Source of the DNA: Streptomyces ardesiacus
GTDB taxonomy: Bacteria; Actinomycetota; Actinomycetes; Streptomycetales; Streptomycetaceae
Assembly: GCF_003112575.1 (NCBI RefSeq)
Contig: NZ_BEWC01000008.1
Coordinates: 248,001 to 312,000 of the forward strand
DNA length: 64,000 nt
Direction: 5' to 3'
A program made the translations under genes and the position numbers. Shown here in pieces: positions 1 to 64,000 of the stretch. Every line of letters starts with the position of its first letter. The stretch's first letter is position 1. The notes under the pieces are model-generated. The model was not told where the DNA came from and did no database searches. It worked only from the letters and a program-made list of their open reading frames with translations.

Positions 1-1991
1 TAGCCCGGCGGCACAACGGGCCCGATCCCCTCCGGCTGCTCGAGATCGGGGCGGGGGTGGGAGGCACGAGCACGGTCCTGGTGCCCGAGCTCGACGGCCT
101 GGACGTCGACTACCTGTTCACCGACCTGTCCCACTTCTTCCTCACCGCCGCCCAGGAGAAGTTCCGGAACCACCCCTGGGTCCGCTACGGGCTGTTCGAC
201 CTCAACCGCGACTACCGCGCCCAGGGACTCGCGCCGAACTCCTTCGACGTGATCCTGCTGGCCAACGTCCTGCACAACTCGGTCCACGCCGAGCACGTCC
301 TCGCCCGGCTGCGGGAACTCCTCGCACCCGGCGGCTGGCTGGTCTTCATCGAGGCGACCCGCGACGCGTACCACGTCATGACCTCCATGGAGTTCAACGC
401 CGGTCTCCACGGCTTCGAGGACGAGCGCCGGGAGACGGGGCAGACCTTCTTCGGACGCGACCAGTGGCTGCGGATGCTCCGCGGGGCCGGCGCCGAGGTC
501 GCCTTCTGCCTGCCCGAGGAGGACAGCCCCCTGTCCCGCATCGGGCAGCACGTCTTCGCGTCCCGGTTCAAGGCCGACCGCGCCCCGCTCCGGCCCGAGG
601 CGCTCGTCGGTCATCTGCGCGACCGGCTTCCCTCGTACATGGTGCCGGCGGAGCTCCAGGTCGTGGACCGCATACCTCTCACCGGCAACGGCAAGGTCGA
701 CCGCGCCCGCCTCGGCGCGTGGACGGCCTCCGCGGCACAGGGGCGGGTCGACGAGGGCGGCGACGCGCCGCGCGCCGGCATGGAGCAGACCCTGGCCGCG
801 CTCTGGACGGACGTGCTGCCCGTCGCCTTCGTCGGCCGCGACGCCAACTTCTTCGACCTCGGCGGCGACTCGCTCCTCGTGGCGCGGCTGGTCACCAAGA
901 TGCGCGAGCGGCTTCCCGAGGCCGCCGACCTGGAATGGGACGACCTGCTCCGCCTGGTGATGAACCGGCCGACCGTGGCGGCGCTGGCCGAGCACCTCGG
1001 TGCCGCGCGCGGCGGCGCCCCCGGCCTAGCCGGGGCGGCCCCCGCCTCCCCGCTGGTCCGGATCAGCGACGGTGCCGCCGGCGCGGCGGGCACCGCCACC
1101 CGGGTCCTGGTGCACGACGGGACGGGCACCCTCATCCCCTACCGTGCGGTGATCGGCGCCCTGGGTGACCGGCTTCCCCTGGCAGGTCTCGTCGTCGACG
1201 ACATCGAGGCGTTCCTGAAGGCGGATCCGCGCACCCAGGTGGCGGAGCTGGCCGACCGGCACGCCGGGGCCCTGCTGGCCCGAGGGATCGGGCGGGTCCA
1301 CCTCGTCGGCTACTGCATGGGCGGTCTGCTGGTGCCCGAACTGGCCCGCCGGCTGACCGCCGCCGGCGCCGAGGTGAGCGGCCTGACCGTCATCAGCAGT
1401 TACCGGGTGCCGTACCTCGTGGAGGACGACCTGCTGGCCGAGTACATCTTCGCCCGGCTGATGCGGGCGGACCTCGTCGGGCTCGGTTACCCGCGGGACG
1501 AGTCGGCGACGCGCGAGCTGGTGCGGGCCGCCACCGAGCACTTCGCCGACACCGTTCCGCAGGGCAGTCTCGTCGATCGGCCCGAGTCGGTCCTGACCCG
1601 GCCCGGAAGGGAGGCGCTGCGGGCCTTCCGGGCGCTCGCCGAGCGGTCCCAGGAGGAGCGGCTGCGTGCCATTGGCGCGTCGATGCCGGTCGGGGACGCG
1701 GAACTGCGTTCCACGGAACGGCTGTCGAGGCTCTACCGCATCGTCAAGCACAGCCTCGTGTCCGTCGCCTCGCACGAGGCGACGCCCTGCGAGCTGCCCG
1801 CGACATTCGTCCGCCAGACGGGAGAGGCGGAGATCTTCCCCGGCATGCACCGCGACATGACGGACTACTGGCAGCAGGTGTGCGGCGCGGGGCTGCGCGT
1901 CGTGGACGTGCCCGGGGACCACTTCACGTGTGTGCAGCCGCCGAACGCCGAGGCCGTGGCGCGCGCCCTGCTCGAGGAGGACGGCCGGTGA
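1..1991 (+). CDS. PchF-type NRPS, C-terminal part (MT - A10 - PCP - TE), 5' truncated
   Basis: The frame is open to the left edge, so the start lies outside the window; 662 residues are visible. The first GTG at 57 is not a start: it encodes the Val inside the SAM-binding motif LEIGAGVGGTS (visible residues 13-23). Order seen: methyltransferase domain inserted in an adenylation domain, adenylation motif A10 (PLTGNGKVDR), carrier domain with FFDLGGDS (Ser about 290), then an alpha/beta-hydrolase thioesterase. The layout is that of PchF and yersiniabactin-type synthetases, where the embedded methyltransferase N-methylates the reduced thiazolidine and the TE releases the siderophore. The TE nucleophile elbow reads GYCMGG, so Cys (about residue 438) replaces the usual Ser; the later GDHF supplies the His. 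It overlaps the next gene by 4 nt (GTGA), so the two are translationally coupled. Confidence 0.93.
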   Translation, partial: ARRHNGPDPLRLLEIGAGVGGTSTVLVPELDGLDVDYLFTDLSHFFLTAAQEKFRNHPWVRYGLFDLNRDYRAQGLAPNSFDVILLANVLHNSVHAEHVLARLRELLAPGGWLVFIEATRDAYHVMTSMEFNAGLHGFEDERRETGQTFFGRDQWLRMLRGAGAEVAFCLPEEDSPLSRIGQHVFASRFKADRAPLRPEALVGHLRDRLPSYMVPAELQVVDRIPLTGNGKVDRARLGAWTASAAQGRVDEGGDAPRAGMEQTLAALWTDVLPVAFVGRDANFFDLGGDSLLVARLVTKMRERLPEAADLEWDDLLRLVMNRPTVAALAEHLGAARGGAPGLAGAAPASPLVRISDGAAGAAGTATRVLVHDGTGTLIPYRAVIGALGDRLPLAGLVVDDIEAFLKADPRTQVAELADRHAGALLARGIGRVHLVGYCMGGLLVPELARRLTAAGAEVSGLTVISSYRVPYLVEDDLLAEYIFARLMRADLVGLGYPRDESATRELVRAATEHFADTVPQGSLVDRPESVLTRPGREALRAFRALAERSQEERLRAIGASMPVGDAELRSTERLSRLYRIVKHSLVSVASHEATPCELPATFVRQTGEAEIFPGMHRDMTDYWQQVCGAGLRVVDVPGDHFTCVQPPNAEAVARALLEEDGR

Positions 1992-3145
1992 GCGGTGAGA
2001 CGCCGCTGATCGGCATCCTCGGCGGGTACGGCGCGGTCGGCGCGGCCGCCGCCCGGGTGCTCGCGGCCGAGGGAGGCTTCCGGCTGCGGATCGGTGGCCG
2101 GGACTCGGAGGCGGCGGCGCGCTGCGCCGCCGCCCTCGGCGGGCCCGCCGAGGCGAGCCGGGCCGACGCCCGGTCCGATGCGAGCCTCGAACGGTTCGCC
2201 CGGGACTGCGACGTGCTGCTGCACTGCGCGGGGCCCGCCTACGAGCTGGCCGACCGTCCGCGCCGGGCGGCGGCCGCCGCCGGAGCCGACTACGTGGACG
2301 TGATGGACGGCTGCGGCCCGGCTGCCGCACCGGCGGGCGAGCGCACGGCGGTCCTGTCGGCCGGCCTCTCGCCGGGCCTGTCCGGGCTGCTGCCCCGCCT
2401 CCTGGCGGAAGGGCGGGCCCCGTCGGGGGCCGCCCGGTTCACCGGGTACTACGTGTCGCTCGGCGCCTTCACCCGTACCGGCGCCATGGACTACCTGCTG
2501 AGTCTGGACCGCGGTTACGGCACGGCGCGCGCACAGTGGCGCGACGGGCACGTGGTGCGCGGCGCGTTGCGCGGCGCCGAGGAGCGCGTGGTGGCGGGTG
2601 TGCCGCATCCGGTGACCGTGTACCCCTATCTCACCCAGGAGCTGGTGGGCCAGGCCCGCGACCTCGGCCTCGCCGAGGCCCGCTGGTACAGCGGCTTCGA
2701 CGGGCATCACCTGTTCGACGCGCTCAACCGCGGCCGGTCCGGCGACGACCGGGCGGGCACTCTGGAGGCGCGGGCGGCCGGCGTCGTGCGGGCCAGCACA
2801 CTGGACGCCCTGGGGCGTTCGCCGTATCACGTGCTGTGCGGCGTCCTGGAACTGCCCGGCCACGGCCCCGGCCCCGACCGCGCTCCCGCGCGCCGCGTGG
2901 TGATCCGCGGCGCGGACGGCTCGGCGATGACCGGTGTGGTGGGCGCGGTCGCGGCGCGCGAGGTGGCCCGGGGACGCGTGCCCCGGGGTGTGCACCGGGC
3001 CGCGCGGGTACTGCCCGCCCGGGGCGTCCTGGACGCGCTGCGGCGGCATCTGCCCGGCACGACCGTCACCTTCTCCGACGACGTGGACGTATCCGCCGCG
3101 GACGTGACCCCCACCGCCCAGGTCATGGAGGAAGGCGTGCTGTGA
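1988..3145 (+). CDS. Thiazoline reductase, PchK-like (copy 1)
   Basis: 385 residues from a GTG that overlaps the stop of the NRPS gene. The N-terminus has a Rossmann nucleotide-binding motif (LIGILGGYGAVG) of the saccharopine-dehydrogenase-like type found in PchK, the NAD(P)H-dependent thiazoline reductase proposed for enantiopyochelin, and unlike the Gfo/Idh-type PchG/Irp3. It should reduce the second thiazoline to a thiazolidine so that the NRPS methyltransferase can act on the nitrogen. Coupling to the NRPS suggests this is the copy needed for production. In S. venezuelae one of two PchK homologues was reported as essential and the other dispensable; matching this copy to the essential one is inference. 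A second homologue lies at 16607-17779. The central segment RWYSGFDGHH is not kept in that copy. Confidence 0.85.
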   Translation: MSGETPLIGILGGYGAVGAAAARVLAAEGGFRLRIGGRDSEAAARCAAALGGPAEASRADARSDASLERFARDCDVLLHCAGPAYELADRPRRAAAAAGADYVDVMDGCGPAAAPAGERTAVLSAGLSPGLSGLLPRLLAEGRAPSGAARFTGYYVSLGAFTRTGAMDYLLSLDRGYGTARAQWRDGHVVRGALRGAEERVVAGVPHPVTVYPYLTQELVGQARDLGLAEARWYSGFDGHHLFDALNRGRSGDDRAGTLEARAAGVVRASTLDALGRSPYHVLCGVLELPGHGPGPDRAPARRVVIRGADGSAMTGVVGAVAAREVARGRVPRGVHRAARVLPARGVLDALRRHLPGTTVTFSDDVDVSAADVTPTAQVMEEGVL

Positions 3146-3160
3146 CGCGCCCGGAGCAGG

Positions 3161-3199
3161 CACGGGGCGCGGCGGGTCCACGGCCCGCCGCGCCCCGTG
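3161..3199. terminator. Bidirectional terminator between convergent genes
   Basis: A perfect 16-bp inverted repeat: arms CACGGGGCGCGGCGGG (3161-3176) and its complement (3184-3199) around a 7-base loop. It sits in the 69-bp gap between the convergent reductase and radical-SAM genes. It has no U-tract, as is common for Streptomyces terminators. Confidence 0.85.
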
Positions 3200-3214
3200 G
3201 CCGGGATGCCGGTG

Positions 3215-4819
3215 TCAGATCGGTTCGCAGACCAACCGGCTCCCCGGCGGCGCGAGTTCCACGCCGAAGTCCCTGAGCCGGCGGAGGTTGTCACGGACGA
3301 CCGCAGCCCCCTCGTCCAGGTCGGTGTAGTCCAGGGGGGCCATGGCCATCCGCTCCAGGCACTTCTCCACCGCGATGTTGGCGGCGTGGTCGTGGCGGGG
3401 CATCAGCCAGTGCTGGTAGTCGTGCTGCCAGAGACTGAGCACGGTCTTGTCGTTGGTCAGCCGCACCTTGTCGAGGGTCTCCTTCTGCAGCCGGGCCGCC
3501 TGCGCGCTGTCCATGCCGATGTGGGACCAGGGCGAGGCGGGATCGGTGGGGTCGTCCGCCACGATCCGCAGTTCCTCCCGGTCCTGCCACAGCGGCATGG
3601 TCTCGTCGGTGATGGAGAACTTGGAGAGCGCGTAGTGCCCGGAGTACTCCCGCAGGAGGTAGTCCTGCGTGTCCCGGAACATCTCCGGGTCCTCGCCCGG
3701 GTAACCGACGATGAAGAGACCGTAGTACGACATCCCGCTCTGGCTGAGCAGCTCGACGGCCCTGCGGTTCTGCTTGACCGAGACGCGCTTGCTCATGCGC
3801 TTCAGCGTGCCGTCGTTCATCGACTCGAAGCCGATGTGGAGCTGGAAGCAGTGCGAGGCCACGAGACCGGCCACCACGTCCGCCGAATTGAGTGTGTTGG
3901 CGCGGCTGAAACCCTCCCACCTCGGTACACCTGAATTCGGGAGGATCTCCAGGAGGCGGCGCAGCCGGGTCGGCGGAATGGTGAAGGTTGAATCCATCGC
4001 CGAAATGACGTCCGCGCCGTTCTGGTCGGCGTAGGAGATCCAGTCGTCGCGTATCTTCTCGGCGGATTTGTATCGCCATTTGGGTGAAGCCGCGGGAAAC
4101 GAACAAAATTTGCAGTCGAACGGACAGCCCCGCATCGACTCGTAGGGGACGATCGCCTGATCGCCGAGGACCCGCGGGGAGGGGAAGTCGTCGATGTCGA
4201 CGTACTCGACGGGATTGATGCGGATGGTGTCCCCGTCGCGCCACACGAGGTTCGGCACGGCGCTCAGCTCGCCCCGGCCCGCCAGCGCGTCCAGGGTCTG
4301 GGGCAGGGCGATCTCGCCGTCGCCGCGGACCACCGCGAGGATCTCCGCGAAGTCCCGCATGGCCGCCATGAACTTGAGATTGGTGAACTGCCCACCGGCC
4401 ACGATCGGCGTGCCGGGGAGGTTTTCCCGGACCCACCGCACGGCCGAGGCCAGGATCGGGCCGTTCCAGATGTACGTGGTCGACAGGAGCACCACGTCGA
4501 CGTCGCCCGCCGGCGCCTTGGCGCGGCCCTCCCAGACGTCCCCGAGGTCCAGACGCTCGAAACCGTGGCCGCTGTTCTCCAGGATGGACAGGAGGGTGAC
4601 CGTCGTCAGGTGGGGCGTCGTGGCCGAACGCGGCCTGAGCAGGGCGTAGTCGCGCCCGTGCTGGGTGAAGGCGAGCCGCCGCAGATCGAGGTCCGCGTGT
4701 CCGGCCCTCCGGAGCATCTCCCGGGCCGCGTCGGACTGGTGCGCGGTGAAAAGCGAACCCTCCAGATACGGCGAATTGAGATTTGCGGGTCCGAGCCCGC
4801 TCAGCAGTAGAAAGCGCAC
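3215..4819 (-). CDS. Cobalamin-dependent (class B) radical-SAM C-methylase
   Basis: 534 residues. I chose the GTG at 4819 because a CAGGAGAG ribosome site lies about 10 nt upstream and the protein then opens with RFLLLSGLGPANLN, typical of this family; an upstream in-frame ATG would add 27 residues. The N-terminal third resembles a B12-binding fold, without an obvious DxHxxG, so cobalamin may bind base-off. The radical-SAM cluster motif is MRGCPFDCKFCSF. Class B enzymes methylate unactivated carbons. A homologue in the S. venezuelae watasemycin cluster was reported to C-methylate a thiazoline, turning thiazostatin into watasemycin, and the same role fits here. It is transcribed away from the ABC exporter operon and converges on the reductase gene. 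Confidence 0.88.
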   Translation of the reverse strand: MRFLLLSGLGPANLNSPYLEGSLFTAHQSDAAREMLRRAGHADLDLRRLAFTQHGRDYALLRPRSATTPHLTTVTLLSILENSGHGFERLDLGDVWEGRAKAPAGDVDVVLLSTTYIWNGPILASAVRWVRENLPGTPIVAGGQFTNLKFMAAMRDFAEILAVVRGDGEIALPQTLDALAGRGELSAVPNLVWRDGDTIRINPVEYVDIDDFPSPRVLGDQAIVPYESMRGCPFDCKFCSFPAASPKWRYKSAEKIRDDWISYADQNGADVISAMDSTFTIPPTRLRRLLEILPNSGVPRWEGFSRANTLNSADVVAGLVASHCFQLHIGFESMNDGTLKRMSKRVSVKQNRRAVELLSQSGMSYYGLFIVGYPGEDPEMFRDTQDYLLREYSGHYALSKFSITDETMPLWQDREELRIVADDPTDPASPWSHIGMDSAQAARLQKETLDKVRLTNDKTVLSLWQHDYQHWLMPRHDHAANIAVEKCLERMAMAPLDYTDLDEGAAVVRDNLRRLRDFGVELAPPGSRLVCEPI

Positions 4820-4989
4820 GCGTCCCAGCTCTCCTGTGGTGAGGGTGGTGGTCGCCCCGGGCAGGGGTTCAGGCGATCGTTCCAGGCCACTTCTGGGCAT
4901 CGTCTGGACGGAATCTCCGTGCCCCGATTCGCGGGGCGGCGCGGGTGCCGGGGCGCGTGGAAGCCGCTGGGCGGCGTTCCCGGCGCCGC

Positions 4990-5019
4990 TTGCGAGGCCG
5001 GTTCTTATACGTGTAAAGT
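4990..5019 (+). promoter_or_regulatory. Promoter with operator-like site for the exporter/NRPS operon
   Basis: In the 292-bp divergent gap. TTGCGA (4990-4995), an 18-bp spacer and TAAAGT (5014-5019) make a plausible sigma-70 promoter reading toward the ABC genes. The near-palindrome TTATACGTGTAA (5005-5016) fills the spacer and the -10 region. It matches RTACNYGTAA, also seen at 18589-18615 and 36711-36720, so a TetR-type repressor site is likely. No iron box was seen here. Confidence 0.5.
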
Positions 5020-5111
5020 TATTGCTGTCTCTTCATGGATCTTGCCGTCCGGCCGCGACAGCGTCGCCCGCTTCCGGTCCGGACGGCCGTGCCCGAAAGG
5101 TGGGGAATCCC

Positions 5112-6953
5112 ATGGCCACGGCAGAGGGTCTGCACAGCCGTGCCGAGGGGAGGGAGGTGGCGGACGGCGGCGGTCCGGAGAGCGATGCGGGAGGTCCGGC
5201 CGCGACCTCCCGGCAGGTGCTCCTGCGCTTGCTCCGCCCCTACCGCACCAGCCTCGTCGCCGTCTTCGCCCTCCAGATCGTCAGCTCCCTGGCCGGTCTC
5301 GCGCCGTTGATCGCGGTGGTCGAACTCGGCCGCGTACTGCTCGCCCCCGGACCGGTGGACCACGGCGCCGCCTGGCTCGCCGTCTGGCTCGGCGTGGGCG
5401 GCCTGCTCCTGCGCGTCGTACTCGCCGCAGCCTCCGGCGGCATCGCCCACCTCGTCGACGGCCGGCTCCAGCTCTCACTGCGGCGGCTGCTCGCCCAGCG
5501 CCTCGGCAAGGTACCGCTCGGCTGGTACTCGCACCGCAGCTCCGGAGAGATCAACGGCGTGGTGCAGGGCGACGTCGACCAACTGCACCACCTCATCGCC
5601 CATGCGCCCGTCGAGGCCACCTCCGCCGTCGTCGTCCCCCTCGCCTCGCTCGGGTACCTCGCCTGGGTGGACTGGCGGTTGACGCTCGTCGCGCTCGTGC
5701 CGGTGCTCCTCGGCCTCGCTCTGCAGCGCCTGCTGCAGAGCGAGGACCGGCAGCGGGAGGGACGCAGGATGGGGGAGGCCATGGGGCGCATCGGCGCCGC
5801 CTCCGTCGAGTTCGTCGAGGGCATCTCGGTCGTCAAGACCTTCGGCGGCGGCGGGCAGGCCCATCAGCGCTACCGCAAGGCCGCGGACGCCTTCGCCGAC
5901 TTCTTCCTCACCTACGTGGCGGGCGCCGCGGGCCTCGCCTCGCTGGCGGCCCTGGTGCTCTCCCCGCCGTTCGTCCTGCTGCTCGTCCTCGGCGGCGGTA
6001 CGGCACTGATCGCGGCCGACGCCATGCCCCCCGCCGATCTGCTGCCGTTCCCGCTGCTCGCCGTCGCGCTGACGGCGCCCATCGCCGCGCTCGGCCACGG
6101 CCTGGACAACGTGCACGCCGCCGAGCGGTCGGCCGAGCGGATCCGGGACATGCTGAGCGTGCCGCCGCTGTCCGAGCCGGTGACGCCCGCCGAGCCGCAC
6201 GGCGACCGCGTGGAGTTCCGCGGCGTCGGCTTCGCCTACGACTCCGGCCGCCCGGTGCTCCGCGGGATCGACCTGGTCCTCGAACCGGGCACCGTCACCG
6301 CGCTCGTCGGCCCCTCGGGCGCCGGGAAGTCCACGCTGGCCCAACTGGTGCCGCGCTTCTCCGACCCGACCAGCGGATCCGTGCTCCTGGGCGGTGCCGA
6401 CCTCCGAGACATCCCCAGCGAGCGGCTGTACCGCCACGTCTCCTTCGTCCTCCAGGACGTCCGGCTGCTGCGCGCCGGCATCGCCGAGAACATCGCCCTC
6501 GCCGTCCCGGAAGCCGATCGCGCCGCCGTCGAGCGGGTGGCACGCGTCGCGGGCATCCACGAGCGCGTCCAGGCGATGCCCCGCGGATACGACTCCGTGA
6601 TCGGCGAGGACGTGGGACTCTCCGGCGGCGAGGCGCAACGCCTCTCCATCGCCCGGGCGCTGCTGGTCGACGCCCCGGTGCTGGTCCTGGACGAGGCGAT
6701 GTCCTTCGCCGACGCCAAGACCGAGGCCGAGATCCGCGCCGCCCTCGCCAACCTCGTCCGGGGCCGCACGCAACTGGTGATCGCCCACCGGCTGGAGACC
6801 GTCGCCCAGGCCGACCGGATCGTCGTCATGGAGGAGGGCCGGATCGTGGAGAGCGGTACCTATCACGAACTGCTGGCTCTGGACGGGAAGTTCGCCGCCA
6901 TGTGGCGCGCCCGGCGCGCGCACGGCGGCCAGAAGAGGGAGATCCACCGATGA
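5112..6953 (+). CDS. ABC exporter half-transporter (TM + NBD), first of pair
   Basis: 613 residues from an ATG preceded by AAAGGTGGGG. A six-helix membrane domain (about residues 35-330) is followed by an ATPase domain with Walker A GPSGAGKST (about 400), signature LSGGEAQRLS, and switch His in IAHRLE. The Walker B/D-loop reads DEAMSFAD rather than DEATSALD; the catalytic Glu is kept. Paired half-transporters in one operon are typical of pyochelin and yersiniabactin clusters (PchH/PchI, YbtP/YbtQ), where they move the siderophore or its ferric complex across the membrane. Direction here cannot be read from sequence. The stop overlaps the next start (ATGA). It is the first gene of a collinear run of five biosynthetic and transport genes. 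Confidence 0.9.
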   Translation: MATAEGLHSRAEGREVADGGGPESDAGGPAATSRQVLLRLLRPYRTSLVAVFALQIVSSLAGLAPLIAVVELGRVLLAPGPVDHGAAWLAVWLGVGGLLLRVVLAAASGGIAHLVDGRLQLSLRRLLAQRLGKVPLGWYSHRSSGEINGVVQGDVDQLHHLIAHAPVEATSAVVVPLASLGYLAWVDWRLTLVALVPVLLGLALQRLLQSEDRQREGRRMGEAMGRIGAASVEFVEGISVVKTFGGGGQAHQRYRKAADAFADFFLTYVAGAAGLASLAALVLSPPFVLLLVLGGGTALIAADAMPPADLLPFPLLAVALTAPIAALGHGLDNVHAAERSAERIRDMLSVPPLSEPVTPAEPHGDRVEFRGVGFAYDSGRPVLRGIDLVLEPGTVTALVGPSGAGKSTLAQLVPRFSDPTSGSVLLGGADLRDIPSERLYRHVSFVLQDVRLLRAGIAENIALAVPEADRAAVERVARVAGIHERVQAMPRGYDSVIGEDVGLSGGEAQRLSIARALLVDAPVLVLDEAMSFADAKTEAEIRAALANLVRGRTQLVIAHRLETVAQADRIVVMEEGRIVESGTYHELLALDGKFAAMWRARRAHGGQKREIHR

Positions 6954-8659
6954 TCAGGCTGCTGCTGAGGGTCCTGGGCGAGCGGCACTCGGGTCCCCTG
7001 CGCCGCACCGTGGCGCTCATGTCCGTCTGCGCCGTCGTGGAGGGACTGTCCTACGCGTTGCTCATCCCGCTCCTGCGGGCCCTGCTCGACGACGACGCGC
7101 GGGCCGCCTGGCCGTGGCTGGCGGCGTTCGCCGTGGCCGTCCTCGTGGTCTCCGTGCTCGGCTACTTCAGTGACAAGTCCGGGTTCCGCACCGGCGGTGA
7201 GCTCTCCCGGGGTCTGCACCACCGCCTCGGCGACCACCTCGCCAGGCTGCCGCTGGGCTGGTTCACCCCCGGCCGGATCGGGGACGTCTCCGGGCTCACC
7301 AGCCGCAGCGTGATGGAGGTCATGTCGGTACCGGCTCACCGGCTGCGACCCCTGATCAACGCCACTCTGATCCCGCTGTCCGTGGTCGTGGTGCTCTTCT
7401 TCTTCGACTGGCGCCTCGCCGTCGCCGGCCTCGTCGCCGCTCCGCTGATCGCCGGAGTGCAGCGCTGGACGTCGAAGGCGACCGCCCGCCAGGACGCCGA
7501 GCGGGCACGCAGCAGCGACGAGGCCGCCGGCCGGGTCGTCGAGTTCGTCCGCGCCCAGCCGGTGCTGCGCGCCGGCGGCCGGACGGGCGAGCGCTTCGGG
7601 CTCCTGGACGACGCGCTGCACGAGCAGTGGCGCAGCGGCCGGCGCGCGGCGCTGAGCGGTGTTCCCGGCATGCTCGGCCTGACCTTCTCCGTCCAGGCCG
7701 TCTTCACCGCCGTCCTCGCGCTGGGCGTGTACCTCACGCTGGACGGCGACCTCGGTGCCCCGGAGCTTCTGGCGATCATGGTCCTGGCGGCACGTTGTGT
7801 CGAACCCCTGCTCTCCCTCGCCGACCTCGGCGGCATCATGCGGGTCTCCCGGGGCGAACTGGAGCGCATCGACGCGGTTCTGACCGAGCCGCCGCTGCCG
7901 CGCGCCGAGCGGCCGGCGGTTCCGGCCCACGACGGCGTACGGCTGGAGTCGGTCGGCTTCCGGCGCGGTGACCGCCAAGTGCTGGACGGGCTCAGCCTGA
8001 ACGTGGAGCCCGGTCGGCGGGTAGCCGTGGTCGGGTCCTCGGGCGCGGGCAAGAGCACCCTGATCCAGCTCGTCGCCCGGTTCCACGACGTCGACTCGGG
8101 CGTGGTGCGCCTCGGCGGAGTGGACGTGCGCGACATCGACAGCGAGGAGCTGATGTCCCGCCTCTCCATGGTCTTCCAGGACGTCTACCTCTTCGAGGGC
8201 ACCATCGAGGACAACGTCCGGGTCGGCCGGCCGGACGCCACCTTCGAGGAGGTGCGGGCGGCGGCCGCGGCGGCGTCCCTGGACGAGGTGGTGGACCGGC
8301 TGCCCGACGGCTGGGCCACCCAGGTCGGCGAGGGCGGCGCCGCGCTGTCCGGAGGTGAGCGGCAGCGGGTGTCGATCGCGCGCGCCCTGCTGAAGGACGC
8401 CCCCGTGCTGCTGCTCGACGAGGCCACGTCGGCACTCGACCCGGAGAGCGAGGCGGCGGTCCAGGCGGGCCTCGACCGGCTCATGGCCGACCGTACGACC
8501 ATCATGGTCGCCCACCGTCTCAGCACCGTCGAGAGCGCCGATCTGATCGTCTTCCTGGAGGACGGCCGCATCGCGGAGCAGGGCACGCACGAGGAACTCG
8601 TCCGGCGCGGCGGCCGGTACGCCGATTTCTGGAGAATCGCCGCACACGCGGTGGCCTGA
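6950..8659 (+). CDS. ABC exporter half-transporter (TM + NBD), second of pair
   Basis: 569 residues, ATG overlapping the previous stop by 4 nt. Membrane domain to about residue 310, then an ATPase domain with Walker A GSSGAGKST, signature LSGGERQRVS, Walker B LLLDEATSALD and switch IVMAHRLST-like segment (IMVAHRLST). All ATPase motifs are canonical, unlike the partner's D-loop. The two almost certainly form a heterodimeric exporter of the PchH/PchI type, linked by position to the siderophore. It is separated from the NRPS start by only 7 nt, so the operon continues without a break. Confidence 0.9.
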   Translation: MIRLLLRVLGERHSGPLRRTVALMSVCAVVEGLSYALLIPLLRALLDDDARAAWPWLAAFAVAVLVVSVLGYFSDKSGFRTGGELSRGLHHRLGDHLARLPLGWFTPGRIGDVSGLTSRSVMEVMSVPAHRLRPLINATLIPLSVVVVLFFFDWRLAVAGLVAAPLIAGVQRWTSKATARQDAERARSSDEAAGRVVEFVRAQPVLRAGGRTGERFGLLDDALHEQWRSGRRAALSGVPGMLGLTFSVQAVFTAVLALGVYLTLDGDLGAPELLAIMVLAARCVEPLLSLADLGGIMRVSRGELERIDAVLTEPPLPRAERPAVPAHDGVRLESVGFRRGDRQVLDGLSLNVEPGRRVAVVGSSGAGKSTLIQLVARFHDVDSGVVRLGGVDVRDIDSEELMSRLSMVFQDVYLFEGTIEDNVRVGRPDATFEEVRAAAAAASLDEVVDRLPDGWATQVGEGGAALSGGERQRVSIARALLKDAPVLLLDEATSALDPESEAAVQAGLDRLMADRTTIMVAHRLSTVESADLIVFLEDGRIAEQGTHEELVRRGGRYADFWRIAAHAVA

Positions 8660-8666
8660 AGGCACG

Positions 8667-11600
8667 ATGGCGAGCGCTGATCCGTTCCACACCGACCGAC
8701 GCACGGGGGTAGGGATGTCACGCAGCACGGCAGGGCAGCCGGTGGATCTCCGCAAGGAGGTCGCCGCGCTCCTCGGGATCGACCTGGGACCCGGGGACGA
8801 CGACGCGAACCTCTTCGAACTGGGCCTGCAGTCACTCCAGTTGATGTCCCTGGTCAACCGGATGAACCGGTCCGGCGCGGGCGTCGACTTCACCGAGATG
8901 GCGCAGGACCCGCGGCTCACGGCCTGGTACGGACTGCTCGCCTCGCGCGGGGCGGCGCAAGGGGCGGAGCCGGAGCCCGCCCCCGGCCCGGTCGCTCCCG
9001 TCGACGGGAGCGCGCCGTTCCCGCTGACCGCCGTGCAGCAGGCGTACTGGATCGGCCGCGGCGCCGACCGGCCCCTCGGCGGCGTCGGGTGCCACGCCTA
9101 CCTGGAGATCGACACCCAGGACGTGGTGGCCGGGCGCCTCGAGCAGGCCGTTGTCGCCCTGGTCCGCCTGCACCCCATGCTGCGCGCCTCGTTCACGGAC
9201 GACGGCACACAGCGGATCGCCGACCGCGTCACCTGGCCCGGCCTGCGGGTCCACGACTTCACGAAGCTCCCGGCCGAGGCCGCCGAAGACGCCCTGCGGG
9301 CGCTGCGGGAACGCCTGTCCCACCGGGTGCTCGACGTCGCCGCGGGCGAGGTGCTCGACGTCCGGCTGAGCCTGTGTCCCGGCGGGGCGCAGCGCATCCA
9401 CGTCAACGCCGACCTGCTGGTCGCCGACGTGCACAGCATCCGAGTGCTGCTCTCCGATCTGGCGGCGCTCTACGCGGACCCCGAGAACCCCGCCGAACCG
9501 GGGTACACCTTCCCCCAGTATCTCGCCGACACCGCCGCGTCCCGGACGGCCGGGCGCGAACGGGCGCGGGAGCACTGGCAGCGGCGCCTGCCCGAACTCC
9601 CGGGCGGGCCCGCCCTCCCACTGGCGGTGGACCCGGGCGAGATCGGCGTGCCGCGTTTCTCGCGGCGGAGCCACACCCTGACTCCCGGGGAGTGGGCGGA
9701 CCTTCAGCGCCGGGCCGCCGAACACGGCCTGACCCCGGCCGTGTTACTGATCACCGCCTTCTCCGAGGTCCTCGCGCGGTGGAGCGGACAGTCCAGGTTC
9801 CTGCTCAACCTCCCCCTGTTCGACCGCGACCAGGACCTCCATCCCGACATCGAGCGCATCGTGGCCGACTTCACCAGCCTGCTGCTCCTCGAGGTCGACC
9901 TGCCCGCGGAGGCAGGCTTCGCCGACCGGGCCCGCGCGGTCCAGAGGCGCCTGCACGACGACGTCGGCCACGCCGCGTACACGGGCGTCGACGTGCTGCG
10001 CGACTTCGTCCGCGTCGACGCCGGGACCCCGCGCACGGCACCCGTCGTCTTCGCCTGCAACCTCGACGCCCCGCTCGTGCCCGACGACTTCGCCGCCCGC
10101 TTCGGCGAGCTGTCCTGGATGGTCTCCCAGACGCCCCAGGTCTGGCTCGACCACCAGGTGTACGGCACCCGCGAAGGCGGTCTGCTGCTGGCCTGGGACA
10201 TCGTCGAGGAGCTCTTCCCGAAGGGCGTGACGGACGCGATGTTCGCGGCGTACACCACCCTGGTGGGGCGCCTGGCGGCCACCGACTGGAGTCTCCCGCC
10301 GGAGATACCCCTGCCCGAGTCCCAGGTGCGATGTCGTGCCGAGGCGAACTCCGTGACCCGGCGGGAGAGCGGTCGTCCGCTGCACCGGGCGTTCTTCGAG
10401 CGGGCGGCCGGCCGGGCCGGGGACCCGGCACTGCTGTGGGGGGAGGACGGCTGTCTCACCCACGGGGAACTGGCGGACCGCGCGCTGCGGGTGGCCGGTG
10501 CGCTCGCCGCCCGGGGCGTCGGGCCGGGCAGCCCGGTCGTCGTCACCGCGCCCAAGGGACCCGACCAGATCGCGGCGGTGCTCGGCGTCCTGGCCGCGGG
10601 CGGCACCTACGTCCCCGTCGGCGTCGACCAGCCCGCCGAACGCCGCGACCGCATCCACGCGCTGAGCCGCTGCGTGCTCGTCCTGGACGGCACGGGGGCG
10701 CCGCCGCGGACGGGGTCCACGGCCCCCTTCCTGCCCCTCGACGAGGCCCTCCGGGCGGCGCCGCTGGACGCCCCCGTGGACGTGTCCGCCGACGAGAGCG
10801 CCTACGTCATCTTCACCTCCGGTTCCACCGGCACGCCCAAGGGCGTCGAGGTCGGCCACCGTGCCGCGGTGAACACCGTCGAGGACATCGACGAGCGGTA
10901 CGCTCTCGGGCCGGCGGACCGGGTCCTGGCCGTCTCCGCCCTGGACTTCGACCTCTCCGTGTGGGACCTCTTCGGCCCGCTCACCGAGGGCGGCGCCCTG
11001 GTGCTGGTCGACGAGACCGACCGACGCGACGCCCACCGCTGGCTCGCGCTCTGCGAGCGCCACGCCGTCACCGTGTGGAACTCGGTTCCCGCCCTGATGG
11101 ACATGCTCCTCACCGCGGCCGACGGCGCGTCTCTTCCGGCGTCCCTGCGCCTCGCGCTGCTCTCGGGCGACTGGATCGGCCTCGACCTGCCCGGCCGTCT
11201 GGACCGTGCGTCGGACGGCCGGTGCCGGCTGGTCGCCCTCGGCGGCGCCACCGAGGCCGCGATCTGGTCCAACGCCCACGAGGTGACCGCGGTGCCCGCG
11301 CACTGGCGTTCCATCCCGTACGGCAGGCCGCTGGCCAACCAGCGGTTCCGGGTCGTCGACCCCCACGGCCGGGACTGCCCGGACTGGGTGCCCGGAGAGC
11401 TGTGGATCGGCGGAACCGGCGTGGCCCGGGGATACCGGGGCGACCCCGAGCTGACGAGGGAACGTTTCCCCCGGGCATCGGACGGACGCTGGTACCGCAC
11501 CGGCGACCAGGGGCGCTACTGGCCCGACGGCACGCTCGAGTTCCTGGGGCGCATCGACCACCAGGTCAAGATCAACGGCTTCCGGGTGGAGCTGGGCGAG

Positions 11601-13322
11601 ATCGAGTCCGTGCTGCAGACCCACCCCGCGGTCTCGCACGCCCTCGCCGTCGTCGTCGGTGACCGGACGCGGGAGATCGCCGCGGCCTTCCTGCCCGCCC
11701 CGGCGTCCGCCGCCGCCCCGCCGTCCGCCGCCGCCCCGCCGTCCGCCGCCGTCCCGCCGTCCGCCGCTGCCCCGCCGTCCGCCGCTGCCCCGCCGTCCGC
11801 GTCGATACCGGGCGAGGTCCGGACGCAGGACCGTGCCGACGGCCGGGGCCGGGACGCACAGGAGCAGGAAGCGGAACTGGCCGAGACGTTGCTCGCCGCG
11901 CTGGTGGAGCCCCTGCTCGGCCCCGGGGAGCGGCCCGTCGAGGTGAGCGCTCTGCCCGTGGCGGAGACCGGCCGCCCACTGTTCGCCGGGTGGCTGGACT
12001 TCCTCCGGGAACGGCAGGTCCTGACCCACTCGGCCGGAAGCGTGGCCCGGGGCCCCCGCTGGGCCGTGGCCCGTGACGCGACGCGGGCCGACGCGCTGCG
12101 CGACGGGGCGGCCGGCAGCCACCTCCAGCAGGTCGTGGACGGCTGGGCCGGGGTGATGCCCCTGCTGTCCGCCGTGCTCGCCGGCACCGCGGACACGGAA
12201 GCCCTGGTCGACGACCCCGTTCTGTCCCCCGACGGGCTCGCGCTCCGGCTGCCCGGCGTCGGAGCCTGCCTGGACGCCGTGGCGCAGGCCGTGGCGGACC
12301 TGCACGAGGACGGCGGCCCCGCACTCGACGTCGCCGAGTGGGCGGGCGCCGGCGGCCGGAGCGCCGCCGCTCTGCTGGAGCGGCTGAAGCCGGGCACGGT
12401 CGACTACGTACTGCTCGACGAGCGGGAGGCCCGGACCGCCGCCGCCGGGGTCCGGCTCGCCGGTTCCGGGCACCAGGTGCGGACGGCCCGGCAGGACGCC
12501 TTCGCCGTACCCGAATCGAGACTCGCGGCCTTCGACGTCCTCTTGGCGAACGACGCGCTGGGCCGGGAGGCGGACCCGGACGCCGCCGCACGGGTGCTGG
12601 CCCTGCTGGGCAGACCCGGCAGCCGGGTGTTCCTCGTCGCGAGGGAGACGGCCTCTGCGCTGGCGGTCCCGACCGTGCCCGCCACGTTCCCGGCCGCCGA
12701 CGCGCCCCGGTGGCTGAGAGCCCTGGAGCGAGCCGGTTTCATCCACGGCGAGCTCTCCGGGCGCGAGTCCGACGGCGTGGTGCTGATCACCGCCCGGCTT
12801 CCGGACGCGGACGGCGCCGGCCGTGCCGCCGACCCGGCGGCGCTCCGCGCCTGGCTCGCCGACCGGCTCCCGGCCCACATGATCCCCGGCTCCCTCGTCG
12901 GCCTCGCCGAGCTGCCGCTGAGCAGCAACGGCAAGGTGGACCGGCGGCGGGCGGAGCAGGCCCTCCGACACGCCGCCGTCCCGGCCGAGAGCGTCGATGA
13001 CCCGCCGCTGGGCCCCGTGGAGGAAGCCGTGGCGGAACTCTGGGCACGCGTCCTCGGTACGCCGGTCACCGCGCGTGGTGCGGCCTTCTTCGCCCTGGGC
13101 GGGGACAGCATGGCGGCGACCCGTCTGGTGGCCGCCGTCCGCGGCCGGCTGGGCGTGGAACTGCCGATGCGCGACGTCCTGGCGGCTCCGACCGTGGCGG
13201 GAATGGCCGCGCTGGTGAGCGAGTTGAGGGCCCGGAGCGGTCTGGGCCAGGACCCGGACGGCGCCGGTCCCGCGGGAGCGGCGGGCGGCCTGTCCGAGGA
13301 GTTCGAGGAGGGCGAGCTGTGA
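8667..13322 (+). CDS. PchE-type NRPS: ArCP - Cy - A(MT/epimerase-like insert) - PCP
   Basis: 1551 residues from the ATG at 8667 (weak AAGG upstream); an in-frame ATG at 8715 is an alternative. N-terminal aryl carrier domain (LGLQSLQ, Ser56) receives salicylate. The cyclisation domain carries DLLVADVHS, a full DxxxxDxxS motif (Asp249), so it condenses and forms the thiazoline. The adenylation domain has FTSGSTGTPKG (about 716-726); its pocket residues read by eye give roughly DLWNLSLIW, one change from the cysteine code. Between A8 and A10 lies a 30-residue Pro/Ala-Ser linker and a roughly 350-residue methyltransferase-like insert whose SAM motif is degraded (AEWAGAGGRS). A10 Lys is about 1423. 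The final PCP has LGGDS (Ser 1481). A TTA codon (9744-9746, Leu360) makes translation depend on bldA tRNA. Confidence 0.93.
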   Translation: MASADPFHTDRRTGVGMSRSTAGQPVDLRKEVAALLGIDLGPGDDDANLFELGLQSLQLMSLVNRMNRSGAGVDFTEMAQDPRLTAWYGLLASRGAAQGAEPEPAPGPVAPVDGSAPFPLTAVQQAYWIGRGADRPLGGVGCHAYLEIDTQDVVAGRLEQAVVALVRLHPMLRASFTDDGTQRIADRVTWPGLRVHDFTKLPAEAAEDALRALRERLSHRVLDVAAGEVLDVRLSLCPGGAQRIHVNADLLVADVHSIRVLLSDLAALYADPENPAEPGYTFPQYLADTAASRTAGRERAREHWQRRLPELPGGPALPLAVDPGEIGVPRFSRRSHTLTPGEWADLQRRAAEHGLTPAVLLITAFSEVLARWSGQSRFLLNLPLFDRDQDLHPDIERIVADFTSLLLLEVDLPAEAGFADRARAVQRRLHDDVGHAAYTGVDVLRDFVRVDAGTPRTAPVVFACNLDAPLVPDDFAARFGELSWMVSQTPQVWLDHQVYGTREGGLLLAWDIVEELFPKGVTDAMFAAYTTLVGRLAATDWSLPPEIPLPESQVRCRAEANSVTRRESGRPLHRAFFERAAGRAGDPALLWGEDGCLTHGELADRALRVAGALAARGVGPGSPVVVTAPKGPDQIAAVLGVLAAGGTYVPVGVDQPAERRDRIHALSRCVLVLDGTGAPPRTGSTAPFLPLDEALRAAPLDAPVDVSADESAYVIFTSGSTGTPKGVEVGHRAAVNTVEDIDERYALGPADRVLAVSALDFDLSVWDLFGPLTEGGALVLVDETDRRDAHRWLALCERHAVTVWNSVPALMDMLLTAADGASLPASLRLALLSGDWIGLDLPGRLDRASDGRCRLVALGGATEAAIWSNAHEVTAVPAHWRSIPYGRPLANQRFRVVDPHGRDCPDWVPGELWIGGTGVARGYRGDPELTRERFPRASDGRWYRTGDQGRYWPDGTLEFLGRIDHQVKINGFRVELGEIESVLQTHPAVSHALAVVVGDRTREIAAAFLPAPASAAAPPSAAAPPSAAVPPSAAAPPSAAAPPSASIPGEVRTQDRADGRGRDAQEQEAELAETLLAALVEPLLGPGERPVEVSALPVAETGRPLFAGWLDFLRERQVLTHSAGSVARGPRWAVARDATRADALRDGAAGSHLQQVVDGWAGVMPLLSAVLAGTADTEALVDDPVLSPDGLALRLPGVGACLDAVAQAVADLHEDGGPALDVAEWAGAGGRSAAALLERLKPGTVDYVLLDEREARTAAAGVRLAGSGHQVRTARQDAFAVPESRLAAFDVLLANDALGREADPDAAARVLALLGRPGSRVFLVARETASALAVPTVPATFPAADAPRWLRALERAGFIHGELSGRESDGVVLITARLPDADGAGRAADPAALRAWLADRLPAHMIPGSLVGLAELPLSSNGKVDRRRAEQALRHAAVPAESVDDPPLGPVEEAVAELWARVLGTPVTARGAAFFALGGDSMAATRLVAAVRGRLGVELPMRDVLAAPTVAGMAALVSELRARSGLGQDPDGAGPAGAAGGLSEEFEEGEL
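11705..11799 (+). repeat. In-frame 18-bp tandem repeat coding a Pro/Ala/Ser linker
   Basis: About five imperfect copies of GCCGCCGCCCCGCCGTCC, translating to repeated AAPPSA, between adenylation motif A8 and the methyltransferase-like insert of the NRPS. The unit is a multiple of three, so copy changes would alter linker length without a frameshift. Confidence 0.85.
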
Positions 13323-14116
13323 TCCCCTCGCACCCCCCTGCGTCCCGCGCGCCACGCACCTTCTCCCGGCGCGCGCACGCGCGCTCCCGGCTCGTCTGCT
13401 TCCCCCACGCCGGCGGTTCCGCGGCCGGCTACCGCGGCTGGTCCCTCGACGCCCCCTGGGACGTCGAGGTGCGCGCGGTGCAGTACCCCGGCCGCGGGGA
13501 CCGCTTCGGAGAGCGGGCCGCCACGGACATGGACGGCCTGGTGGACGACCTCGTCCCCGGACTGGGCGCAGGACGCACCGACGACCTCGCCCCCTGCGTG
13601 TTCTTCGGTCACAGCATGGGTGCGGCCGTGGCCTACGAGGCCGCGCGCAGGCTCGCCCTGACGGGACGTGCGCCGGCGGCACTCGTCGTGTCCGGCCAGC
13701 CCGCGCCGCGGCGGACCCGGGGCGGCGACCTCCACCGCGCCTCCGACGCCGAACTCCTCGCGGACCTGAGAAGGCTCGGCGGTACCGCCGCGGACGTGAT
13801 GGACAACGACGCGCTCCTGGCGGCGCTGCTGCCCGCCATCCGCAGCGACTACCGGGTCATTGAGACCTATCGGCCGTCGCCCGGAGCGCTCCCGGGCGTC
13901 CCGGTGACCGTGCTGTACGCCGACGACGACCCGGAGGTCACCGCTCAGGAGGCCGCCGCCTGGCGCGAGGCCACGACCGGTCCCTGCGAGGTGGAGGTCT
14001 TCACCGGCGGCCACTTCTATCTGGAGAGCCGGCGCACGAGCGTGCTGGCGCGTGTCTTCGAGGCGGTCCGGGCGGCGCTGCCCGAGACCGCCACCGCCTG
14101 GCCGTCCACCCCGTGA
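13319..14116 (+). CDS. Type II thioesterase (PchC-like)
   Basis: 265 residues from a GTG overlapping the NRPS stop (GTGA). Alpha/beta-hydrolase with the type II TE opening LVCFPHAGGSA, nucleophile motif GHSMGA (Ser99), and a terminal GGHFYL that supplies the catalytic His. PchC-type enzymes hydrolyse misprimed or wrongly charged acyl groups from NRPS carrier domains and raise siderophore yield. Position directly behind the PchE-type NRPS and before the salicylate ligase supports this editing role. Confidence 0.92.
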   Translation: MIPSHPPASRAPRTFSRRAHARSRLVCFPHAGGSAAGYRGWSLDAPWDVEVRAVQYPGRGDRFGERAATDMDGLVDDLVPGLGAGRTDDLAPCVFFGHSMGAAVAYEAARRLALTGRAPAALVVSGQPAPRRTRGGDLHRASDAELLADLRRLGGTAADVMDNDALLAALLPAIRSDYRVIETYRPSPGALPGVPVTVLYADDDPEVTAQEAAAWREATTGPCEVEVFTGGHFYLESRRTSVLARVFEAVRAALPETATAWPSTP

Positions 14117-14175
14117 CGCGCCGTCGGCCGACGGCGGCCGCACACCATTTCCGTCAACGGACAGAGAGGATCCCC

Positions 14176-15774
14176 ATGCTGGAGGGCTGCGTGGCCTGGC
14201 CTGAATCGGCGGTCCGCACGTACAGGGAGCAGGGGTACTGGAACACGGACGTCCTCGGTACCTGGACCGCGCCCGCACCGGAGGGGCGGTCCGCGACCGC
14301 GCTGGTGACGGCGGACGGCGGCATGACCCACGCCGAACTCGACCGTGCGGCCGACCGCACGGCCGCGGGTCTGCTGCAGGCGGGCCTGGTGCCCGGCGAC
14401 CGGGTCGTCGTGCAACTGCCCAACGACGTGGACCTGGTGGTGCTGAGCCTGGCCCTGTTCCGGACCGGCATCCTTCCGGTGTACGCCCTGCCCGCACACC
14501 GCTCGGCCGAGATCACCCACCTCGTGGCCTCGTCCGGGGCCGTCGCCTACGTCTGCGCGGAACGCGTCCTCGACTGCGACTTCCGGCTTGTCGCCCGGGA
14601 GGTGCTCGACCGGACAGAGAGCCTCCGGCACGTGTTCGTGGCCGGTGACCCGGGCCCCTGGACCGCGCTGTCCTCCCTCGACGCCGACCCTGTCGCCCTG
14701 CCCGCACCGGAGCCCGAGGACGTCGCCCTGTTCCTCCTGTCCGGCGGCACCTCCGGACCGCCGAAGCTGATACCGCGGACGCACGCGGACTACGCGTACC
14801 AACTGCGCGAGACGGCACGGCTGTGCGGAGTCGGGCCGGAGAGCGTCTACCTCGCGGCGCTGCCCGCCGAGCACAACTTCCCGCTCGGCTGCCCCGGCGT
14901 CCTGGGCACGCTCCGCGTGGGAGGAACGGCCGTGCTCGCCCCGGCGCCCACGGCGGACGTGTGCTTCCCGCTCATCGAACGGGCCGGAGTGACGATCACC
15001 TCGTTGGTGCCCCCGCTGGTGCCGCTGTGGCTCGACGCGGCCGGGTGGACGGACCACGACCTGTCCTCCCTGCGGGTCGTCCAGGTGGGCGGTGCCCGGC
15101 TCGACCCGCAGACGGCCCGGCAGGTGCCAAAAGCCCTCGGCTGCACCCTTCAGCAGGTGTACGGAATGGCGGAGGGACTGCTCAACTACACACGGCTCGA
15201 CGACCCCGAGGACGTGATCGTCCACACACAGGGGCGACCGCTGTCTCCGGCCGACGAGGTGCGGGTGGTCCGGGAGGACGGGACCGAGGCGGAAGCGGGG
15301 GAGACGGGCGAGCTGTTCACCCGCGGTCCCTACACCCTGCGCGGCTACTACCGCGCGGGGGAACGCAACCTCACCCGGTTCACCGAGGAGGGCTACTACC
15401 GCACGGGCGACCTGGTGCGCCGCACGGCGGAAGGCAACTTCGAGGTCGTCGGCAGGATCAACGACGTGGTGAACCGGGGCGGGGAGAAGGTACCGACGCT
15501 GGAGGTGGAGGAGCACCTGCTCGCCGCCCTGCCGCTGCTGGGCGCCGCCGTGTTCGCCCTGCCCGACCCCCTGATGGGGGAGCGGACCTGCGCCTGCGTC
15601 GTCCCCAAGGACGGCGCGCACCCGCCGACCCTGCGGGACGTGCAGGCCGCGTTCAGGGGCCGGGGAGTCGCCGCCTACAAGGTGCCCGACCGGCTGGTGG
15701 TCCTGGAGCAGTTGCCGATGACCGGCGTCGGCAAGGTCGACAAGCGGGCCCTCCGCGCGCGCCTGGAGGCATGA
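14176..15774 (+). CDS. Salicylate-AMP ligase (PchD/YbtE-like)
   Basis: 532 residues; ATG after AGAGAGGATCCCC. It opens with the aryl-acid ligase signature YREQGYWNTDVLG. ATP-binding loop LSGGTSGPPK (Ser189), YRTGDL, the hinge region GRINDVVNRGGEKV, and the C-terminal catalytic Lys in GVGKVDKR are all present. It activates salicylate as the adenylate and loads it on the aryl carrier domain of the PchE-type NRPS. It is the last gene of the operon, before a strong convergent hairpin. 2,3-Dihydroxybenzoate is a possible alternative substrate for this family, but the salicylate synthase gene nearby argues for salicylate. Confidence 0.93.
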   Translation: MLEGCVAWPESAVRTYREQGYWNTDVLGTWTAPAPEGRSATALVTADGGMTHAELDRAADRTAAGLLQAGLVPGDRVVVQLPNDVDLVVLSLALFRTGILPVYALPAHRSAEITHLVASSGAVAYVCAERVLDCDFRLVAREVLDRTESLRHVFVAGDPGPWTALSSLDADPVALPAPEPEDVALFLLSGGTSGPPKLIPRTHADYAYQLRETARLCGVGPESVYLAALPAEHNFPLGCPGVLGTLRVGGTAVLAPAPTADVCFPLIERAGVTITSLVPPLVPLWLDAAGWTDHDLSSLRVVQVGGARLDPQTARQVPKALGCTLQQVYGMAEGLLNYTRLDDPEDVIVHTQGRPLSPADEVRVVREDGTEAEAGETGELFTRGPYTLRGYYRAGERNLTRFTEEGYYRTGDLVRRTAEGNFEVVGRINDVVNRGGEKVPTLEVEEHLLAALPLLGAAVFALPDPLMGERTCACVVPKDGAHPPTLRDVQAAFRGRGVAAYKVPDRLVVLEQLPMTGVGKVDKRALRARLEA

Positions 15775-15791
15775 GGGAAGCGCAGCCCCTC

Positions 15792-15834
15792 GGGCCCGGA
15801 CCACCGGCTGCGGTACGGCCGGTGATCCGGGCCC
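15792..15834. terminator. Bidirectional terminator between ligase and TetR genes
   Basis: A 17-bp stem with a single mismatch (arms 15792-15808 and 15818-15834, beginning GGGCCCGGA) and a 9-base loop, in the 64-bp gap between convergent genes. Confidence 0.85.
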
Positions 15835-15838
15835 GCCG

Positions 15839-16525
15839 TCACGTCGCCCCTCGGGCCCCGCCCGCCCGCGACAGCAGTCCGTCGACGATGGCCACCAGAC
15901 CCTCGCGGTGGGTGTCCCGGGTGGTGATCTCGTCCCACCGGCCGGCGAGCGAGGCGAGCCGGGGGAACTCGTCCGGGGTCAGGGCGGCGAACGCCTTGTC
16001 CCGGTGCGGCGGCCGCTCCAGACCGGCGTGGTGCCGCTCCCGGTTCACCCGGATCGTGAGCTCGCCCGCCGTGTAGTACCAGATGACGCGGTAGGCGTAG
16101 ACCGCCTCGTCCGGGCCGAGTCCGCACTGGATCGCGGCGTCGATCATGTTCTCCACGATCCACAGCGCGGACACGGCCATGAGGTCGTCGGAGGCGAGGA
16201 CCTCCACGATCCACGGACACTCGGCGAGGATGTCGTGCAGCGCCTGGCTCGCCGCGAGCAGCCGTTCACGCGGATCGGCGGGCAGCGCAGGGCGCGGGAA
16301 CCGCTGGGCGTGGCGTTCGAGCAGCAGGAGCAGCAACTCGTCCTTGTCGCGCACGTAGTGGTAGAGCGCCATCGCCGTGCTCGACAGCTCCTGCGCCAGC
16401 CGGCGCATCGACAGGTGCTCCGGCCCTTCCTCGTCCAGGAGGCGCTGCGCCGCCGTGAGGATGGCCTCCTGCGACAGGCGGGGTGGACGGCCGGTCCGGC
16501 CGGTGCGTCGGGTCTGAGGCGTCAT
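15839..16525 (-). CDS. TetR-family regulator (copy 1)
   Basis: 228 residues; ATG at 16525 with AGGAAG upstream. N-terminal helix-turn-helix around SMRRLAQELSSTAMALYHYV, followed by a TetR C-terminal ligand domain. It is clearly paralogous to the regulator at 17776-18465: shared stretches include LSMRRLA, DPRERLLAA, RHHAGL and SLAGRW along the whole length. It is the third gene of the minus-strand TetR - reductase - TetR operon, 81 bp after the reductase paralogue. A natural target is the palindrome at 18589-18615 ahead of the operon. The ligand is unknown; a pathway intermediate or the siderophore itself is a reasonable guess. Confidence 0.88.
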   Translation of the reverse strand: MTPQTRRTGRTGRPPRLSQEAILTAAQRLLDEEGPEHLSMRRLAQELSSTAMALYHYVRDKDELLLLLLERHAQRFPRPALPADPRERLLAASQALHDILAECPWIVEVLASDDLMAVSALWIVENMIDAAIQCGLGPDEAVYAYRVIWYYTAGELTIRVNRERHHAGLERPPHRDKAFAALTPDEFPRLASLAGRWDEITTRDTHREGLVAIVDGLLSRAGGARGAT

Positions 16526-16606
16526 CCGTGTGTCTTCCTGTCCTTCGTGCCGGGTGCGGAACGGGGCGGCGGCCGCGGCCGGCCGGCCGTGCCGCGAGCC
16601 GGCGCC

Positions 16607-17779
16607 TCATCCGGGGCGCCGGGCGGCCGGCGGCGCCGTCGTGCCCGGCTCGCCGGCCGGTACCTCCGTCGTGCGCGCCGTCGCCTGCGGGAGGTGACGC
16701 ACGATCCAGTCGGCGGTGTCCCTGGGGGGCAGCGTAGCCGCCATGACGTGGACACCGGAGGGAGCCCTGCCCCTCGTGACCTCGTGCGCCGTGATCGAGG
16801 CCATCACCCCCACCAGCCCGGTCACGTCCGTGCAGTGCAGGAGCGCGCTCCTGCGGACGGGGGTGCCGTCGGGCGAGAGCCCCTCGAGTGTGCCGTACAG
16901 AACCTGGTAGGGGGAGCTGCCGGCCGCGTCCCGCAGACTAGCCCTGGTCAGTTCCCGGGCAGCGGCCATGAGTGCTCCGCCGTCGCCCGCCGTCGGCCCG
17001 CGCAGCGCGAACCGGTCCAGGAAGGCGGGCACTCCAGGCCCCTTCAGCACCTCGTGCCAGCTGGTCTCCTCCAGTCGCAGGCGGTAGGCCTGCTGCCGGA
17101 GTTCCTCGGGGAGGGTGCGGCGGACGGCGACCGCGTGGGCCGGCGGCGCGGCGGCCGGTGCGAACGCCTGCGACAGGGGCAACTCCGCCTCCTGCCGCGG
17201 GCCTTCGCCGTCCTGCGTGCCGCAGTCCTGAGCATGGCCGTCGCCGGGGAGCTCGACCGCCCGGCACTTGCCGAGCAGACAGGAGACCGCCGTGTGGGGC
17301 GGGATGGCGCCGAGACCGCCCCACCAGCCGCTGAAGCGGGTCGCGGAGTCGAGCCCGTCGGCCAGCCAGCGCGGCACCCAGCCGGCCAGGGTGCCCGAAA
17401 GCCCGGTGAAGAGGACGGCCGAGCACGGCCCCGCCGGAGTGCGCGAGCCGCCGTCGTCCGTCATCCCCACGTAGTGGACGCCGGCCGCGAGGACCGCGGC
17501 GCGGACCCGGCCGCGGAGCGAGAACGCGGTCCCCGAGCAGTCGAGCACGGTGGCACAGCCGCGGGTGAAGTGCATCAGGCTCTGGCTGTCGCGGGCGTCG
17601 ACCACCGCGGCCTCCGCGGGGTCTCCGAGCGTCCGGGTGAACCGCCAGGCCCGGTCGGCGGACCGTCCGCCGATCCGCAGCCGGCAGCCGCCTTGGGCGG
17701 CGAGGAAGCGGGCCGCGGCCGCGCCGACGCTCCCGTATCCGCCCAGAATCCCGATCAGGGGTGCCGTGTCGATGCTCAT
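16607..17779 (-). CDS. PchK-like reductase paralogue (copy 2), possibly not catalytic
   Basis: 390 residues; ATG at 17779 overlapping the stop of the upstream TetR by 4 nt, with CCGGAG as ribosome site. The N-terminus matches copy 1 closely (LIGILGGYGSVGAAAARFLA), so the nucleotide-binding fold is kept. The C-terminal part also aligns (SSPYQVLYGTLEG against SPYHVLCGVLEL), but the middle differs: RWYSGFDGHH of copy 1 is replaced by TSWHEVLKGPG. In S. venezuelae one of two PchK homologues was reported as not needed for any product; this copy, separated from the NRPS genes and placed between two TetR genes, is the likely equivalent. It could be a minor tailoring enzyme, or an accessory that senses intermediates; neither is shown. 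Confidence 0.8.
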   Translation of the reverse strand: MSIDTAPLIGILGGYGSVGAAAARFLAAQGGCRLRIGGRSADRAWRFTRTLGDPAEAAVVDARDSQSLMHFTRGCATVLDCSGTAFSLRGRVRAAVLAAGVHYVGMTDDGGSRTPAGPCSAVLFTGLSGTLAGWVPRWLADGLDSATRFSGWWGGLGAIPPHTAVSCLLGKCRAVELPGDGHAQDCGTQDGEGPRQEAELPLSQAFAPAAAPPAHAVAVRRTLPEELRQQAYRLRLEETSWHEVLKGPGVPAFLDRFALRGPTAGDGGALMAAARELTRASLRDAAGSSPYQVLYGTLEGLSPDGTPVRRSALLHCTDVTGLVGVMASITAHEVTRGRAPSGVHVMAATLPPRDTADWIVRHLPQATARTTEVPAGEPGTTAPPAARRPG

Positions 17780-18465
17780 GCGTGTTCTCCGGGGTGTGTC
17801 GGATGCTCGCCGAGCAGTCCTTCGACGATGTCCTCCAGGGCCTCCCGGTGGGTGTTCCGCGCGGTCAGGGAGGACCAGCGGCCGGCGAGCGAGGTCAGAC
17901 GGGGGAAGGCCTCGGGCGACAGGGTGGCGAAGACCTGTTCGCGCTGAGTGGGGCGGGTCAGTCCGGCGTGGTGCCGGCGGCTGGTCGTGCGGATCAGGAG
18001 GACGCCGACCGTGAAGTGCCAGATGGCATGGTGCGCCTGGGCCGCCTCTTCCAGGGTGAGACCGCACTCGACGGCCGCGTCGAGGAGCGCCTCCATGATC
18101 CACAGAGCGGACATCGCCAAGAGGTCGGGAGAGGCCAGGATCTCGCTCAGGAACGGGTACTCGGCAAGCGTGTCGTGGAGCAGCTCGGCGGCCGCGAGAA
18201 GCCTCTCGCGGGGGTCGTCGGGCAGGGTCGGCCGGGCACGGTCCCGGGACCGGGAGGCGACCAGCAGGAGCAGCAGCTCGTGCCGGTCGCGCACATGGTG
18301 GTAGAGAGCCATCGGTGTGATGGACAACTCCTTGGCGAGCCGTCGCATGGACAGCCGCTGGGGCCCCTCGTGATCGAGGATGTGCAGCGCGGCCGTGACG
18401 ATCGTCTCCTGCGAGAGGGGCGCGGACTGGCGCGCGCCGCCTCTTCGTCCCTTCCGGGGCTTCAT
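17776..18465 (-). CDS. TetR-family regulator (copy 2)
   Basis: 229 residues from the ATG at 18465, chosen because GGGAGAAG lies about 5-8 nt upstream; in-frame ATGs at 18480 and 18501 have no good ribosome site. Helix-turn-helix SMRRLAKELSITPMALYHHV, then a ligand domain similar along its length to the TetR at 15839-16525, so the pair arose by duplication. It is the first gene of its operon and reads away from the salicylate synthase gene. The 27-bp inverted repeat 124 bp upstream is the obvious site for autoregulation, and related half-sites at 5005 and 36711 suggest a wider regulon. Confidence 0.87.
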   Translation of the reverse strand: MKPRKGRRGGARQSAPLSQETIVTAALHILDHEGPQRLSMRRLAKELSITPMALYHHVRDRHELLLLLVASRSRDRARPTLPDDPRERLLAAAELLHDTLAEYPFLSEILASPDLLAMSALWIMEALLDAAVECGLTLEEAAQAHHAIWHFTVGVLLIRTTSRRHHAGLTRPTQREQVFATLSPEAFPRLTSLAGRWSSLTARNTHREALEDIVEGLLGEHPTHPGEHA

Positions 18466-18588
18466 CCCTGCTTCTCCCATCCGAGTCGTGGAGCTGCCCA
18501 TGCCGTGCTCCGCCCGCGACTCGATCACTGCGTTGTGCTGGGCTCCTCGGGGCGGGGATGACAACGACGAGAGTCCGGGCTACAGTTA

Positions 18589-18615
18589 TTGTACGCGTAA
18601 GACTTACGGGTATAA
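18589..18615. promoter_or_regulatory. TetR-type operator, 27-bp inverted repeat
   Basis: Arms TTGTACGCGTAAG (18589-18601) and CTTACGGGTATAA (18603-18615) match in 11 of 13 positions around a central A. The minus-strand -10-like TACAAT overlaps the left arm, so binding would block transcription of the TetR - reductase - TetR operon. On the plus strand TTGTAC, 16 bp and TATAAA could form a second promoter. Each arm fits RTACNYGTAA. Confidence 0.65.
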
Positions 18616-18910
18616 AAACTACGGGGGGTGGGCGGTGGGGAAGTCCGGGCGGGGCCCGGAGTCGGGGCGGCGCGTCGCGGCCCCGGCTCGGGCGGCCGGG
18701 GGTCCGCCTCCCGGATGAGACGGCTCTGCCGGGCGTCGCCACGCGGCGCGGCGGACAGGGCTCGGGCGGCCCGGACGATCCCCCGTGCACAAGCGCCGGG
18801 CCGCCCTCCAATCGGTCGCCGCGCAGGCGGTTGAATTCGGTCCTAATCAAGTGACGGAAAGGCCAGCCGGGTCAAGCAGAAGTAAAGTCTCTATGGTGCA
18901 ACACATACTG

Positions 18911-18948
18911 TTGATGGGGGGAGTAGTCCTTAGGTAGAGTCCACCTCG
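18911..18948 (+). promoter_or_regulatory. Candidate iron-regulated promoter of salicylate synthase
   Basis: TTGATG (18911-18916), an 18-bp spacer and TAGAGT (18935-18940) form a Streptomyces-type promoter. Overlapping the -10 is TTAGGT-N7-ACCT (18930-18946), which matches about 11 of 19 positions of the DmdR/IdeR iron-box consensus by eye, including both ends of the dyad. Repression by iron-loaded DmdR would suit a siderophore gene. Confidence 0.5.
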
Positions 18949-19023
18949 GTTCGGCCGCTCTTGGGGTTTCACAGAGACGCAGGAGTATTCAGCCACCCGG
19001 GGGAAACGTTTTGTTTCGGGGGG

Positions 19024-19060
19024 ATGACATCCTGTTGAAGGAAGGCTTCACAGGTTTTTT
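19024..19060 (+). promoter_or_regulatory. Leader hairpin with U-tract and four-codon frame (possible attenuator)
   Basis: TGAAG/CTTCA (19036-19040 and 19046-19050) extended by CTG/CAG gives a short stem followed by GTTTTTT, an intrinsic-terminator shape that is uncommon in this genome type. The frame ATG ACA TCC TGT TGA (19024-19038) ends in the 5' arm and encodes M-T-S-C after a G-run. It lies about 80 nt after the candidate start site and about 180 nt before the gene. Confidence 0.4.
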
Positions 19061-19241
19061 CGCATGCCCGCATATTGTTCGAGTGTGCGCTCGTGACCAG
19101 CACCGCACGTGGTGACGTACTGTGATTGCTCCTCCTTGACGTGAAGTTGATATTCTCCTGAGTTCTCCTCTCCTGGGGAACGGCCGAGTGTTTTTCGCCC
19201 TTGCAGTGCAATTTCGGTCGTGAGCGCCAAGGAGAAGAACC

Positions 19242-20609
19242 GTGGGTTTCCCGTACCAGACAAAAGCCGTACGCACGAGTGTGGAGCCACTGGTCGCGGC
19301 AACGGCTCTCGCCGCATCAGGCCTGTTCTCCACCTATGTTCTCTACGAAACCGAGGACGGTTGGTCGGTGGCCGGCGGAATAGCGGCCGAGGTCATACTC
19401 AAACCGGACACCGTCCGATGTACGAAGGACGGCACCACCGTCGAGCGCCCCTGGCGGGGCGACCCCCTGGCCCAGGTCCGTGCGTTCTTCGACGGGCTGG
19501 ACCTGGCCGACTGGCGCGCGTACGGCTGGAGCGCCTTCGAACTCGCCTACGCCGTCGCCGGCCGTCCCGTCGGCAACGACGTCCTGCTCCATCTCGTCGT
19601 TCCGCGCACGGAGACACGCCTGTCCGGGGACCACGCCGTCGTGCGCGGTCTGGACCCGCAGGAGATGGCCCTCGTCGAGAAGACGCTGACCGGCCTGGAG
19701 CCGGTGACCGACGCCCGGGGCCTGCCGGTCCGCGTGGACATCGAGGCCGGCGCCGGCGCCTACCGCGACTCCGTGACCACCGTCGTGGAGCGCATACGCG
19801 CCGGTCTGCTGCAGAAGGCCGTGGTCTCCCGCATCGTCCCCGTCACCTCCGACGTCGATTTCCCGGCGACCTACCTCGCCGGCCGCCGCGCCAACACCCC
19901 GGCCCGCTCCTACCTGTTGAACATGGCAGGCATCCAGGCGCTGGGCTTCAGCCCGGAGACCGTCGTGGAGGTCGGCCCCGACGGCACCGTCTCCAGCCAG
20001 CCGCTGGCCGGCACCAGGGCCCTGACCGGCGACGCCGACGAGGACCGGCGGCTGCGCGAGAACCTCCTCGCGGACCCGAAGGAACTCCACGAGCACGCCA
20101 TCTCGGTGAAGGTCGCGGTCGACGAACTCGCCGGTCCCTGCACCCCGGAGACGGTGGTCGTCCAGGAGTACATGGTGATCAAGGAGCGGGGCTCCGTGCA
20201 GCACCTGGCCTCCAGGGTCGTGGGCCGGATGTCGCGACAGGCCGGCCCCTGGGACGCCTTCGCCGCGGTCTTCCCCGCCGTCACCGCCTCGGGCGTGCCC
20301 AAGTACCCCGCGTACGACGCCATCTCGGCCGTCGAACCGCGCGAGCGCGGCCTCTACGCGGGCACGGTGATGACGCTGGCCCAGGACGGCTCCATGGACG
20401 CCGCGCTCGCCCTGCGCAGCGTCTTCCGCAAGAACGGCGAGACCTGGCTGCAGGCCGGCGCCGGCATCGTCGAACAGTCCGTACCCGAGCGGGAACTGGA
20501 GGAGACCCGGGAGAAGCTGAGGTGTGTGGCCGGCTGTCTGGTGGCCCCCGCGGCCGAGAGCGAGGCGCGGGCGTCGGACGCCGCGCCCGACAAGCGTCTG
20601 TACGTCTGA
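19242..20609 (+). CDS. Salicylate synthase (MbtI/Irp9/YbtS-like)
   Basis: 455 residues; GTG at 19242 behind AAGGAGAAGAACC. A chorismate-utilising enzyme fold with LLQKAVVSR, SFSPE-like GFSPETVVEV, SQPLAGTRA, DPKELHEHAISV and KERGSVQHLAS, the Mg2+-binding and catalytic segments of single-protein salicylate synthases. It converts chorismate to salicylate through isochorismate, replacing the separate PchA/PchB pair of Pseudomonas, and so supplies the starter of the thiazoline siderophore. It has its own long leader with a candidate iron-box promoter. The SARP gene follows after 57 bp, probably on the same transcript. Confidence 0.93.
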   Translation: MGFPYQTKAVRTSVEPLVAATALAASGLFSTYVLYETEDGWSVAGGIAAEVILKPDTVRCTKDGTTVERPWRGDPLAQVRAFFDGLDLADWRAYGWSAFELAYAVAGRPVGNDVLLHLVVPRTETRLSGDHAVVRGLDPQEMALVEKTLTGLEPVTDARGLPVRVDIEAGAGAYRDSVTTVVERIRAGLLQKAVVSRIVPVTSDVDFPATYLAGRRANTPARSYLLNMAGIQALGFSPETVVEVGPDGTVSSQPLAGTRALTGDADEDRRLRENLLADPKELHEHAISVKVAVDELAGPCTPETVVVQEYMVIKERGSVQHLASRVVGRMSRQAGPWDAFAAVFPAVTASGVPKYPAYDAISAVEPRERGLYAGTVMTLAQDGSMDAALALRSVFRKNGETWLQAGAGIVEQSVPERELEETREKLRCVAGCLVAPAAESEARASDAAPDKRLYV

Positions 20610-20666
20610 ATCACCGGCAGAGACGGTACGGCGACCGTGACCACGATCTCAGGAGGTGACAGGGCA

Positions 20667-22610
20667 ATGCCGACGACGGGGGAGCCCTTGAAAGTGCAAC
20701 TGCTCGGACCGGTCCGTGCCTGGCGGCACGGCAGAGAAGTCGTCCTCGGGCCGCCCAAACAGCGAGCCGTGTTCGCGTTGCTCGCCGGACGGGCGAACGA
20801 CGTCGTGAGTGTGGATCACATCATCGACGCCGTGTGGGGCGCGGACATCCCGCAGACGGCGGCCAACGGTGTCCACACCTATGTGGCGGGGCTCCGGCGG
20901 ATCCTCGAGCCGGAGCGCAGCCGACGGGAAAGCGGTGACCTGCTGATCTCGGCCGCCGGCGGTTACGCCCTGCAGACCGACCCCGAGGCGGTCGACGCCA
21001 CGCTCTTCGCGCGCCGCCACGCCCGGGCGCGGCGCGCACGCGCGGAAGGCAGGCTCCAGGACGCGCTGGACATCGCCGAATCCGCCCTGTCCCTGTGGCA
21101 CGGCGACGCGCACTCCGGCGTTCCCGGCCCCTTCGCGGCGATGGAACGGACGAGGCTCCAGGACCTCCGGCTCACCGCCGTGGAGGAGTGGGCCGCCGAC
21201 ATGCTGGCGGCGGACCGCCCCGTCGAGGCGGTCACGGTGCTGCTCGGCGCCGTGGCCGAGGAACCGCTGCGCGAGAAATTACGCTGGCTGCTGATGACCG
21301 CGCTGTACCTCTGCGGCCGCCAGGCACACGCCCTGGAGGTCTACGCCGAGACCCGGCGGCTGCTGCGGCACGAGCTCGGCATCGACCCCAGTGCCGAACT
21401 GCGCACGCTGCACCAGCAGATCCTGACCGGCGGCCGGGTCGCCCCGAGCCGGGCCACCGGCACGGGGAGCGCCGCCGCGGGCGGCCGGACGCCCGCCCCG
21501 GAGCCGGTCACGCCCCCCATGGTGCTGGCCGAAACGCCAAGGCCCGCCCAACTCCCTCCGGTGGCCCGGGGGTTCGTCGGACGCACCCGGGAGCTGGCGC
21601 ACCTGGCACGGCTGCTCACCGAGAACGACGGGTGGGGGGCCTCCACCCCGATCGTCGTCGTCGACGGTCCGGCCGGAGTGGGCAAGAGTGCCTTCGCGCT
21701 CGAACTCGCCCACCGGCTGTCGCAGCACTTTCCGGACGGGCAGCTCTACGTCGACCTGCGCGGTACGAGCATGGAAGGCCGTTCGCTGAGCGCTTCCGAG
21801 GCCCTGTTCCAGGTGCTGCGCAGCCTCGGGGTGGACGACGCACGCATCCCCGCGGACCCGGCCGGCCGCGCGACGCTGTACCGCAGTCTGCTCCACGGCA
21901 AACGCGTCCTCGTCATGCTCGACGACGTGCTCAGCGCCGACCAGTTGCGCCCGCTGATTCCGGGCGGCTCCTCCTGTGTGCTCAGCACCGGCCGACAGCG
22001 CCTGGGCGGCCTGGCCGTCCGCGACGGCGCGCATCTGCTGCGGCTCGACCCGCTCGGCACCCAGGACGCCCTGGCGCTCCTGCGCTGTCTCAGCGGGGAC
22101 CGGCTGCTCCGTCAGGAGGCCGTGGCCAGGCGGCTGGTGGGACTCTCCGGCGGGCGGCCTCTGACCCTGCGCATCATGGCCGAGACGCTGGCCGCCAACC
22201 CGGACGTGCCCCTGGCGGCGCTGGTCGAGCACTTCGCCGAGGAACACGGCCGGCTCGGCCGGCTGGCGCGCGGGGACGAGCCGTCGGCCAGCCTGCACGC
22301 CCTGTTCGAGACGTCGTACCAGGCGCTGCCCGCCGAAGCGGCACGGATGTTCCGGCTCCTCGGGCTCTTCAGCGACGAGTCGATCACCGTGTCGTCCGCG
22401 GCCGAACTGACCGGCACCACCGAGCCGGAGGCGGCCGGCACGCTGAGGCTGCTCGCGCGCCGCCATCTGCTGGTCGAGACCGGTCGGGACGCGTACCGGT
22501 TCCACGAGCTCATGCGGCTCTTCGCGGCCGAGTGCGCCGAGAGGGAGCCGCTGACCCACCGCAGCGCCGCCGTCGCACGTCTGCTGCAGGCGACCGCCTC
22601 GGTCGCCTGA
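20667..22610 (+). CDS. SARP-family regulator with NB-ARC ATPase domain (AfsR-like)
   Basis: 647 residues from the ATG at 20667, chosen for AGGAGG 10 nt upstream; a GTG at 20637 lacks such a site. Winged-helix OmpR-type DNA-binding domain (about 5-100, VQLLGPVRAWRHG), bacterial transcriptional activator domain (about 100-255, ending ELGIDPSAELRTLHQQIL), then an NB-ARC-type nucleotide-binding domain with P-loop DGPAGVGKSA. It lacks the long TPR tail of AfsR. SARPs activate adjacent biosynthetic operons by binding direct repeats near the -35. A TTA codon (21279-21281, Leu205) makes its synthesis depend on the bldA tRNA, so this pathway would be developmentally gated as well as iron-gated. Confidence 0.9.
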   Translation: MPTTGEPLKVQLLGPVRAWRHGREVVLGPPKQRAVFALLAGRANDVVSVDHIIDAVWGADIPQTAANGVHTYVAGLRRILEPERSRRESGDLLISAAGGYALQTDPEAVDATLFARRHARARRARAEGRLQDALDIAESALSLWHGDAHSGVPGPFAAMERTRLQDLRLTAVEEWAADMLAADRPVEAVTVLLGAVAEEPLREKLRWLLMTALYLCGRQAHALEVYAETRRLLRHELGIDPSAELRTLHQQILTGGRVAPSRATGTGSAAAGGRTPAPEPVTPPMVLAETPRPAQLPPVARGFVGRTRELAHLARLLTENDGWGASTPIVVVDGPAGVGKSAFALELAHRLSQHFPDGQLYVDLRGTSMEGRSLSASEALFQVLRSLGVDDARIPADPAGRATLYRSLLHGKRVLVMLDDVLSADQLRPLIPGGSSCVLSTGRQRLGGLAVRDGAHLLRLDPLGTQDALALLRCLSGDRLLRQEAVARRLVGLSGGRPLTLRIMAETLAANPDVPLAALVEHFAEEHGRLGRLARGDEPSASLHALFETSYQALPAEAARMFRLLGLFSDESITVSSAAELTGTTEPEAAGTLRLLARRHLLVETGRDAYRFHELMRLFAAECAEREPLTHRSAAVARLLQATASVA

Positions 22611-22677
22611 GAAGCCGTCCCGTCGTACCGGCAGACGTGCGACGGGCACCGGCCAGCCCTCGCGGGCCCCCGTGCCC

Positions 22678-22716
22678 GTGTGCCCCGTGGCACCTCCCCC
22701 TGGCCACGGGGCACAC
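22678..22716. terminator. Terminator after the SARP gene
   Basis: A perfect 14-bp stem, GTGTGCCCCGTGGC (22678-22691) with its complement (22703-22716), and an 11-base loop. It lies in the 201-bp gap before the antiporter gene and marks the likely boundary between the siderophore and polyketide clusters. Confidence 0.85.
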
Positions 22717-22811
22717 GTGTGCCCGGCGACCGGAGGCCGGGCCCCGCGCGGCGCCGGGGGCGTTAGAGACCGTTCAGAGCATCTGTAGGCGGCTCGAGCA
22801 GAGTGGTCGCC

Positions 22812-24077
22812 ATGGACGGTAACCAGGTTGCCCTGCTCCTCTTCGATCTCGCGTTCATCCTCGTCCTGGCCCACGTACTCGGGCACCTTGCCACGCGGAT
22901 CGGACAACCACCCGTGGTGGGCGAGATCCTCGCCGGAGTGCTCCTCGGGCCCACCCTCCTCGACGGCGCGGTCTCCGACGCCCTGTTCCCGCACGGGATA
23001 CGGCCGCTGCTGAGCGCGATGGCCGACGTGGGAGTCACCCTGTTCATGTTCGGAGTGGGCCTGGAGATCGAGCGCCGGGCGCTGCGCGGCCGAGGGCGGA
23101 TGGCCGCGGTCGTCAGCCTCGGCTCGACGGTGGTGCCCTTCGTCCTCGGTGTCGGACTCGGCTGCCTCCTGCTGCGGAACCACGACACCGGCCAGAAGGC
23201 CGCGTTCCTCGTCTTCATGGGCCTGGCCGTGTCCGTGACGGCCTTCCCCGTGCTGGCGAGGGTCCTCTCCGACCGCGGCCTCGCCGCCACCACCCTCGGC
23301 GGCATCGCCCTGGCCTGCGCGGCCCTCGTCGACATCGTCGCCTGGACGGCGCTGGCCGCGTTGCAGGCCGCGATCGGAGGCGGGAGCGCCCACTGGCGGG
23401 TGGCCCTCATGATCCCGTTCGTCCTGGTGCTGATGCTGGTCGTACGCCCCTGGCTGCGCCGGCGCACCCTCCCGGGCGACGGCCATGGGCCCGCGGCGTC
23501 CCGGTGGTACGCGCTGGTGCTGATCGGCGCCCTGCTCTGCGGCGCGGCGACCGAGGCCATGGGCATGCACTACATCTTCGGTGCCTTCCTCTTCGGTCTG
23601 GTCATGCCGAGCGAGGGCGCGGACCGGCTGCGCGCCGACCTCATGCAGCGCACCCGCACCGTGACCTCCGTGCTCCTTCCCGTCTACTTCGTCGTCGCCG
23701 GGCTCAAGGTGGACCTCAGGGGGTTCGGCTGGACGCAGTCCGCCGAACTGGCCGCCGTGCTGCTGGTCGCCGTGGTCGGGAAGCTCGGGGGGACCTACCT
23801 GGGTGCCCGCAGCACGGGGCTCCCCCCGAGGGCCGCCACGGCGCTCGCCGCGCTGATGAACACCCGCGGCCTCACCGAGCTGGTCATCCTCGGCGTCGGA
23901 CTCCAGGCCGGGCTGCTCGACGGCGGACTGTACTCCCTGCTGGTCGTCGTGGCACTGGTGACCACGGCGATGACCGGTCCGCTGCTGACCCGTACGTACG
24001 CGAAGCCCGTGATCGTGCCGGAGACCGCACCCCGGCCGGCCGACCGCTCACCGTCCGTCACCACCCCCGCCGCCTAG
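22812..24077 (+). CDS. Cation/proton antiporter, CPA2 (Kef/NapA-like) family
   Basis: 421 residues from the ATG at 22812 (a GTG three codons upstream is possible). Twelve or so hydrophobic segments with family motifs QPPVVGEILAGVLLGPT near the N-terminus, GLAVSVTAFPVLARVL in the middle and NTRGLTELVIL near the C-terminus. Such antiporters exchange Na+ or K+ for protons across the cytoplasmic membrane. Similar genes occur in actinomycete polyketide clusters, where a role in export or pH balance is proposed but rarely shown. It is followed after 35 bp by the adenylation-like protein, so the two are probably co-transcribed. Its place in the vem cluster is inferred from position. Confidence 0.88.
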   Translation: MDGNQVALLLFDLAFILVLAHVLGHLATRIGQPPVVGEILAGVLLGPTLLDGAVSDALFPHGIRPLLSAMADVGVTLFMFGVGLEIERRALRGRGRMAAVVSLGSTVVPFVLGVGLGCLLLRNHDTGQKAAFLVFMGLAVSVTAFPVLARVLSDRGLAATTLGGIALACAALVDIVAWTALAALQAAIGGGSAHWRVALMIPFVLVLMLVVRPWLRRRTLPGDGHGPAASRWYALVLIGALLCGAATEAMGMHYIFGAFLFGLVMPSEGADRLRADLMQRTRTVTSVLLPVYFVVAGLKVDLRGFGWTQSAELAAVLLVAVVGKLGGTYLGARSTGLPPRAATALAALMNTRGLTELVILGVGLQAGLLDGGLYSLLVVVALVTTAMTGPLLTRTYAKPVIVPETAPRPADRSPSVTTPAA

Positions 24078-24112
24078 CGGAGACGGGACAAGGACCAGAA
24101 GGAGACGCAGAG

Positions 24113-25435
24113 ATGCTCTCGGCCGGACTCCGGGAACCAGTCCGCCCCGGCACCCGCCGTCGGGACCAGCCGGCCGGACCGGACAGGACCCTGGACGGAC
24201 TCTTCACCCGGGCCGCCCGGCGCCACCCGCTGGCCGTCGCGGTACGCGAGGGGCCGCACACCCTCTCGTACGGAAAGGCCGACCTGCTCTCCACCCGGCT
24301 CGCCACGGCGCTGCTGAGCGGCGGGGTGCAGCTGGGCGACCCGGTCGTGGTGCACTGCGCCGACCACCGGCAGGCGCTCGTGGCCCACTTGGCGGTCATG
24401 AAGGCGGGCGGGGTCTGTGTCCCCGTGCCCCGCGACCTGCCCGCCGGACAGGCCCGCCGGATCGCCGTAGTCAGTGGTGCCGAGACGGTACTGTGCGGCC
24501 GCGCGACCCGGGAGGCGTGGGAGCACGACCGCCGTCGTCGGCGGCTCGTCCTGGACGACCCGGAGCTGTGGAAACGGCTCGCGGCGCGCCCCGTCGACCG
24601 GGCGCTGCCGCGCTCGGCACCCGCCGAGTCCGCCTACCTGCTGGCGGCCGAGACGGGCGGAGCGTGGAGCTCGGGCCATCTCGTGGACCACCGGGCATGG
24701 CTGCTGGCGATGGCCGCCAGGTCCGCCCAGACCGGTCCCACCGGCAGGAGGGTCGTCGTCGCCGAACATCCCACCGGGCCGGTCACCCTGTCCGCGATGT
24801 GGTGGGCCTTCGGATCGGGCGGCACCCTGGACGCACGGCCGGAAGAACCTGTGGCGGCCGTCGACAGGGGCGTCGTGGTGTACGACGCGGAGGAGTACGC
24901 ACGGGTGCTCGACGCCCTGGCACGGGAGCCCCGCCCGCCGCGGCCCCGGCTGGTTCTCCTGGTGGGCGCCCCGTGCCCGCCCGAACTGGTGGCCCGGCAC
25001 GTCGACACCCTGCCCACCACGGTGCTGCGCGCCGAGTTCGCGCCCGGCGGGAGCGTGCTGCCGTGGGCGGTGAGCACCTACCCGGCGGGACAGGACACGG
25101 TCTCCGGCGCCGGCCCCGTGATCGGGGCGGCACCCGGGGTGCGGCTGAGCGTGCGCGGCGCCCTGGGGGAGAACCTCGGGACCGGGCAGACGGGGGAAGT
25201 GTGCGCCCGGGGGCGGACCCTGCCCTTCGACGTCATCGGGAACAGCTCCGACCCCGACTCCGGCCGCGGAGGAGCCCTCCTGCGGTCCGGCTTCGCCGGG
25301 CGGCGGAACCCGGACGGGGGCGTCGTGCTCACGGGCCCCGGCGGCGCGGCCACGCGTCGGGACGGCACCGCCGCGAGCCGGGGCGGCACGGCGAACCACG
25401 AGGCCGCCGCCCGGCGGGCCGCGGCCTCCCGGTGA
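24113..25435 (+). CDS. Adenylation-domain-like pseudoenzyme
   Basis: 440 residues; ATG behind AGAAGGAGACGC. The N-terminal part clearly follows an NRPS adenylation domain (LDGLFTRAARRHPLAVAV, LSYGKADLLSTRLA, KAGGVCVPV). The ATP-binding loop is gone: where relatives have TSGSTGxPKG this protein has AAETGGAWSSG. YRTGD is replaced by LRSGF, losing the ribose-binding Asp, and the C-terminal subdomain with the catalytic A10 Lys is absent. It should therefore not make acyl-adenylates. The frame, ribosome site and codon use are intact, so this is a diverged protein and not a decayed gene. A chaperone, scaffold or regulatory role is possible; none is evident. Its stop meets the stop of the opposing aldehyde dehydrogenase gene. 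Confidence 0.75.
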   Translation: MLSAGLREPVRPGTRRRDQPAGPDRTLDGLFTRAARRHPLAVAVREGPHTLSYGKADLLSTRLATALLSGGVQLGDPVVVHCADHRQALVAHLAVMKAGGVCVPVPRDLPAGQARRIAVVSGAETVLCGRATREAWEHDRRRRRLVLDDPELWKRLAARPVDRALPRSAPAESAYLLAAETGGAWSSGHLVDHRAWLLAMAARSAQTGPTGRRVVVAEHPTGPVTLSAMWWAFGSGGTLDARPEEPVAAVDRGVVVYDAEEYARVLDALAREPRPPRPRLVLLVGAPCPPELVARHVDTLPTTVLRAEFAPGGSVLPWAVSTYPAGQDTVSGAGPVIGAAPGVRLSVRGALGENLGTGQTGEVCARGRTLPFDVIGNSSDPDSGRGGALLRSGFAGRRNPDGGVVLTGPGGAATRRDGTAASRGGTANHEAAARRAAASR

Positions 25436-26890
25436 TCAGGCCGACTCGCCGGCCCGGGCCGTGATCCACTGCCACTGGGTGTACGAGTCCCAGGCGAACT
25501 GCGCCCCGTGCCGGGCGCCGTTGCCCGAGGCGCCGAAGCCGCCGAAGGGCACCACCGCCTGGTGGTTGACGGTCTGGTCGTTGATGTGGACCATGCCCGT
25601 CCGCAGCCGGTCGGCCAGCCGGAGCCCTCGTTCCAGCGACCCCGTGCGAACCGCCGCCACCAGGCCGTACTCGGTGTCGTTGGCGACGGCCACCGCCTCT
25701 TCCTCGTCCTGGACGACGACGACCGGCGCCACCGGGCCGAAGATCTCCTCGGTGAAGGCGGGCATGTCCCGGGAGACGCCGGTGAGGACGGTCGGCGGGT
25801 AGAACGGCCCGTCCGCGACGCCCCCGCACCGCACTTCGGCGCCGCCCGCGACGCTGTCGCGGACGATCGCGCGGGTGCGCCGCAGCTGACCGGCGTCGAT
25901 CATCGGCCCCAGGTCGACCGGGCCGGTCCACGGATCGCCGACGGTGAGCCGCCGCGCCTCCTCGACCAACCGGCGCACGTACTCCTCGGCGACCGCCGCG
26001 TGCACGATGTGCCGCCCCGCCGCCATGCAGATCTGGCCCTGGTGGAAGAAGGACGCGAAGGCGCCCGCCGCCGCGGCCGTCTCCAGAGGGGCGTCGTCGA
26101 GCACGATCAGCGCGTTGTTGCCGCCCAGTTCCAGCGAGACCCGCTTCAGGGCGCGCCCCGCCACGGCCCCCACCTCCCGGCCGACGGCGGTGGAGCCGGT
26201 GAACGACACCATCGCCACCGCCGGGTCGGACGTCAGCGCGCCGCCCGCGACCGCGTCGCCCGGCAGCACGTGCAGGACACCCTCCGGGAGCCCCGCCTCC
26301 TCGAACAGCCGCGCTACGACATAGCCGCCGGCAACCGGGGTACGGACATCCGGTTTGAGGAGCACGGCGTTGCCCAGGGCGAGTGCCGGGGCCACCGAAC
26401 GCAGGGCGAGCAGCAGCGGTACGTTCCACGGGCTGATCACCCCGACCACGCCGAGCGGCACCCGGCGGGCCGTGCTCGACCGGTCCGGCCCGCAGGGCAG
26501 GACCTGGCCGTGCGGCTGGGTCGGCAGCGCCGCCGCCTGCAGCAGCTCCTCCACCGCGTCCGCGATCTCGGTCTCCGCCTTCGCCCGTACCGCACCGCCC
26601 TCGCGGACCAACCACCGGACGACCTCCGCGCGGTGTTCCTCCAGCACGGCCGCCGCGCGCCGCAGGACGGCCGCGCGGGCGGCGGCGGGCAGGGCGCCCC
26701 ACGCCGGCTGTGCCCGTGCCGCGCCGGCCGCCGCACGCGCGACGTCCGCCGCGTCGGCGACACCGGCCCGGGCGAGCGTCTTCCCGGTCGCCGGCTCGAC
26801 CACCTCGACGACGGCATCGCCGGACGCGGACCGCCAGCCGTCGCTGAACACCGTCCCGGCCAGCCCCGCCGTGTCGACCAGGCTCGTCAT
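25436..26890 (-). CDS. Aldehyde dehydrogenase (aryl aldehyde, benzaldehyde-dehydrogenase-like)
   Basis: 484 residues from the ATG at 26890, which overlaps the stop of the decarboxylase by 4 nt. NAD(P)-binding segment PWNVPLLLALRSVAPALALGN-like region near 150-170, FTGSTAVGREV, catalytic Glu in LELGGNNALIV, and catalytic Cys in FHQGQICMAA. The neighbour upstream is a benzoylformate-decarboxylase-like enzyme, so the expected substrate is 3,5-dihydroxybenzaldehyde and the product 3,5-dihydroxybenzoate, the starter for the type I PKS. It is the last gene of the dpgA-dpgB-dpgC-decarboxylase-dehydrogenase operon and abuts the opposing adenylation-like gene with no spacer. Confidence 0.88.
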   Translation of the reverse strand: MTSLVDTAGLAGTVFSDGWRSASGDAVVEVVEPATGKTLARAGVADAADVARAAAGAARAQPAWGALPAAARAAVLRRAAAVLEEHRAEVVRWLVREGGAVRAKAETEIADAVEELLQAAALPTQPHGQVLPCGPDRSSTARRVPLGVVGVISPWNVPLLLALRSVAPALALGNAVLLKPDVRTPVAGGYVVARLFEEAGLPEGVLHVLPGDAVAGGALTSDPAVAMVSFTGSTAVGREVGAVAGRALKRVSLELGGNNALIVLDDAPLETAAAAGAFASFFHQGQICMAAGRHIVHAAVAEEYVRRLVEEARRLTVGDPWTGPVDLGPMIDAGQLRRTRAIVRDSVAGGAEVRCGGVADGPFYPPTVLTGVSRDMPAFTEEIFGPVAPVVVVQDEEEAVAVANDTEYGLVAAVRTGSLERGLRLADRLRTGMVHINDQTVNHQAVVPFGGFGASGNGARHGAQFAWDSYTQWQWITARAGESA

Positions 26891-28677
26891 GCCGTTCCTC
26901 CTGACGTCGTGAAGGCTCCTCCCGTGTGTCCGTGCGCGAGTCGCACGCCGTCGGCGTGGCCCGTGACGCGGGCGTCGATGAGGACGGGTTCCGTTCCCGC
27001 GGCGGCACGCGCCACGGCCTCGGTGAGGTGGTCCGTCGAACGGGCCCGCACCGCGGTGATGCCGAAGAACTCGGCCACGCGGGTGAAGTCGAGTTCCGGC
27101 GGTGCGAGATCCAGGCCGTCGGGGCCGTCCGGTGTTCCGTCCCCGAGGCCCAGCAGGCCCGTGGCGGGCGCCAGGTCGAGGCGGGGCGGGGTGAGCTCCA
27201 GGCCGCCGTCGCCGCGGCGGGCGGCCCGGCTGCGTCGCCGCCGGGCGGCCGTCTCCTTCAGGGTCCGGTACTCGCCGTTGTTCAGCACCACGAAGGTGAC
27301 CGGGACGCGGTAGTGGGCGGCGCTCCACAGCCCCTGGAGCCCGAACAGCGTGCAGCCGTCGCCGAGCACGGCGACCACCGGGCGGCTGGGGTCCCCCATC
27401 CGGGAGCCGATCGCCGCGCCGATGCCGGAGCCGAGTCCGCCGCCCACGGTGTGGACGTAGGAACGGGGACGCTCCAGCGGCAGCACGCTGCGCAGCAGCA
27501 GCCCGCTGGTGATCGCCTCCTCCACCACGACGGAGTCCGCCGGGAGCCCGGAGACGACGGCGTGCGCGGCGGCCAGCGGGTCCATCGGGGCGTCGCCGCG
27601 CCCCGCCAGCGCGCGCTCGCGCACCCGCGCACGGGCGGCCTCGTGGACGGGACCGATCGCCTCGATGCGCGACGGCGCCTGCGGCACCTTGCCGGCGAGC
27701 TGCGAGGCGAGCGCCGCGAGCGTGGCCCGGACTCCACCGGTCAGACCGAGCACAACGGGGAAGTTCCGTCCCGGTTCCCCCGGATCGCTGTCGAGCTGGA
27801 TGACGTCGGTGCCCGCCGGAATCGGCGACCCGGGTTCGTAGTGGTGCGCCATGAACGCCCGGGTGCCGGCGATGAGCACCACGTCATGGCCTTCGAGAGC
27901 GGACCGGATCGCCGAGTGGCGGGCGTCGAGCATGCCCGCGTAGAGCGGATGCACGGTGGGGAAGTCCACGCCGTCGTGCATCGGCTGGTGGAACACGGCC
28001 GCACCGGTCGCCTCGGCCAGCGCCACCAGTTCGGCCACGGCGCCGTCGCGTCCCACCCCGTCGCCGGCGACGATCCCCGGTCGCCGTGCCGCGGCGAGCC
28101 GTTCGGCGGCCTCCGGCCACCCGGCGGCGGGGCCCAGGCCGCCGAGCCGGGATCTCGGCGCGGGCGGGGCGACCGGCGTCTCCTCCTCCAGCAGATCCAT
28201 GGGGACCGAGAGGAAGACCGGGCCCGCGGGCGGCTGGACGGCCAGCGCGAAGGCCCGGCGGAGCATGACCGTCAGGTCGTGGGCGTGCTGGACGTCGAAG
28301 GCGTGCTTGACCGCCGCCCGGGCGATCCCCACCAGGTCGCCGGAGAGCATGGGGTCCTGCGCCAGGTGACGGCGGTCCTGCTGCCCCGCGGTCACCACCA
28401 GCGGCGTACGCGACCGGCAGGCGTTGAGGAGGCCGACCACGCCGTTGGCGAGCCCGGCGGCGATGTGCAGGCTGACGAAGGCCGGGCGGCCGGTGGCCCG
28501 GGCGTATCCGTCGGCCATCGCGACGACGGAGGCTTCCTGAACCCCGAGGACGTACTGGAGGTCGGGAGCCGCCGTGACCGCCTCGACGAACGGAAGTTCC
28601 GTCGTGCCCGGGTTGCCGAAGACCCGGGTCACGCCTTCGTCGCGCAGCACCTCCAGCATCGCGTCGACCGGCTTCAC
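26887..28677 (-). CDS. ThDP-dependent benzoylformate-decarboxylase-like enzyme
   Basis: 596 residues; GTG at 28677 overlapping the dpgC stop (GTGA). The N-terminal PYR domain has VFGNPGTTELPF with the conserved Glu and VQEASVVAMADGYARATG. The PP domain has the ThDP/Mg motif VLGDGCTLFGLQGLWSAAHY to NNGEY. FGNPGTTELP and LQGLWSAAHY-type sequences are characteristic of benzoylformate decarboxylases. The product of the upstream DpgC is 3,5-dihydroxyphenylglyoxylate, a ring-hydroxylated benzoylformate, so decarboxylation to 3,5-dihydroxybenzaldehyde is the natural role. An Arg-rich insert of about 60 residues follows NNGEY and is longer than usual. No Dpg aminotransferase (HpgT) is nearby, which fits diversion of the glyoxylate into this branch. 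Confidence 0.9.
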   Translation of the reverse strand: MKPVDAMLEVLRDEGVTRVFGNPGTTELPFVEAVTAAPDLQYVLGVQEASVVAMADGYARATGRPAFVSLHIAAGLANGVVGLLNACRSRTPLVVTAGQQDRRHLAQDPMLSGDLVGIARAAVKHAFDVQHAHDLTVMLRRAFALAVQPPAGPVFLSVPMDLLEEETPVAPPAPRSRLGGLGPAAGWPEAAERLAAARRPGIVAGDGVGRDGAVAELVALAEATGAAVFHQPMHDGVDFPTVHPLYAGMLDARHSAIRSALEGHDVVLIAGTRAFMAHHYEPGSPIPAGTDVIQLDSDPGEPGRNFPVVLGLTGGVRATLAALASQLAGKVPQAPSRIEAIGPVHEAARARVRERALAGRGDAPMDPLAAAHAVVSGLPADSVVVEEAITSGLLLRSVLPLERPRSYVHTVGGGLGSGIGAAIGSRMGDPSRPVVAVLGDGCTLFGLQGLWSAAHYRVPVTFVVLNNGEYRTLKETAARRRRSRAARRGDGGLELTPPRLDLAPATGLLGLGDGTPDGPDGLDLAPPELDFTRVAEFFGITAVRARSTDHLTEAVARAAAGTEPVLIDARVTGHADGVRLAHGHTGGAFTTSGGTA

Positions 28678-30068
28678 GAGCCGCTTCCCGTACGCCGCTC
28701 GCGGGACGTGCCGGCGCTGAACCGGTCCACCTTGTCGATGACGTCGGCGCTGTACAGCCGCAGTGCCTGTTCCAGCGCGAACTCGGCGGCATAGGCGCGC
28801 AGGTGGTCCACCGGCTCCTCGGCGACGTTGATCATGTGCCGGTTCGGGACCACGGCCGGGCTCGCCAGGCGGGCGACCGCAGCCTCGATGCTCGCGTCCA
28901 TCATCTTGGGATCGACCACCTCGTCGCAGACGGCCCCCGCCTCCGGCTCGCGCGCCCAGAGCTTGCGGCCGGACAGGATGACCTGCCGCGACAGCCGCCC
29001 GCCGGCGAGCGCGGTCAGCCGCAGGTTGGCCATGCCCGGGACGATGCCCTCCTGGGCCGCCGGAAGACTGAAGTAGGAGTCGGCGGCGGCGACGACGTGG
29101 TCGACGGCGAACAGCACCTGCATGCCGCCACCGATCGCGAAGCTGTCGACCGCGGCCACCCACGGCTTCTCCACCAGGGCCCGCGGCCAGGCGCCGTCGA
29201 CCCGGACACCGCGGATCAGCTTGTGGAGATGGCCGAGTTCGCGGCGGAGCAGGAAGTCCACGAACGAGATCCGGCCCTGATGCAGGTCGACCAGATTGAT
29301 TCCGGCGCAGAAGACCCGACGGCCCTGGTAGCGCGGGTGGGTCATCTTCCCGCCGCGCAACACCCCCACCTCGACACGGTCGTCGAGCAGGGCGAGGTCG
29401 ACCGCCGTCTCCAGGTCGTCCACGAGCTGGTTGTCCTCGGCATTGAGGAAACGGCCGTTGCACAGGGTGAGGTGGGCCGCCCGGTCCACGCGCTCCAGCC
29501 GTACGGTGCCCAGGTCGAGGCTTCCCGTCCGGTCGAACTCGCCCAGCAGCGAACGGGCGCGCCGGGTGGGCCGCAGCAGGGCCTGCATCAGATGAGGGCC
29601 GGCCTGCGGCGACCGCAGCACCCAGTGGAAGAACAGGCCCTGGTCGATCTCCCGTCCGTCCTTGTCGGCCTGCGTCGCGCACGCGCGTTCCGCCGCCATC
29701 TGCGTCTCGGTCGGGGTGAGGCCGGGAAAGGCCTCGGACGCGGCCGTCACCAGCTCGGACAGCGTGCGATGCTCCCGCAGGCCCCCCGTCAGCTCCTCGT
29801 AGACGCGCTCGGCGTGCAGTTCCAGGAACGCGCTGCGCAACCGCCGCTGGTCGTCGAAGACCTCGGTGGCGAGCTGCTGCTGACCGGGATCCCGTCCGGG
29901 CTTGGCCGGGAGTTCCCCGAGCAGTTTCTCGGCCTCGGCGGTGTACGTCCGCAGCGCGCCCGCGTCGGCCAGCAGGGAGCCGCTGAGGACCGGCGTCCGC
30001 GCGGACCAGTGCGCCGCGACCGCGACGGGGCGCGCCGTCGTGCGGCCCGCTTCTCCCGTGCCGCTCAT
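28674..30068 (-). CDS. dpgC: DpgC-like 3,5-dihydroxyphenylacetyl-CoA dioxygenase
   Basis: 464 residues from the ATG at 30068 (a GTG one codon earlier is possible); the start overlaps the dpgB stop. An N-terminal helical region of about 190 residues precedes a crotonase-fold domain with GRRVFCAGINLVDLH, FAIGGGMQVLFAVDHVVA and LPAAQEGIVPGMANLRL, a layout particular to DpgC. DpgC is a cofactor-independent dioxygenase that turns 3,5-dihydroxyphenylacetyl-CoA into 3,5-dihydroxyphenylglyoxylate with loss of CoA. In glycopeptide clusters this feeds dihydroxyphenylglycine; here the next gene is a decarboxylase, pointing to 3,5-dihydroxybenzoate. The length agrees with known DpgC proteins. Confidence 0.93.
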   Translation of the reverse strand: MSGTGEAGRTTARPVAVAAHWSARTPVLSGSLLADAGALRTYTAEAEKLLGELPAKPGRDPGQQQLATEVFDDQRRLRSAFLELHAERVYEELTGGLREHRTLSELVTAASEAFPGLTPTETQMAAERACATQADKDGREIDQGLFFHWVLRSPQAGPHLMQALLRPTRRARSLLGEFDRTGSLDLGTVRLERVDRAAHLTLCNGRFLNAEDNQLVDDLETAVDLALLDDRVEVGVLRGGKMTHPRYQGRRVFCAGINLVDLHQGRISFVDFLLRRELGHLHKLIRGVRVDGAWPRALVEKPWVAAVDSFAIGGGMQVLFAVDHVVAAADSYFSLPAAQEGIVPGMANLRLTALAGGRLSRQVILSGRKLWAREPEAGAVCDEVVDPKMMDASIEAAVARLASPAVVPNRHMINVAEEPVDHLRAYAAEFALEQALRLYSADVIDKVDRFSAGTSRERRTGSGS

Positions 30069-30781
30069 CACGCGTCGCCCCGGGCGCCCGCGAGTGCGTT
30101 CCTGGTCCGGCGCAACGTCCGGTCGCAGGCGGCGAGATGCTTGCCCAGCGCCTCCTCGAAGGCGGTCGTACCGGCCTCGCTGACCAGCTGGCGACGGATC
30201 GCGAGCTCGGCGGGTTCCAGCCGGGCGAAGCGCCGGGCCAGACGTGCGGCGACGGCGGCCGGGTTCTTGGCCGTCTGGTCGATCAGCCCGATGGCCAGGG
30301 CCCGCTGCTCGGACAGCTCGGCGCCGAACAGGACGAGCCGGCGGGCGTGGAGGCCGCCGAGCTGGTGGGTGAGGCGGTGCAGAGCCATGCCCGCCCAGAC
30401 GCCGTCGTGGGTCACCGGCACGGCGATGCGCAGCCCGGGCGTGCCGATGCGGTGGTCGGCGGTGAGGAGCACGTCGAGGGCGGGGCCGCTGCAGACCCCC
30501 TCGACGGTCACGATCTTGGGGTACCGGCCCTGTTCGAGCCGCCGCAGAGCCTTCTCCCAGCGGCTGACCAGGTCGATGCCGACGTCCCCGGGCCAGTCCT
30601 CCGCCGGACCCGTGCCGTGCAGCCGGATCACGGCGCTCGTCGTGCCTCCCGCGTCTTCCAGCCGGTCGCAGAGGGCGTTGACGTCGGCGATCAGCAAGGG
30701 GCACAGCGGGCGCGTGCCGTCGATGTCGAGGGTGTGGGGGGTCGTCGCGGTCGGGCTCGGGGCGAAGTGCGAGGCAGACAT
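30068..30781 (-). CDS. dpgB: DpgB-like enoyl-CoA hydratase family protein
   Basis: 237 residues; ATG at 30781 with CAGGA upstream. A short crotonase-fold protein with TVEGVCSGPALDVLLTADHRI in the oxyanion region and a C-terminal helical part. DpgB works with DpgD to speed dehydration and aromatisation of the DpgA tetraketide product to 3,5-dihydroxyphenylacetyl-CoA. It lies between dpgA, from which it is separated by a G-rich repeat, and dpgC, which it overlaps. The partner dpgD is far away, at 51993, on the other strand. Confidence 0.9.
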   Translation of the reverse strand: MSASHFAPSPTATTPHTLDIDGTRPLCPLLIADVNALCDRLEDAGGTTSAVIRLHGTGPAEDWPGDVGIDLVSRWEKALRRLEQGRYPKIVTVEGVCSGPALDVLLTADHRIGTPGLRIAVPVTHDGVWAGMALHRLTHQLGGLHARRLVLFGAELSEQRALAIGLIDQTAKNPAAVAARLARRFARLEPAELAIRRQLVSEAGTTAFEEALGKHLAACDRTLRRTRNALAGARGDA

Positions 30782-30805
30782 GTCCGATTCCTGATCGTCG
30801 GTGTC

Positions 30806-30910
30806 GGGAAGAGCCGGGGCGGGAAGGGCCGGGGGGCGGGAAGGGCGGAGGGCCGAGGGCGGGAAGGGCCGAGGGCGGGAAGACCCGGGAAGGGCCGGCG
30901 GAAAGCCGGG
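30806..30910. repeat. Purine-rich degenerate tandem repeat between dpgA and dpgB
   Basis: About 105 bases almost entirely G and A with scattered C on the plus strand, built from repeats around GGCGGGAAGGGCCGAG. On the minus-strand transcript of the dpg operon it is pyrimidine-rich. Multiple G-runs of three or more could form a G-quadruplex on the plus strand. It fills most of the 142-bp gap that separates otherwise tightly packed genes. Confidence 0.8.
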
Positions 30911-30923
30911 GGCACGGGGCCGT

Positions 30924-32009
30924 TCAGTAGCGGACGAGCGCCGTCTCGAGCGTCGAACCGGGGCCCATCGTCATGAGGACGCCGTAGTCGCCGGGGCGTG
31001 TCCGGCCCTCCCGCAGCTGCTGCTCGTACGAGAACAGGAAGGAACCGCTGGAGAGGTTGCCGTAGTCGCGCAGCACGTCCGTCGTGTGCCGCACGTCGTG
31101 CCGGGTGAGACCGAGGTTGACCGACACCGAGTCGATGACCTTCTTGCCTCCGGAGTGCACCAGCCAGTGTGCGATCTGGCTGCGCCGCAGCCCGGTCCCG
31201 GCGAGCAGGTCCGAGACGACGCGCTCGGCGTGCGCGCCCACCACGTAGGGCACGTCGCGGTCCAGGTAGAAGCTGAACTTGCCCTGCTCCTCGTCCCAGT
31301 CGTAGCGCATGGCGTCGACGGCGTCGGGAACGATGCAGCTCGCGTACTTCAGAACCTGCGGGCCGGGCTTCTCCGGGTCGTACGAGACGGCGATCGCCGC
31401 GGAGCCGTCACCGAAGAGGCTGTTGACGACGGAGGTGCGCATCGTGCCGTCGAAGACGTACGCGGCCGAGCACACCTCGATGCACACCATCATGGCGGTC
31501 TTCCCCGGGTTCGCCGAGGCCCAGCCGGTGGTCGCGTTGAGGGCGTTGAGACCGGCGTTGCAGCCCATGCCGACGATGTCGAGACGGCCGCAGTCGGTGG
31601 GAATGCCCAGCTCCCGGATGAGCAGCGCACTGAAACCGGGCGTCAGCAGACCCGTCGACGTCACACAGACCAGGTAGCCGATGTCACTGACCGCGGCACC
31701 GGTCTGCTTCAGGCAGGACTGCAGCGCACGGGCGCCCATGTCGACGCCCCGGGCCTTGTGCTTGGCGAGCAGTTCGCCCTGCGTCTCCATCCGCGGCCGG
31801 CCGTCGTCACCGTTCGGCGGAACGGTCAGAAAACGCCGGTCTATCGCGCTGTTGAGGAAGACGGAACGGATCCGCCGGTCCTCGATCGCGTACATGTCCA
31901 GGAGATCCTGCTGCGCATAGGAGGAATCCGGGGTGGCGGTACCGACTCCGAGAACGGTCGGACCGCTCCGTGTTGCCACCCAGGGGACCGTGTCTTCACT
32001 GAGGATCAT
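30924..32009 (-). CDS. dpgA: DpgA-like type III polyketide synthase
   Basis: 361 residues; ATG at 32009 with GAGGGG upstream. Chalcone-synthase-fold enzyme with nucleophile in VGMGCNAGLNAL (Cys150), His in WLVHSGGKK and Asn in RDYGNLSSGS, completing the Cys-His-Asn triad. GNLSSGSFLFSYEQQLREGRTRPG-type C-terminal sequence, read in parts, resembles DpgA. DpgA condenses four malonyl-CoA to a C8 chain that, with DpgB and DpgD, becomes 3,5-dihydroxyphenylacetyl-CoA. It is the first gene of a five-gene operon read toward 25436, and lies 129 bp after the end of the LAL regulator gene on the same strand. Confidence 0.95.
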   Translation of the reverse strand: MILSEDTVPWVATRSGPTVLGVGTATPDSSYAQQDLLDMYAIEDRRIRSVFLNSAIDRRFLTVPPNGDDGRPRMETQGELLAKHKARGVDMGARALQSCLKQTGAAVSDIGYLVCVTSTGLLTPGFSALLIRELGIPTDCGRLDIVGMGCNAGLNALNATTGWASANPGKTAMMVCIEVCSAAYVFDGTMRTSVVNSLFGDGSAAIAVSYDPEKPGPQVLKYASCIVPDAVDAMRYDWDEEQGKFSFYLDRDVPYVVGAHAERVVSDLLAGTGLRRSQIAHWLVHSGGKKVIDSVSVNLGLTRHDVRHTTDVLRDYGNLSSGSFLFSYEQQLREGRTRPGDYGVLMTMGPGSTLETALVRY

Positions 32010-32138
32010 TCTCGTGCCCCTCGCTCATTGTCGGTGGAAAGGCCTTCGATGCTCTGTGAAAGAGTCACGAATTCAGCCTAGTTGAACAATACGGAGCTGC
32101 GGATACCCCTCCTTCTGTGAAGGCAGTCACCGTAGTCG

Positions 32139-32160
32139 CTAGGGGGAATAGGGGGCTGTT
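32139..32160. promoter_or_regulatory. Candidate LAL-responsive motif upstream of dpgA
   Basis: GGGGGAATAGGGGG (within 32142-32155) overlaps the end of vemR and lies about 130 bp ahead of dpgA. AATAGGGG recurs at 41319-41326, next to the PKS promoter. The CTAGGGGGAAT part (from 32139) resembles a half-site of the CTVGGGAWWTCCCBAG element known for the LAL-like regulator PimM. The evidence is only the shared motif and its position. Confidence 0.3.
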
Positions 32161-34943
32161 TCGGAAAGGACTTCGGCGAGTAAGGGTTCCGGCCCGGGTT
32201 CCGGCCCCGACATGTTTTCCGACGTCTCCAGGAATACCGGCAGATCGGTGCGGCTTCGCACCTGGAGCTTGCGGTAGACCTGCGTCAGGTGCTGTTCGAC
32301 GGTGCTCACGGTGATGCACAGCCGCTGCGCTATCTGCCGGTTGCTGTGACCCTGCGCGGCCAGCGCCCCGACCCGCCGCTCGGCCGCGCTGAGGTCCGCC
32401 GCGCGGTCGCCGCCCAGGCGAGGGCCTCCGGAGGCGGCCCGGGCCCCCGTCGTACCGGCGGGACCCGGCCGCAGGGCCTGGGCGAGGCGCTCGGCGTGGC
32501 ACTCCTGCGCCGCCCGCCACGCGCGGCGCAGGGTGGGCTTGGCCCGCCGCGAATCGCCGGTGGCGAGGTAGGCACTGCCGAGGTCGGCGAGGACATGGGC
32601 GAACTCGACCCGGTCACCGGCCGCCTGCGACGCCTCGGCGGCGTCGGTGAGCAGCGGCGGCCGCTCGTGCGGCTCCAGCGTCGCGGCGAGCTGCCGCAGC
32701 GCCCGGCCGAGGACGCGCTCGTCGTCGGCGGGCAGGCCGTCGAGCTGCTCCTCCAGGAGCGAACGCGCCTCGTCCCGGCGGTCGAGGCGCACCAGGGCCT
32801 GGGCGGTGTCGACCCGCCACGGCACCTGGCGGGGACCGTCGGCCCGCCAGTCACGCAGGAGCCGGCCGCAGGTCCTGAAGTCGCTCAGCGCCGCGTAGGG
32901 CCGGCCGACCGCCAGGTGGTAGTGCCCGCGCGCCCGCAGGTAGCGCAGGCCGAACGGCGTTTCGAGCAGCGCGGCCGGCACCGGCATGTTCACGTACGCG
33001 GCGGCGTCCTCGAGACGCCCGGTCTCCACCGCGGTGGTGAGCAGACAGGCGAGGGGCGCACCGGCCAGCACACCCCAGTGCGCCCCGTGGTTCTCGTCCA
33101 GCGCCGCGGACGCCAGCTCGTCCGCCGCCGGCAGGTCGCCCCGGAGCAGTGCCGCGTCGGCGTGCGCCGCCGTGAACAGGCCCTGCCAGTCCGGGCCGTC
33201 CTGCCTCGCCGCGTCCGCGAGCATCGGCAGGCACCACGGCGCCACCGTCGCCAGGCGCTCGGGCCTGGCCAGCGCGAGCAGGCCCAAGGAGATCCTGGAC
33301 AGCGGTTCGTCGGTGCGCAGGCCCTGCCACAGGTGGTCACCCGAGACCGCCACGTCGCCCCTCGCGGCCGTGAGCACGGTGGCGACGAGGGAGGTGCCGA
33401 CCCGGGGGCCGGCCGACGCGGAGGCCGGGGAACCGGTGCTCACGCGGCGACGCCGGGCGGGATAGCAGAGCTCCAGACAGGCGCGCACCGCACCGAGATC
33501 CGCGGCCTCCTCCGGCCCGGCCGCCGTCGCGGTGAGCCGGTCGAGCGTCGTGCTCGCCTCGTCCACCCGGCCGTGCCACAGGAGGTACTCGAGCACGGCC
33601 AGGTGCTGGCGCCCCTCTGTCAGCAGCCCGCGGTGCACCGCGTCCGTGAGCGGGCCGAGGTGGCGCACGGCGCGGGCGGGTTCGACACGCCACTCGGCCT
33701 CGGCGAGCACCGCACGGCTCACGGCGCGTTGCTGCTCGTCGTCGGCGAGGGAGTGGGCCAGTTCGAGGCAGTCGAGGGCGAAGCCGATCTGGCCGCCGGC
33801 GGTCGCGGTGGCGGCGGACTCCATGAGTACGGCCGGCGCCCACGGCTCGCGGGTCTCCCCGGCGGCGATGAGCTGGTGGGCGATCGAGGTGGAACGGCCG
33901 CCCTCGGCGTGCAGCAGGGCGGCGGCGCGCCGGTGCCACGCGAGACGCCCGGGCACTCCGAAGTCCCTGAGGACGGCTTCCTGGGCGGCCCGGTGCCGGT
34001 AGCGGCCCCGGTGCAGCAGACCCGACTCGTCGAGCAGCTCCACGAGTGCGCGGGCCTCGATCGTGCCGACCTCCGCGAGGCGGGCGACGAGCTCGGTCCG
34101 GTGCGCCTCCCCGACCACGGCCACGGCCCTGGCCACGGCGAGCGCGTCCGGCTCCAGGCGGTGCAGGCAGCTCACGACTCGTTCGGCGAAGCGGTCGCCC
34201 ACCACCAGCCCGGTGGGCGGCTCCGTGCGCGCCGACCGGGTGGACGCCTCCCAGTCCTCGGCCAGCGCCGTGACGAGCAGGGGATTGCCGCCGGTGACGG
34301 CGAACGCGCCGGAGGCGAGACTGTGCGCCACGTGCGCGTCGAGGTCGCGAGCGAGCAGTGCTGCGACGCCGTCGCAGGTCAGCGGGGCGAGCCGGACCTG
34401 TGTGCAGTACGGGTGGCGGGACAGCTCGGTGCGCAGATCCGCCTGTCGGGCGCCGGAGCGGTCCTGGTCGCCGAGGACCAGCATGATGCGCGACCGGCGC
34501 AGCCGCCGCGCGAGGAAGAGCAGGCACTGGAGCGAATCGGTGTCCGCGTGGCAGACGTCGTCGACCCCGATGAGCAGGGGCTCCTCGGCGCTCATGTCGA
34601 GGAAGATCCGTGAGACGCCCTCCAGGACCTCGGGCCCGGCCCCGGCGCCCGCACGGAACCCGTCGCCGACGACGGCCTCGGCCCGCCGGGCGTACCGGGC
34701 GCCGGTACCGTGCAGCAGCTGGCTGAGGAGACCGAACGGCAGGTGCCGTTCCGTCGGTGAGGCGGCGGCGCCGAGGAAGCGCACCCGGGCGCCCGCCACC
34801 CGCTCCGCGAAGGTGTGCAGCAGTTCCGTCTTGCCGACCGCCACCGGGCCCCGGAGGACGACGACGCTGCCGGCCGCGTGCAGGCAGTTCTCCAACAGGT
34901 CGGACAGCTGCGCGAGGTGGGGTTCCCGCTCGACCAGCACCAT
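32139..34943 (-). CDS. vemR: LAL-family (large ATP-binding LuxR-type) activator, VemR-like
   Basis: 934 residues from the ATG at 34943, with AGGAGG 9 nt upstream. N-terminal AAA-type ATPase domain with Walker A GPVAVGKTELL and a Walker-B-like LLIGVDDV, a long helical middle, and a C-terminal LuxR helix-turn-helix (SNRQIAQRLCITVSTVEQHL). In S. venezuelae the venemycin cluster contains one LAL gene, vemR, whose constitutive expression switches on an otherwise silent cluster; this gene is in the matching place between the dpg genes and the MFS/halogenase genes. A TTA codon (32181-32183), only 14 codons before the stop, would make completion of the protein, just past the DNA-binding domain, depend on bldA tRNA. 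Confidence 0.92.
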   Translation of the reverse strand: MVLVEREPHLAQLSDLLENCLHAAGSVVVLRGPVAVGKTELLHTFAERVAGARVRFLGAAASPTERHLPFGLLSQLLHGTGARYARRAEAVVGDGFRAGAGAGPEVLEGVSRIFLDMSAEEPLLIGVDDVCHADTDSLQCLLFLARRLRRSRIMLVLGDQDRSGARQADLRTELSRHPYCTQVRLAPLTCDGVAALLARDLDAHVAHSLASGAFAVTGGNPLLVTALAEDWEASTRSARTEPPTGLVVGDRFAERVVSCLHRLEPDALAVARAVAVVGEAHRTELVARLAEVGTIEARALVELLDESGLLHRGRYRHRAAQEAVLRDFGVPGRLAWHRRAAALLHAEGGRSTSIAHQLIAAGETREPWAPAVLMESAATATAGGQIGFALDCLELAHSLADDEQQRAVSRAVLAEAEWRVEPARAVRHLGPLTDAVHRGLLTEGRQHLAVLEYLLWHGRVDEASTTLDRLTATAAGPEEAADLGAVRACLELCYPARRRRVSTGSPASASAGPRVGTSLVATVLTAARGDVAVSGDHLWQGLRTDEPLSRISLGLLALARPERLATVAPWCLPMLADAARQDGPDWQGLFTAAHADAALLRGDLPAADELASAALDENHGAHWGVLAGAPLACLLTTAVETGRLEDAAAYVNMPVPAALLETPFGLRYLRARGHYHLAVGRPYAALSDFRTCGRLLRDWRADGPRQVPWRVDTAQALVRLDRRDEARSLLEEQLDGLPADDERVLGRALRQLAATLEPHERPPLLTDAAEASQAAGDRVEFAHVLADLGSAYLATGDSRRAKPTLRRAWRAAQECHAERLAQALRPGPAGTTGARAASGGPRLGGDRAADLSAAERRVGALAAQGHSNRQIAQRLCITVSTVEQHLTQVYRKLQVRSRTDLPVFLETSENMSGPEPGPEPLLAEVLSETAPYSP

Positions 34944-35204
34944 CCGTGTGCACCTCCTCGGGCCGTGACGGCTCCAGTCTGCGCGGCGCCCTCTGAAGGA
35001 GTGCTGGACGTTCTCTCCCCGCGGACCGGCGCGGCGTCCGGTCCGTGCGGGGTGTCCGGGCCGTGCGGGGTGTCCGGACCGTGCGCGGGGCCGGGAGGCG
35101 CACGGTGTGCGGGAGCGCGTGAGGCCGTGCACATGACGGACCGGCCGCGCGGATGCTGCTCCGCGCGGCCGGTGGGGAGGTGGGTGGTGGTGAGGTCGGT
35201 GGCA

Positions 35205-36716
35205 TCAGCTCCGTTTCGCCGGAGTCGCCTCCGTGCTCCGCGTGCGGGGATGCGGTCCGGGACCGCCGTCCTTGCGGCCCGCCGGGCCCGGCAGGGGACT
35301 CGGGCTCGTACGCGGGAGGAGGAACACGGCGACGAGGACGGCGAAGACCAGCAGACCGCTGTTGGACGCGAACACCCTGCCGTACCCCTCGGTGAGCCGC
35401 GCGGCCGCGGAGTCCGTCGCGGGACCGTTCGACGTGGCGGCGGCCGCGACCGTGCTCATGGCGGCCAGTCCGATGCTGCCGCCGAGCTGGCGCGCGCTGT
35501 TGAGCAGGCCCGACGCCATACCGGCCTCGTTCGGGGCGACCCCCGCGGTCGCCGCGTTGGCGATCGGGACGAGGAGCGGCCCGATGCCGAAGCTGGTCAC
35601 CAGGGAGGGACCGAGGACGTCGACCTGGAAGGTGCCCGTGGGCCTGATCAGGCTGAACCAGTACATGCCGGCGGCGCCGATGATCCCGCCCACGATGAGG
35701 AGCTGCCGGGGCGAGAACCGGGCGAGCAGTTTCACCGCGTACAGCGATCCCACGACGAGGCCGAGGCAGAACGGCAGGAACGCGAGGCCGGCGCTGAGCG
35801 CTCCGAACCCGAGGACCTGCTGGAGGTAGAGGGAGACGAAGTAGAAGGAGGTGAAGATCGTGATGGAGACCATCATCATGTAGAGGTTCGCCCCGGCGAC
35901 CGACCGGTGGGTGAGCACACGCAGCCTCAGCAGGGGTTCCTTGGCGGCGGTGCCCTCGTAGACGAAGAAGCCGGTGAGCAGGACCGCCGCGACGGCCAGG
36001 CCGCCGATCGTGCTCGCCGAACCCCACGACTCGGTCTCGGTCCTGACCAGTGCGAAGACCAGCAGCGACGTGCCCAGGGTGGCCAGGATCGCGCCGACCA
36101 CGTCGAGCTTGCGGGCGGTGTCGCCCGCACCGGCCGCCGCGACGTGACGACGCGCGAGCCACATGCCGGCCAGCGCCATCGGGACGTTCACCAGCATGAC
36201 CCAGCGCCAGTTGATGTACTCCGTGAGCAGACCGCCCACCACGACGCCGACGGCGGCACCGCCGGCCGTGACCGCGCTGTACACGCCGAGGGCTTTGCCG
36301 CGCTGCGGCCCGGCCGGGAAGCTGGTCGTCAGGACGGCGAGCGCGGCCGGGGCGATCAGGGCCGCGCCCACCCCCTGCACGGCCCGCGCGGCGATCAGCT
36401 GGCCCGGGTCCTGCGCGAGGCCGCCCAGGAGCGAGGTGATGCCGAAGAGCGCGAGACCGATCAGGAGCAGTGGCCTGCGGCCGAACCGGTCGGCAGCCCG
36501 CCCGCCCAGAAGCAGCAGTCCGCCGAAGGTGAGTGTGTAGGCGTTGACCACCCAGGACAGTCCCGAGTCGTCGAAGCCGAGCGCCGTCCGCATCGAGGGT
36601 AGAGCGACGTTCACCACCGAGACGTCCAGCGAGACCATGAGCTGGGCCACGGAGACGGTCCACAGGACGCCCCCGGGGCTTACCGCCCGTTCCTCTCGTG
36701 CCGAGTTTTCGTACAT
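35205..36716 (-). CDS. MFS drug exporter, DHA2 (14-TM, EmrB/QacA-like)
   Basis: 503 residues from the ATG at 36716. Family motifs: LDVSVVNVALPSM in helix 1, GRAADRFGRRPLLL in loop 2-3, ARAVQGVGAALIAPAAL in helix 4, and 14 predicted membrane segments. DHA2 proteins export drugs by proton antiport, so this is the likely exporter and self-resistance determinant of the vem product. There is no ribosome site: a well-formed promoter ends 6 nt before the ATG, so the transcript should be leaderless. The start codon itself lies in a GTACATGTAA element resembling the TetR half-sites of the siderophore cluster. Its stop is about 260 bp from the vemR start on the same strand. Confidence 0.9.
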   Translation of the reverse strand: MYENSAREERAVSPGGVLWTVSVAQLMVSLDVSVVNVALPSMRTALGFDDSGLSWVVNAYTLTFGGLLLLGGRAADRFGRRPLLLIGLALFGITSLLGGLAQDPGQLIAARAVQGVGAALIAPAALAVLTTSFPAGPQRGKALGVYSAVTAGGAAVGVVVGGLLTEYINWRWVMLVNVPMALAGMWLARRHVAAAGAGDTARKLDVVGAILATLGTSLLVFALVRTETESWGSASTIGGLAVAAVLLTGFFVYEGTAAKEPLLRLRVLTHRSVAGANLYMMMVSITIFTSFYFVSLYLQQVLGFGALSAGLAFLPFCLGLVVGSLYAVKLLARFSPRQLLIVGGIIGAAGMYWFSLIRPTGTFQVDVLGPSLVTSFGIGPLLVPIANAATAGVAPNEAGMASGLLNSARQLGGSIGLAAMSTVAAAATSNGPATDSAAARLTEGYGRVFASNSGLLVFAVLVAVFLLPRTSPSPLPGPAGRKDGGPGPHPRTRSTEATPAKRS

Positions 36717-36751
36717 GTAAAAATAGTAGACCCGCCGGGTGGCCTTGTCGA
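36711..36751 (-). promoter_or_regulatory. Leaderless promoter with operator-like element
   Basis: On the minus strand TCGACA (36746-36751), exactly 17 bp, and TACTAT (36723-36728) are followed by 6 nt and the ATG at 36716, so transcription should start at or next to the A of the start codon. GTACATGTAA (36711-36720) covers the start site and fits RTACNYGTAA. Confidence 0.6.
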
Positions 36752-36796
36752 GCGGAAACGGCGGGCGCGCGCGGGCGGCGCCGGGCGGTCCGCAGT

Positions 36797-37456
36797 TCAT
36801 GCCCCGTACCTGTGGGCGGCGCCCCGCAGGTCCGCCGTGAGCTGCGCGGTGGGCCGTACCGCCGCGCAGCAGCCCGCCGCCCAGGAGAGTGCCGCCAGGT
36901 GCTCGTGAGCACTGAAGTCCGCGACCGCGTCGGCCGCGAGAAAGACCTCGAGGTTGTGGCTGAACGCGTCCACCGCCGTGGTGACACAGCCGAGATGCGC
37001 GTACACGCCGCAGATCACGAGCTGGTCGCGGCGCAGCTCCCGCAGCCGCCGCTCCAGGCCGGAGCCGAAGAAGGCGCTGTAGCGCCAGGTGGACAGCACG
37101 GTGCCGCTGACGTTCGGGGCGACCTCGCGCGCGATGGCCGCGTCCTCCAGGGCGTCGTCGAGGCCCTTGCCCCAGAAGTCCGTGAGCAGTCCCCGCTCGC
37201 CCGGCGCCTGGGTGCCGGGCTGCACGGTGTGCACGACCGGCACGCCCAGCCCGCGGCACGTTGCCAGCAAGGCCGAGCAGTTGGTCAGCAGAGCGTCGAG
37301 CGGGGACGTGCCGCGGGCGTAGGGCCGCAGGAAGAAGCCCTGCATGTTGAGGACCAGCAGGACACAACGCCCGGGGTCCACGGTCCAGTCGACCCTGTTT
37401 TCGAGGCCCAGGTCCTGACCGGGCATCGGATACGGATGGAACACGGGGACGTCCAT
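36797..37456 (-). CDS. Isochorismatase-fold protein with catalytic residues replaced
   Basis: 219 residues; ATG at 37456 with GGAGGA upstream. It follows the isochorismatase part of EntB closely (VDWTVDP, TWRYSAFFGS, GVYAHLGCVTTAVDAF, AVADFSAHEHLAAL) and lacks the EntB carrier domain. The catalytic Asp of the LxxDMQ segment is Asn here (LNMQG, Asn37) and the Lys of VLVKWRYSAF is Thr (LSTWRYSAF, Thr123), while the GVYAHxGC segment is kept. Isochorismate hydrolysis is therefore unlikely, and nothing in the predicted vem pathway needs it. It is co-directional with the flavin reductase, 26 bp after it. Binding of an aromatic intermediate or assistance in cyclisation is speculative. Confidence 0.82.
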   Translation of the reverse strand: MDVPVFHPYPMPGQDLGLENRVDWTVDPGRCVLLVLNMQGFFLRPYARGTSPLDALLTNCSALLATCRGLGVPVVHTVQPGTQAPGERGLLTDFWGKGLDDALEDAAIAREVAPNVSGTVLSTWRYSAFFGSGLERRLRELRRDQLVICGVYAHLGCVTTAVDAFSHNLEVFLAADAVADFSAHEHLAALSWAAGCCAAVRPTAQLTADLRGAAHRYGA

Positions 37457-37482
37457 CGTCTGCCGTTCCTCCGTCGCAGTCG

Positions 37483-38010
37483 TCAGGAGATGAAGTCGTA
37501 CGACAGGAAGCCGTTCTCCATGTCCTCCGCCCAGGACCCGTACCGGCGCATGCCGTACAGCAGGGGTATCGGCCGGCGCAGGGAGGTGACCTGCGTGGCG
37601 CGGGCCATCACCACCGTGTGGTCGCCGACGGCCTGTTCGGTGGTGACCGTGCAGTCGGCGATCGTGTGCGCCGCCTCGACCAGGTGCGGGCCGCCGTGCC
37701 GGGCCGGTACCCACGGCACCCGGTCGAACCGGTCCGCGGCCCCCGAGCCGAACAGCTCGGCGGCGGAACGGGCGTGCTGGTGGAGCAGGTTCACGGACAG
37801 CGACCCGCTGTCCAGCACGGCGCCGAGGGTGGGGCTGCCGGCGCGCAGACAGACGAGCAGGGTCGGCGGATCGAGGGCGACACTGCACAGTGAGGTGCAC
37901 GTCATCCCCCAGGGGGTGCCGTCCGGGGCCTGCGCCGTCACGACGGAGACACCCGTGGGAAATCCGGCGAACAGGCGCCGCAGATCGGCTTCGTACCGCT
38001 GGTGCGACAT
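37483..38010 (-). CDS. Flavin reductase (HpaC/SsuE-like, flavin-dependent halogenase partner)
   Basis: 175 residues; ATG at 38010 after GAGGAACC. A flavin-reductase-like FMN-binding split barrel with FPTGVSVVTA near the N-terminus, MTCTSLCSVALDPPTLLVCL and FSVNLL-like LSVNLLHQHA. These enzymes reduce free FAD or FMN with NAD(P)H and hand it to flavin-dependent halogenases or monooxygenases. Two halogenase genes lie directly upstream on the same strand, and the venemycin cluster was reported to encode two halogenases and one flavin reductase. A hairpin in the 130-bp gap before it may reduce read-through from the first halogenase gene. Confidence 0.9.
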   Translation of the reverse strand: MSHQRYEADLRRLFAGFPTGVSVVTAQAPDGTPWGMTCTSLCSVALDPPTLLVCLRAGSPTLGAVLDSGSLSVNLLHQHARSAAELFGSGAADRFDRVPWVPARHGGPHLVEAAHTIADCTVTTEQAVGDHTVVMARATQVTSLRRPIPLLYGMRRYGSWAEDMENGFLSYDFIS

Positions 38011-38063
38011 GGTTCCTCACTCGCCTCGGTCGACGGGGACGCGGACAGGGAAGACCCGGGGTG

Positions 38064-38107
38064 CCGGACGGCCTCGTGGGGAGGGGCGTGTGCACGAGGT
38101 CGTCCGG
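38064..38107. terminator. Hairpin between halogenase and flavin reductase genes
   Basis: A 15-bp stem with one G-T pair: CCGGACGGCCTCGTG (38064-38078) against 38093-38107, with a 14-base loop. Both flanking genes read leftward, so it may act as a partial terminator inside the operon. Confidence 0.65.
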
Positions 38108-38140
38108 CGGCAGGGCACCGGGCCCGTTCGGACGGCCTGG

Positions 38141-39826
38141 TCAGTAGTCCCGGGAGCCGGTCCCGGTCTCCGCCTCCTTGGCGAGCGCCATGCCCCGGGC
38201 GGCGTTGATCATGCGGGTGCCGATCTCCGGCGGGGCCTGGGTGCGCGACCACTCCTCGGCCGCGTCCATCCGCTCCCGTGTCATGTTGAAGCAGCGGTTC
38301 TCCGGCAGCCCGAACTTGTCGGCGTGCGCGATGAAGTCCACTTCCTTCTGGATGTACTCGTGGATGCGCGCGGCGGCGGCACCCGGCTCGACGGTCCCGG
38401 CCTCGACCGCCTCGCACAGCTCACGGGTGAGCTTGCCCATCCGGACGAAGCTCTCGCTGATCGGGAGGGGGGACCCCGGGTTCCCGGACCGCTCGGCGTC
38501 GAGGAAGACCTCCGGGTCGCCGGTCTCGCTGAACCGGTAGTAGGCGTCCTCGACCATCATGTTGCCGCTCATCGTCCCGAGCATCCAGGTCCGGTTGACG
38601 GCGTTCCACAGCTCGTAGTGGCCGAAGCCGACGAACGAGCTGTAGACCAGGTCGTCGTGGAAGTCGAACAGTCCCTGGTGCAGCGCCTCCACGTGGGCGA
38701 ACCGCTCCTTGGACCAGTCGCCGTCGCGGGAGGCGGCGATGAGCCGCCAGCCCAGGGCGTTGACGAGTTCCAGGGTGTTCGCCAGGCCGCGGGAGTACAG
38801 CGCGTCGATGAACCCGGCGGCGTGGGACGTCAGGCAGTAGCGGTCGCCGACGACCGTCTTGGCGGAGTACTGGAGCCGGCCGGTGGAGACCCACGGGCGG
38901 ACCTCCTTCGCCCCCTCGAACTGCCAGGCGATCTCGGGGAACCGCGCGAGGAAGTCCCGGAACTCCTGCTCCGGGGGCGTGTCGCCCTTGGGGTACTTGC
39001 GCGGGTCCAGGGTGAGGCCGACGCTGCACAGCGGGTTGCGGGCCGCGGCATGGTTGTCGAACGGGATCACCCAGAGCCAGCCGCCGTCGAAGACGTGGTG
39101 CAGCGTGCCGTGGTGCCACGGGCTCGGCTGGTCGTGCTGCCGCGCGGTGGGCGAGTCGTCGAACGGCTTCACGCCGATCATGTGCGTGAAGAGACAGCGT
39201 GAGTGGGTCCGGGCCCGCGTGGGCGTCTCGCGCAGGTCGAACTTCTCCGCGAGCGGCGAGCGGAACCCGCTGCCGTCGACCACGTACGAGGCCCGGAACT
39301 CCTCGCCGTGCTCCGTGCGCAGGACCGCGCCCTGCTCCGGGTCGATGTCGATCTCGGTGACGCGGGTCGCGAGCCGTGCGTCGGCGCCGTACGTGAGCGC
39401 CACGTGGAACAGGTGCGCGTCGACGTCCTGCCGGAACAGGTGGGTCTCGGTGCGCAGGTCGACCGGGACCACCAGCTGGTTGATCTCCTGCGGGTTCTGC
39501 GGCTGCCCCTCGCGGTGGTAGACGAAGCCGAAGTTCTGCTTCTGGCCGCAGTTGGGGGAGACCTCCTCGATGGTGCCCTTGTAGTTCGACAGGGCCTTCA
39601 GCTCGGGCACGTCGTAACGCTTCGCGATGAGCCGGGCCATGCCCGAGGTGTAGGGGATGGTCGACTCGCCCACCGCGAAACGCGGATGGGTGCCCGCGTC
39701 CAGGATGAGGGTCTTCACCCCGTTGCGCGCGAGCACCGCGCCCAGCATGCCCCCGGCCATGCCGCTGCCGAGGATCGCCACGTCGTACCGGTCTGTCTCC
39801 GTGGAGGCGGAGTTCTTGGCGTGCAC
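38141..39826 (-). CDS. Flavin-dependent halogenase 1
   Basis: 561 residues; GTG at 39826 behind AAGGAAGAACAG. FAD-binding GSGMAGGMLG near the N-terminus, GESTIPYTS, and the halogenase signature WxWxIP in GGWLWVIPFD. A candidate catalytic Lys lies in CGQKQNFGFVYH. It is longer than the second halogenase and quite different in sequence, so the two probably act at different positions or stages. The substrate should be the phenolic vem product or a carrier-bound intermediate. In the venemycin study only monohalogenated product accumulated and bromide was preferred over chloride; which of the two enzymes is responsible is not settled by the sequence. Confidence 0.88.
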   Translation of the reverse strand: MHAKNSASTETDRYDVAILGSGMAGGMLGAVLARNGVKTLILDAGTHPRFAVGESTIPYTSGMARLIAKRYDVPELKALSNYKGTIEEVSPNCGQKQNFGFVYHREGQPQNPQEINQLVVPVDLRTETHLFRQDVDAHLFHVALTYGADARLATRVTEIDIDPEQGAVLRTEHGEEFRASYVVDGSGFRSPLAEKFDLRETPTRARTHSRCLFTHMIGVKPFDDSPTARQHDQPSPWHHGTLHHVFDGGWLWVIPFDNHAAARNPLCSVGLTLDPRKYPKGDTPPEQEFRDFLARFPEIAWQFEGAKEVRPWVSTGRLQYSAKTVVGDRYCLTSHAAGFIDALYSRGLANTLELVNALGWRLIAASRDGDWSKERFAHVEALHQGLFDFHDDLVYSSFVGFGHYELWNAVNRTWMLGTMSGNMMVEDAYYRFSETGDPEVFLDAERSGNPGSPLPISESFVRMGKLTRELCEAVEAGTVEPGAAAARIHEYIQKEVDFIAHADKFGLPENRCFNMTRERMDAAEEWSRTQAPPEIGTRMINAARGMALAKEAETGTGSRDY

Positions 39827-39863
39827 CTGTTCTTCCTTCCCTTGGGCCGGTCGGCCGGTCGGC

Positions 39864-41153
39864 TCAGTTCTCGGCGGAGGCGGAGGCGGAGGCGGAGGCA
39901 GGGGTCTCGGGCACGAGGTCGTCGACGGTGATGTCCAGGGCGAGGTGCTTGCCCCGCAGCCCGGCCAGGAGCGTGACGAAGTCGTTCGCCGGCGTGTTCT
40001 TCTGCTCCGGGTCGATCACCGACTGCGCCAGCTTGTGGTAGTCCTCCTTCATCAGCGACCGGTCGTAGAAGCGCTCCACGAAGGAACGGACCTCGTTGAA
40101 GAAGCTCAGGTAGGCGGTGGCGTAGCGCTTGAGCGCCGTCTCCTCGATCTCGGGGTACTGGAGGACCTTGTCGATGACCCGGGACAGGATGCTGCCCGCG
40201 GTCGTCGCCAGCGCGACACCGGTCGAGATCAGCGGGTCGACGAACGCGGCCGCGTCACCGACGGCGGCCCAGCCCTTCCCGTAGACGGTCTGGTTCGTGT
40301 ACGACCAGTCCCGGGCGCTGCGGAAACCGGCCGACTGACGCGCGTCGCGCAGCATGTGCTTGAGCTTCGTGGTCTTCTCGATCTCGTCGCGGTAGAGCCG
40401 TTCGAGGCCCTGGTCGCTCTCGCCGGCGACCGTGCTCGGCGTCACGAAACCGACGCTGATCGTCCCCTTGTCGAGCGGGATTCCCCAGAACCAGCCGTTC
40501 TCGATGCCCTCGACCAGGATGTTGCTGTACTGGTCGCCGGGCAGCCGCTCGCAGTTGTCGAAGTACGTCCACACGGCGACGTTGCGGAGCTTGTCGTGCC
40601 AGTCGATCTCCGAGTACTTGCGGGTGAGGACGCGTGCCTGGCCCGAGGCGTCCACCACCATGGCGGACCTGGCCTCGTAGGTCTCCTTGCCGCCGCGCAC
40701 GGTGAAGCGGACGCCCGTGACCCGGCCGTCCTCCTCGACGGGCTCCTTCACCGTGGCGTCCTCGACGACGTACGCCCCCAACTCCCGCGCCCGGTCCAGG
40801 ATCACCGAGTCCAGGTCGGCGCGCCGGGTGTGGTACGCGAACGGATAGTCGCCGCCGTCGACGAAGGAGAAGTCCCAGGCCGCCTGCTCGTTTCCCCAGA
40901 CGAACGTTCCGCCGTACTTGCGCTCGAATCCACGCTGTTCCAGCCGCTCGGTGAGTCCCATTTCCTTCATGGGGGCCATCACCACCGGGATAAGTGATTC
41001 GCCGACGTGGTAACGCGGGAAACGCTCACGGTCCAGAATCAGCACTTGGTGTCCGCGCTTGGCGAGAAGCCCGGCGGTGGTGGCACCGGCCGGCCCGCCC
41101 CCGATAACGATGACATCGAATTCAGTGGGTATACCAGTGAGACTGGACGGCAT
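39864..41153 (-). CDS. Flavin-dependent halogenase 2
   Basis: 429 residues from the ATG at 41153 (GGGAAGGT upstream); a longer frame upstream has no support. FAD motif IGGGPAGATTAGLLA, GESLIP, candidate catalytic Lys in ERKYGGTFVWG, WxWxIP signature in NGWFWGIPLD, and GDAAAFVDPLISTGV. This is the phenol/pyrrole halogenase type that often acts on carrier-bound or free phenolic substrates. The C-terminus ends in an ASASASAS tract encoded by a hexanucleotide repeat. It is the first gene of the leftward halogenase - halogenase - reductase group and divergent from the PKS genes. Confidence 0.9.
   Translation of the reverse strand: MPSSLTGIPTEFDVIVIGGGPAGATTAGLLAKRGHQVLILDRERFPRYHVGESLIPVVMAPMKEMGLTERLEQRGFERKYGGTFVWGNEQAAWDFSFVDGGDYPFAYHTRRADLDSVILDRARELGAYVVEDATVKEPVEEDGRVTGVRFTVRGGKETYEARSAMVVDASGQARVLTRKYSEIDWHDKLRNVAVWTYFDNCERLPGDQYSNILVEGIENGWFWGIPLDKGTISVGFVTPSTVAGESDQGLERLYRDEIEKTTKLKHMLRDARQSAGFRSARDWSYTNQTVYGKGWAAVGDAAAFVDPLISTGVALATTAGSILSRVIDKVLQYPEIEETALKRYATAYLSFFNEVRSFVERFYDRSLMKEDYHKLAQSVIDPEQKNTPANDFVTLLAGLRGKHLALDITVDDLVPETPASASASASAEN
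39874..39899. repeat. GGAGGC-type hexanucleotide repeat at the 3' end of halogenase 2
   Basis: Four to five copies of a 6-bp unit encoding alternating Ala and Ser at the C-terminus of halogenase 2. The frame is kept whatever the copy number, so variation would only change the tail length. Confidence 0.7.
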
Positions 41154-41422
41154 GCTCGACCTTCCCGATCCGAAACGTGCCGCGTCTTGCCGGGAGGGCA
41201 TCCGCAGCACTGCGTTGGCTGGACCCAGCCAGGTTCGGGCAGGCGGGCTGAACGCCTTCTGCACAGCTTCTGTACGACTTCTTGTGGAATTCGGAACAGG
41301 CCCTGGATCGGGGGAGGAAATAGGGGTTGTATTCGCCGGCCGTGACTTTCTAGCGTTGCGCAAGGTGAGCTCGCCGGTCACGGCAGAGGTACGAGGAAGC
41401 TCAAGCAGGCAGGAGCGTACGA
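41154..41422. promoter_or_regulatory. Divergent promoter region, halogenases / type I PKS
   Basis: Toward the PKS, TTGTAT (41327-41332), an 18-bp spacer and TAGCGT (41351-41356) form a promoter with a leader of about 60 nt. AATAGGGG (41319-41326) touches its -35, where an activator such as VemR would be expected. An inverted repeat TGGCTGG-AC-CCAGCCA (41216-41231) lies about 65 bp ahead of the halogenase start. Confidence 0.5.
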
Positions 41423-44400
41423 GTGACGCACGTCGAAGACATCCGGCCACTTTCCGAAGTGCTGCGCGACCATGCGCTCGACCGTCCGGAAAAGATCGCG
41501 TTCGCCGACGAGGGGCGCGAGGTCACCTACGCGCGGCTCGCCGAGCGCACCGGGCGGCTGGCCGGCCACCTGGCCGGTGCCGGGGTGGAGCGCGGCGACC
41601 GGGTCGCGATCCTGCTCGGCAACAGCGTCACGACCGTCGAGAGCTATCTCGCGGTCACCCGCGCCGCCGCCGTGGGCGTGCCGGTCAACCCCCAGTCCTC
41701 GGACGCCGAACTGGCCCACCAACTGGACGACAGCGGGGCCCGCTTCGTCATCACCGACGGCGTCCACCTGGAGCAGGTCGAGCGGATGAGGGCGACGCGG
41801 GAGGGGGTGGTCGTCGTCCTCGCCCACGGCGACGCCTCCGGTGGCCGCACCCCCGCCGCAGGAGTCCTCGTCTTCGAGGAACTCGCCGAGAGCGAGCCGC
41901 CGCGGGGGCCGCGGGACGACCTCGGCCTCGACGAACCGGCCTGGATCCTCTACACGTCCGGAACCACCGGCGCGGCCAAGGGCGTGGTCTCCCACCAGCG
42001 GGCCTGTCTGTGGTCGGTCCACCACTCCTACCAGGGCGTCCTCGGCCTCGGCCCCGACGACCGGCTGCTGTGGCCGCTGCCGCTCTTCCACAGCCTCGCC
42101 CACATCCTCTGCGTCCTGGGCGTGACCGTCACCGGAGCCACCGCGCGCATCCTCCCCGGCTTCGGCGCCCAGGACGTGCTGGAGGCCCTGCGCGCCGCGC
42201 CGTGCACGCTGCTCCTGGGTGTCCCGTCGATGTACTTCCAGCTCGTCGAGGCGGTGTTGGCGGCCGAGGAGGACGGCGGTGAGGTCCCCAGGCCGCGGGT
42301 CTGCCTGGTCACCGGCGCGGCGACCGGCGCGGCGCTCGCCTCGGCGGTCGAGCGGGTCCTCGGCGCCCCGCTCGTCAACAGCTACGGCTCCACCGAGACC
42401 TGCGGCGCGATCACCATGAGCCGCCCCGGTTCCCCTCGGCCGCCCGGCACCTGCGGGACCGTGGTGCCCGGCGCCGAACTGCGCCTGGCCGACCCGCGCA
42501 CCGGCCTCGGCACGCGGGCCGGCGACGAGGGCGAGGTGCTCGTCAAGAGCCCCGGTCTGATGCTGGGGTACCACGGACGGCCGGAGGAGACCGCGGCCGC
42601 GCTGCGCGACGGCTGGTACCGCACCGGAGACCTGGCCCGGCGCGACGCCGAGGGGCACCTGACGATCACCGGCCGGGTCAAGGAGCTGATCATCCGGGCC
42701 GGGGAGAACATCCAGCCCGGCGAGATCGAGGACGTTCTGCGCCAGGTCCCGGGCATCGTGGACGTGGCCGTGACGGGCCGTTCCGACGAGGCACTGGGCG
42801 AGGTCCCCGTCGCCTACGTGGTGCCCGCCGCCGAGGGCTGGTCGCCCGCCGAGGCCCTGGCTGCCTGCCGGGACCGGCTCAGCTACTTCAAGGTCCCGGC
42901 GGAGCTCTACGAAACAGCCGCCCTGCCGCTCACCGCATCCGGCAAGGTCAGCCGCCGCAGACTGCCGGACCTCCCCGCCCGGCTGCGGGGCGTCGGCACC
43001 AGCCACCACGACCACCTGTGGCGCACCGCATGGGTCCCGTGGCAGCCGGAGGCGGCGCCGCCCGGATCCGACGACGCTCCTGCGGCAGCGGGGACGACGG
43101 CCGGTCCGGCGGCGCGCTGGGCCGTGATCGGGGCCGGGGACCCGGCGTTCACGGAAGCCGTGCGCCGCGCGGGCGGTGTCACCGAGCCCTTTCCCGACCT
43201 CGCGGCGGCACGTGCCGCCGGGCCGTTCGACGGCTGCCTGCTGACGGCCGGCGTGCCGGACGCCGGTGAGCCTTCGCGCGTGTCCGCCCTGTCGCCGGAC
43301 GCGGAGGGGGACGGGCCGTGCGGCGTGCCGGAGGCCGGTGAGCCGTCGGACGGGCGTGCCGGGCCGTCGGGTCCGGGGGCGGGCGAGCCGTCCGGGGCCC
43401 GGATCGTCGTCCTCACCCGGGGTGCCGTGGCCGGCCGCCCCGGCGAGCGGGTGGACCCGGCCGCGGCGGCCTCGCGCGCCCGGCTCCTCGCCCCCGGGCC
43501 CGGCCGGAGGGTCCTGGTCGACCTGGAGCCGGGGGAGCGGACCGGGGACGCGCACGTCGCCGCCTGGCGCACGATCCTGGACGCGCCCGCGGGGGAGCCG
43601 GAGTTCGCCGTCCGCGCCGGAGAGGTCCTCGTGCCGCGGCTGTCCCGCCTCCGGGCCACCGCCGAGATCGCCGCTGTGCCGCCACGGCCGGGCGGCACCG
43701 CCCTCGTCACGGGCGCGGGCACCCGCCTCGCCCACGTGCTCGCCGTCCACCTCGTCGTGAACCACGAAGTCCGTGACCTCGTCCTCACCGGGGCCGACCC
43801 GGCCGCGGCCCGGTCCCTGGCCGCCGAACTGACCCGTCTCGGCGCCACCGTGACGGTACGCGGCGACGTCCCGGAAACGCCCGAGGGCGTCGCCGCCCTG
43901 CTCGCCGTCCTCGGCCCGGACCGTCCGCTCGACACGGTCGTCCACCCCGTGACCACCCTCGCCGACGCGACGGCCGCCGGACGGCTGCTCACCCTGACCC
44001 GCGGCACCGGACACACGACCCTCACCCTGTGCGGCACGTCCGTCCACCCCGGCATCCACCCCGCGGAGCCCGCCGCGGCGGCGGCCACCGCCTACGCCGC
44101 CGCGCTCACCCACGACACCCCCCACGCCACCTTCCTGGCCTTCGGCCCGGTCACCGCCGACAAGGACGTCCCCGACACGTCACCGCCGGGCCTCGCCGTG
44201 CTCACCGCCCGGCAGGCGGCCGACGCCTTCGACGCCGGGCGGGCGACGGCGGGCGGCCAGGCCCTCGTGATGCGCACCGACCCGTGGACGGCGCGGTCCG
44301 CCGGGGCCGCCCGGTTCCGCCGGCTGCTCCAGGCACCCTCCGGCGGCGCGGGCCCGGCCGCCGACGACGAACTGCGGGACCGGCTCGACGGGCTGCTCCC

Positions 44401-47400
44401 CAGGGCCCGTGACCGGGCGCTGACCGAGCTCGTACGGGACGAGGCGGCACGGGTGCTCGGACTCGACGAGCCGAGGCGGATCGAGCCCGGCCGCCCCTTC
44501 ACCCACCTCGGGCTCACCTCGCTCACCGCCGTCGTCCTGCGGGACCGGCTGGCCGCGCGGACCGGGCTGCGCCTGCCCGTGACGCTCGCCTTCGACCACC
44601 CGACCCCCGCGGCGCTGGCCGCGGCCCTGGAGCGCGAGCTGTTCGGCCGCCGCCCGGACGGCGTCACCGAGCAGCTCCCCACACGTGCCGCCGGCGCCTC
44701 CGGCCCTGCTGACGACCCCGTCGTCGTCGTGGGCATGAGCTGCCGCTACCCCGGAGGCGTCGCCTCACCGGAGGACCTGTGGCGGCTCGTCGCCGAAGGC
44801 CGCGACGCCATCGGCGCGTTCCCCTCCGACCGGGGCTGGGACCTGGAGCGGCTGCTGCGCGGCGACGGCACGGAACCCGGCACCTCGGCCACCGCGTCCG
44901 GCGGATTCCTCGACGCGCCGGGCGACTTCGACGCCGCCTTCTTCGGCATCAGCCCGCGCGAGGCCCTCGCCATGGACCCGCAGCAGCGACTGCTCCTGGA
45001 AGTCGGCTGGGAGGCCGTCGAACGCGCCGGCATCGACCCGACCGCCCTGCGGCAGACGGACACCGGCGTGTACGTCGGACTGATGTTCCACGACTACGCC
45101 AAGAATCCCGGCCCCCTCCCGGAGGACCTGGAGCGGCTCCTCGGCACGGGCACCGCAGGCAGTGTCGCCTCCGGACGCCTCGCCTACACCCTGGGCCTGA
45201 GCGGCCCCGCCCTCACGGTCGACACCGCCTGTTCCTCCTCGCTCGTCGCCGTCCACCTCGCCGCGCAGGCGCTGCGCCGGGACGAGTGCTCGCTCGCCCT
45301 GGCCGGCGGCGTCGCCGTCATGGCGACCCCCAGCACCTTCGTCGAGTTCAGCCGCCAGCACGGCCTCGCCCCCGACGGACGGTGCAAGGCCTTCGCCGCG
45401 GGCGCCGACGGCACCGGCTGGTCCGAGGGCGTCGGCGTCGTCGTCCTGGAACGCCTCTCCGACGCACGCCGCAACGGCCACCCGGTGCTCGCCGTGGTCC
45501 GTGGCAGCGCCGTCAACCAGGACGGTGCCAGCAACGGCCTGACCGCGCCCAGCGGACCGGCCCAGCAGCGGGTCATCCGCCGGGCCCTGGTCGACGCGGG
45601 CCTCACGCCCGCCGACGTCGACGCCGTCGAGGCGCACGGCACGGGAACCGTCCTCGGCGATCCCATCGAGGCCAACGCGCTCCTCGCCACCTACGGCCAG
45701 GACCGCGACCCGCGACGCCCGCTCCTGCTCGGCTCGTTCAAGTCCAACATCGGCCACGCCCAGTCCGCGGCCGGCGTCGGCGGCGTCATCAAGATGATCG
45801 AGGCGATGCGCCACGGAGAACTGCCCCGTACCCTGCACGTCGACCGGCCGACCCCGGCCGTGGACTGGGACTCCGGGGCGGTACGCCTGCTGCGGGAGCA
45901 CACCGTCTGGCCCGACACCGAGGGCCGCCGCCGGGCCGCCGTGTCCTCCTTCGGCGTCAGCGGCACCAACGCCCACCTCGTCCTGGAACAGGCCCCCGAC
46001 CCCCTGCCCGCCGCCGCCCCGCCGGCCGGGCTCCCGGGCTCCGTGCCGGTCGTGCTGTCGGCCCGCACCGCCTCGGCCCTGCGCCGCCGGGCCGAGCTCC
46101 TGCTCGACCGGTTGCGCGCGGACCGGGAGCCGCGCCTCCCCGACCTCGCGGCCGCCCTCGCCACCACCCGTACGAGCTTCCCGCGACGCACGGCGTTCGT
46201 CGTGGACAGCGCCGCGGAACTGGAGCGCCGGCTGACGGCCGTCGCCGCCGGCCAGGACCCCGGAGTCGCCACGGACGAGCCGTCCGTGCAACCGTCGTTG
46301 GCCCTCGGGTTCACCGGCCAGGGCAGCCAACGCCCCGGAATGGGCCAGGAGCTGTACGCCGCACATCCCGTCTTCGCCCAGGCGCTCGACGCGGCCTGCG
46401 CCGTCCTCGACCCGCACCTCGACCATCCGTTGCGCGACGTCATGTGGGCGGCCCGGGGCTCCCGGCGGGCCGCGCTCCTCGACCGTACCGACTTCACACA
46501 GGCCGCGTTGTTCGCCCTCGGCAGCGCCCTCTTCCGGCTGGTCGAGTCCTGGGGCGTCGTGCCCGACCTCGTCATGGGACACTCCGTCGGCGCGCTGACC
46601 GCCGCACACGCGGCCGGGGTGCTGTCCCTCGGGGACGCCGCCTCGCTCGTCGCGGCCCGCGGCCGCCTGATGGCCGCACTGCCGGCCGGCGGCGCCATGA
46701 TCGCCGTCGGGGCGACCGAGGACGAGGTCCGGTCCGTGCTCGCGACCGCGGACCGGACCCTGGCCGTCGCCGCGGTGAACGGCCCCCGCTCGGTCGTGGT
46801 GTCCGGCGAAGAGGGCGCCGTACGGACCGTCGCCGAGCTGTTCCGGTCGCGGAAGCGCCGGGTGACCGCCCTGCGGGTCAGCCACGCCTTCCACTCGCCG
46901 CTCATGGAGCCCATGCTGGAGGAGTTCGGAGCGACGGCGCGGAAGCTGACCTACCGGCCGCCCCTCATCCCGATGATCTCCGACCTCACCGGCCGGCCTG
47001 CCGAGCCGGACCAGCTCCGCTCGCCCGACTACTGGGTCCGCCACGTCCGGGAGGCCGTCCGCTTCGCGGACGCCGTGCGCGCCCTGCCCGGTGAGGGGAT
47101 CACGGCCTTCCTCGAACTCGGTCCCGACCGTCAGCTCACCACCATGGCGGGCGACTGCCTGCCCGGCTCGGCACTCGCCCTGTGCGGAGGGCTGCGCCGC
47201 GGACGTTCCGAGGTGCGCGCGCTCCTCGAAGCGGTGGCGCTGGCCCACACGCACGGCATCCCCGTCGACTGGCAAGAGCTCTTCGCCGGACATCCCGCGC
47301 ACCCGGTCGACCTGCCCGTCTATCCCTTCGAGCACCGGAGGTACTGGCTCGCCTCGGGGACGGCGAACACCGAAGCCGCCGCGCAGGCGGCGATGCCCGC

Positions 47401-47998
47401 CCCCACGCCCCCGCCGGACGAGCCCCCGGCCGGGGAACGCCTGCGCACCGACCTGGCGCGCCTCTCCGAGGAACAGCGGGAACGGACGCTGACCGAGCTC
47501 GTCCAGACGGAAGTCGCCGGCGTCGCCGGCTTCGACGCACCGCACGAGGTGGAGCCCCACCGCAGCATGACCGACCTCGGACTCGACTCGGTCTCCGCCG
47601 TGGACCTGAGCGAGCGGCTGGGCGCACGGACCGGGCTCGACCTGCCCGCCTCCCTGGCCTTCGACCATCCGACGTCCACGGCCATCGCCCGCCACCTGCT
47701 CACCGAGCTGCAGGACACGGGCGTCGTCCGGGAAGCCGGTGGGACCGGCGCCGCGGAGGCGACGGTACTCGGCGAACTCGCCAGGCTGGAGGCGTCCGTC
47801 GAACGGGACCGCCCCGACGGCCCCACGCGCGACCGGCTCGCCGGACGGCTGCGGACCCTGGCCGCGCGCCTCGCCTGCGACACGCCGGAGCACTTCGCCG
47901 AGAGCGCTCAGGAGACCTCGCTCGGCGACCGGATCGCCCAGGCCACGACGGTCGACCAGCTCTTCGACCTCATCGACGACGAACTGAAGGGACCGTGA
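41423..47998 (+). CDS. Type I PKS, loading and first module: AL - KR* - ACP - KS - AT - ACP
   Basis: 2191 residues; GTG with AGGAG 9 nt upstream. Domains: aryl-acid AMP ligase (about 1-515; [11 protein letters not shown] near 177, [15 protein letters not shown]), a ketoreductase-like domain (about 750-960) with damaged motifs, ACP (LGLTSL, Ser1033), ketosynthase (DTACSSS, Cys1270; EAHGTGT; NIGHAQ), acyltransferase (GHSVG, Ser1721; HAFH, so malonyl-CoA), ACP (LGLDS, Ser2056) and a C-terminal docking tail. The ligase-KR*-ACP loading unit resembles those of AHBA-primed ansamycin synthases. Here it should load 3,5-dihydroxybenzoate. In the KR, TGGTGxLG is TGAGTRLA and the catalytic Tyr aligns with Ala. 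No reductive domain follows the AT, so the first extension remains a ketone. Confidence 0.94.
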
Positions 47999-47999
47999 C

Positions 48000-50900
48000 G
48001 TGACGGGCACCGAGGAGAAGCTGGTCGGCTACCTCAAGAAGGTCACCGCCGAGTTGCACGAGACCCGTCGGCAGCTGCGCAGCGCCACGGCCGCGAACCG
48101 CGAGCCGATCGCCGTCGTGGGCATGGCCTGCCGCTATCCCGGCGGCGTGCGTTCGCCCGAGGACCTGTGGCGGCTCGTCCTGGAGGAGCGGGACGCCATC
48201 TCCGGCTTCCCCACCAACCGGGGCTGGGACCTCGACGGCCTCTACGACCCCGACCCCGACCGGCCCGGCACGTGCAACGTCCGCGAGGGGGGATTCCTGC
48301 ACGACGCGGCCCTGTTCGACGCGGAGTTCTTCGGGATCTCGCCCCGTGAGGCGCAGGCGATGGACCCCCAGCAGCGGCTGCTCCTGGAGACCGCCTGGGA
48401 GGCGTTCGAGCGCGCCGGCATCGACGCGACCTCGCTGCGGGGCAGCGACACGGGTGTGTTCACCGGCGTCGTCCACCACGACTACGCGACCGGCCAGGTG
48501 CCGGACGCCCTGGAGCCCTACCTCGTCACCGGCCTGTCCGGGGGAGTGGCCTCGGGCCGCATCGCGTACACCTTCGGATTCGAGGGCCCGGCGGTGACGG
48601 TGGACACGGCGTGCTCGTCGTCCCTGGTCGCCCTGCACCAGGCGGCCCACGCGCTGCGCTCCGGGGAGTGCGGTCTCGCGCTGGCCGGTGGAGTGACGAT
48701 CATGGCGACACCGCGTGCCTTCCTGTCCTTCAGCCGGCAACGGGGCCTCTCGCCCGACGGACGGTGCCGTGCGTTCGGTGCCGGGGCCGACGGCACCGGC
48801 TGGGCCGAGGGCGTGGGAACGCTGCTCGTCGAACGCCTGTCGGACGCCCGGCGCAACGGCCATCCGGTGCTCGCGGTCCTGCGCGGATCGGCGGTCAACC
48901 AGGACGGGGCCTCCAACGGACTCTCGGCCCCCAACGGCCCGTCCCAGCAGCGGGTGATCCGCAAGGCCCTGGACCACGCGGGCCTCACGGCGCGGGACAT
49001 CGACGTCGTCGAGGGACACGGCACCGGCACGAGGCTCGGCGACCCGATCGAGGCCCAGGCGCTGCTCGCCACGTACGGCCGGGAACGCGACGCCGGACAC
49101 CCCCTCTACCTGGGGTCCATGAAGTCGAACATGGGCCACTCCCAGGCCGCGGCCGGCGTCGGCGGCGTCATCAAGATGATCCAGGCCATGCGGCACGGCG
49201 TCCTGCCCAGGACCCTGCACGCGGACGAGGCGACACCGCACGTCGACTGGTCGGCGGGAGCGGTGGAACTGCTGACGAGCCGCCGCTCCTGGCCCGAGAC
49301 GGGCCGGCCGCGCCGGGCAGCCGTGTCCTCGTTCGGCATCAGCGGCACGAACGCCCACGTGATCCTGGAGGCCCCGCCCGCCGGATCCGGGCAGGAGACG
49401 GCCACCGGCCCCGCCCGCGACGGCTCGCGCGACGCCGTGCCGTCCCCGGTGCCCTGGCCGCTCTCCGGGCACGACGCCGGAGCGCTGCGGGACCAGATCA
49501 CCCGGGTGCGGACGTATGCCGAGGAGGCGCAGCCCGACCCGGTGGACGTGAGCCTCACCCTGGCCCGGCGCACGGCCTTCCGGCACCGGGCGGTACTCCT
49601 GCGGGGCGGCACCCGCACCCACGAGGTCCACGGCATCGCCCGGCCGGGCGGCACCGCGCTGCTCTTCTCCGGCCAGGGCAGCCAACGTCCCGGCATGGGG
49701 CGGGAACTGTACGGGACGCACCCCGTCTTCGCGGAGTCGTTCGACGCCGTGGCACAGCACACCGGGCTGCCCCTGAAGGACGTCGTCTTCGGGGAGGCGC
49801 GGGACGGGCTCCTCGACCGGACGCGCTACGCACAGGTGGCCCTCTTCGCGGTCGAGGTGTCCCTGTACCGGTTGATACGCGGCCTCGGCGTCGATGTCCA
49901 CGCGGTGGTGGGTCACTCCGTGGGCGAGGTGGCCGCGGCCCACGCGGCGGGCGTGATGTCCCTCGAGGACGCCTGCCGACTGGTGGAGGCGCGGGGCCGT
50001 CTGATGCAGGCGCTGCCGCCGGGCGGCGCCATGGCGGCGGTGGAGGTCTCCGAGGCCGAGGCCGGGGCCTGCCTCGCCGGCCTGGAGGACCGGGTGGCAC
50101 TGGCCGCGGTCAACGGTCCGACCTCCGTGGTGCTCTCCGGCGAGGAAACGGCGCTCCGGAGGCTGGTCGACGTCTGGCACGAACGAGGGCTGCGCACCCA
50201 CTGGCTGAAGGTCAGCCATGCCTTCCACTCACCGCTGATGGACCCGATGCTGGAGGAGTTCCGGGACACCGTCGCGGGGCTGGAGTTCCACGCACCCGTA
50301 CTGGCCGGGCTGCCCGCCGACGTCGAGGACCCCGAGTACTGGGTACGGCACGTGCGCCGCCCGGTACGTTTCGCCGACGCGGTGGCACGGGCCCGGGACG
50401 CCGGCGCCGTACGCTGGCTGGAGGTGGGCCCGGGCGGTGTCCTGGCCGCTCTGGCGCAGCGGATCGTGCCCGAGGCCGAGGACCAGGTCTTCGCCGCCTC
50501 CCTGCGCGCGGGCCACCCGGAGACCGAATCGCTCCTCGTCGCCCTGGCCCGGACACACGTCGACGGGGGAACGGTCGACTGGAGCCGGCTGTCGGACGGG
50601 CGCGGCACTCTGGTGGACCTCCCCACCTACCCCTTCCAGCACCAGTCCTACTGGGTCGAGGACCAGCCCCTGCCGCCCACCGGGCCCGGCGGGCCGCCCG
50701 CGCACGAGGCCGGCTCCACCGGCCACCCGGGTACGGAGGCCACCGTGAGCGCGGCGGGCGGCGCCGGCGGGCCCCTCGCCGGTCTGACCGGGGCCGAGCG
50801 GCTGGCCGCCGTGACCGAGCTCGTCCGGACCGAGGCGGCGCAGACCCTCGGTCACACCGGTGCGCCGCTCTCCGCGGACCGCACCCGCCGGGAGCTGGGC

Positions 50901-51890
50901 TTCGACTCGCTCACCGCGATCGAACTGCGCAACCGGCTCAGCCAGAGGCTCGGTCTGAGCCTGCCCGCCACGCTCGTCCTCGACTGCGAGGACCTGACCT
51001 CCCTCGCCGCCTTCGTCGACGCCCGCCTGGAGGACGCCCCCTCGGGGCGGCCGGGCGAGGCCGGCCCCTGCGGTGAGGGCGCCGACGCGGGCCTGCTGAC
51101 GGAGCTGTTCCGGGATGCGGCCGCCGCCGGGCGCATCGACGACGCCGTGGCTCTCGCCGAAACCGCCGCACGGATGCGGAGGACCTTCACCGACCCCGGG
51201 GACCCGGCCGTCCGACGCACCCCGGTCTGGTTCGGCCGCACCTCGGCCCGACCGACCGTGGTGTGTCTGCCCTCCTTCAGCGCGATCGCCGGCCCGCACG
51301 TCTACGTCCGCTTCGCGGACGGCTTCAGCGACGCGTGGCGGGCGGCGGCCCTCGCCCACCCGGGTTTCCTCCCGGGCGAACCGCTGCCGGAGTCGGTGGA
51401 GGCCCTGGCGGAGCTGCACGCCCGGACGATCGCCGAGACGGTGGGGGAGGCCCCTTTGCTGCTCGTCGGCCGTTCCGCGGGCGGCTGGCTGGCCCACGAG
51501 GTGGCGGCTGCCCTGGAGCGCGGGGGCAGGACCCCCGACGGCGTCGCGCTCCTGGACACCCCGGCGAGCGGGGGCGACCCGCGCGGGTACGCGCTGATGG
51601 TCGGCGGGATGCTGGAGCGCGCCGGCCGGCTCGTGCCGATCGACGACCACCGGCTGACCGCGATGGGTGCCTACCGGCGCCTGTTCAGGGACTGGAAGCC
51701 CGAACCGATCGCCGCCCCCACCCTGCTGGTGCACGCGGCCGCACCGTACGGCAGCGACGGGGTGCGGATCGCCTCCTGGCATCTCCCGCACGAGGCCGCC
51801 GAGGTGGCCGGGGACCACTTCACGATGCTGGAGGAACACTCGGCGACGACCGCCGAAGCGGTGGAGCGGTGGTCGCGGTCACTGCTCTGA
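48000..51890 (+). CDS. Type I PKS, second module: KS - AT - ACP - TE
   Basis: 1296 residues; GTG one base after the previous stop. An N-terminal coiled docking segment ([20 protein letters not shown]) precedes the ketosynthase (DTACSSS, Cys205; EGHGTGT in place of EAHGTGT; NMGHSQ), acyltransferase (GHSVGE, Ser640; HAFH, malonyl-CoA), ACP (LGFDS, Ser970) and thioesterase (GRSAGG, Ser1159; GDHFTM with His). With no reductive domains the two PKS proteins should give an aryl-primed beta,delta-diketo triketide. Release by the TE with enol cyclisation would give a 4-hydroxy-6-aryl-2-pyrone type ring, in keeping with a biaryl-like product; the exact ring is inference. Iteration cannot be excluded from sequence. 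Confidence 0.94.
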
Positions 51891-51992
51891 CACGGCGGGA
51901 ACGGCCGAGCGACCGGGCGCGGTCCCTGTGCCGCTCGGCTCCTCGCACGCCGTGCCACCGGCCGGGTCCACACTCGACGAAAAGGACGACGG

Positions 51993-52796
51993 ATGCTCGA
52001 CGCCCTGGACTGCGTCCGCTACGACAAACGCGGCCACGTGGCCCACATCACCTTGGACCGTCCGCAGGCGCTGAACGCCATGAACCTGCGGATGCACGCC
52101 GAACTCGCGGAGGTCTGGGACGACTTCGAGTCGGACGACGACATCTGGGTGGGGGTGCTCACCGGCGCCGGCGAGCGGTCCTTCTCCGTCGGCCAGGATC
52201 TCAAGGAACTGGTCCGCCGGATCGACGACGGCACCGCCACCTCCACGTTCGGCAGCCGTGACCAACCAGGCTGGCCCCGGCTGACCGAGCGCTTCTCGAT
52301 GGTCAAACCGCTGATCGCCCGTGTCAACGGCTACGCCCTGGGCGGGGGTTTCGAGCTGGCCCTGGCCTGCGACATCGTGATCGCCGCCGAGCACGCCGAG
52401 TTCGGGCTGACCGAGGCGAGGCTCGGACTGGTCGCGGGCGCCGGAGGAGTGTTCCGGCTCACCCGTCAGGCGCCCTTCCGCATCGCGATGGGACACCTGC
52501 TGACCGGCCGCCGCATGACGGCCGCCCGCGCCTACGAACTGGGCCTGGTCAACGAGGTGGTGCCGGCCGACGCGCTGGACGACTGTCTGGAGCACTGGCT
52601 GCGGGACGTACTGAGCTGCGCGCCGTTGTCCCTGCGTGCCGCCAAGGAAGCAGCAACGGTCTCGGCCACATTGCCGCTGGACCGGGCGTTCGCCACTCGG
52701 TACGCGTCCGAGGAGCGGCGGATGCGCAGCCGGGACGCGCTGGAAGGCCCGCGTGCCTTCGTCGAGAAACGCCTCCCCAAGTGGACCGGAACCTGA
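51993..52796 (+). CDS. dpgD: DpgD-like enoyl-CoA hydratase
   Basis: 267 residues; ATG after AAAAGGACGACGG. Full crotonase fold: [24 protein letters not shown], oxyanion segment [19 protein letters not shown], and catalytic region [14 protein letters not shown]. DpgD works with DpgB in dehydration and aromatisation of the DpgA product. In glycopeptide clusters dpgA-D are contiguous; here dpgD is 20 kb from the others, behind the PKS genes on the plus strand, 102 bp after the TE domain. A more general enoyl-CoA hydratase is possible, but the location supports the Dpg role. Confidence 0.85.
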
Positions 52797-52858
52797 CCGG
52801 AACCGAACCGGGCGGCGCGAGCGCCGGTGCGTCCTCCCGCCCAACGAAAGGTGCCCCC

Positions 52859-54283
52859 ATGTCCCTCGACTCCCTGCCCGGTTCCGGACGGGCCCCTTCA
52901 CCGCGGCTGAGCGTCCAGGAGTTCATCGACTCGGCTCCGATGGGACCGCGGCAGCGGCTCGTCGCGCTCCTGGGCGTCGTGATCATGGTCGCCGAAGGCC
53001 TCGACACCACCATGGCGAGCTTCGTCTACCCGCACGTCATGCGCGAGTGGGGCACACCGATGAGCGCGGTGACCACGACCGTGACCGCCGGGGTGCTGAG
53101 CATGGCGGCCGGCGGTGCGGTGGCGGGACCACTGGCCGACCGGTACGGGCGCAAGAGCACGGCCGCGGCCGGCATCGTGGTCTTCGGAGCGGCCACGGCG
53201 GCGATGTCGCTCGCCACAACCATCGAGCTCTTCGCCGTCCTGCGCGTCGTGGCGTGCGCCGGACTCGGCGGCGTGGCCCCGGTCGTCATGGCGATCGTCG
53301 CCGACTCGACGCCGGCTGCGCGCCGCGCCCCCGTGGTGGCCCTCGCCTTCTCGGGCGTCGCGGCGGGTACGGTCGCGGGCGGTCTCCTCGCGTCGACGCT
53401 CATGCCGGCCGTCGGCTGGCCCGCGGTGCTCGCGCTCTGCGGTCTCGCCCCCCTCCTGCTCGTCCCCCTCGTCATGGCCTGCGTCCCGGAATCGGTGAGC
53501 GTCCTGCTCGCCCGCGGGCGACCGGCCGAGCAGGTCCGGGAAAGCCTCGGCCTGCTGGCGCCGGGCCGGGACGTCTCCCACGTCGATCTGACCCGTGGCC
53601 GGGACGACGAGCGGGAACCCCTGCGCAAGGTCGGTGCGATCCTGCTGTCCCGTTCCTTCGCGCCGACCACGCTCCTCGTCTGGCTGTGCTACTTCCTGCT
53701 GCTGGGGGTCGTCTTCCTCCTCATCAACTACCTGCCGCTCATGGCGGAACGCGCCGGGATGACGGCGTCCCGCGTCGGAGTCGTCGTCGGGCTGTTCGGC
53801 GTCGGCACCCTGTGCGGACAACTCCTGGCGTCGTTCGGCCTCGGGCGGCACGACCGCTTCCGCTTCCTGGCGCTGTTGTCGGGCCTCAGCGCCGTCGCGG
53901 TCTGCGTCACCGCGGCCGTGGGCACGGGCCACGCCGGGACGTTCGTCCTGATCGCCGTGCTCGGCACCTGCCTCGGCGGCTCCATGGGCGCTCTGCAGGC
54001 CGTCGGCGCCCTGGCCTACCCGCCGGCCCTGCGCGCCACGGGCATGGGATGGATGAGCGGCGTCGGCCGCATCGGCACCCTCGCCAGCGGCCTGCTCGGC
54101 GGAGCACTGATCGGCGCGGGATGGGGCATCTCGCACCTGCTCCTCCTCATGTGCGTGCCCCTGGCGCTGACCGGCGCGGCGGCGCTGCTCCTGCGGCACG
54201 AGGTCCCTCCGGCGGCCAGTGGCGCCCCCGCCGCCCCCTCGGACCCGGACAGCGGCCGGGCAGGCCCCGGCGCGGAGGCGTAG
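52859..54283 (+). CDS. MFS transporter, aromatic-acid/H+ symporter (AAHS, PcaK-like) family
   Basis: 474 residues; ATG after GAAAGGTGCC. Twelve membrane segments; the first carries EGLDTTMASFVYP, a variant of the DGxD motif of AAHS proteins, and loop 2-3 has GPLADRYGRKST. Members import benzoate, 4-hydroxybenzoate or protocatechuate with protons. In this cluster it might recover 3,5-dihydroxybenzoate or export product; direction is not readable. It follows dpgD by 62 bp and is the last gene that fits the vem cluster. Confidence 0.87.
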   Translation: MSLDSLPGSGRAPSPRLSVQEFIDSAPMGPRQRLVALLGVVIMVAEGLDTTMASFVYPHVMREWGTPMSAVTTTVTAGVLSMAAGGAVAGPLADRYGRKSTAAAGIVVFGAATAAMSLATTIELFAVLRVVACAGLGGVAPVVMAIVADSTPAARRAPVVALAFSGVAAGTVAGGLLASTLMPAVGWPAVLALCGLAPLLLVPLVMACVPESVSVLLARGRPAEQVRESLGLLAPGRDVSHVDLTRGRDDEREPLRKVGAILLSRSFAPTTLLVWLCYFLLLGVVFLLINYLPLMAERAGMTASRVGVVVGLFGVGTLCGQLLASFGLGRHDRFRFLALLSGLSAVAVCVTAAVGTGHAGTFVLIAVLGTCLGGSMGALQAVGALAYPPALRATGMGWMSGVGRIGTLASGLLGGALIGAGWGISHLLLLMCVPLALTGAAALLLRHEVPPAASGAPAAPSDPDSGRAGPGAEA

Positions 54284-54351
54284 CCCGACGGCGCCCGACG
54301 GCCGCGGCGTGGCCGACGGCCGGCCGCAGTCGTACGCGGGGTGCCGGCGTG

Positions 54352-54675
54352 CTACTCCACGGCCATCTCGCCCAGCTCCGACCAGCCGTCCTGGTCGACC
54401 GTCGTGCTCACGATGCGCGGTGTGCGGACGAGGTGGCGCGGCAGAGTCTCCTGCGCGGCGCGGAAGTGGGCGGACTGGACGTGGGCGGCGCCCGCCTCGT
54501 CGTCGCGGAAGGCTTCGACCAGCACGTACTCCGTGGGGTCGTCCAGGCTGCGCGACCAGTCGAACCAGAGGCAGCCGGGTTCCGCCCGGGTGGCCCGGGT
54601 GAACTCGCCGGCGATCTGCGGCCACCGGTCCGCGTGTTCGGGGAGGACCTGGAACTTCGCCGTGATGAAGATCAT
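54352..54675 (-). CDS. Small antibiotic-biosynthesis-monooxygenase-fold protein
   Basis: 107 residues from the ATG at 54675, with AGAAGG 9 nt upstream. It has the ABM dimeric alpha-beta barrel pattern: MIFITAKFQVLPEH at the start, EPGCLWFDWSRS, YVLVEAFRDDEA and HVQSAHF. Members include cofactor-free quinone-forming monooxygenases, autoinducer-degrading LsrG and proteins of unknown function. It converges on the MFS gene, so membership in the vem cluster is uncertain; oxidation of a resorcinol ring is conceivable but unsupported. A GTGAGC hexanucleotide repeat lies just ahead of its ribosome site. Confidence 0.8.
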   Translation of the reverse strand: MIFITAKFQVLPEHADRWPQIAGEFTRATRAEPGCLWFDWSRSLDDPTEYVLVEAFRDDEAGAAHVQSAHFRAAQETLPRHLVRTPRIVSTTVDQDGWSELGEMAVE

Positions 54676-54688
54676 GGGTTCGCCTTCT

Positions 54689-54718
54689 GTGAGCGTGAGC
54701 GTGAGCGTGAGCGTGTGC
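54689..54718. repeat. GTGAGC hexanucleotide repeat ahead of the ABM-fold gene
   Basis: Four exact copies of GTGAGC (54689-54712) and one variant copy, in the 5' untranslated region or promoter of the minus-strand gene at 54352-54675, directly before its AGAAGG ribosome site. Confidence 0.85.
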
Positions 54719-54820
54719 GGGCCGGGGGCGGAGCGAGTGCGTCGCCGTTCGCATCCGTACCCGGCCCGAGGCGCCGGCACCACCCGGCTCGGCCAGGTGG
54801 GGCAGCCGGCCGGCTGGTGG

Positions 54821-56320
54821 TCAGGCGTTCGCCCGCGTCCGCCCCCGCCCCACCAGCCGCTTCACCAGCGGCCAGGCCAGCAGCAGCACGATCACCGCGT
54901 ACACCGTCACCGAGAACGGCGTGTTGACCAGGCCCGACACGCTGCCGTCGCTGATCTGCAGGGCGCGGCGCAGTTGCTGCTCGGCGTTCGGGCCGAGGAT
55001 GACGCCGATCACCGCGGGCAGGACGGGCAGTCCGTAGCGCCGCATGCCGAACCCGATCAGACCGATGACCAGCAGGATCACCAGGTCGATCACCTCACCG
55101 CCGACCGCGTACGCGCCGACCGCCGCGAAGAACATGATCCCCGCGTACAGGTAGGGCCGCGGGATCCGCAGCAGCTTGGCCCACACCGGAGCCAGCGGCA
55201 GGTTCAGGGCGAGCAGCAGCACCATGCCGACGAAGAGCGAGGCGATCAGGCCCCACACCAGCTCGGGCTCGCGTTCGAAGAGCAGCGGGCCCGGCTGGAT
55301 GCCGTACTGCTGGAAGGCGGCCAGCATGACCGCGGCGACCGCGGTGGTCGGCAGGCCCAGGGTCAGCATGGACACCAGCGTGCCCGCCGCCGAGGCCGAC
55401 GCCGCCGACTCGGGACCGGCCACGCCCTCGATGGCGCCCTTGCCCCACTCGTCCTTGTGCTTGGACAGCCGCTTCTCCGTGACATACGAGAGGAACGTCG
55501 GTATCTCCGCGCCGCCCGCCGGAATCGCTCCGAACGGGAAGCCGATGAACGGGCCGCGCAGCCAGGACTTCCAGGTGCGCCTGACGTCGCCGCGGCCGAG
55601 CCAGGGACGGCCCACCGGGATCGGCTCGCCCCCTCCGCGCCGCAGGTGCGCGGCCACCCACAGCGCCTCGCCGATCGCGAACAGCCCGACCGCCACGATC
55701 ACCACGTCCACACCGTCGGCGAGTTGCAGCGAACCGAAGGTCAGCCGCTGCTGGCCCGTCATCTGGTCCAGGCCCACCAGACCGATCGTCAGACCGATCA
55801 ACAGCGAGGCCAGACCCCTGATCCGCGAGGAACCCAGCACCGAGGTGACGGCGATGAACGCCAGCACCATGATGGCGAAGTAGTCCGGGGCGCCGATGTC
55901 CACCGCCAGGTCGGCGACCGTCGGGGCGAGGGCCACCAGCAGCATCGTGCCGATCATGCCGCCGGCGAAGTGGCCGATGGCGGCGGCGGCGAGTGCCTGG
56001 GCGCCCCGGCCCGCCTTGGCCATGGGGTTGCCCTCCATGGCCGCGACCACCGCGGCACTCTCGCCGGGGGTGTTGAGCAGGATGGAGGTGGTCGAACCGC
56101 CGAACATCGCGCCGTAGTAGATGCCCGCGAACATGATGAACGCGGCGACCGGGTCCAGCCCGTACGTCACCGGCAGCAGCAGCGCCACCGCCATCGCCGG
56201 GCCGATGCCGGGCAGCACGCCGATGGCCGTGCCGAGCAGCACGCCGAGGGCGGCCCACAGCAGGTTGACCGGAGTGAGCGCCGTACCGAACCCGTCCATG
56301 AGGGAGTTGAGGGCGTTCAT
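54821..56320 (-). CDS. tctA: Tripartite tricarboxylate transporter, large membrane subunit TctA
   Basis: 499 residues; ATG at 56320, 1 bp after the tctB stop. Twelve or so membrane segments with the TctA signatures [17 protein letters not shown] near the N-terminus, [22 protein letters not shown]-type segment (read as [19 protein letters not shown]), and [13 protein letters not shown] and [13 protein letters not shown] in the second half. It forms the membrane channel of a secondary transporter for citrate or related carboxylates. Genes are in the order tctC-tctB-tctA, tightly coupled and divergent from a CitA/CitB-type system. Confidence 0.94.
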
Positions 56321-56321
56321 G

Positions 56322-56867
56322 TCAGAGCACTCCCATCAGCGGACCGCCGGGCAGCGGCACGCCGAGCAGCTTGTCGAAGACGACGTAGGTGAGCAGGGAC
56401 AGCACCGCGGCGATCAGCGGATCGCGGTCCACGCGGCGGCTGCCGAGGGCGAAGGCGGCACCCCAGAAGAGCAGCGCGCCCGCCACGGGGAAGCCGGCCG
56501 GCTCGATCAGGGCCGCGGCGCCGAGGAAGATCCCGGACAGCAGCAGGACCGTGCGCCAGTCGGCGGGTTCGGACAGGTCGACGTCCTCGCCGCCCTCGGC
56601 CTCGCCCCGGCCGCCGCGCAACACGTCGACGGCGAGCAGCGCGGCGATCACCAGCAGGCCGGCACCGACCACGATCGGCACGGTCTTGGGGCCCACCGGC
56701 CCCCGCTGGGTGATGTCGACGTTCATGGTGAGCGCGTCGGTCAGGACGAGCACACCGAGCGCCAGCAGCAGGGCGCACACGCCCAGCTCGGAGTGCTCGC
56801 GCAGCCACGAGCGGCGGCCGCCGGCCGTGCTCTCGCGGTCCTCGGGCAGTTCGGTCCGCGTCGTCAC
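56322..56867 (-). CDS. tctB: Tripartite tricarboxylate transporter, small membrane subunit TctB
   Basis: 181 residues; GTG at 56867 overlapping the tctC stop (GTGA). Four hydrophobic segments, starting with [19 protein letters not shown] and ending with a pair around residues 120-170; the [17 protein letters not shown] region is typical of TctB. The N-terminal 30 residues are charged and cytoplasmic. It pairs with TctA in the membrane. Confidence 0.9.
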
Positions 56868-57862
56868 AGCCCCAGCTCCTTCAGCACCGACACCACGCGC
56901 GCGTCCTGCGCCTCCAGGAAGTCGCCGAACTCCTCGCCGGTGAGGAAGGCGTCGTCCCAGCCGTTCTGGTCCATGGACTTCTTCCACTCGGGGGAGTCGT
57001 GCAGTTCCTCGAAGAGGCGGGTCAGCTTGGTGCGCTGCGCCTCGGAGAGGCCCGGCGGGGCCACGATGCCGCGCCAGTTGGTGAAGTTCACGTCGTAGCC
57101 GGACTCCTTGAGGGTGGGCGCGTCCTCGAGGTCGTCCACCCGCTCGGGGCCGGTCACCGCGAGCACCCGCAGCTCGCCGGCCTTGATCTGGTCCAGGTAC
57201 TCGCCGACGCCGGAGACCCCGAAGCCGACCTTGTTGCCGAGGATCGAGGCGAGCAGCTCGCCGCCGCCGTCGAAGGGGATGTAGTTGACCGACTTCGGCT
57301 GGATCCCGGCGGCCTGCGCCATCAGCATCGGCGCGAGGTGGTCGGGCCCGCCCGGTGACGAACCACCGCCCACGGGGATCTTGCCCGGGTCCTTCTTCCA
57401 GGCGTCGATCAGCTCGTCGATCGTCTTGTACGGCGAGTCCTTGGCGACCACCACCACGTCCTGCTCCTCGGTGAGCCGTGCGATCGGCGTGGCGTCGGCG
57501 AGGGTCTTGGGGGCGTGGTTGGAGCGGGCGGCGCCCACGACGCCGAGGCCCATGGACATGGCGAGCTTGCCGTTGCCGTGCTCGCTCACGAGCCGGCTCA
57601 GGCCCACGGTGCCGCCCGCGCCCGGCAGGTTGAACACCTCGATGTTGTGCGTGAGCCCGGCGTCCTCGGCGTTCTTCGCGGCCGTGCGGGCGGTGATGTC
57701 GTAGCCGCCGCCGGGCGTGTTGGGAACCATGAAGCGCAGACCCGGGATCTGGGTGCCGGAGTCCGAGTCGTCGCCCGAGGAGAGCAACGGCGGTCCGGCC
57801 AGCACGAGCACGGCGGCCCCGAGCAGGGCAAGGGGGGTGCGCAGGCGCACGTATGACACCAC
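56864..57862 (-). CDS. tctC: Tripartite tricarboxylate transporter substrate-binding protein TctC
   Basis: About 332 residues from the GTG at 57862; GTGs at 57859 and 57850 are alternatives, none with a clear ribosome site. A hydrophobic N-terminus (LALLGAAVLVLAG) serves as signal or anchor, followed by the TctC/BugE fold: MVPNTPGGGYDITARTAA, NLPGAGGTVGLSRL, and GGSSPGGPDHL. It captures the carboxylate outside the membrane for TctAB. Gram-positive binding proteins are usually lipoproteins, but no lipobox Cys is present here. First gene of the operon. Confidence 0.9.
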   Translation of the reverse strand: MVSYVRLRTPLALLGAAVLVLAGPPLLSSGDDSDSGTQIPGLRFMVPNTPGGGYDITARTAAKNAEDAGLTHNIEVFNLPGAGGTVGLSRLVSEHGNGKLAMSMGLGVVGAARSNHAPKTLADATPIARLTEEQDVVVVAKDSPYKTIDELIDAWKKDPGKIPVGGGSSPGGPDHLAPMLMAQAAGIQPKSVNYIPFDGGGELLASILGNKVGFGVSGVGEYLDQIKAGELRVLAVTGPERVDDLEDAPTLKESGYDVNFTNWRGIVAPPGLSEAQRTKLTRLFEELHDSPEWKKSMDQNGWDDAFLTGEEFGDFLEAQDARVVSVLKELGL

Positions 57863-57972
57863 CTGTCGGTTGGGGAGAGCGGTAGGGGGAGCCCTGTGGG
57901 GGAGGGTGACGTGGGCCACATGGTGCCCGCGCGTCCGCCCCCTGTCTTCCTTGCGGAACCAAGGGAGGTTGT

Positions 57973-58033
57973 GTTCATTGCGGTCGCCGCGACCGCGCCC
58001 CCGACATCGCCGTCGGATCGCCGGTTCATTGCG
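57973..58033. promoter_or_regulatory. Direct repeats in the tctC / sensor-kinase divergent promoter
   Basis: GTTCATTGCG occurs twice (57973-57982 and 58024-58033) in the same orientation, 51 bp apart, about five helical turns, within the 273-bp divergent gap. These are candidate sites for the CitB-type response regulator encoded next door. The rest of the gap shows no other clear element. Confidence 0.45.
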
Positions 58034-58135
58034 AAGCAGGCACATCGACGGCGCGGCTCTTTCCTTCGCCGCAGGTGGGCGCCATGATGGCGACCCGGCA
58101 CCCCCGCCCCTCCATGAGCCGAGAACGAGTCCGCC

Positions 58136-59782
58136 GTGGCACCCACCTTCCGCCGTCAGACCCTCGCGGGCGAGATGCTGGTCCTCCAGCTCGCCATCGT
58201 CGTGGTCGTCCTGCTCGCGGTCGCCGCCGTCTCGCTCGCCCAGTCCAAGGCCACCTTCAACCGGGTCGAGGGCCGCCGGGTCACCGCGCTGGCCGAACAG
58301 CTCGCCGCCACGCCGCTGGTCCGCAGCCAACTGCTGCGCCCCGTGCCGCAGGAGGCCCTGGCCCCGCTGGTCAACTCCACGCAGACCCAGTCCGGGGTCA
58401 CCTCCGTCACGGTGGCCGACGCCGACGGCCGGGTCGTCAGCTCGACCGACCCGACGCTGATCGGGGCCCGGCTGCCGCGCGGGGAGGGCACCGACGTCAG
58501 GAGCGGCTGGTCGGGGTCGCTGTCCGTGCAGGGCAGCCGGGAGCTGGTCGCCCAGGTCCCGGTGCTCGGCGCCACCCGGCAGACCCTCGGCCGGCACCTG
58601 GGCACGGTGATGGTCGGCGAGGCGGACCCCACGGTCTGGCAGCGCCTGAGCGGCGCCTCCTCCTCCCTCCTCGCCTACCTCGGTGTCGCCAGCGGCCTCG
58701 GCGTGGCGGGCTCCTGGCTGCTGGCCCGGCGCGTCAAGCGGCAGACCCTCGGCCTGGAACCGCGGGAGATCGCGGGCCTCGCCGAACACCGGGAGGCCAT
58801 GCTGTACGGCATCGCCGAGGGCGTCGTCGCCCTGGATCCGCAGCACCGGCTCACCCTCGTCAACGAGATGGGCCGGCGCCTGCTCGACCTGCCCGCCGAC
58901 TGCGTGGGCCAGAGCCTGGACGGCCTCGGCATCGACGGCCGGCTGCGCGACGTCCTCGCCGGTGCCACGCCCGCGGCGGCCGAGCCGCGCGACGAGGTCG
59001 TCGTCCGCCACGGCCGGGTCCTGGTCATGAACCGCATGACCGTCACCAAGGACGGCCGTCCGCTCGGCTCGGTCACCACCCTGCGCGACCGCACCGAACT
59101 GGCCCGCCTGGAACGGGAGATCGGCTCCTTCCGCAGCACCTCCGAGCTGCTGCGCGCCCAGGCCCACGAGTTCGCCAACCAGCTCCACACCATCTCCGGG
59201 CTCATCCAGATCGGCGAGCAGGAGGAGGTGGTGCGCTACGTCCGCGGGCTCAACCAGCGCCGCCAGTCCCTGGACGTCACCCTCAGCCGCCGGGTGCGGG
59301 ACACCGCCGTCGCCGCGCTGATCACCGCGAAGTCCTCCCTCGCCGCCGAACGGCGGGTCGCGCTGCGCGTCTCCGACCGCACGGCACTGGACCGGCTGGA
59401 GCCGGCGGACGCCGCCGACGTGGCGACCGTGGTCGGCAACCTGGTCGACAACGCCGTGGACGCCGCCGCGGCGCCCGGTGACGGCCACGAGGCGTGGGTC
59501 GAGGTCGAGCTGCGGCAGGACGCCGCCAGCGTCGAGATCGTGGTCCGCGACTCCGGGCCCGGCGTGGCGCCCGAACTGGCCCGGGAGGTCTTCTCCCACG
59601 GCTTCACCACCAAGGCCGCCCGGCAGGGCGAGCGCGGCATCGGCCTGGCGTTGACCCGGCTGGTCTGCGAACGTCACGGCGGTGAGATCTCGGTGACCAA
59701 CACCCCCGAGGGGGCCATGTTCACCGCACGCATGATCGTCAGCCACCTCACCGACGCGGTGGCGGAAGGAGCAGCACCATGA
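58136..59782 (+). CDS. Sensor histidine kinase, CitA/DcuS family
   Basis: 548 residues; GTG at 58136. Two membrane segments (about 14-36 and 178-200) enclose an extracellular PDC-type sensor domain of about 140 residues. Then a PAS domain (about 215-300, REAMLYGIAEGVVALDPQHRL), a dimerisation segment with phospho-acceptor His in QAHEFANQLHTI (His344), and an ATPase domain with GNLVDNAVDAA, DSGPGVAP and GERGIGLALTRL. The family senses external citrate or C4-dicarboxylates; here the divergent tct operon is the likely target. The stop overlaps the regulator start (ATGA). Confidence 0.93.
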   Translation: MAPTFRRQTLAGEMLVLQLAIVVVVLLAVAAVSLAQSKATFNRVEGRRVTALAEQLAATPLVRSQLLRPVPQEALAPLVNSTQTQSGVTSVTVADADGRVVSSTDPTLIGARLPRGEGTDVRSGWSGSLSVQGSRELVAQVPVLGATRQTLGRHLGTVMVGEADPTVWQRLSGASSSLLAYLGVASGLGVAGSWLLARRVKRQTLGLEPREIAGLAEHREAMLYGIAEGVVALDPQHRLTLVNEMGRRLLDLPADCVGQSLDGLGIDGRLRDVLAGATPAAAEPRDEVVVRHGRVLVMNRMTVTKDGRPLGSVTTLRDRTELARLEREIGSFRSTSELLRAQAHEFANQLHTISGLIQIGEQEEVVRYVRGLNQRRQSLDVTLSRRVRDTAVAALITAKSSLAAERRVALRVSDRTALDRLEPADAADVATVVGNLVDNAVDAAAAPGDGHEAWVEVELRQDAASVEIVVRDSGPGVAPELAREVFSHGFTTKAARQGERGIGLALTRLVCERHGGEISVTNTPEGAMFTARMIVSHLTDAVAEGAAP

Positions 59783-60573
59783 CGGCAACGAGCGGCACGT
59801 CCGGTACGACCGCCCCGGCCGCCGCGCCCTCGGAGGCGCCCCGTGCCCCCGCCCCGATCGGCGTGCTCGTGGTCGACGACGACTTCATGGTGGCCCGCGT
59901 CCACCGGACGTTCGTCGACCGGGTCGAGCCGTTCCGGGTCGTCGGGGTCGCCGGCACCGGGGAGCAGGCGCTCACGGCCGTCGGGGAGCTGCGGCCCGAC
60001 CTGGTCCTGCTCGACCTGTACCTGCCGGACGTCTTCGGCCTCGACGTCATCCCGCGGCTGCGCGCCGCGGGCCACGACTGCGACGTCATGGTCATCAGCG
60101 CGGCCCGCGAGGCGGACGCGGTGCGCGGGGCCGTGCGGCACGGCGTGGTCGACTACCTGCTCAAGCCCTTCGAGTTCGAGGACCTGCGGCTCCGGCTGGA
60201 GCGCTACGCCGTCCAGCGGGGCCGGCTGCTCGGCACGGTCGTGCGCAGCCAGGCCGACGTCGACCGCGTCCTGGCCGGGGCCGCGGCGCAGCCGACGGCC
60301 GCGGCCCCCGCGCTGCCCAAGGGCATGAGCGTGGAGACCGCCGAACTCGTCGAGCGCACCCTGCGGGAGGCCGACGGCACCCTGTCGGCCAGCGAGTGCG
60401 CGGCGCTGACCGGCGTCTCGCGGGTCAGCGCACGCAGGTACCTGGAGTACTTCCACACCGTGGGCGGCGCGGAGGTCTCCCTGCGCTACGGCGTGGCGGG
60501 CCGCCCGGAGCGCCGCTACCGCTTCCGCGGCGCGGTCACCGGCCTGGCGCTCCCGCGCGCAGGCCGTCCATGA
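59779..60573 (+). CDS. Response regulator, CitB/DcuR family
   Basis: 264 residues; ATG overlapping the kinase stop. Receiver domain with acidic pair in VVDDDFM, phospho-acceptor Asp79 in LLDLYLPD and Lys in YLLKPFEFED. The C-terminal helix-turn-helix (SASECAALTGVSRVSARRYLEYF, read in two parts) is CitB-like. A Pro/Ala-rich stretch of about 25 residues precedes the receiver. Its 3' end overlaps the convergent TetR gene by 38 bp. Expected to activate tctCBA in response to a carboxylate. Confidence 0.93.
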   Translation: MTATSGTSGTTAPAAAPSEAPRAPAPIGVLVVDDDFMVARVHRTFVDRVEPFRVVGVAGTGEQALTAVGELRPDLVLLDLYLPDVFGLDVIPRLRAAGHDCDVMVISAAREADAVRGAVRHGVVDYLLKPFEFEDLRLRLERYAVQRGRLLGTVVRSQADVDRVLAGAAAQPTAAAPALPKGMSVETAELVERTLREADGTLSASECAALTGVSRVSARRYLEYFHTVGGAEVSLRYGVAGRPERRYRFRGAVTGLALPRAGRP

Positions 60574-61126
60574 CGAAGTCCAGGAACCGGGTCACGCGCC
60601 GCTGCCGGTCCTCGCCGGGACCGATCAGCCACAGACCGCCGAGGACGAGGAAGAAGTCGTCCCCGGTCAATCCGGGCCGGATCGTGCCGGCCTCGTCGTT
60701 GGCACGGAGCAGCAGCTCGGCCGCCTCCTCCAGCGGGGTGGGGCGCGGTTTCTCCGGCGCCCCGGGTGCGCTGGTGACCAGCCGGATCGCGTCCGCCAGA
60801 CCCGCCTTGGTCATGGCGAACTCGGCGAGGCGGTCCATCCACTCGCGCAGGGCCAGATCCGGTTCGCGGGTGGCCAGCATCTCGGGTGCGGCCCGGGCCA
60901 CCTGCTGCATCCCGTGGCGGTAGATCTCCAGGACGAGCGCCTCACGGTTCGGGAAATTGCGGTAGAAGGTGCCCTGCCCGACCCCCGCCTTCTTGGCGAT
61001 GGCGCTCAACGGCACGTTCGCACAGCGCGTCAGTTCCTCCGTGGCCACCGCCAGGATGCGCTCGCGGTTGCGCTGGGCGTCCGAGCGCAGGGGAGTGTCC
61101 GGCTTGTCCTTCTTCGGCTGCGGCAC
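60536..61126 (-). CDS. TetR-family repressor of the aldehyde oxidoreductase operon
   Basis: 196 residues; GTG at 61126 behind GAAGGGGG. N-terminal helix-turn-helix with SAIAKKAGVGQGTFYRNF; the C-terminal half is a TetR ligand domain of the class with PGLTGDDFFLVLGGLW. It is divergent from the molybdenum hydroxylase genes, and two near-identical palindromes lie between them, so local repression and autoregulation are likely. An aromatic aldehyde inducer is a guess from the target. The 3' end overlaps the response regulator gene. Confidence 0.9.
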   Translation of the reverse strand: MPQPKKDKPDTPLRSDAQRNRERILAVATEELTRCANVPLSAIAKKAGVGQGTFYRNFPNREALVLEIYRHGMQQVARAAPEMLATREPDLALREWMDRLAEFAMTKAGLADAIRLVTSAPGAPEKPRPTPLEEAAELLLRANDEAGTIRPGLTGDDFFLVLGGLWLIGPGEDRQRRVTRFLDFVMDGLRAGAPGR

Positions 61127-61169
61127 TCGTCCCCCTTCCGGGTTGTGGCCGAATCCCGACCTTGCTAAG

Positions 61170-61213
61170 CGGACAGCTGTCCGTTACGTTTTCGGTGAGC
61201 GGACAGTTGTCCG
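61170..61213. promoter_or_regulatory. Twin TetR operators
   Basis: CGGACAGCTGTCCG (61170-61183) is a perfect 14-bp palindrome; CGGACAGTTGTCCG (61200-61213) differs at one base. Both are preceded by AG. The centres are exactly 30 bp apart, about three helical turns, so two repressor dimers could bind on one face between the divergent TetR and oxidoreductase genes. Confidence 0.85.
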
Positions 61214-61356
61214 GTTGCCTGCCCAGTCTAGCGGCGGACGCGGCCGCGCGAACCGTCCGGTGCGCGACCCGGCCGCGAATGAACCCCCACTGCCTACAGC
61301 CCGTTTCTCCCTGTCAACAGACATCCCTTGTCAACGGACACCAAAGAAGGCTGATC

Positions 61357-61953
61357 ATGGCCCCAGCACCCTCGTCGACGTCCAGCGCCGTCACTCTCAC
61401 CATCAACGGCGAGAAGCACCACCTGACCGTCGACCACCGCACCACCCTGCTCGACGCCCTGCGCGAGCGCCTGGATCTCACCGGTACCAAGAAGGGCTGT
61501 GACCAGGGCCAGTGCGGCGCCTGTACCGTCCTGGTCGACGGGCGCCGCGCCGTCTCCTGCCTGAACCTCGCCGTGGCCGCCGAGGGGCGGGAGATCACCA
61601 CCATCGAGGGCATGGCCGACGGCGACCACCTGCACCCCGTCCAGCAGGCCTTCCTCGACCTCGACGGCTACCAGTGCGGCTACTGCACCCCCGGACAGAT
61701 CTGCTCGGCGATCGCCGTCATAGAGGAGCACGCAGCCGGCTGGCCCAGCGCCGCCACCGAGGACGTGCGTCCCGAGGCCGGACCGCCACCCCTGACGCCG
61801 GACGAGATCCGTGAACGGATGAGCGGCAACCTGTGCCGCTGCGGCGCCTACGTCTCCATCGTGCAGGCGGTCACCCGCGCGGCCGAGGCCCACCAGGCAG
61901 CCGCCCACGACGACGCCACCCCGGCCGAGACGGTGAAGGAGACGGCGGCATGA
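61357..61953 (+). CDS. Aldehyde oxidoreductase, [2Fe-2S] subunit (PaoA/YagT-like)
   Basis: 198 residues; ATG behind AAGAAGG. A plant-type ferredoxin domain with CDQGQCGAC and a later Cys, then a helical domain with CGYCTPGQIC and CRCGAY, giving the two [2Fe-2S] clusters of xanthine-oxidase-family small subunits. It passes electrons between the molybdenum and FAD subunits. The N-terminus (MAPAPSSTSSAVTLTING) shows no twin-arginine signal, unlike E. coli PaoA, so the enzyme is probably cytoplasmic. Confidence 0.92.
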   Translation: MAPAPSSTSSAVTLTINGEKHHLTVDHRTTLLDALRERLDLTGTKKGCDQGQCGACTVLVDGRRAVSCLNLAVAAEGREITTIEGMADGDHLHPVQQAFLDLDGYQCGYCTPGQICSAIAVIEEHAAGWPSAATEDVRPEAGPPPLTPDEIRERMSGNLCRCGAYVSIVQAVTRAAEAHQAAAHDDATPAETVKETAA

Positions 61954-62942
61954 GGGAGTTCGGATACCAGCGCGCCGACGACGTCTCCGGCGCCGTGGCC
62001 CTGCTCGCCGCCGACCCGGACGCCCGCTTCCTCGGCGGCGGTACCAACCTGGTCGACCTGATGAAGACCGGCGTCGAGCGCCCCGCCCGCCTCGTCGACG
62101 TCCGCGGACTCCCGCTGGACGGCATCGAGGAGACCGCGGACGGCGGCCTGCGCATCGGCGCCACCGTCACCAACAGCGACCTCGCCGCCCACCCGGAGGT
62201 ACGCCGCCGCTACCCGGCGCTGGCCCAGGCGGTGCTGGCCGGCGCCTCCGGGCAACTGCGCAACATGGCCACCGTCGGCGGCAACCTGCTCCAGCGCACC
62301 CGCTGCGGCTACTTCACCGACCTCGGCACGCCCTGCAACAAGCGGGCCCCCGGCAGCGGTTGCCCCGCGCTCACCGGCGAGCACCACAACCACGCCGTCC
62401 TGGGCGCCTCCGACCACTGCGTGGCCGTCCACCCCTCCGACATGGGCGTGGCCCTCGCCGCCTTCGACGCCGTCGTCGGCTACGAAACCCTCGACGGACC
62501 GGGCGAGTTGCCGCTGGCCGACTTCTACCTCCCCGTCGGGGACACCCCGCACCTCGAGACCGCCCTGCCGCCCGGCGCGCTCATCACCGGCGTCACCCTG
62601 CCGCCCGCGCCGGTCGCCGCCCGGTCCCGGTACCGCAAGGTGCGCGAACGCGCCTCGTACGCCTTCGCGATCGGCTCCGTCGCCGCCGCACTCGGCGTCG
62701 AGGACGGCGTCGTGCGCGACGCCCGGCTGGCGTTCGGCGCGGTCGCCCCACGGCCCTGGCGGGCCCGCGCGGCCGAGGCCGTGCTCCTCGGCGCGCCGGC
62801 CGACGGCGACACCTTCGCCGCCGCCGCGGACGCGGAACTCGCGGCCGCCAGGCCGCTGCCCGACAACGGATACAAGGTGACCCTCATGCGCAACCTCGTC
62901 GTCGCCGTCCTGACCGAACTCGCCGGGGAGGCCGCCCGATGA
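61950..62942 (+). CDS. Aldehyde oxidoreductase, FAD subunit with extra [4Fe-4S] loop (PaoB/YagS-like)
   Basis: 330 residues; ATG overlapping the previous stop. FAD-binding segments FLGGGTNLVDLMK and TVGGNLLQRTRC. The Cys-rich stretch CGYFTDLGTPC followed by GSGC matches the loop that holds an additional [4Fe-4S] cluster in PaoB, a feature absent from ordinary xanthine dehydrogenases. This places the complex with the PaoABC aromatic-aldehyde oxidoreductases. The stop overlaps the next start (ATGA). Confidence 0.92.
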   Translation: MREFGYQRADDVSGAVALLAADPDARFLGGGTNLVDLMKTGVERPARLVDVRGLPLDGIEETADGGLRIGATVTNSDLAAHPEVRRRYPALAQAVLAGASGQLRNMATVGGNLLQRTRCGYFTDLGTPCNKRAPGSGCPALTGEHHNHAVLGASDHCVAVHPSDMGVALAAFDAVVGYETLDGPGELPLADFYLPVGDTPHLETALPPGALITGVTLPPAPVAARSRYRKVRERASYAFAIGSVAAALGVEDGVVRDARLAFGAVAPRPWRARAAEAVLLGAPADGDTFAAAADAELAAARPLPDNGYKVTLMRNLVVAVLTELAGEAAR

Positions 62943-64000
62943 CCACCGCCACGACCGGTTCCGCGAGGGCCCAGGGCGTCGTCGGCACCGCCCACACCCG
63001 CGTCGAGGGGCGCGACAAGGTCACCGGCGCCGCCCGCTACGCCGGCGAGATCCCCTTCGCCGACCTCGCGCACGGCTGGCTGGTGCTGTCCACCGTGGCC
63101 CGGGGCCGCATCCGCACCATCGACACCGGGCCCGTCCTCGCCCTGCCGGGCGTCCTCGCCGTCCTGCACCACGGCAACGCCCCGCGCGTCGAGACCGACT
63201 ACATCGGTCTGCTGGGCATGCCGCCGGACCCGACCGCCGCCGTCTTCCAGAACGACCGGGTGCCCCACGCGGGCTGGCCCGTCGCCCTCGTCGTCGCCGA
63301 GACGTCCGAGCAGGCCCGGGAGGCCGCCGAGGCCCTCGTCGTCGCCTACGACCGGGAAGCGCACGACACCGAACTCGCCACCGGCCACCCCGGTGCCCAC
63401 CCGGCCGGCGGCGTCATGCCCGGCGAGACCGCCAAGGGCGACCTGGCGGCGGGCCTCGCCGCGTCCGCCGTCGTGGTGGACGAGGAGTACACGACGCCCG
63501 AAGAACACCACAGCATGATGGAACCGCACGCCGCCACGGCCCGGTGGGACGGCGGCCGGCTGGAGGTCGTCGACTCCAACCAGGGCACCACCTGGGTCCA
63601 GACCGAACTGGCGAGCATGTTCTCGCTGGACGCGTCCGCGGTCCGGGTGCGCTCCGAGCACATCGGCGGCGGCTTCGGCAGCAAGGGCCTGCGCGCCCAC
63701 CAGGTGGCCGCCGTGATGGCCGCGACCCACCTGCAGCGCCCGGTGCGCGTGGTGATGACGCGACGACAGATGTTCTCGCTGGCCGGCTACCGCAGCCCCA
63801 CCGTCCAGCGCGTGCGGCTCGGCGCCGACACCGACGGCCGGCTGCGCGCCCTGGAGCACCGCTCGCTGAACCAGACGTCCACCGTCTACGAGTTCGTCGA
63901 GCCCGGCGCGGGCGTGGCCCGGGTGATGTACGACGCCCCCGCCCACCGCACGGTCAACGAGGTCGTGCCGCTGGACGTGCCGTCGCCGACGTTCATGCGC
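62939..64000 (+). CDS. Aldehyde oxidoreductase, molybdenum cofactor subunit (PaoC/YagR-like), 3' truncated
   Basis: The frame is open from the ATG at 62939 to the right edge; 354 codons are visible, roughly half of the usual length of about 730. Seen: HTRVEGRDKVTGAARYAGE at the start, typical of the family, then YTTPEEHHSMMEPHAATA and SEHIGGGFGSKG, which belong to the substrate channel and the molybdopterin-binding region. The catalytic Glu lies beyond the window. It is the third gene of a translationally coupled operon whose expected reaction is oxidation of aldehydes, especially aromatic ones, to acids. Confidence 0.9.
   Translation, partial: MTTATTGSARAQGVVGTAHTRVEGRDKVTGAARYAGEIPFADLAHGWLVLSTVARGRIRTIDTGPVLALPGVLAVLHHGNAPRVETDYIGLLGMPPDPTAAVFQNDRVPHAGWPVALVVAETSEQAREAAEALVVAYDREAHDTELATGHPGAHPAGGVMPGETAKGDLAAGLAASAVVVDEEYTTPEEHHSMMEPHAATARWDGGRLEVVDSNQGTTWVQTELASMFSLDASAVRVRSEHIGGGFGSKGLRAHQVAAVMAATHLQRPVRVVMTRRQMFSLAGYRSPTVQRVRLGADTDGRLRALEHRSLNQTSTVYEFVEPGAGVARVMYDAPAHRTVNEVVPLDVPSPTFMR

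Follow-up and report, generated by a model that had tools for sequence, protein, structure and literature searches.

The gene that occupies positions 36797 to 37456 on the minus strand of the window (the window being the whole stretch of 64,000 nucleotides of Streptomyces ardesiacus DNA that was analysed) raises the question of what a protein of the isochorismatase fold is doing in an aromatic polyketide cluster when residues at the heart of the isochorismatase active site have been replaced. The open reading frame encodes 219 amino acids plus a stop codon from an ATG start, and its product matches the isochorismatase domain PF00857 over the whole domain (profile positions 2 to 175 of 175; E 5.5e-33; 114.9 bits against a curated cut-off of 27). 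The nearest sequences of solved structure are PhzD 1nf9 (5.9e-50), EntB 2fq1 (2.3e-48) and VibB 3tg2 (2.6e-48), with the twelve best of them spanning E values from 5.9e-50 to 1.4e-43. Matches of the protein to NCBIfam profiles all fell far below the curated cut-offs, and a plasmid search listed no relative of more than 60% identity. The genome to which the window belongs contains five isochorismatase-domain genes; among the other four the best match to this protein is at 6.8e-10. Two of these paralogues (L002 and L005) could be aligned with it and have both Lys and Cys, and the other two (L001 and L004) gave no match to it at 1e-3. A structure prediction from four rows (the window, L006, L007 and L008) reached a mean pLDDT of 45 and was set aside.

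The gene within a venemycin-type cluster

The sequence-only reading of this DNA had placed the gene between a flavin reductase and an exporter, and Pfam matches of the neighbours show this order to be correct. A flavin reductase of the VemL type (37483 to 38010; PF01613, 8e-31) lies 26 nt upstream and an MFS exporter of the VemO type (35205 to 36716; PF07690) lies downstream. On the far side of the reductase are two genes with matches to PF04820, one for an FAD-dependent halogenase-like protein of the VemK type (38141 to 39826) and one for an FAD-dependent halogenase of the VemJ type (39864 to 41138), the start codon of which is uncertain, the frame being open further upstream. Beyond the exporter come a LuxR-type ATP-binding regulator of the VemR type (32139 to 35132), a type III PKS of the VemA/DpgA type (30924 to 32009) and a DpgB-like protein of the VemB type (30068 to 30781). 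All of these neighbours are on the minus strand and were assigned by Pfam and by synteny. Two type I PKS genes assigned by Pfam are on the plus strand, one of the VemG type with a loading A domain and KS-AT-ACP (41423 to 47998) and one of the VemH type with KS-AT-ACP-TE (48000 to 51890); a thiamine-diphosphate enzyme and an aldehyde dehydrogenase are next in the cluster. Judged by sequence, this set of genes is the venemycin (vem) set of S. venezuelae, as described in the part of PMC5132015 that was available. The PPTase gene vemI (sven0484, 231 aa) is numbered in that part of the account between vemD and vemH. It is absent from the same place in the window (51890 to 51993), where the vemH- and vemD-type genes are only about 100 bases apart.

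The S. venezuelae orthologue, sven0490, has been described as an isochorismatase homologue with no apparent role (PMC5132015, available, like the other two sources cited below, in part). It was shown there by RT-PCR that vemL, sven0490 and vemO are co-transcribed and that deletion of sven0490 in the heterologous host S. coelicolor M1825 leaves venemycin production unchanged, and the venemycin scheme put forward in the same part of the paper has no open step for sven0490. The available part makes no mention of a loss of catalytic residues, which is what the present analysis adds to that account. Among the papers searched, PMC5132015 was the sole match for sven0490, and a search on isochorismatase pseudoenzymes returned a single paper, which concerns microcompartment loci.

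Orthologues were found by a contig scan, which gave L006, L007 and L008 together with the truncated L009, and by a genus search, which added G015, G025 and G041 (the last being L008 again). Counting the window, there are six distinct vem loci (the window, L006, L007, L008/G041, G015 and G025). In all six the order vemJ, vemK, vemL, isochorismatase-fold gene, vemO, vemR, DpgA, DpgB beside vemG is the same (in L008 the contig ends within vemG), and in all six the isochorismatase-fold gene is intact. A further genus draw and a class draw yielded no new vem-type orthologue. Genomes with a VemK-type protein of at least 90% identity were G000, G015, G041 and G025 in a genus draw of 392 and G000 and G912 (the genome of L006) in a family draw of 384, and the isochorismatase-fold gene is present in these. 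G015 is presumably S. venezuelae, as the lengths of three of its proteins (216 aa and, by match coordinates, 2236 and 1325 aa) are those published for that species in the part of the record available. One vem-like cluster may lack the gene, since S. roseochromogenus is given as the best match for VemK (93%) and VemL (86%) whereas the best match for sven0490 is a 52% one in S. exfoliatus (PMC5132015, same part). The truncated relative in L009 (10001 to 10306), from S. xantholiticus, shares several cap residues with the vem proteins and has Thr123, and no other vem gene was recognised in the 13 kb examined around it.

Residues of the active site

By eye, the earlier reading had equated the Asp of the DMQ motif with Asn37 and the Lys of VKWRYSAF with Thr123. 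Alignments to PhzD and EntB agree on both points: Asn37 (in LNMQ) is paired with the Asp of HDMQ, and Thr123 (in TWRYSAF) with the Lys of KWRYSAF. An alignment of orthologues had been proposed as a check on whether the residues are restored elsewhere. It was run on the six vem loci and gave no refutation, Asp37 and Lys123 being absent from all six; the G015 protein, which like the window gene has the Sven0490 place in the cluster, is among those without them. A change of His36 to Leu had been overlooked.

The six vem-clade proteins were aligned with 86 other Streptomyces isochorismatases, these being the better-ranked matches of the genus search (26 loci and 60 further places) among the matches listed. 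Left out before alignment were duplicates (L008, L011 and L013, the same genes as L012, L070 and L072), the window gene retrieved again (L003), the truncated L009, repeat fetches (L074, L075 and L078), the own-genome Pfam matches (L001, L002, L004 and L005) and loci fetched for other genes. Among the matches listed, all 86 ordinary proteins have His at position 36, Asp at 37, Lys at 123 and Gly at 156. The vem clade has Leu at position 36 (6/6), Asn (five) or Thr (one) at 37, Ala (four) or Thr (two) at 123 and Gly (four) or Ser (two) at 156. Twenty-seven columns are invariant in the 86 ordinary proteins, again among the matches listed, and the vem clade departs from these at 36, 37, 123 and 156 alone. 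The probability that 37, 123 and 156 would all be among four columns drawn at random is 0.0014, a value computed after the changed columns had been seen. The observation of residue loss as a whole is therefore confirmed, being both clade-wide (6/6) and specific (0/86 of the others, among the matches listed). A class-wide draw gave matches in 39 of 296 genomes, and the nine loci that were checked (eight of them new, L145 repeating L081) keep His36, Asp37 and Lys123. Gln79 is thus not a universal feature beyond the vem clade, since two of these nine loci carry Lys there. Sequencing error was also considered as a cause of the residue loss and was rejected, as six genomes agree.

The roles of these residues have been described in structural work on the family (PMC12210187, available in part). 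Gln79 and Arg88 hold the ring carboxylate and Asp37 is catalytic, and the amides of Tyr152 and Gly156 bind the pyruvyl carboxylate with Lys123 nearby. All six vem-clade proteins have Gln79, Arg88 and Tyr152, and the pocket aromatics Phe42, Trp95, Tyr126, Tyr152 and Phe181 are kept, Trp95 being reported as part of the dimer interface as well as of the pocket (PMC12210187, same part). Neither the catalytic Asp of HDMQ nor the catalytic Lys of KWRYSAF that would mark a PhzD/EntB enzyme is found, whereas the ring-carboxylate pair of that type is, and at the pyruvyl-carboxylate site Tyr152 is retained in 6/6 and Gly156 in 4/6, with Ser in 2/6. With the published roles mapped on to the kept and lost positions, the ring-carboxylate half of the site is preserved and the enolpyruvyl half taken apart. 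The protein is thus like PhzD of P. aeruginosa, EntB, VibB and the EntB type of S. maltophilia in its domain, its length and its Gln79, Arg88, Trp95, Tyr126, Tyr152 and Phe42, but unlike these enzymes in having no Asp37, Lys123 or His36, in its rewritten and frozen cap with Lys97 and in its place in an aromatic polyketide cluster.

It is very improbable that the protein is still an isochorismatase working through a rearranged active site. The fold, the ring-carboxylate residues and Tyr152 are all kept, which would be in agreement with such an enzyme, but Asp, Lys and His are lost across the whole vem clade. In addition, the database sequences of VibB 3tg2 and PhzD 1nf8, which we take to be engineered, inactive variants, have Asn and Ala respectively at the position of the catalytic Asp. 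PhzD and VibB 3tg2 have been reported as captured with isochorismate (PMC12210187, in the part available), and this, too, speaks against retained activity. The 219-residue protein would on these grounds not be expected to hydrolyse isochorismate.

The nicotinamidase-type cysteine hydrolases, with which the protein shares PF00857, carry Asp-Lys-Cys. The vem clade is unlike them at position 156, where Cys was looked for and Gly or Ser was found in all six, and identity as a cysteine hydrolase was rejected on this basis.

Selection and the cap region

The six vem proteins form one branch of the tree (support 100/100, length 0.98) with no intermediate among the matches listed, and because of this the divergence among the six is read as later than the loss of the residues. 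The median dN/dS inside the clade is 0.32 (15 pairs), and values for seven neighbour genes range from 0.155 to 0.33. The isochorismatase-fold gene is constrained, yet it is among the faster-evolving genes of the cluster, with a dN/dS similar to that of VemR.

In the solved family the pocket is capped by residues 79 to 104 together with the N-terminus (PMC12210187, in the part available). Over codons 76 to 108 of the present gene (37133 to 37231, minus strand) pN is 0.012 and pS 0.234 (pN/pS 0.05), compared with a pN of 0.159 and a pS of 0.363 (pN/pS 0.44) in the remainder. In the vem clade 31 of the 33 positions in this segment are invariant and identity is 0.974. By comparison, 1500 sextets of ordinary proteins with the same divergence elsewhere, drawn from 73 of the 86 (among the matches listed), had at most 27 invariant positions in 76 to 108, and none of them reached an identity of 0.974. 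The stretch had been picked after the alignment was seen, and two further controls were therefore run on 1000 matched sextets from 72 of the 86 ordinary proteins (among the matches listed). Within the published cap 24 of 26 positions are invariant in the vem clade, as against at most 21 in the ordinary sextets (0/1000 match). When each ordinary sextet was given its own best 33-residue stretch the mean was 26.3 and the maximum 30, as against 31 here (0/1000, a narrow margin). Seventeen residues are fixed in the clade and present in no more than two of the 86 others (among the matches listed); eight of these fall in the 33 positions of 76 to 108 and nine in the 186 elsewhere. Several of the eight are acidic and one is Lys97, at a position that is Lys in 6/6 vem proteins and, among the matches listed, Pro in 81 and Lys in none of the 86 others. 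A cap that has been rewritten and then frozen, together with catalytic positions that are free to vary, fits better with a changed function than with decay.

Synonymous divergence is unusually low in codons 91 to 105 (window 37142 to 37186; pS 0.124). The use of two-fold codons in a genome rich in GC may be the cause, and gene conversion may have acted on these codons, although over 76 to 108 pN drops about 13-fold and pS by only about a third.

It might be argued that the gene is a decaying remnant, an isochorismatase that once belonged to a siderophore cluster of the ancestor and has persisted as a passenger in the operon. The unchanged venemycin production after deletion of sven0490 (PMC5132015, in the part available), the relatively high dN/dS and the truncated S. 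xantholiticus relative, with its Thr123 and its 13 kb free of recognised vem neighbours, would all be in agreement with this. However, the gene is intact in 6/6 loci, its dN/dS is well below 1 and its cap is more conserved than in ordinary isochorismatases of equal divergence, and we regard a relic as improbable. A plain pseudogene is rejected by dN/dS, synteny and the frozen cap.

The frozen cap could also reflect the gain of a new catalytic activity, acting for instance on venemycin or a halogenated form of it, or on an aryl ester, by way of Lys97 and the acidic residues at 100, 101, 104 and 105. The restriction of Lys97 to the vem clade and the crowding of clade-fixed residues into the cap speak for such an activity. 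Against it, the old catalytic set varies inside the clade at all three positions (N/T, T/A and G/S) and the published venemycin scheme, in the part available, has no step open for a further enzyme (PMC5132015), so that new catalysis seems rather unlikely, if worth keeping in mind. Alternatively, the cap may be a contact surface, the protein being a scaffold or regulator that partners the flavin reductase, a halogenase, the exporter or the salicylate synthase described below. The clade-specific and partly acidic residues of the frozen segment, the operon shared with vemL and vemO (PMC5132015, same part) and the presence of the salicylate synthase 14.7 to 20.5 kb away in 6/6 loci are consistent with a partner protein. 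This too is unlikely, as the cap covers the substrate pocket in the solved family (PMC12210187, in the part available) and the ligand-side residues Gln79 and Arg88, not obviously needed by a pure scaffold, are kept.

Candidate ligands and the neighbouring salicylate cluster

The absence of the residues from six strains and an almost unchanged cap suggest that an old isochorismatase has been reused for a new job. To our minds the chances are about even that the protein is a non-hydrolytic ligand-binding protein, most likely for a benzoate-type acid. On this view hydrolysis would have been lost by a PhzD/EntB-type isochorismatase where the vem lineage began, and the protein would then have been kept as a non-hydrolytic ligand binder, presumably a homodimer that binds a benzoate-type acid without the enolpyruvyl arm. 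The ligand might be the starter unit of vem, 3,5-dihydroxybenzoate, or else a compound from the cluster next to it, either salicylate or isochorismate itself. Within the halogenation/export operon the protein might serve as a carrier, a buffer or a sensor, and would not be an enzyme on which biosynthesis depends. Gln79 and Arg88 may have been kept for folding or dimer contacts instead, which would weigh against ligand binding. It had been suggested from the sequence that the fold may have a new role with an aromatic polyketide. The selection data uphold a retained and changed function; that this function concerns the polyketide would be one possibility, the M1825 deletion having left venemycin unchanged (PMC5132015, in the part available).

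A siderophore-type cluster lies directly beside the vem-type cluster at window positions 1 to 22610 and contains a salicylate synthase (19224 to 20609, plus strand; TIGR03494, 425.6 bits against a cut-off of 325.15), an aryl-AMP ligase with a DHB-AMP ligase as best match (under the cut-off of that profile), an NRPS, a B12-binding radical-SAM protein, an ABC exporter and regulators. The claim that the cluster makes no isochorismate product holds for the vem cluster as published but is incomplete, the salicylate synthase having been overlooked. Five matches to isochorismate synthase were found in the window's genome, none over the cut-off, one of them being the salicylate synthase. Isochorismate is an intermediate in the reaction of salicylate synthases, and the class of compound that the fold binds may therefore be made next door. 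The salicylate synthase is 16.2 kb from the isochorismatase-fold gene in the window and 14.7 to 20.5 kb from it in the five other loci (77 to 90% identity). With a salicylate cluster beside the gene in 6/6 loci a link to the salicylate pathway is therefore possible, although this amounts to about one observation rather than six because the six loci share ancestry and linkage was counted at vem loci alone. Elsewhere in G025 and G041 there is a further salicylate synthase, more distantly related (52%). The siderophore-type cluster resembles that for watasemycin and thiazostatin, and for S. venezuelae the latter has been listed together with venemycin as a single block (PMC6584129, in the part available). 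An lsr2 mutant of S. venezuelae is reported in the same source to yield venemycin, chlorinated venemycin, watasemycin and thiazostatin.

With S. coelicolor as the carrier of the vem cluster and venemycin as the measure, a deletion would be expected to miss an effect on the salicylate pathway, and the readout and host of the published experiment suggest that an effect may not show there. The published puzzle of an isochorismatase that is co-transcribed with vem genes yet plays no part in venemycin production may in this way become a testable case, in which isochorismatase activity is not expected and the key region is named by selection. A bolder and less probable reading is that the protein senses or carries an aromatic acid and so joins the halogenated polyketide and salicylate pathways, with a cap rebuilt around its new ligand, or else that it has a new chemistry that uses cap residues such as Lys97. 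Were ligand binding without hydrolysis to be borne out, the protein would be a natural and selected counterpart of the isochorismatases that bind substrate without cleavage, and an entry point to the role of dead-site paralogues in biosynthetic clusters.

A second group of VemK relatives (72 to 75%; L076, L077 and L149 to L156, in G921, G904, G702, G787, G730, G779, G718 and G828) shows a different arrangement in the two loci examined, L076 and L077. The isochorismatase-fold protein was sought in both, with no match in L076 and none better than E 0.78 in L077, and the gene is absent from each; a VemJ relative (65 to 67%) is near the VemK relative in both. VemK relatives of this group recur in Streptomyces and in two other genera of the family.
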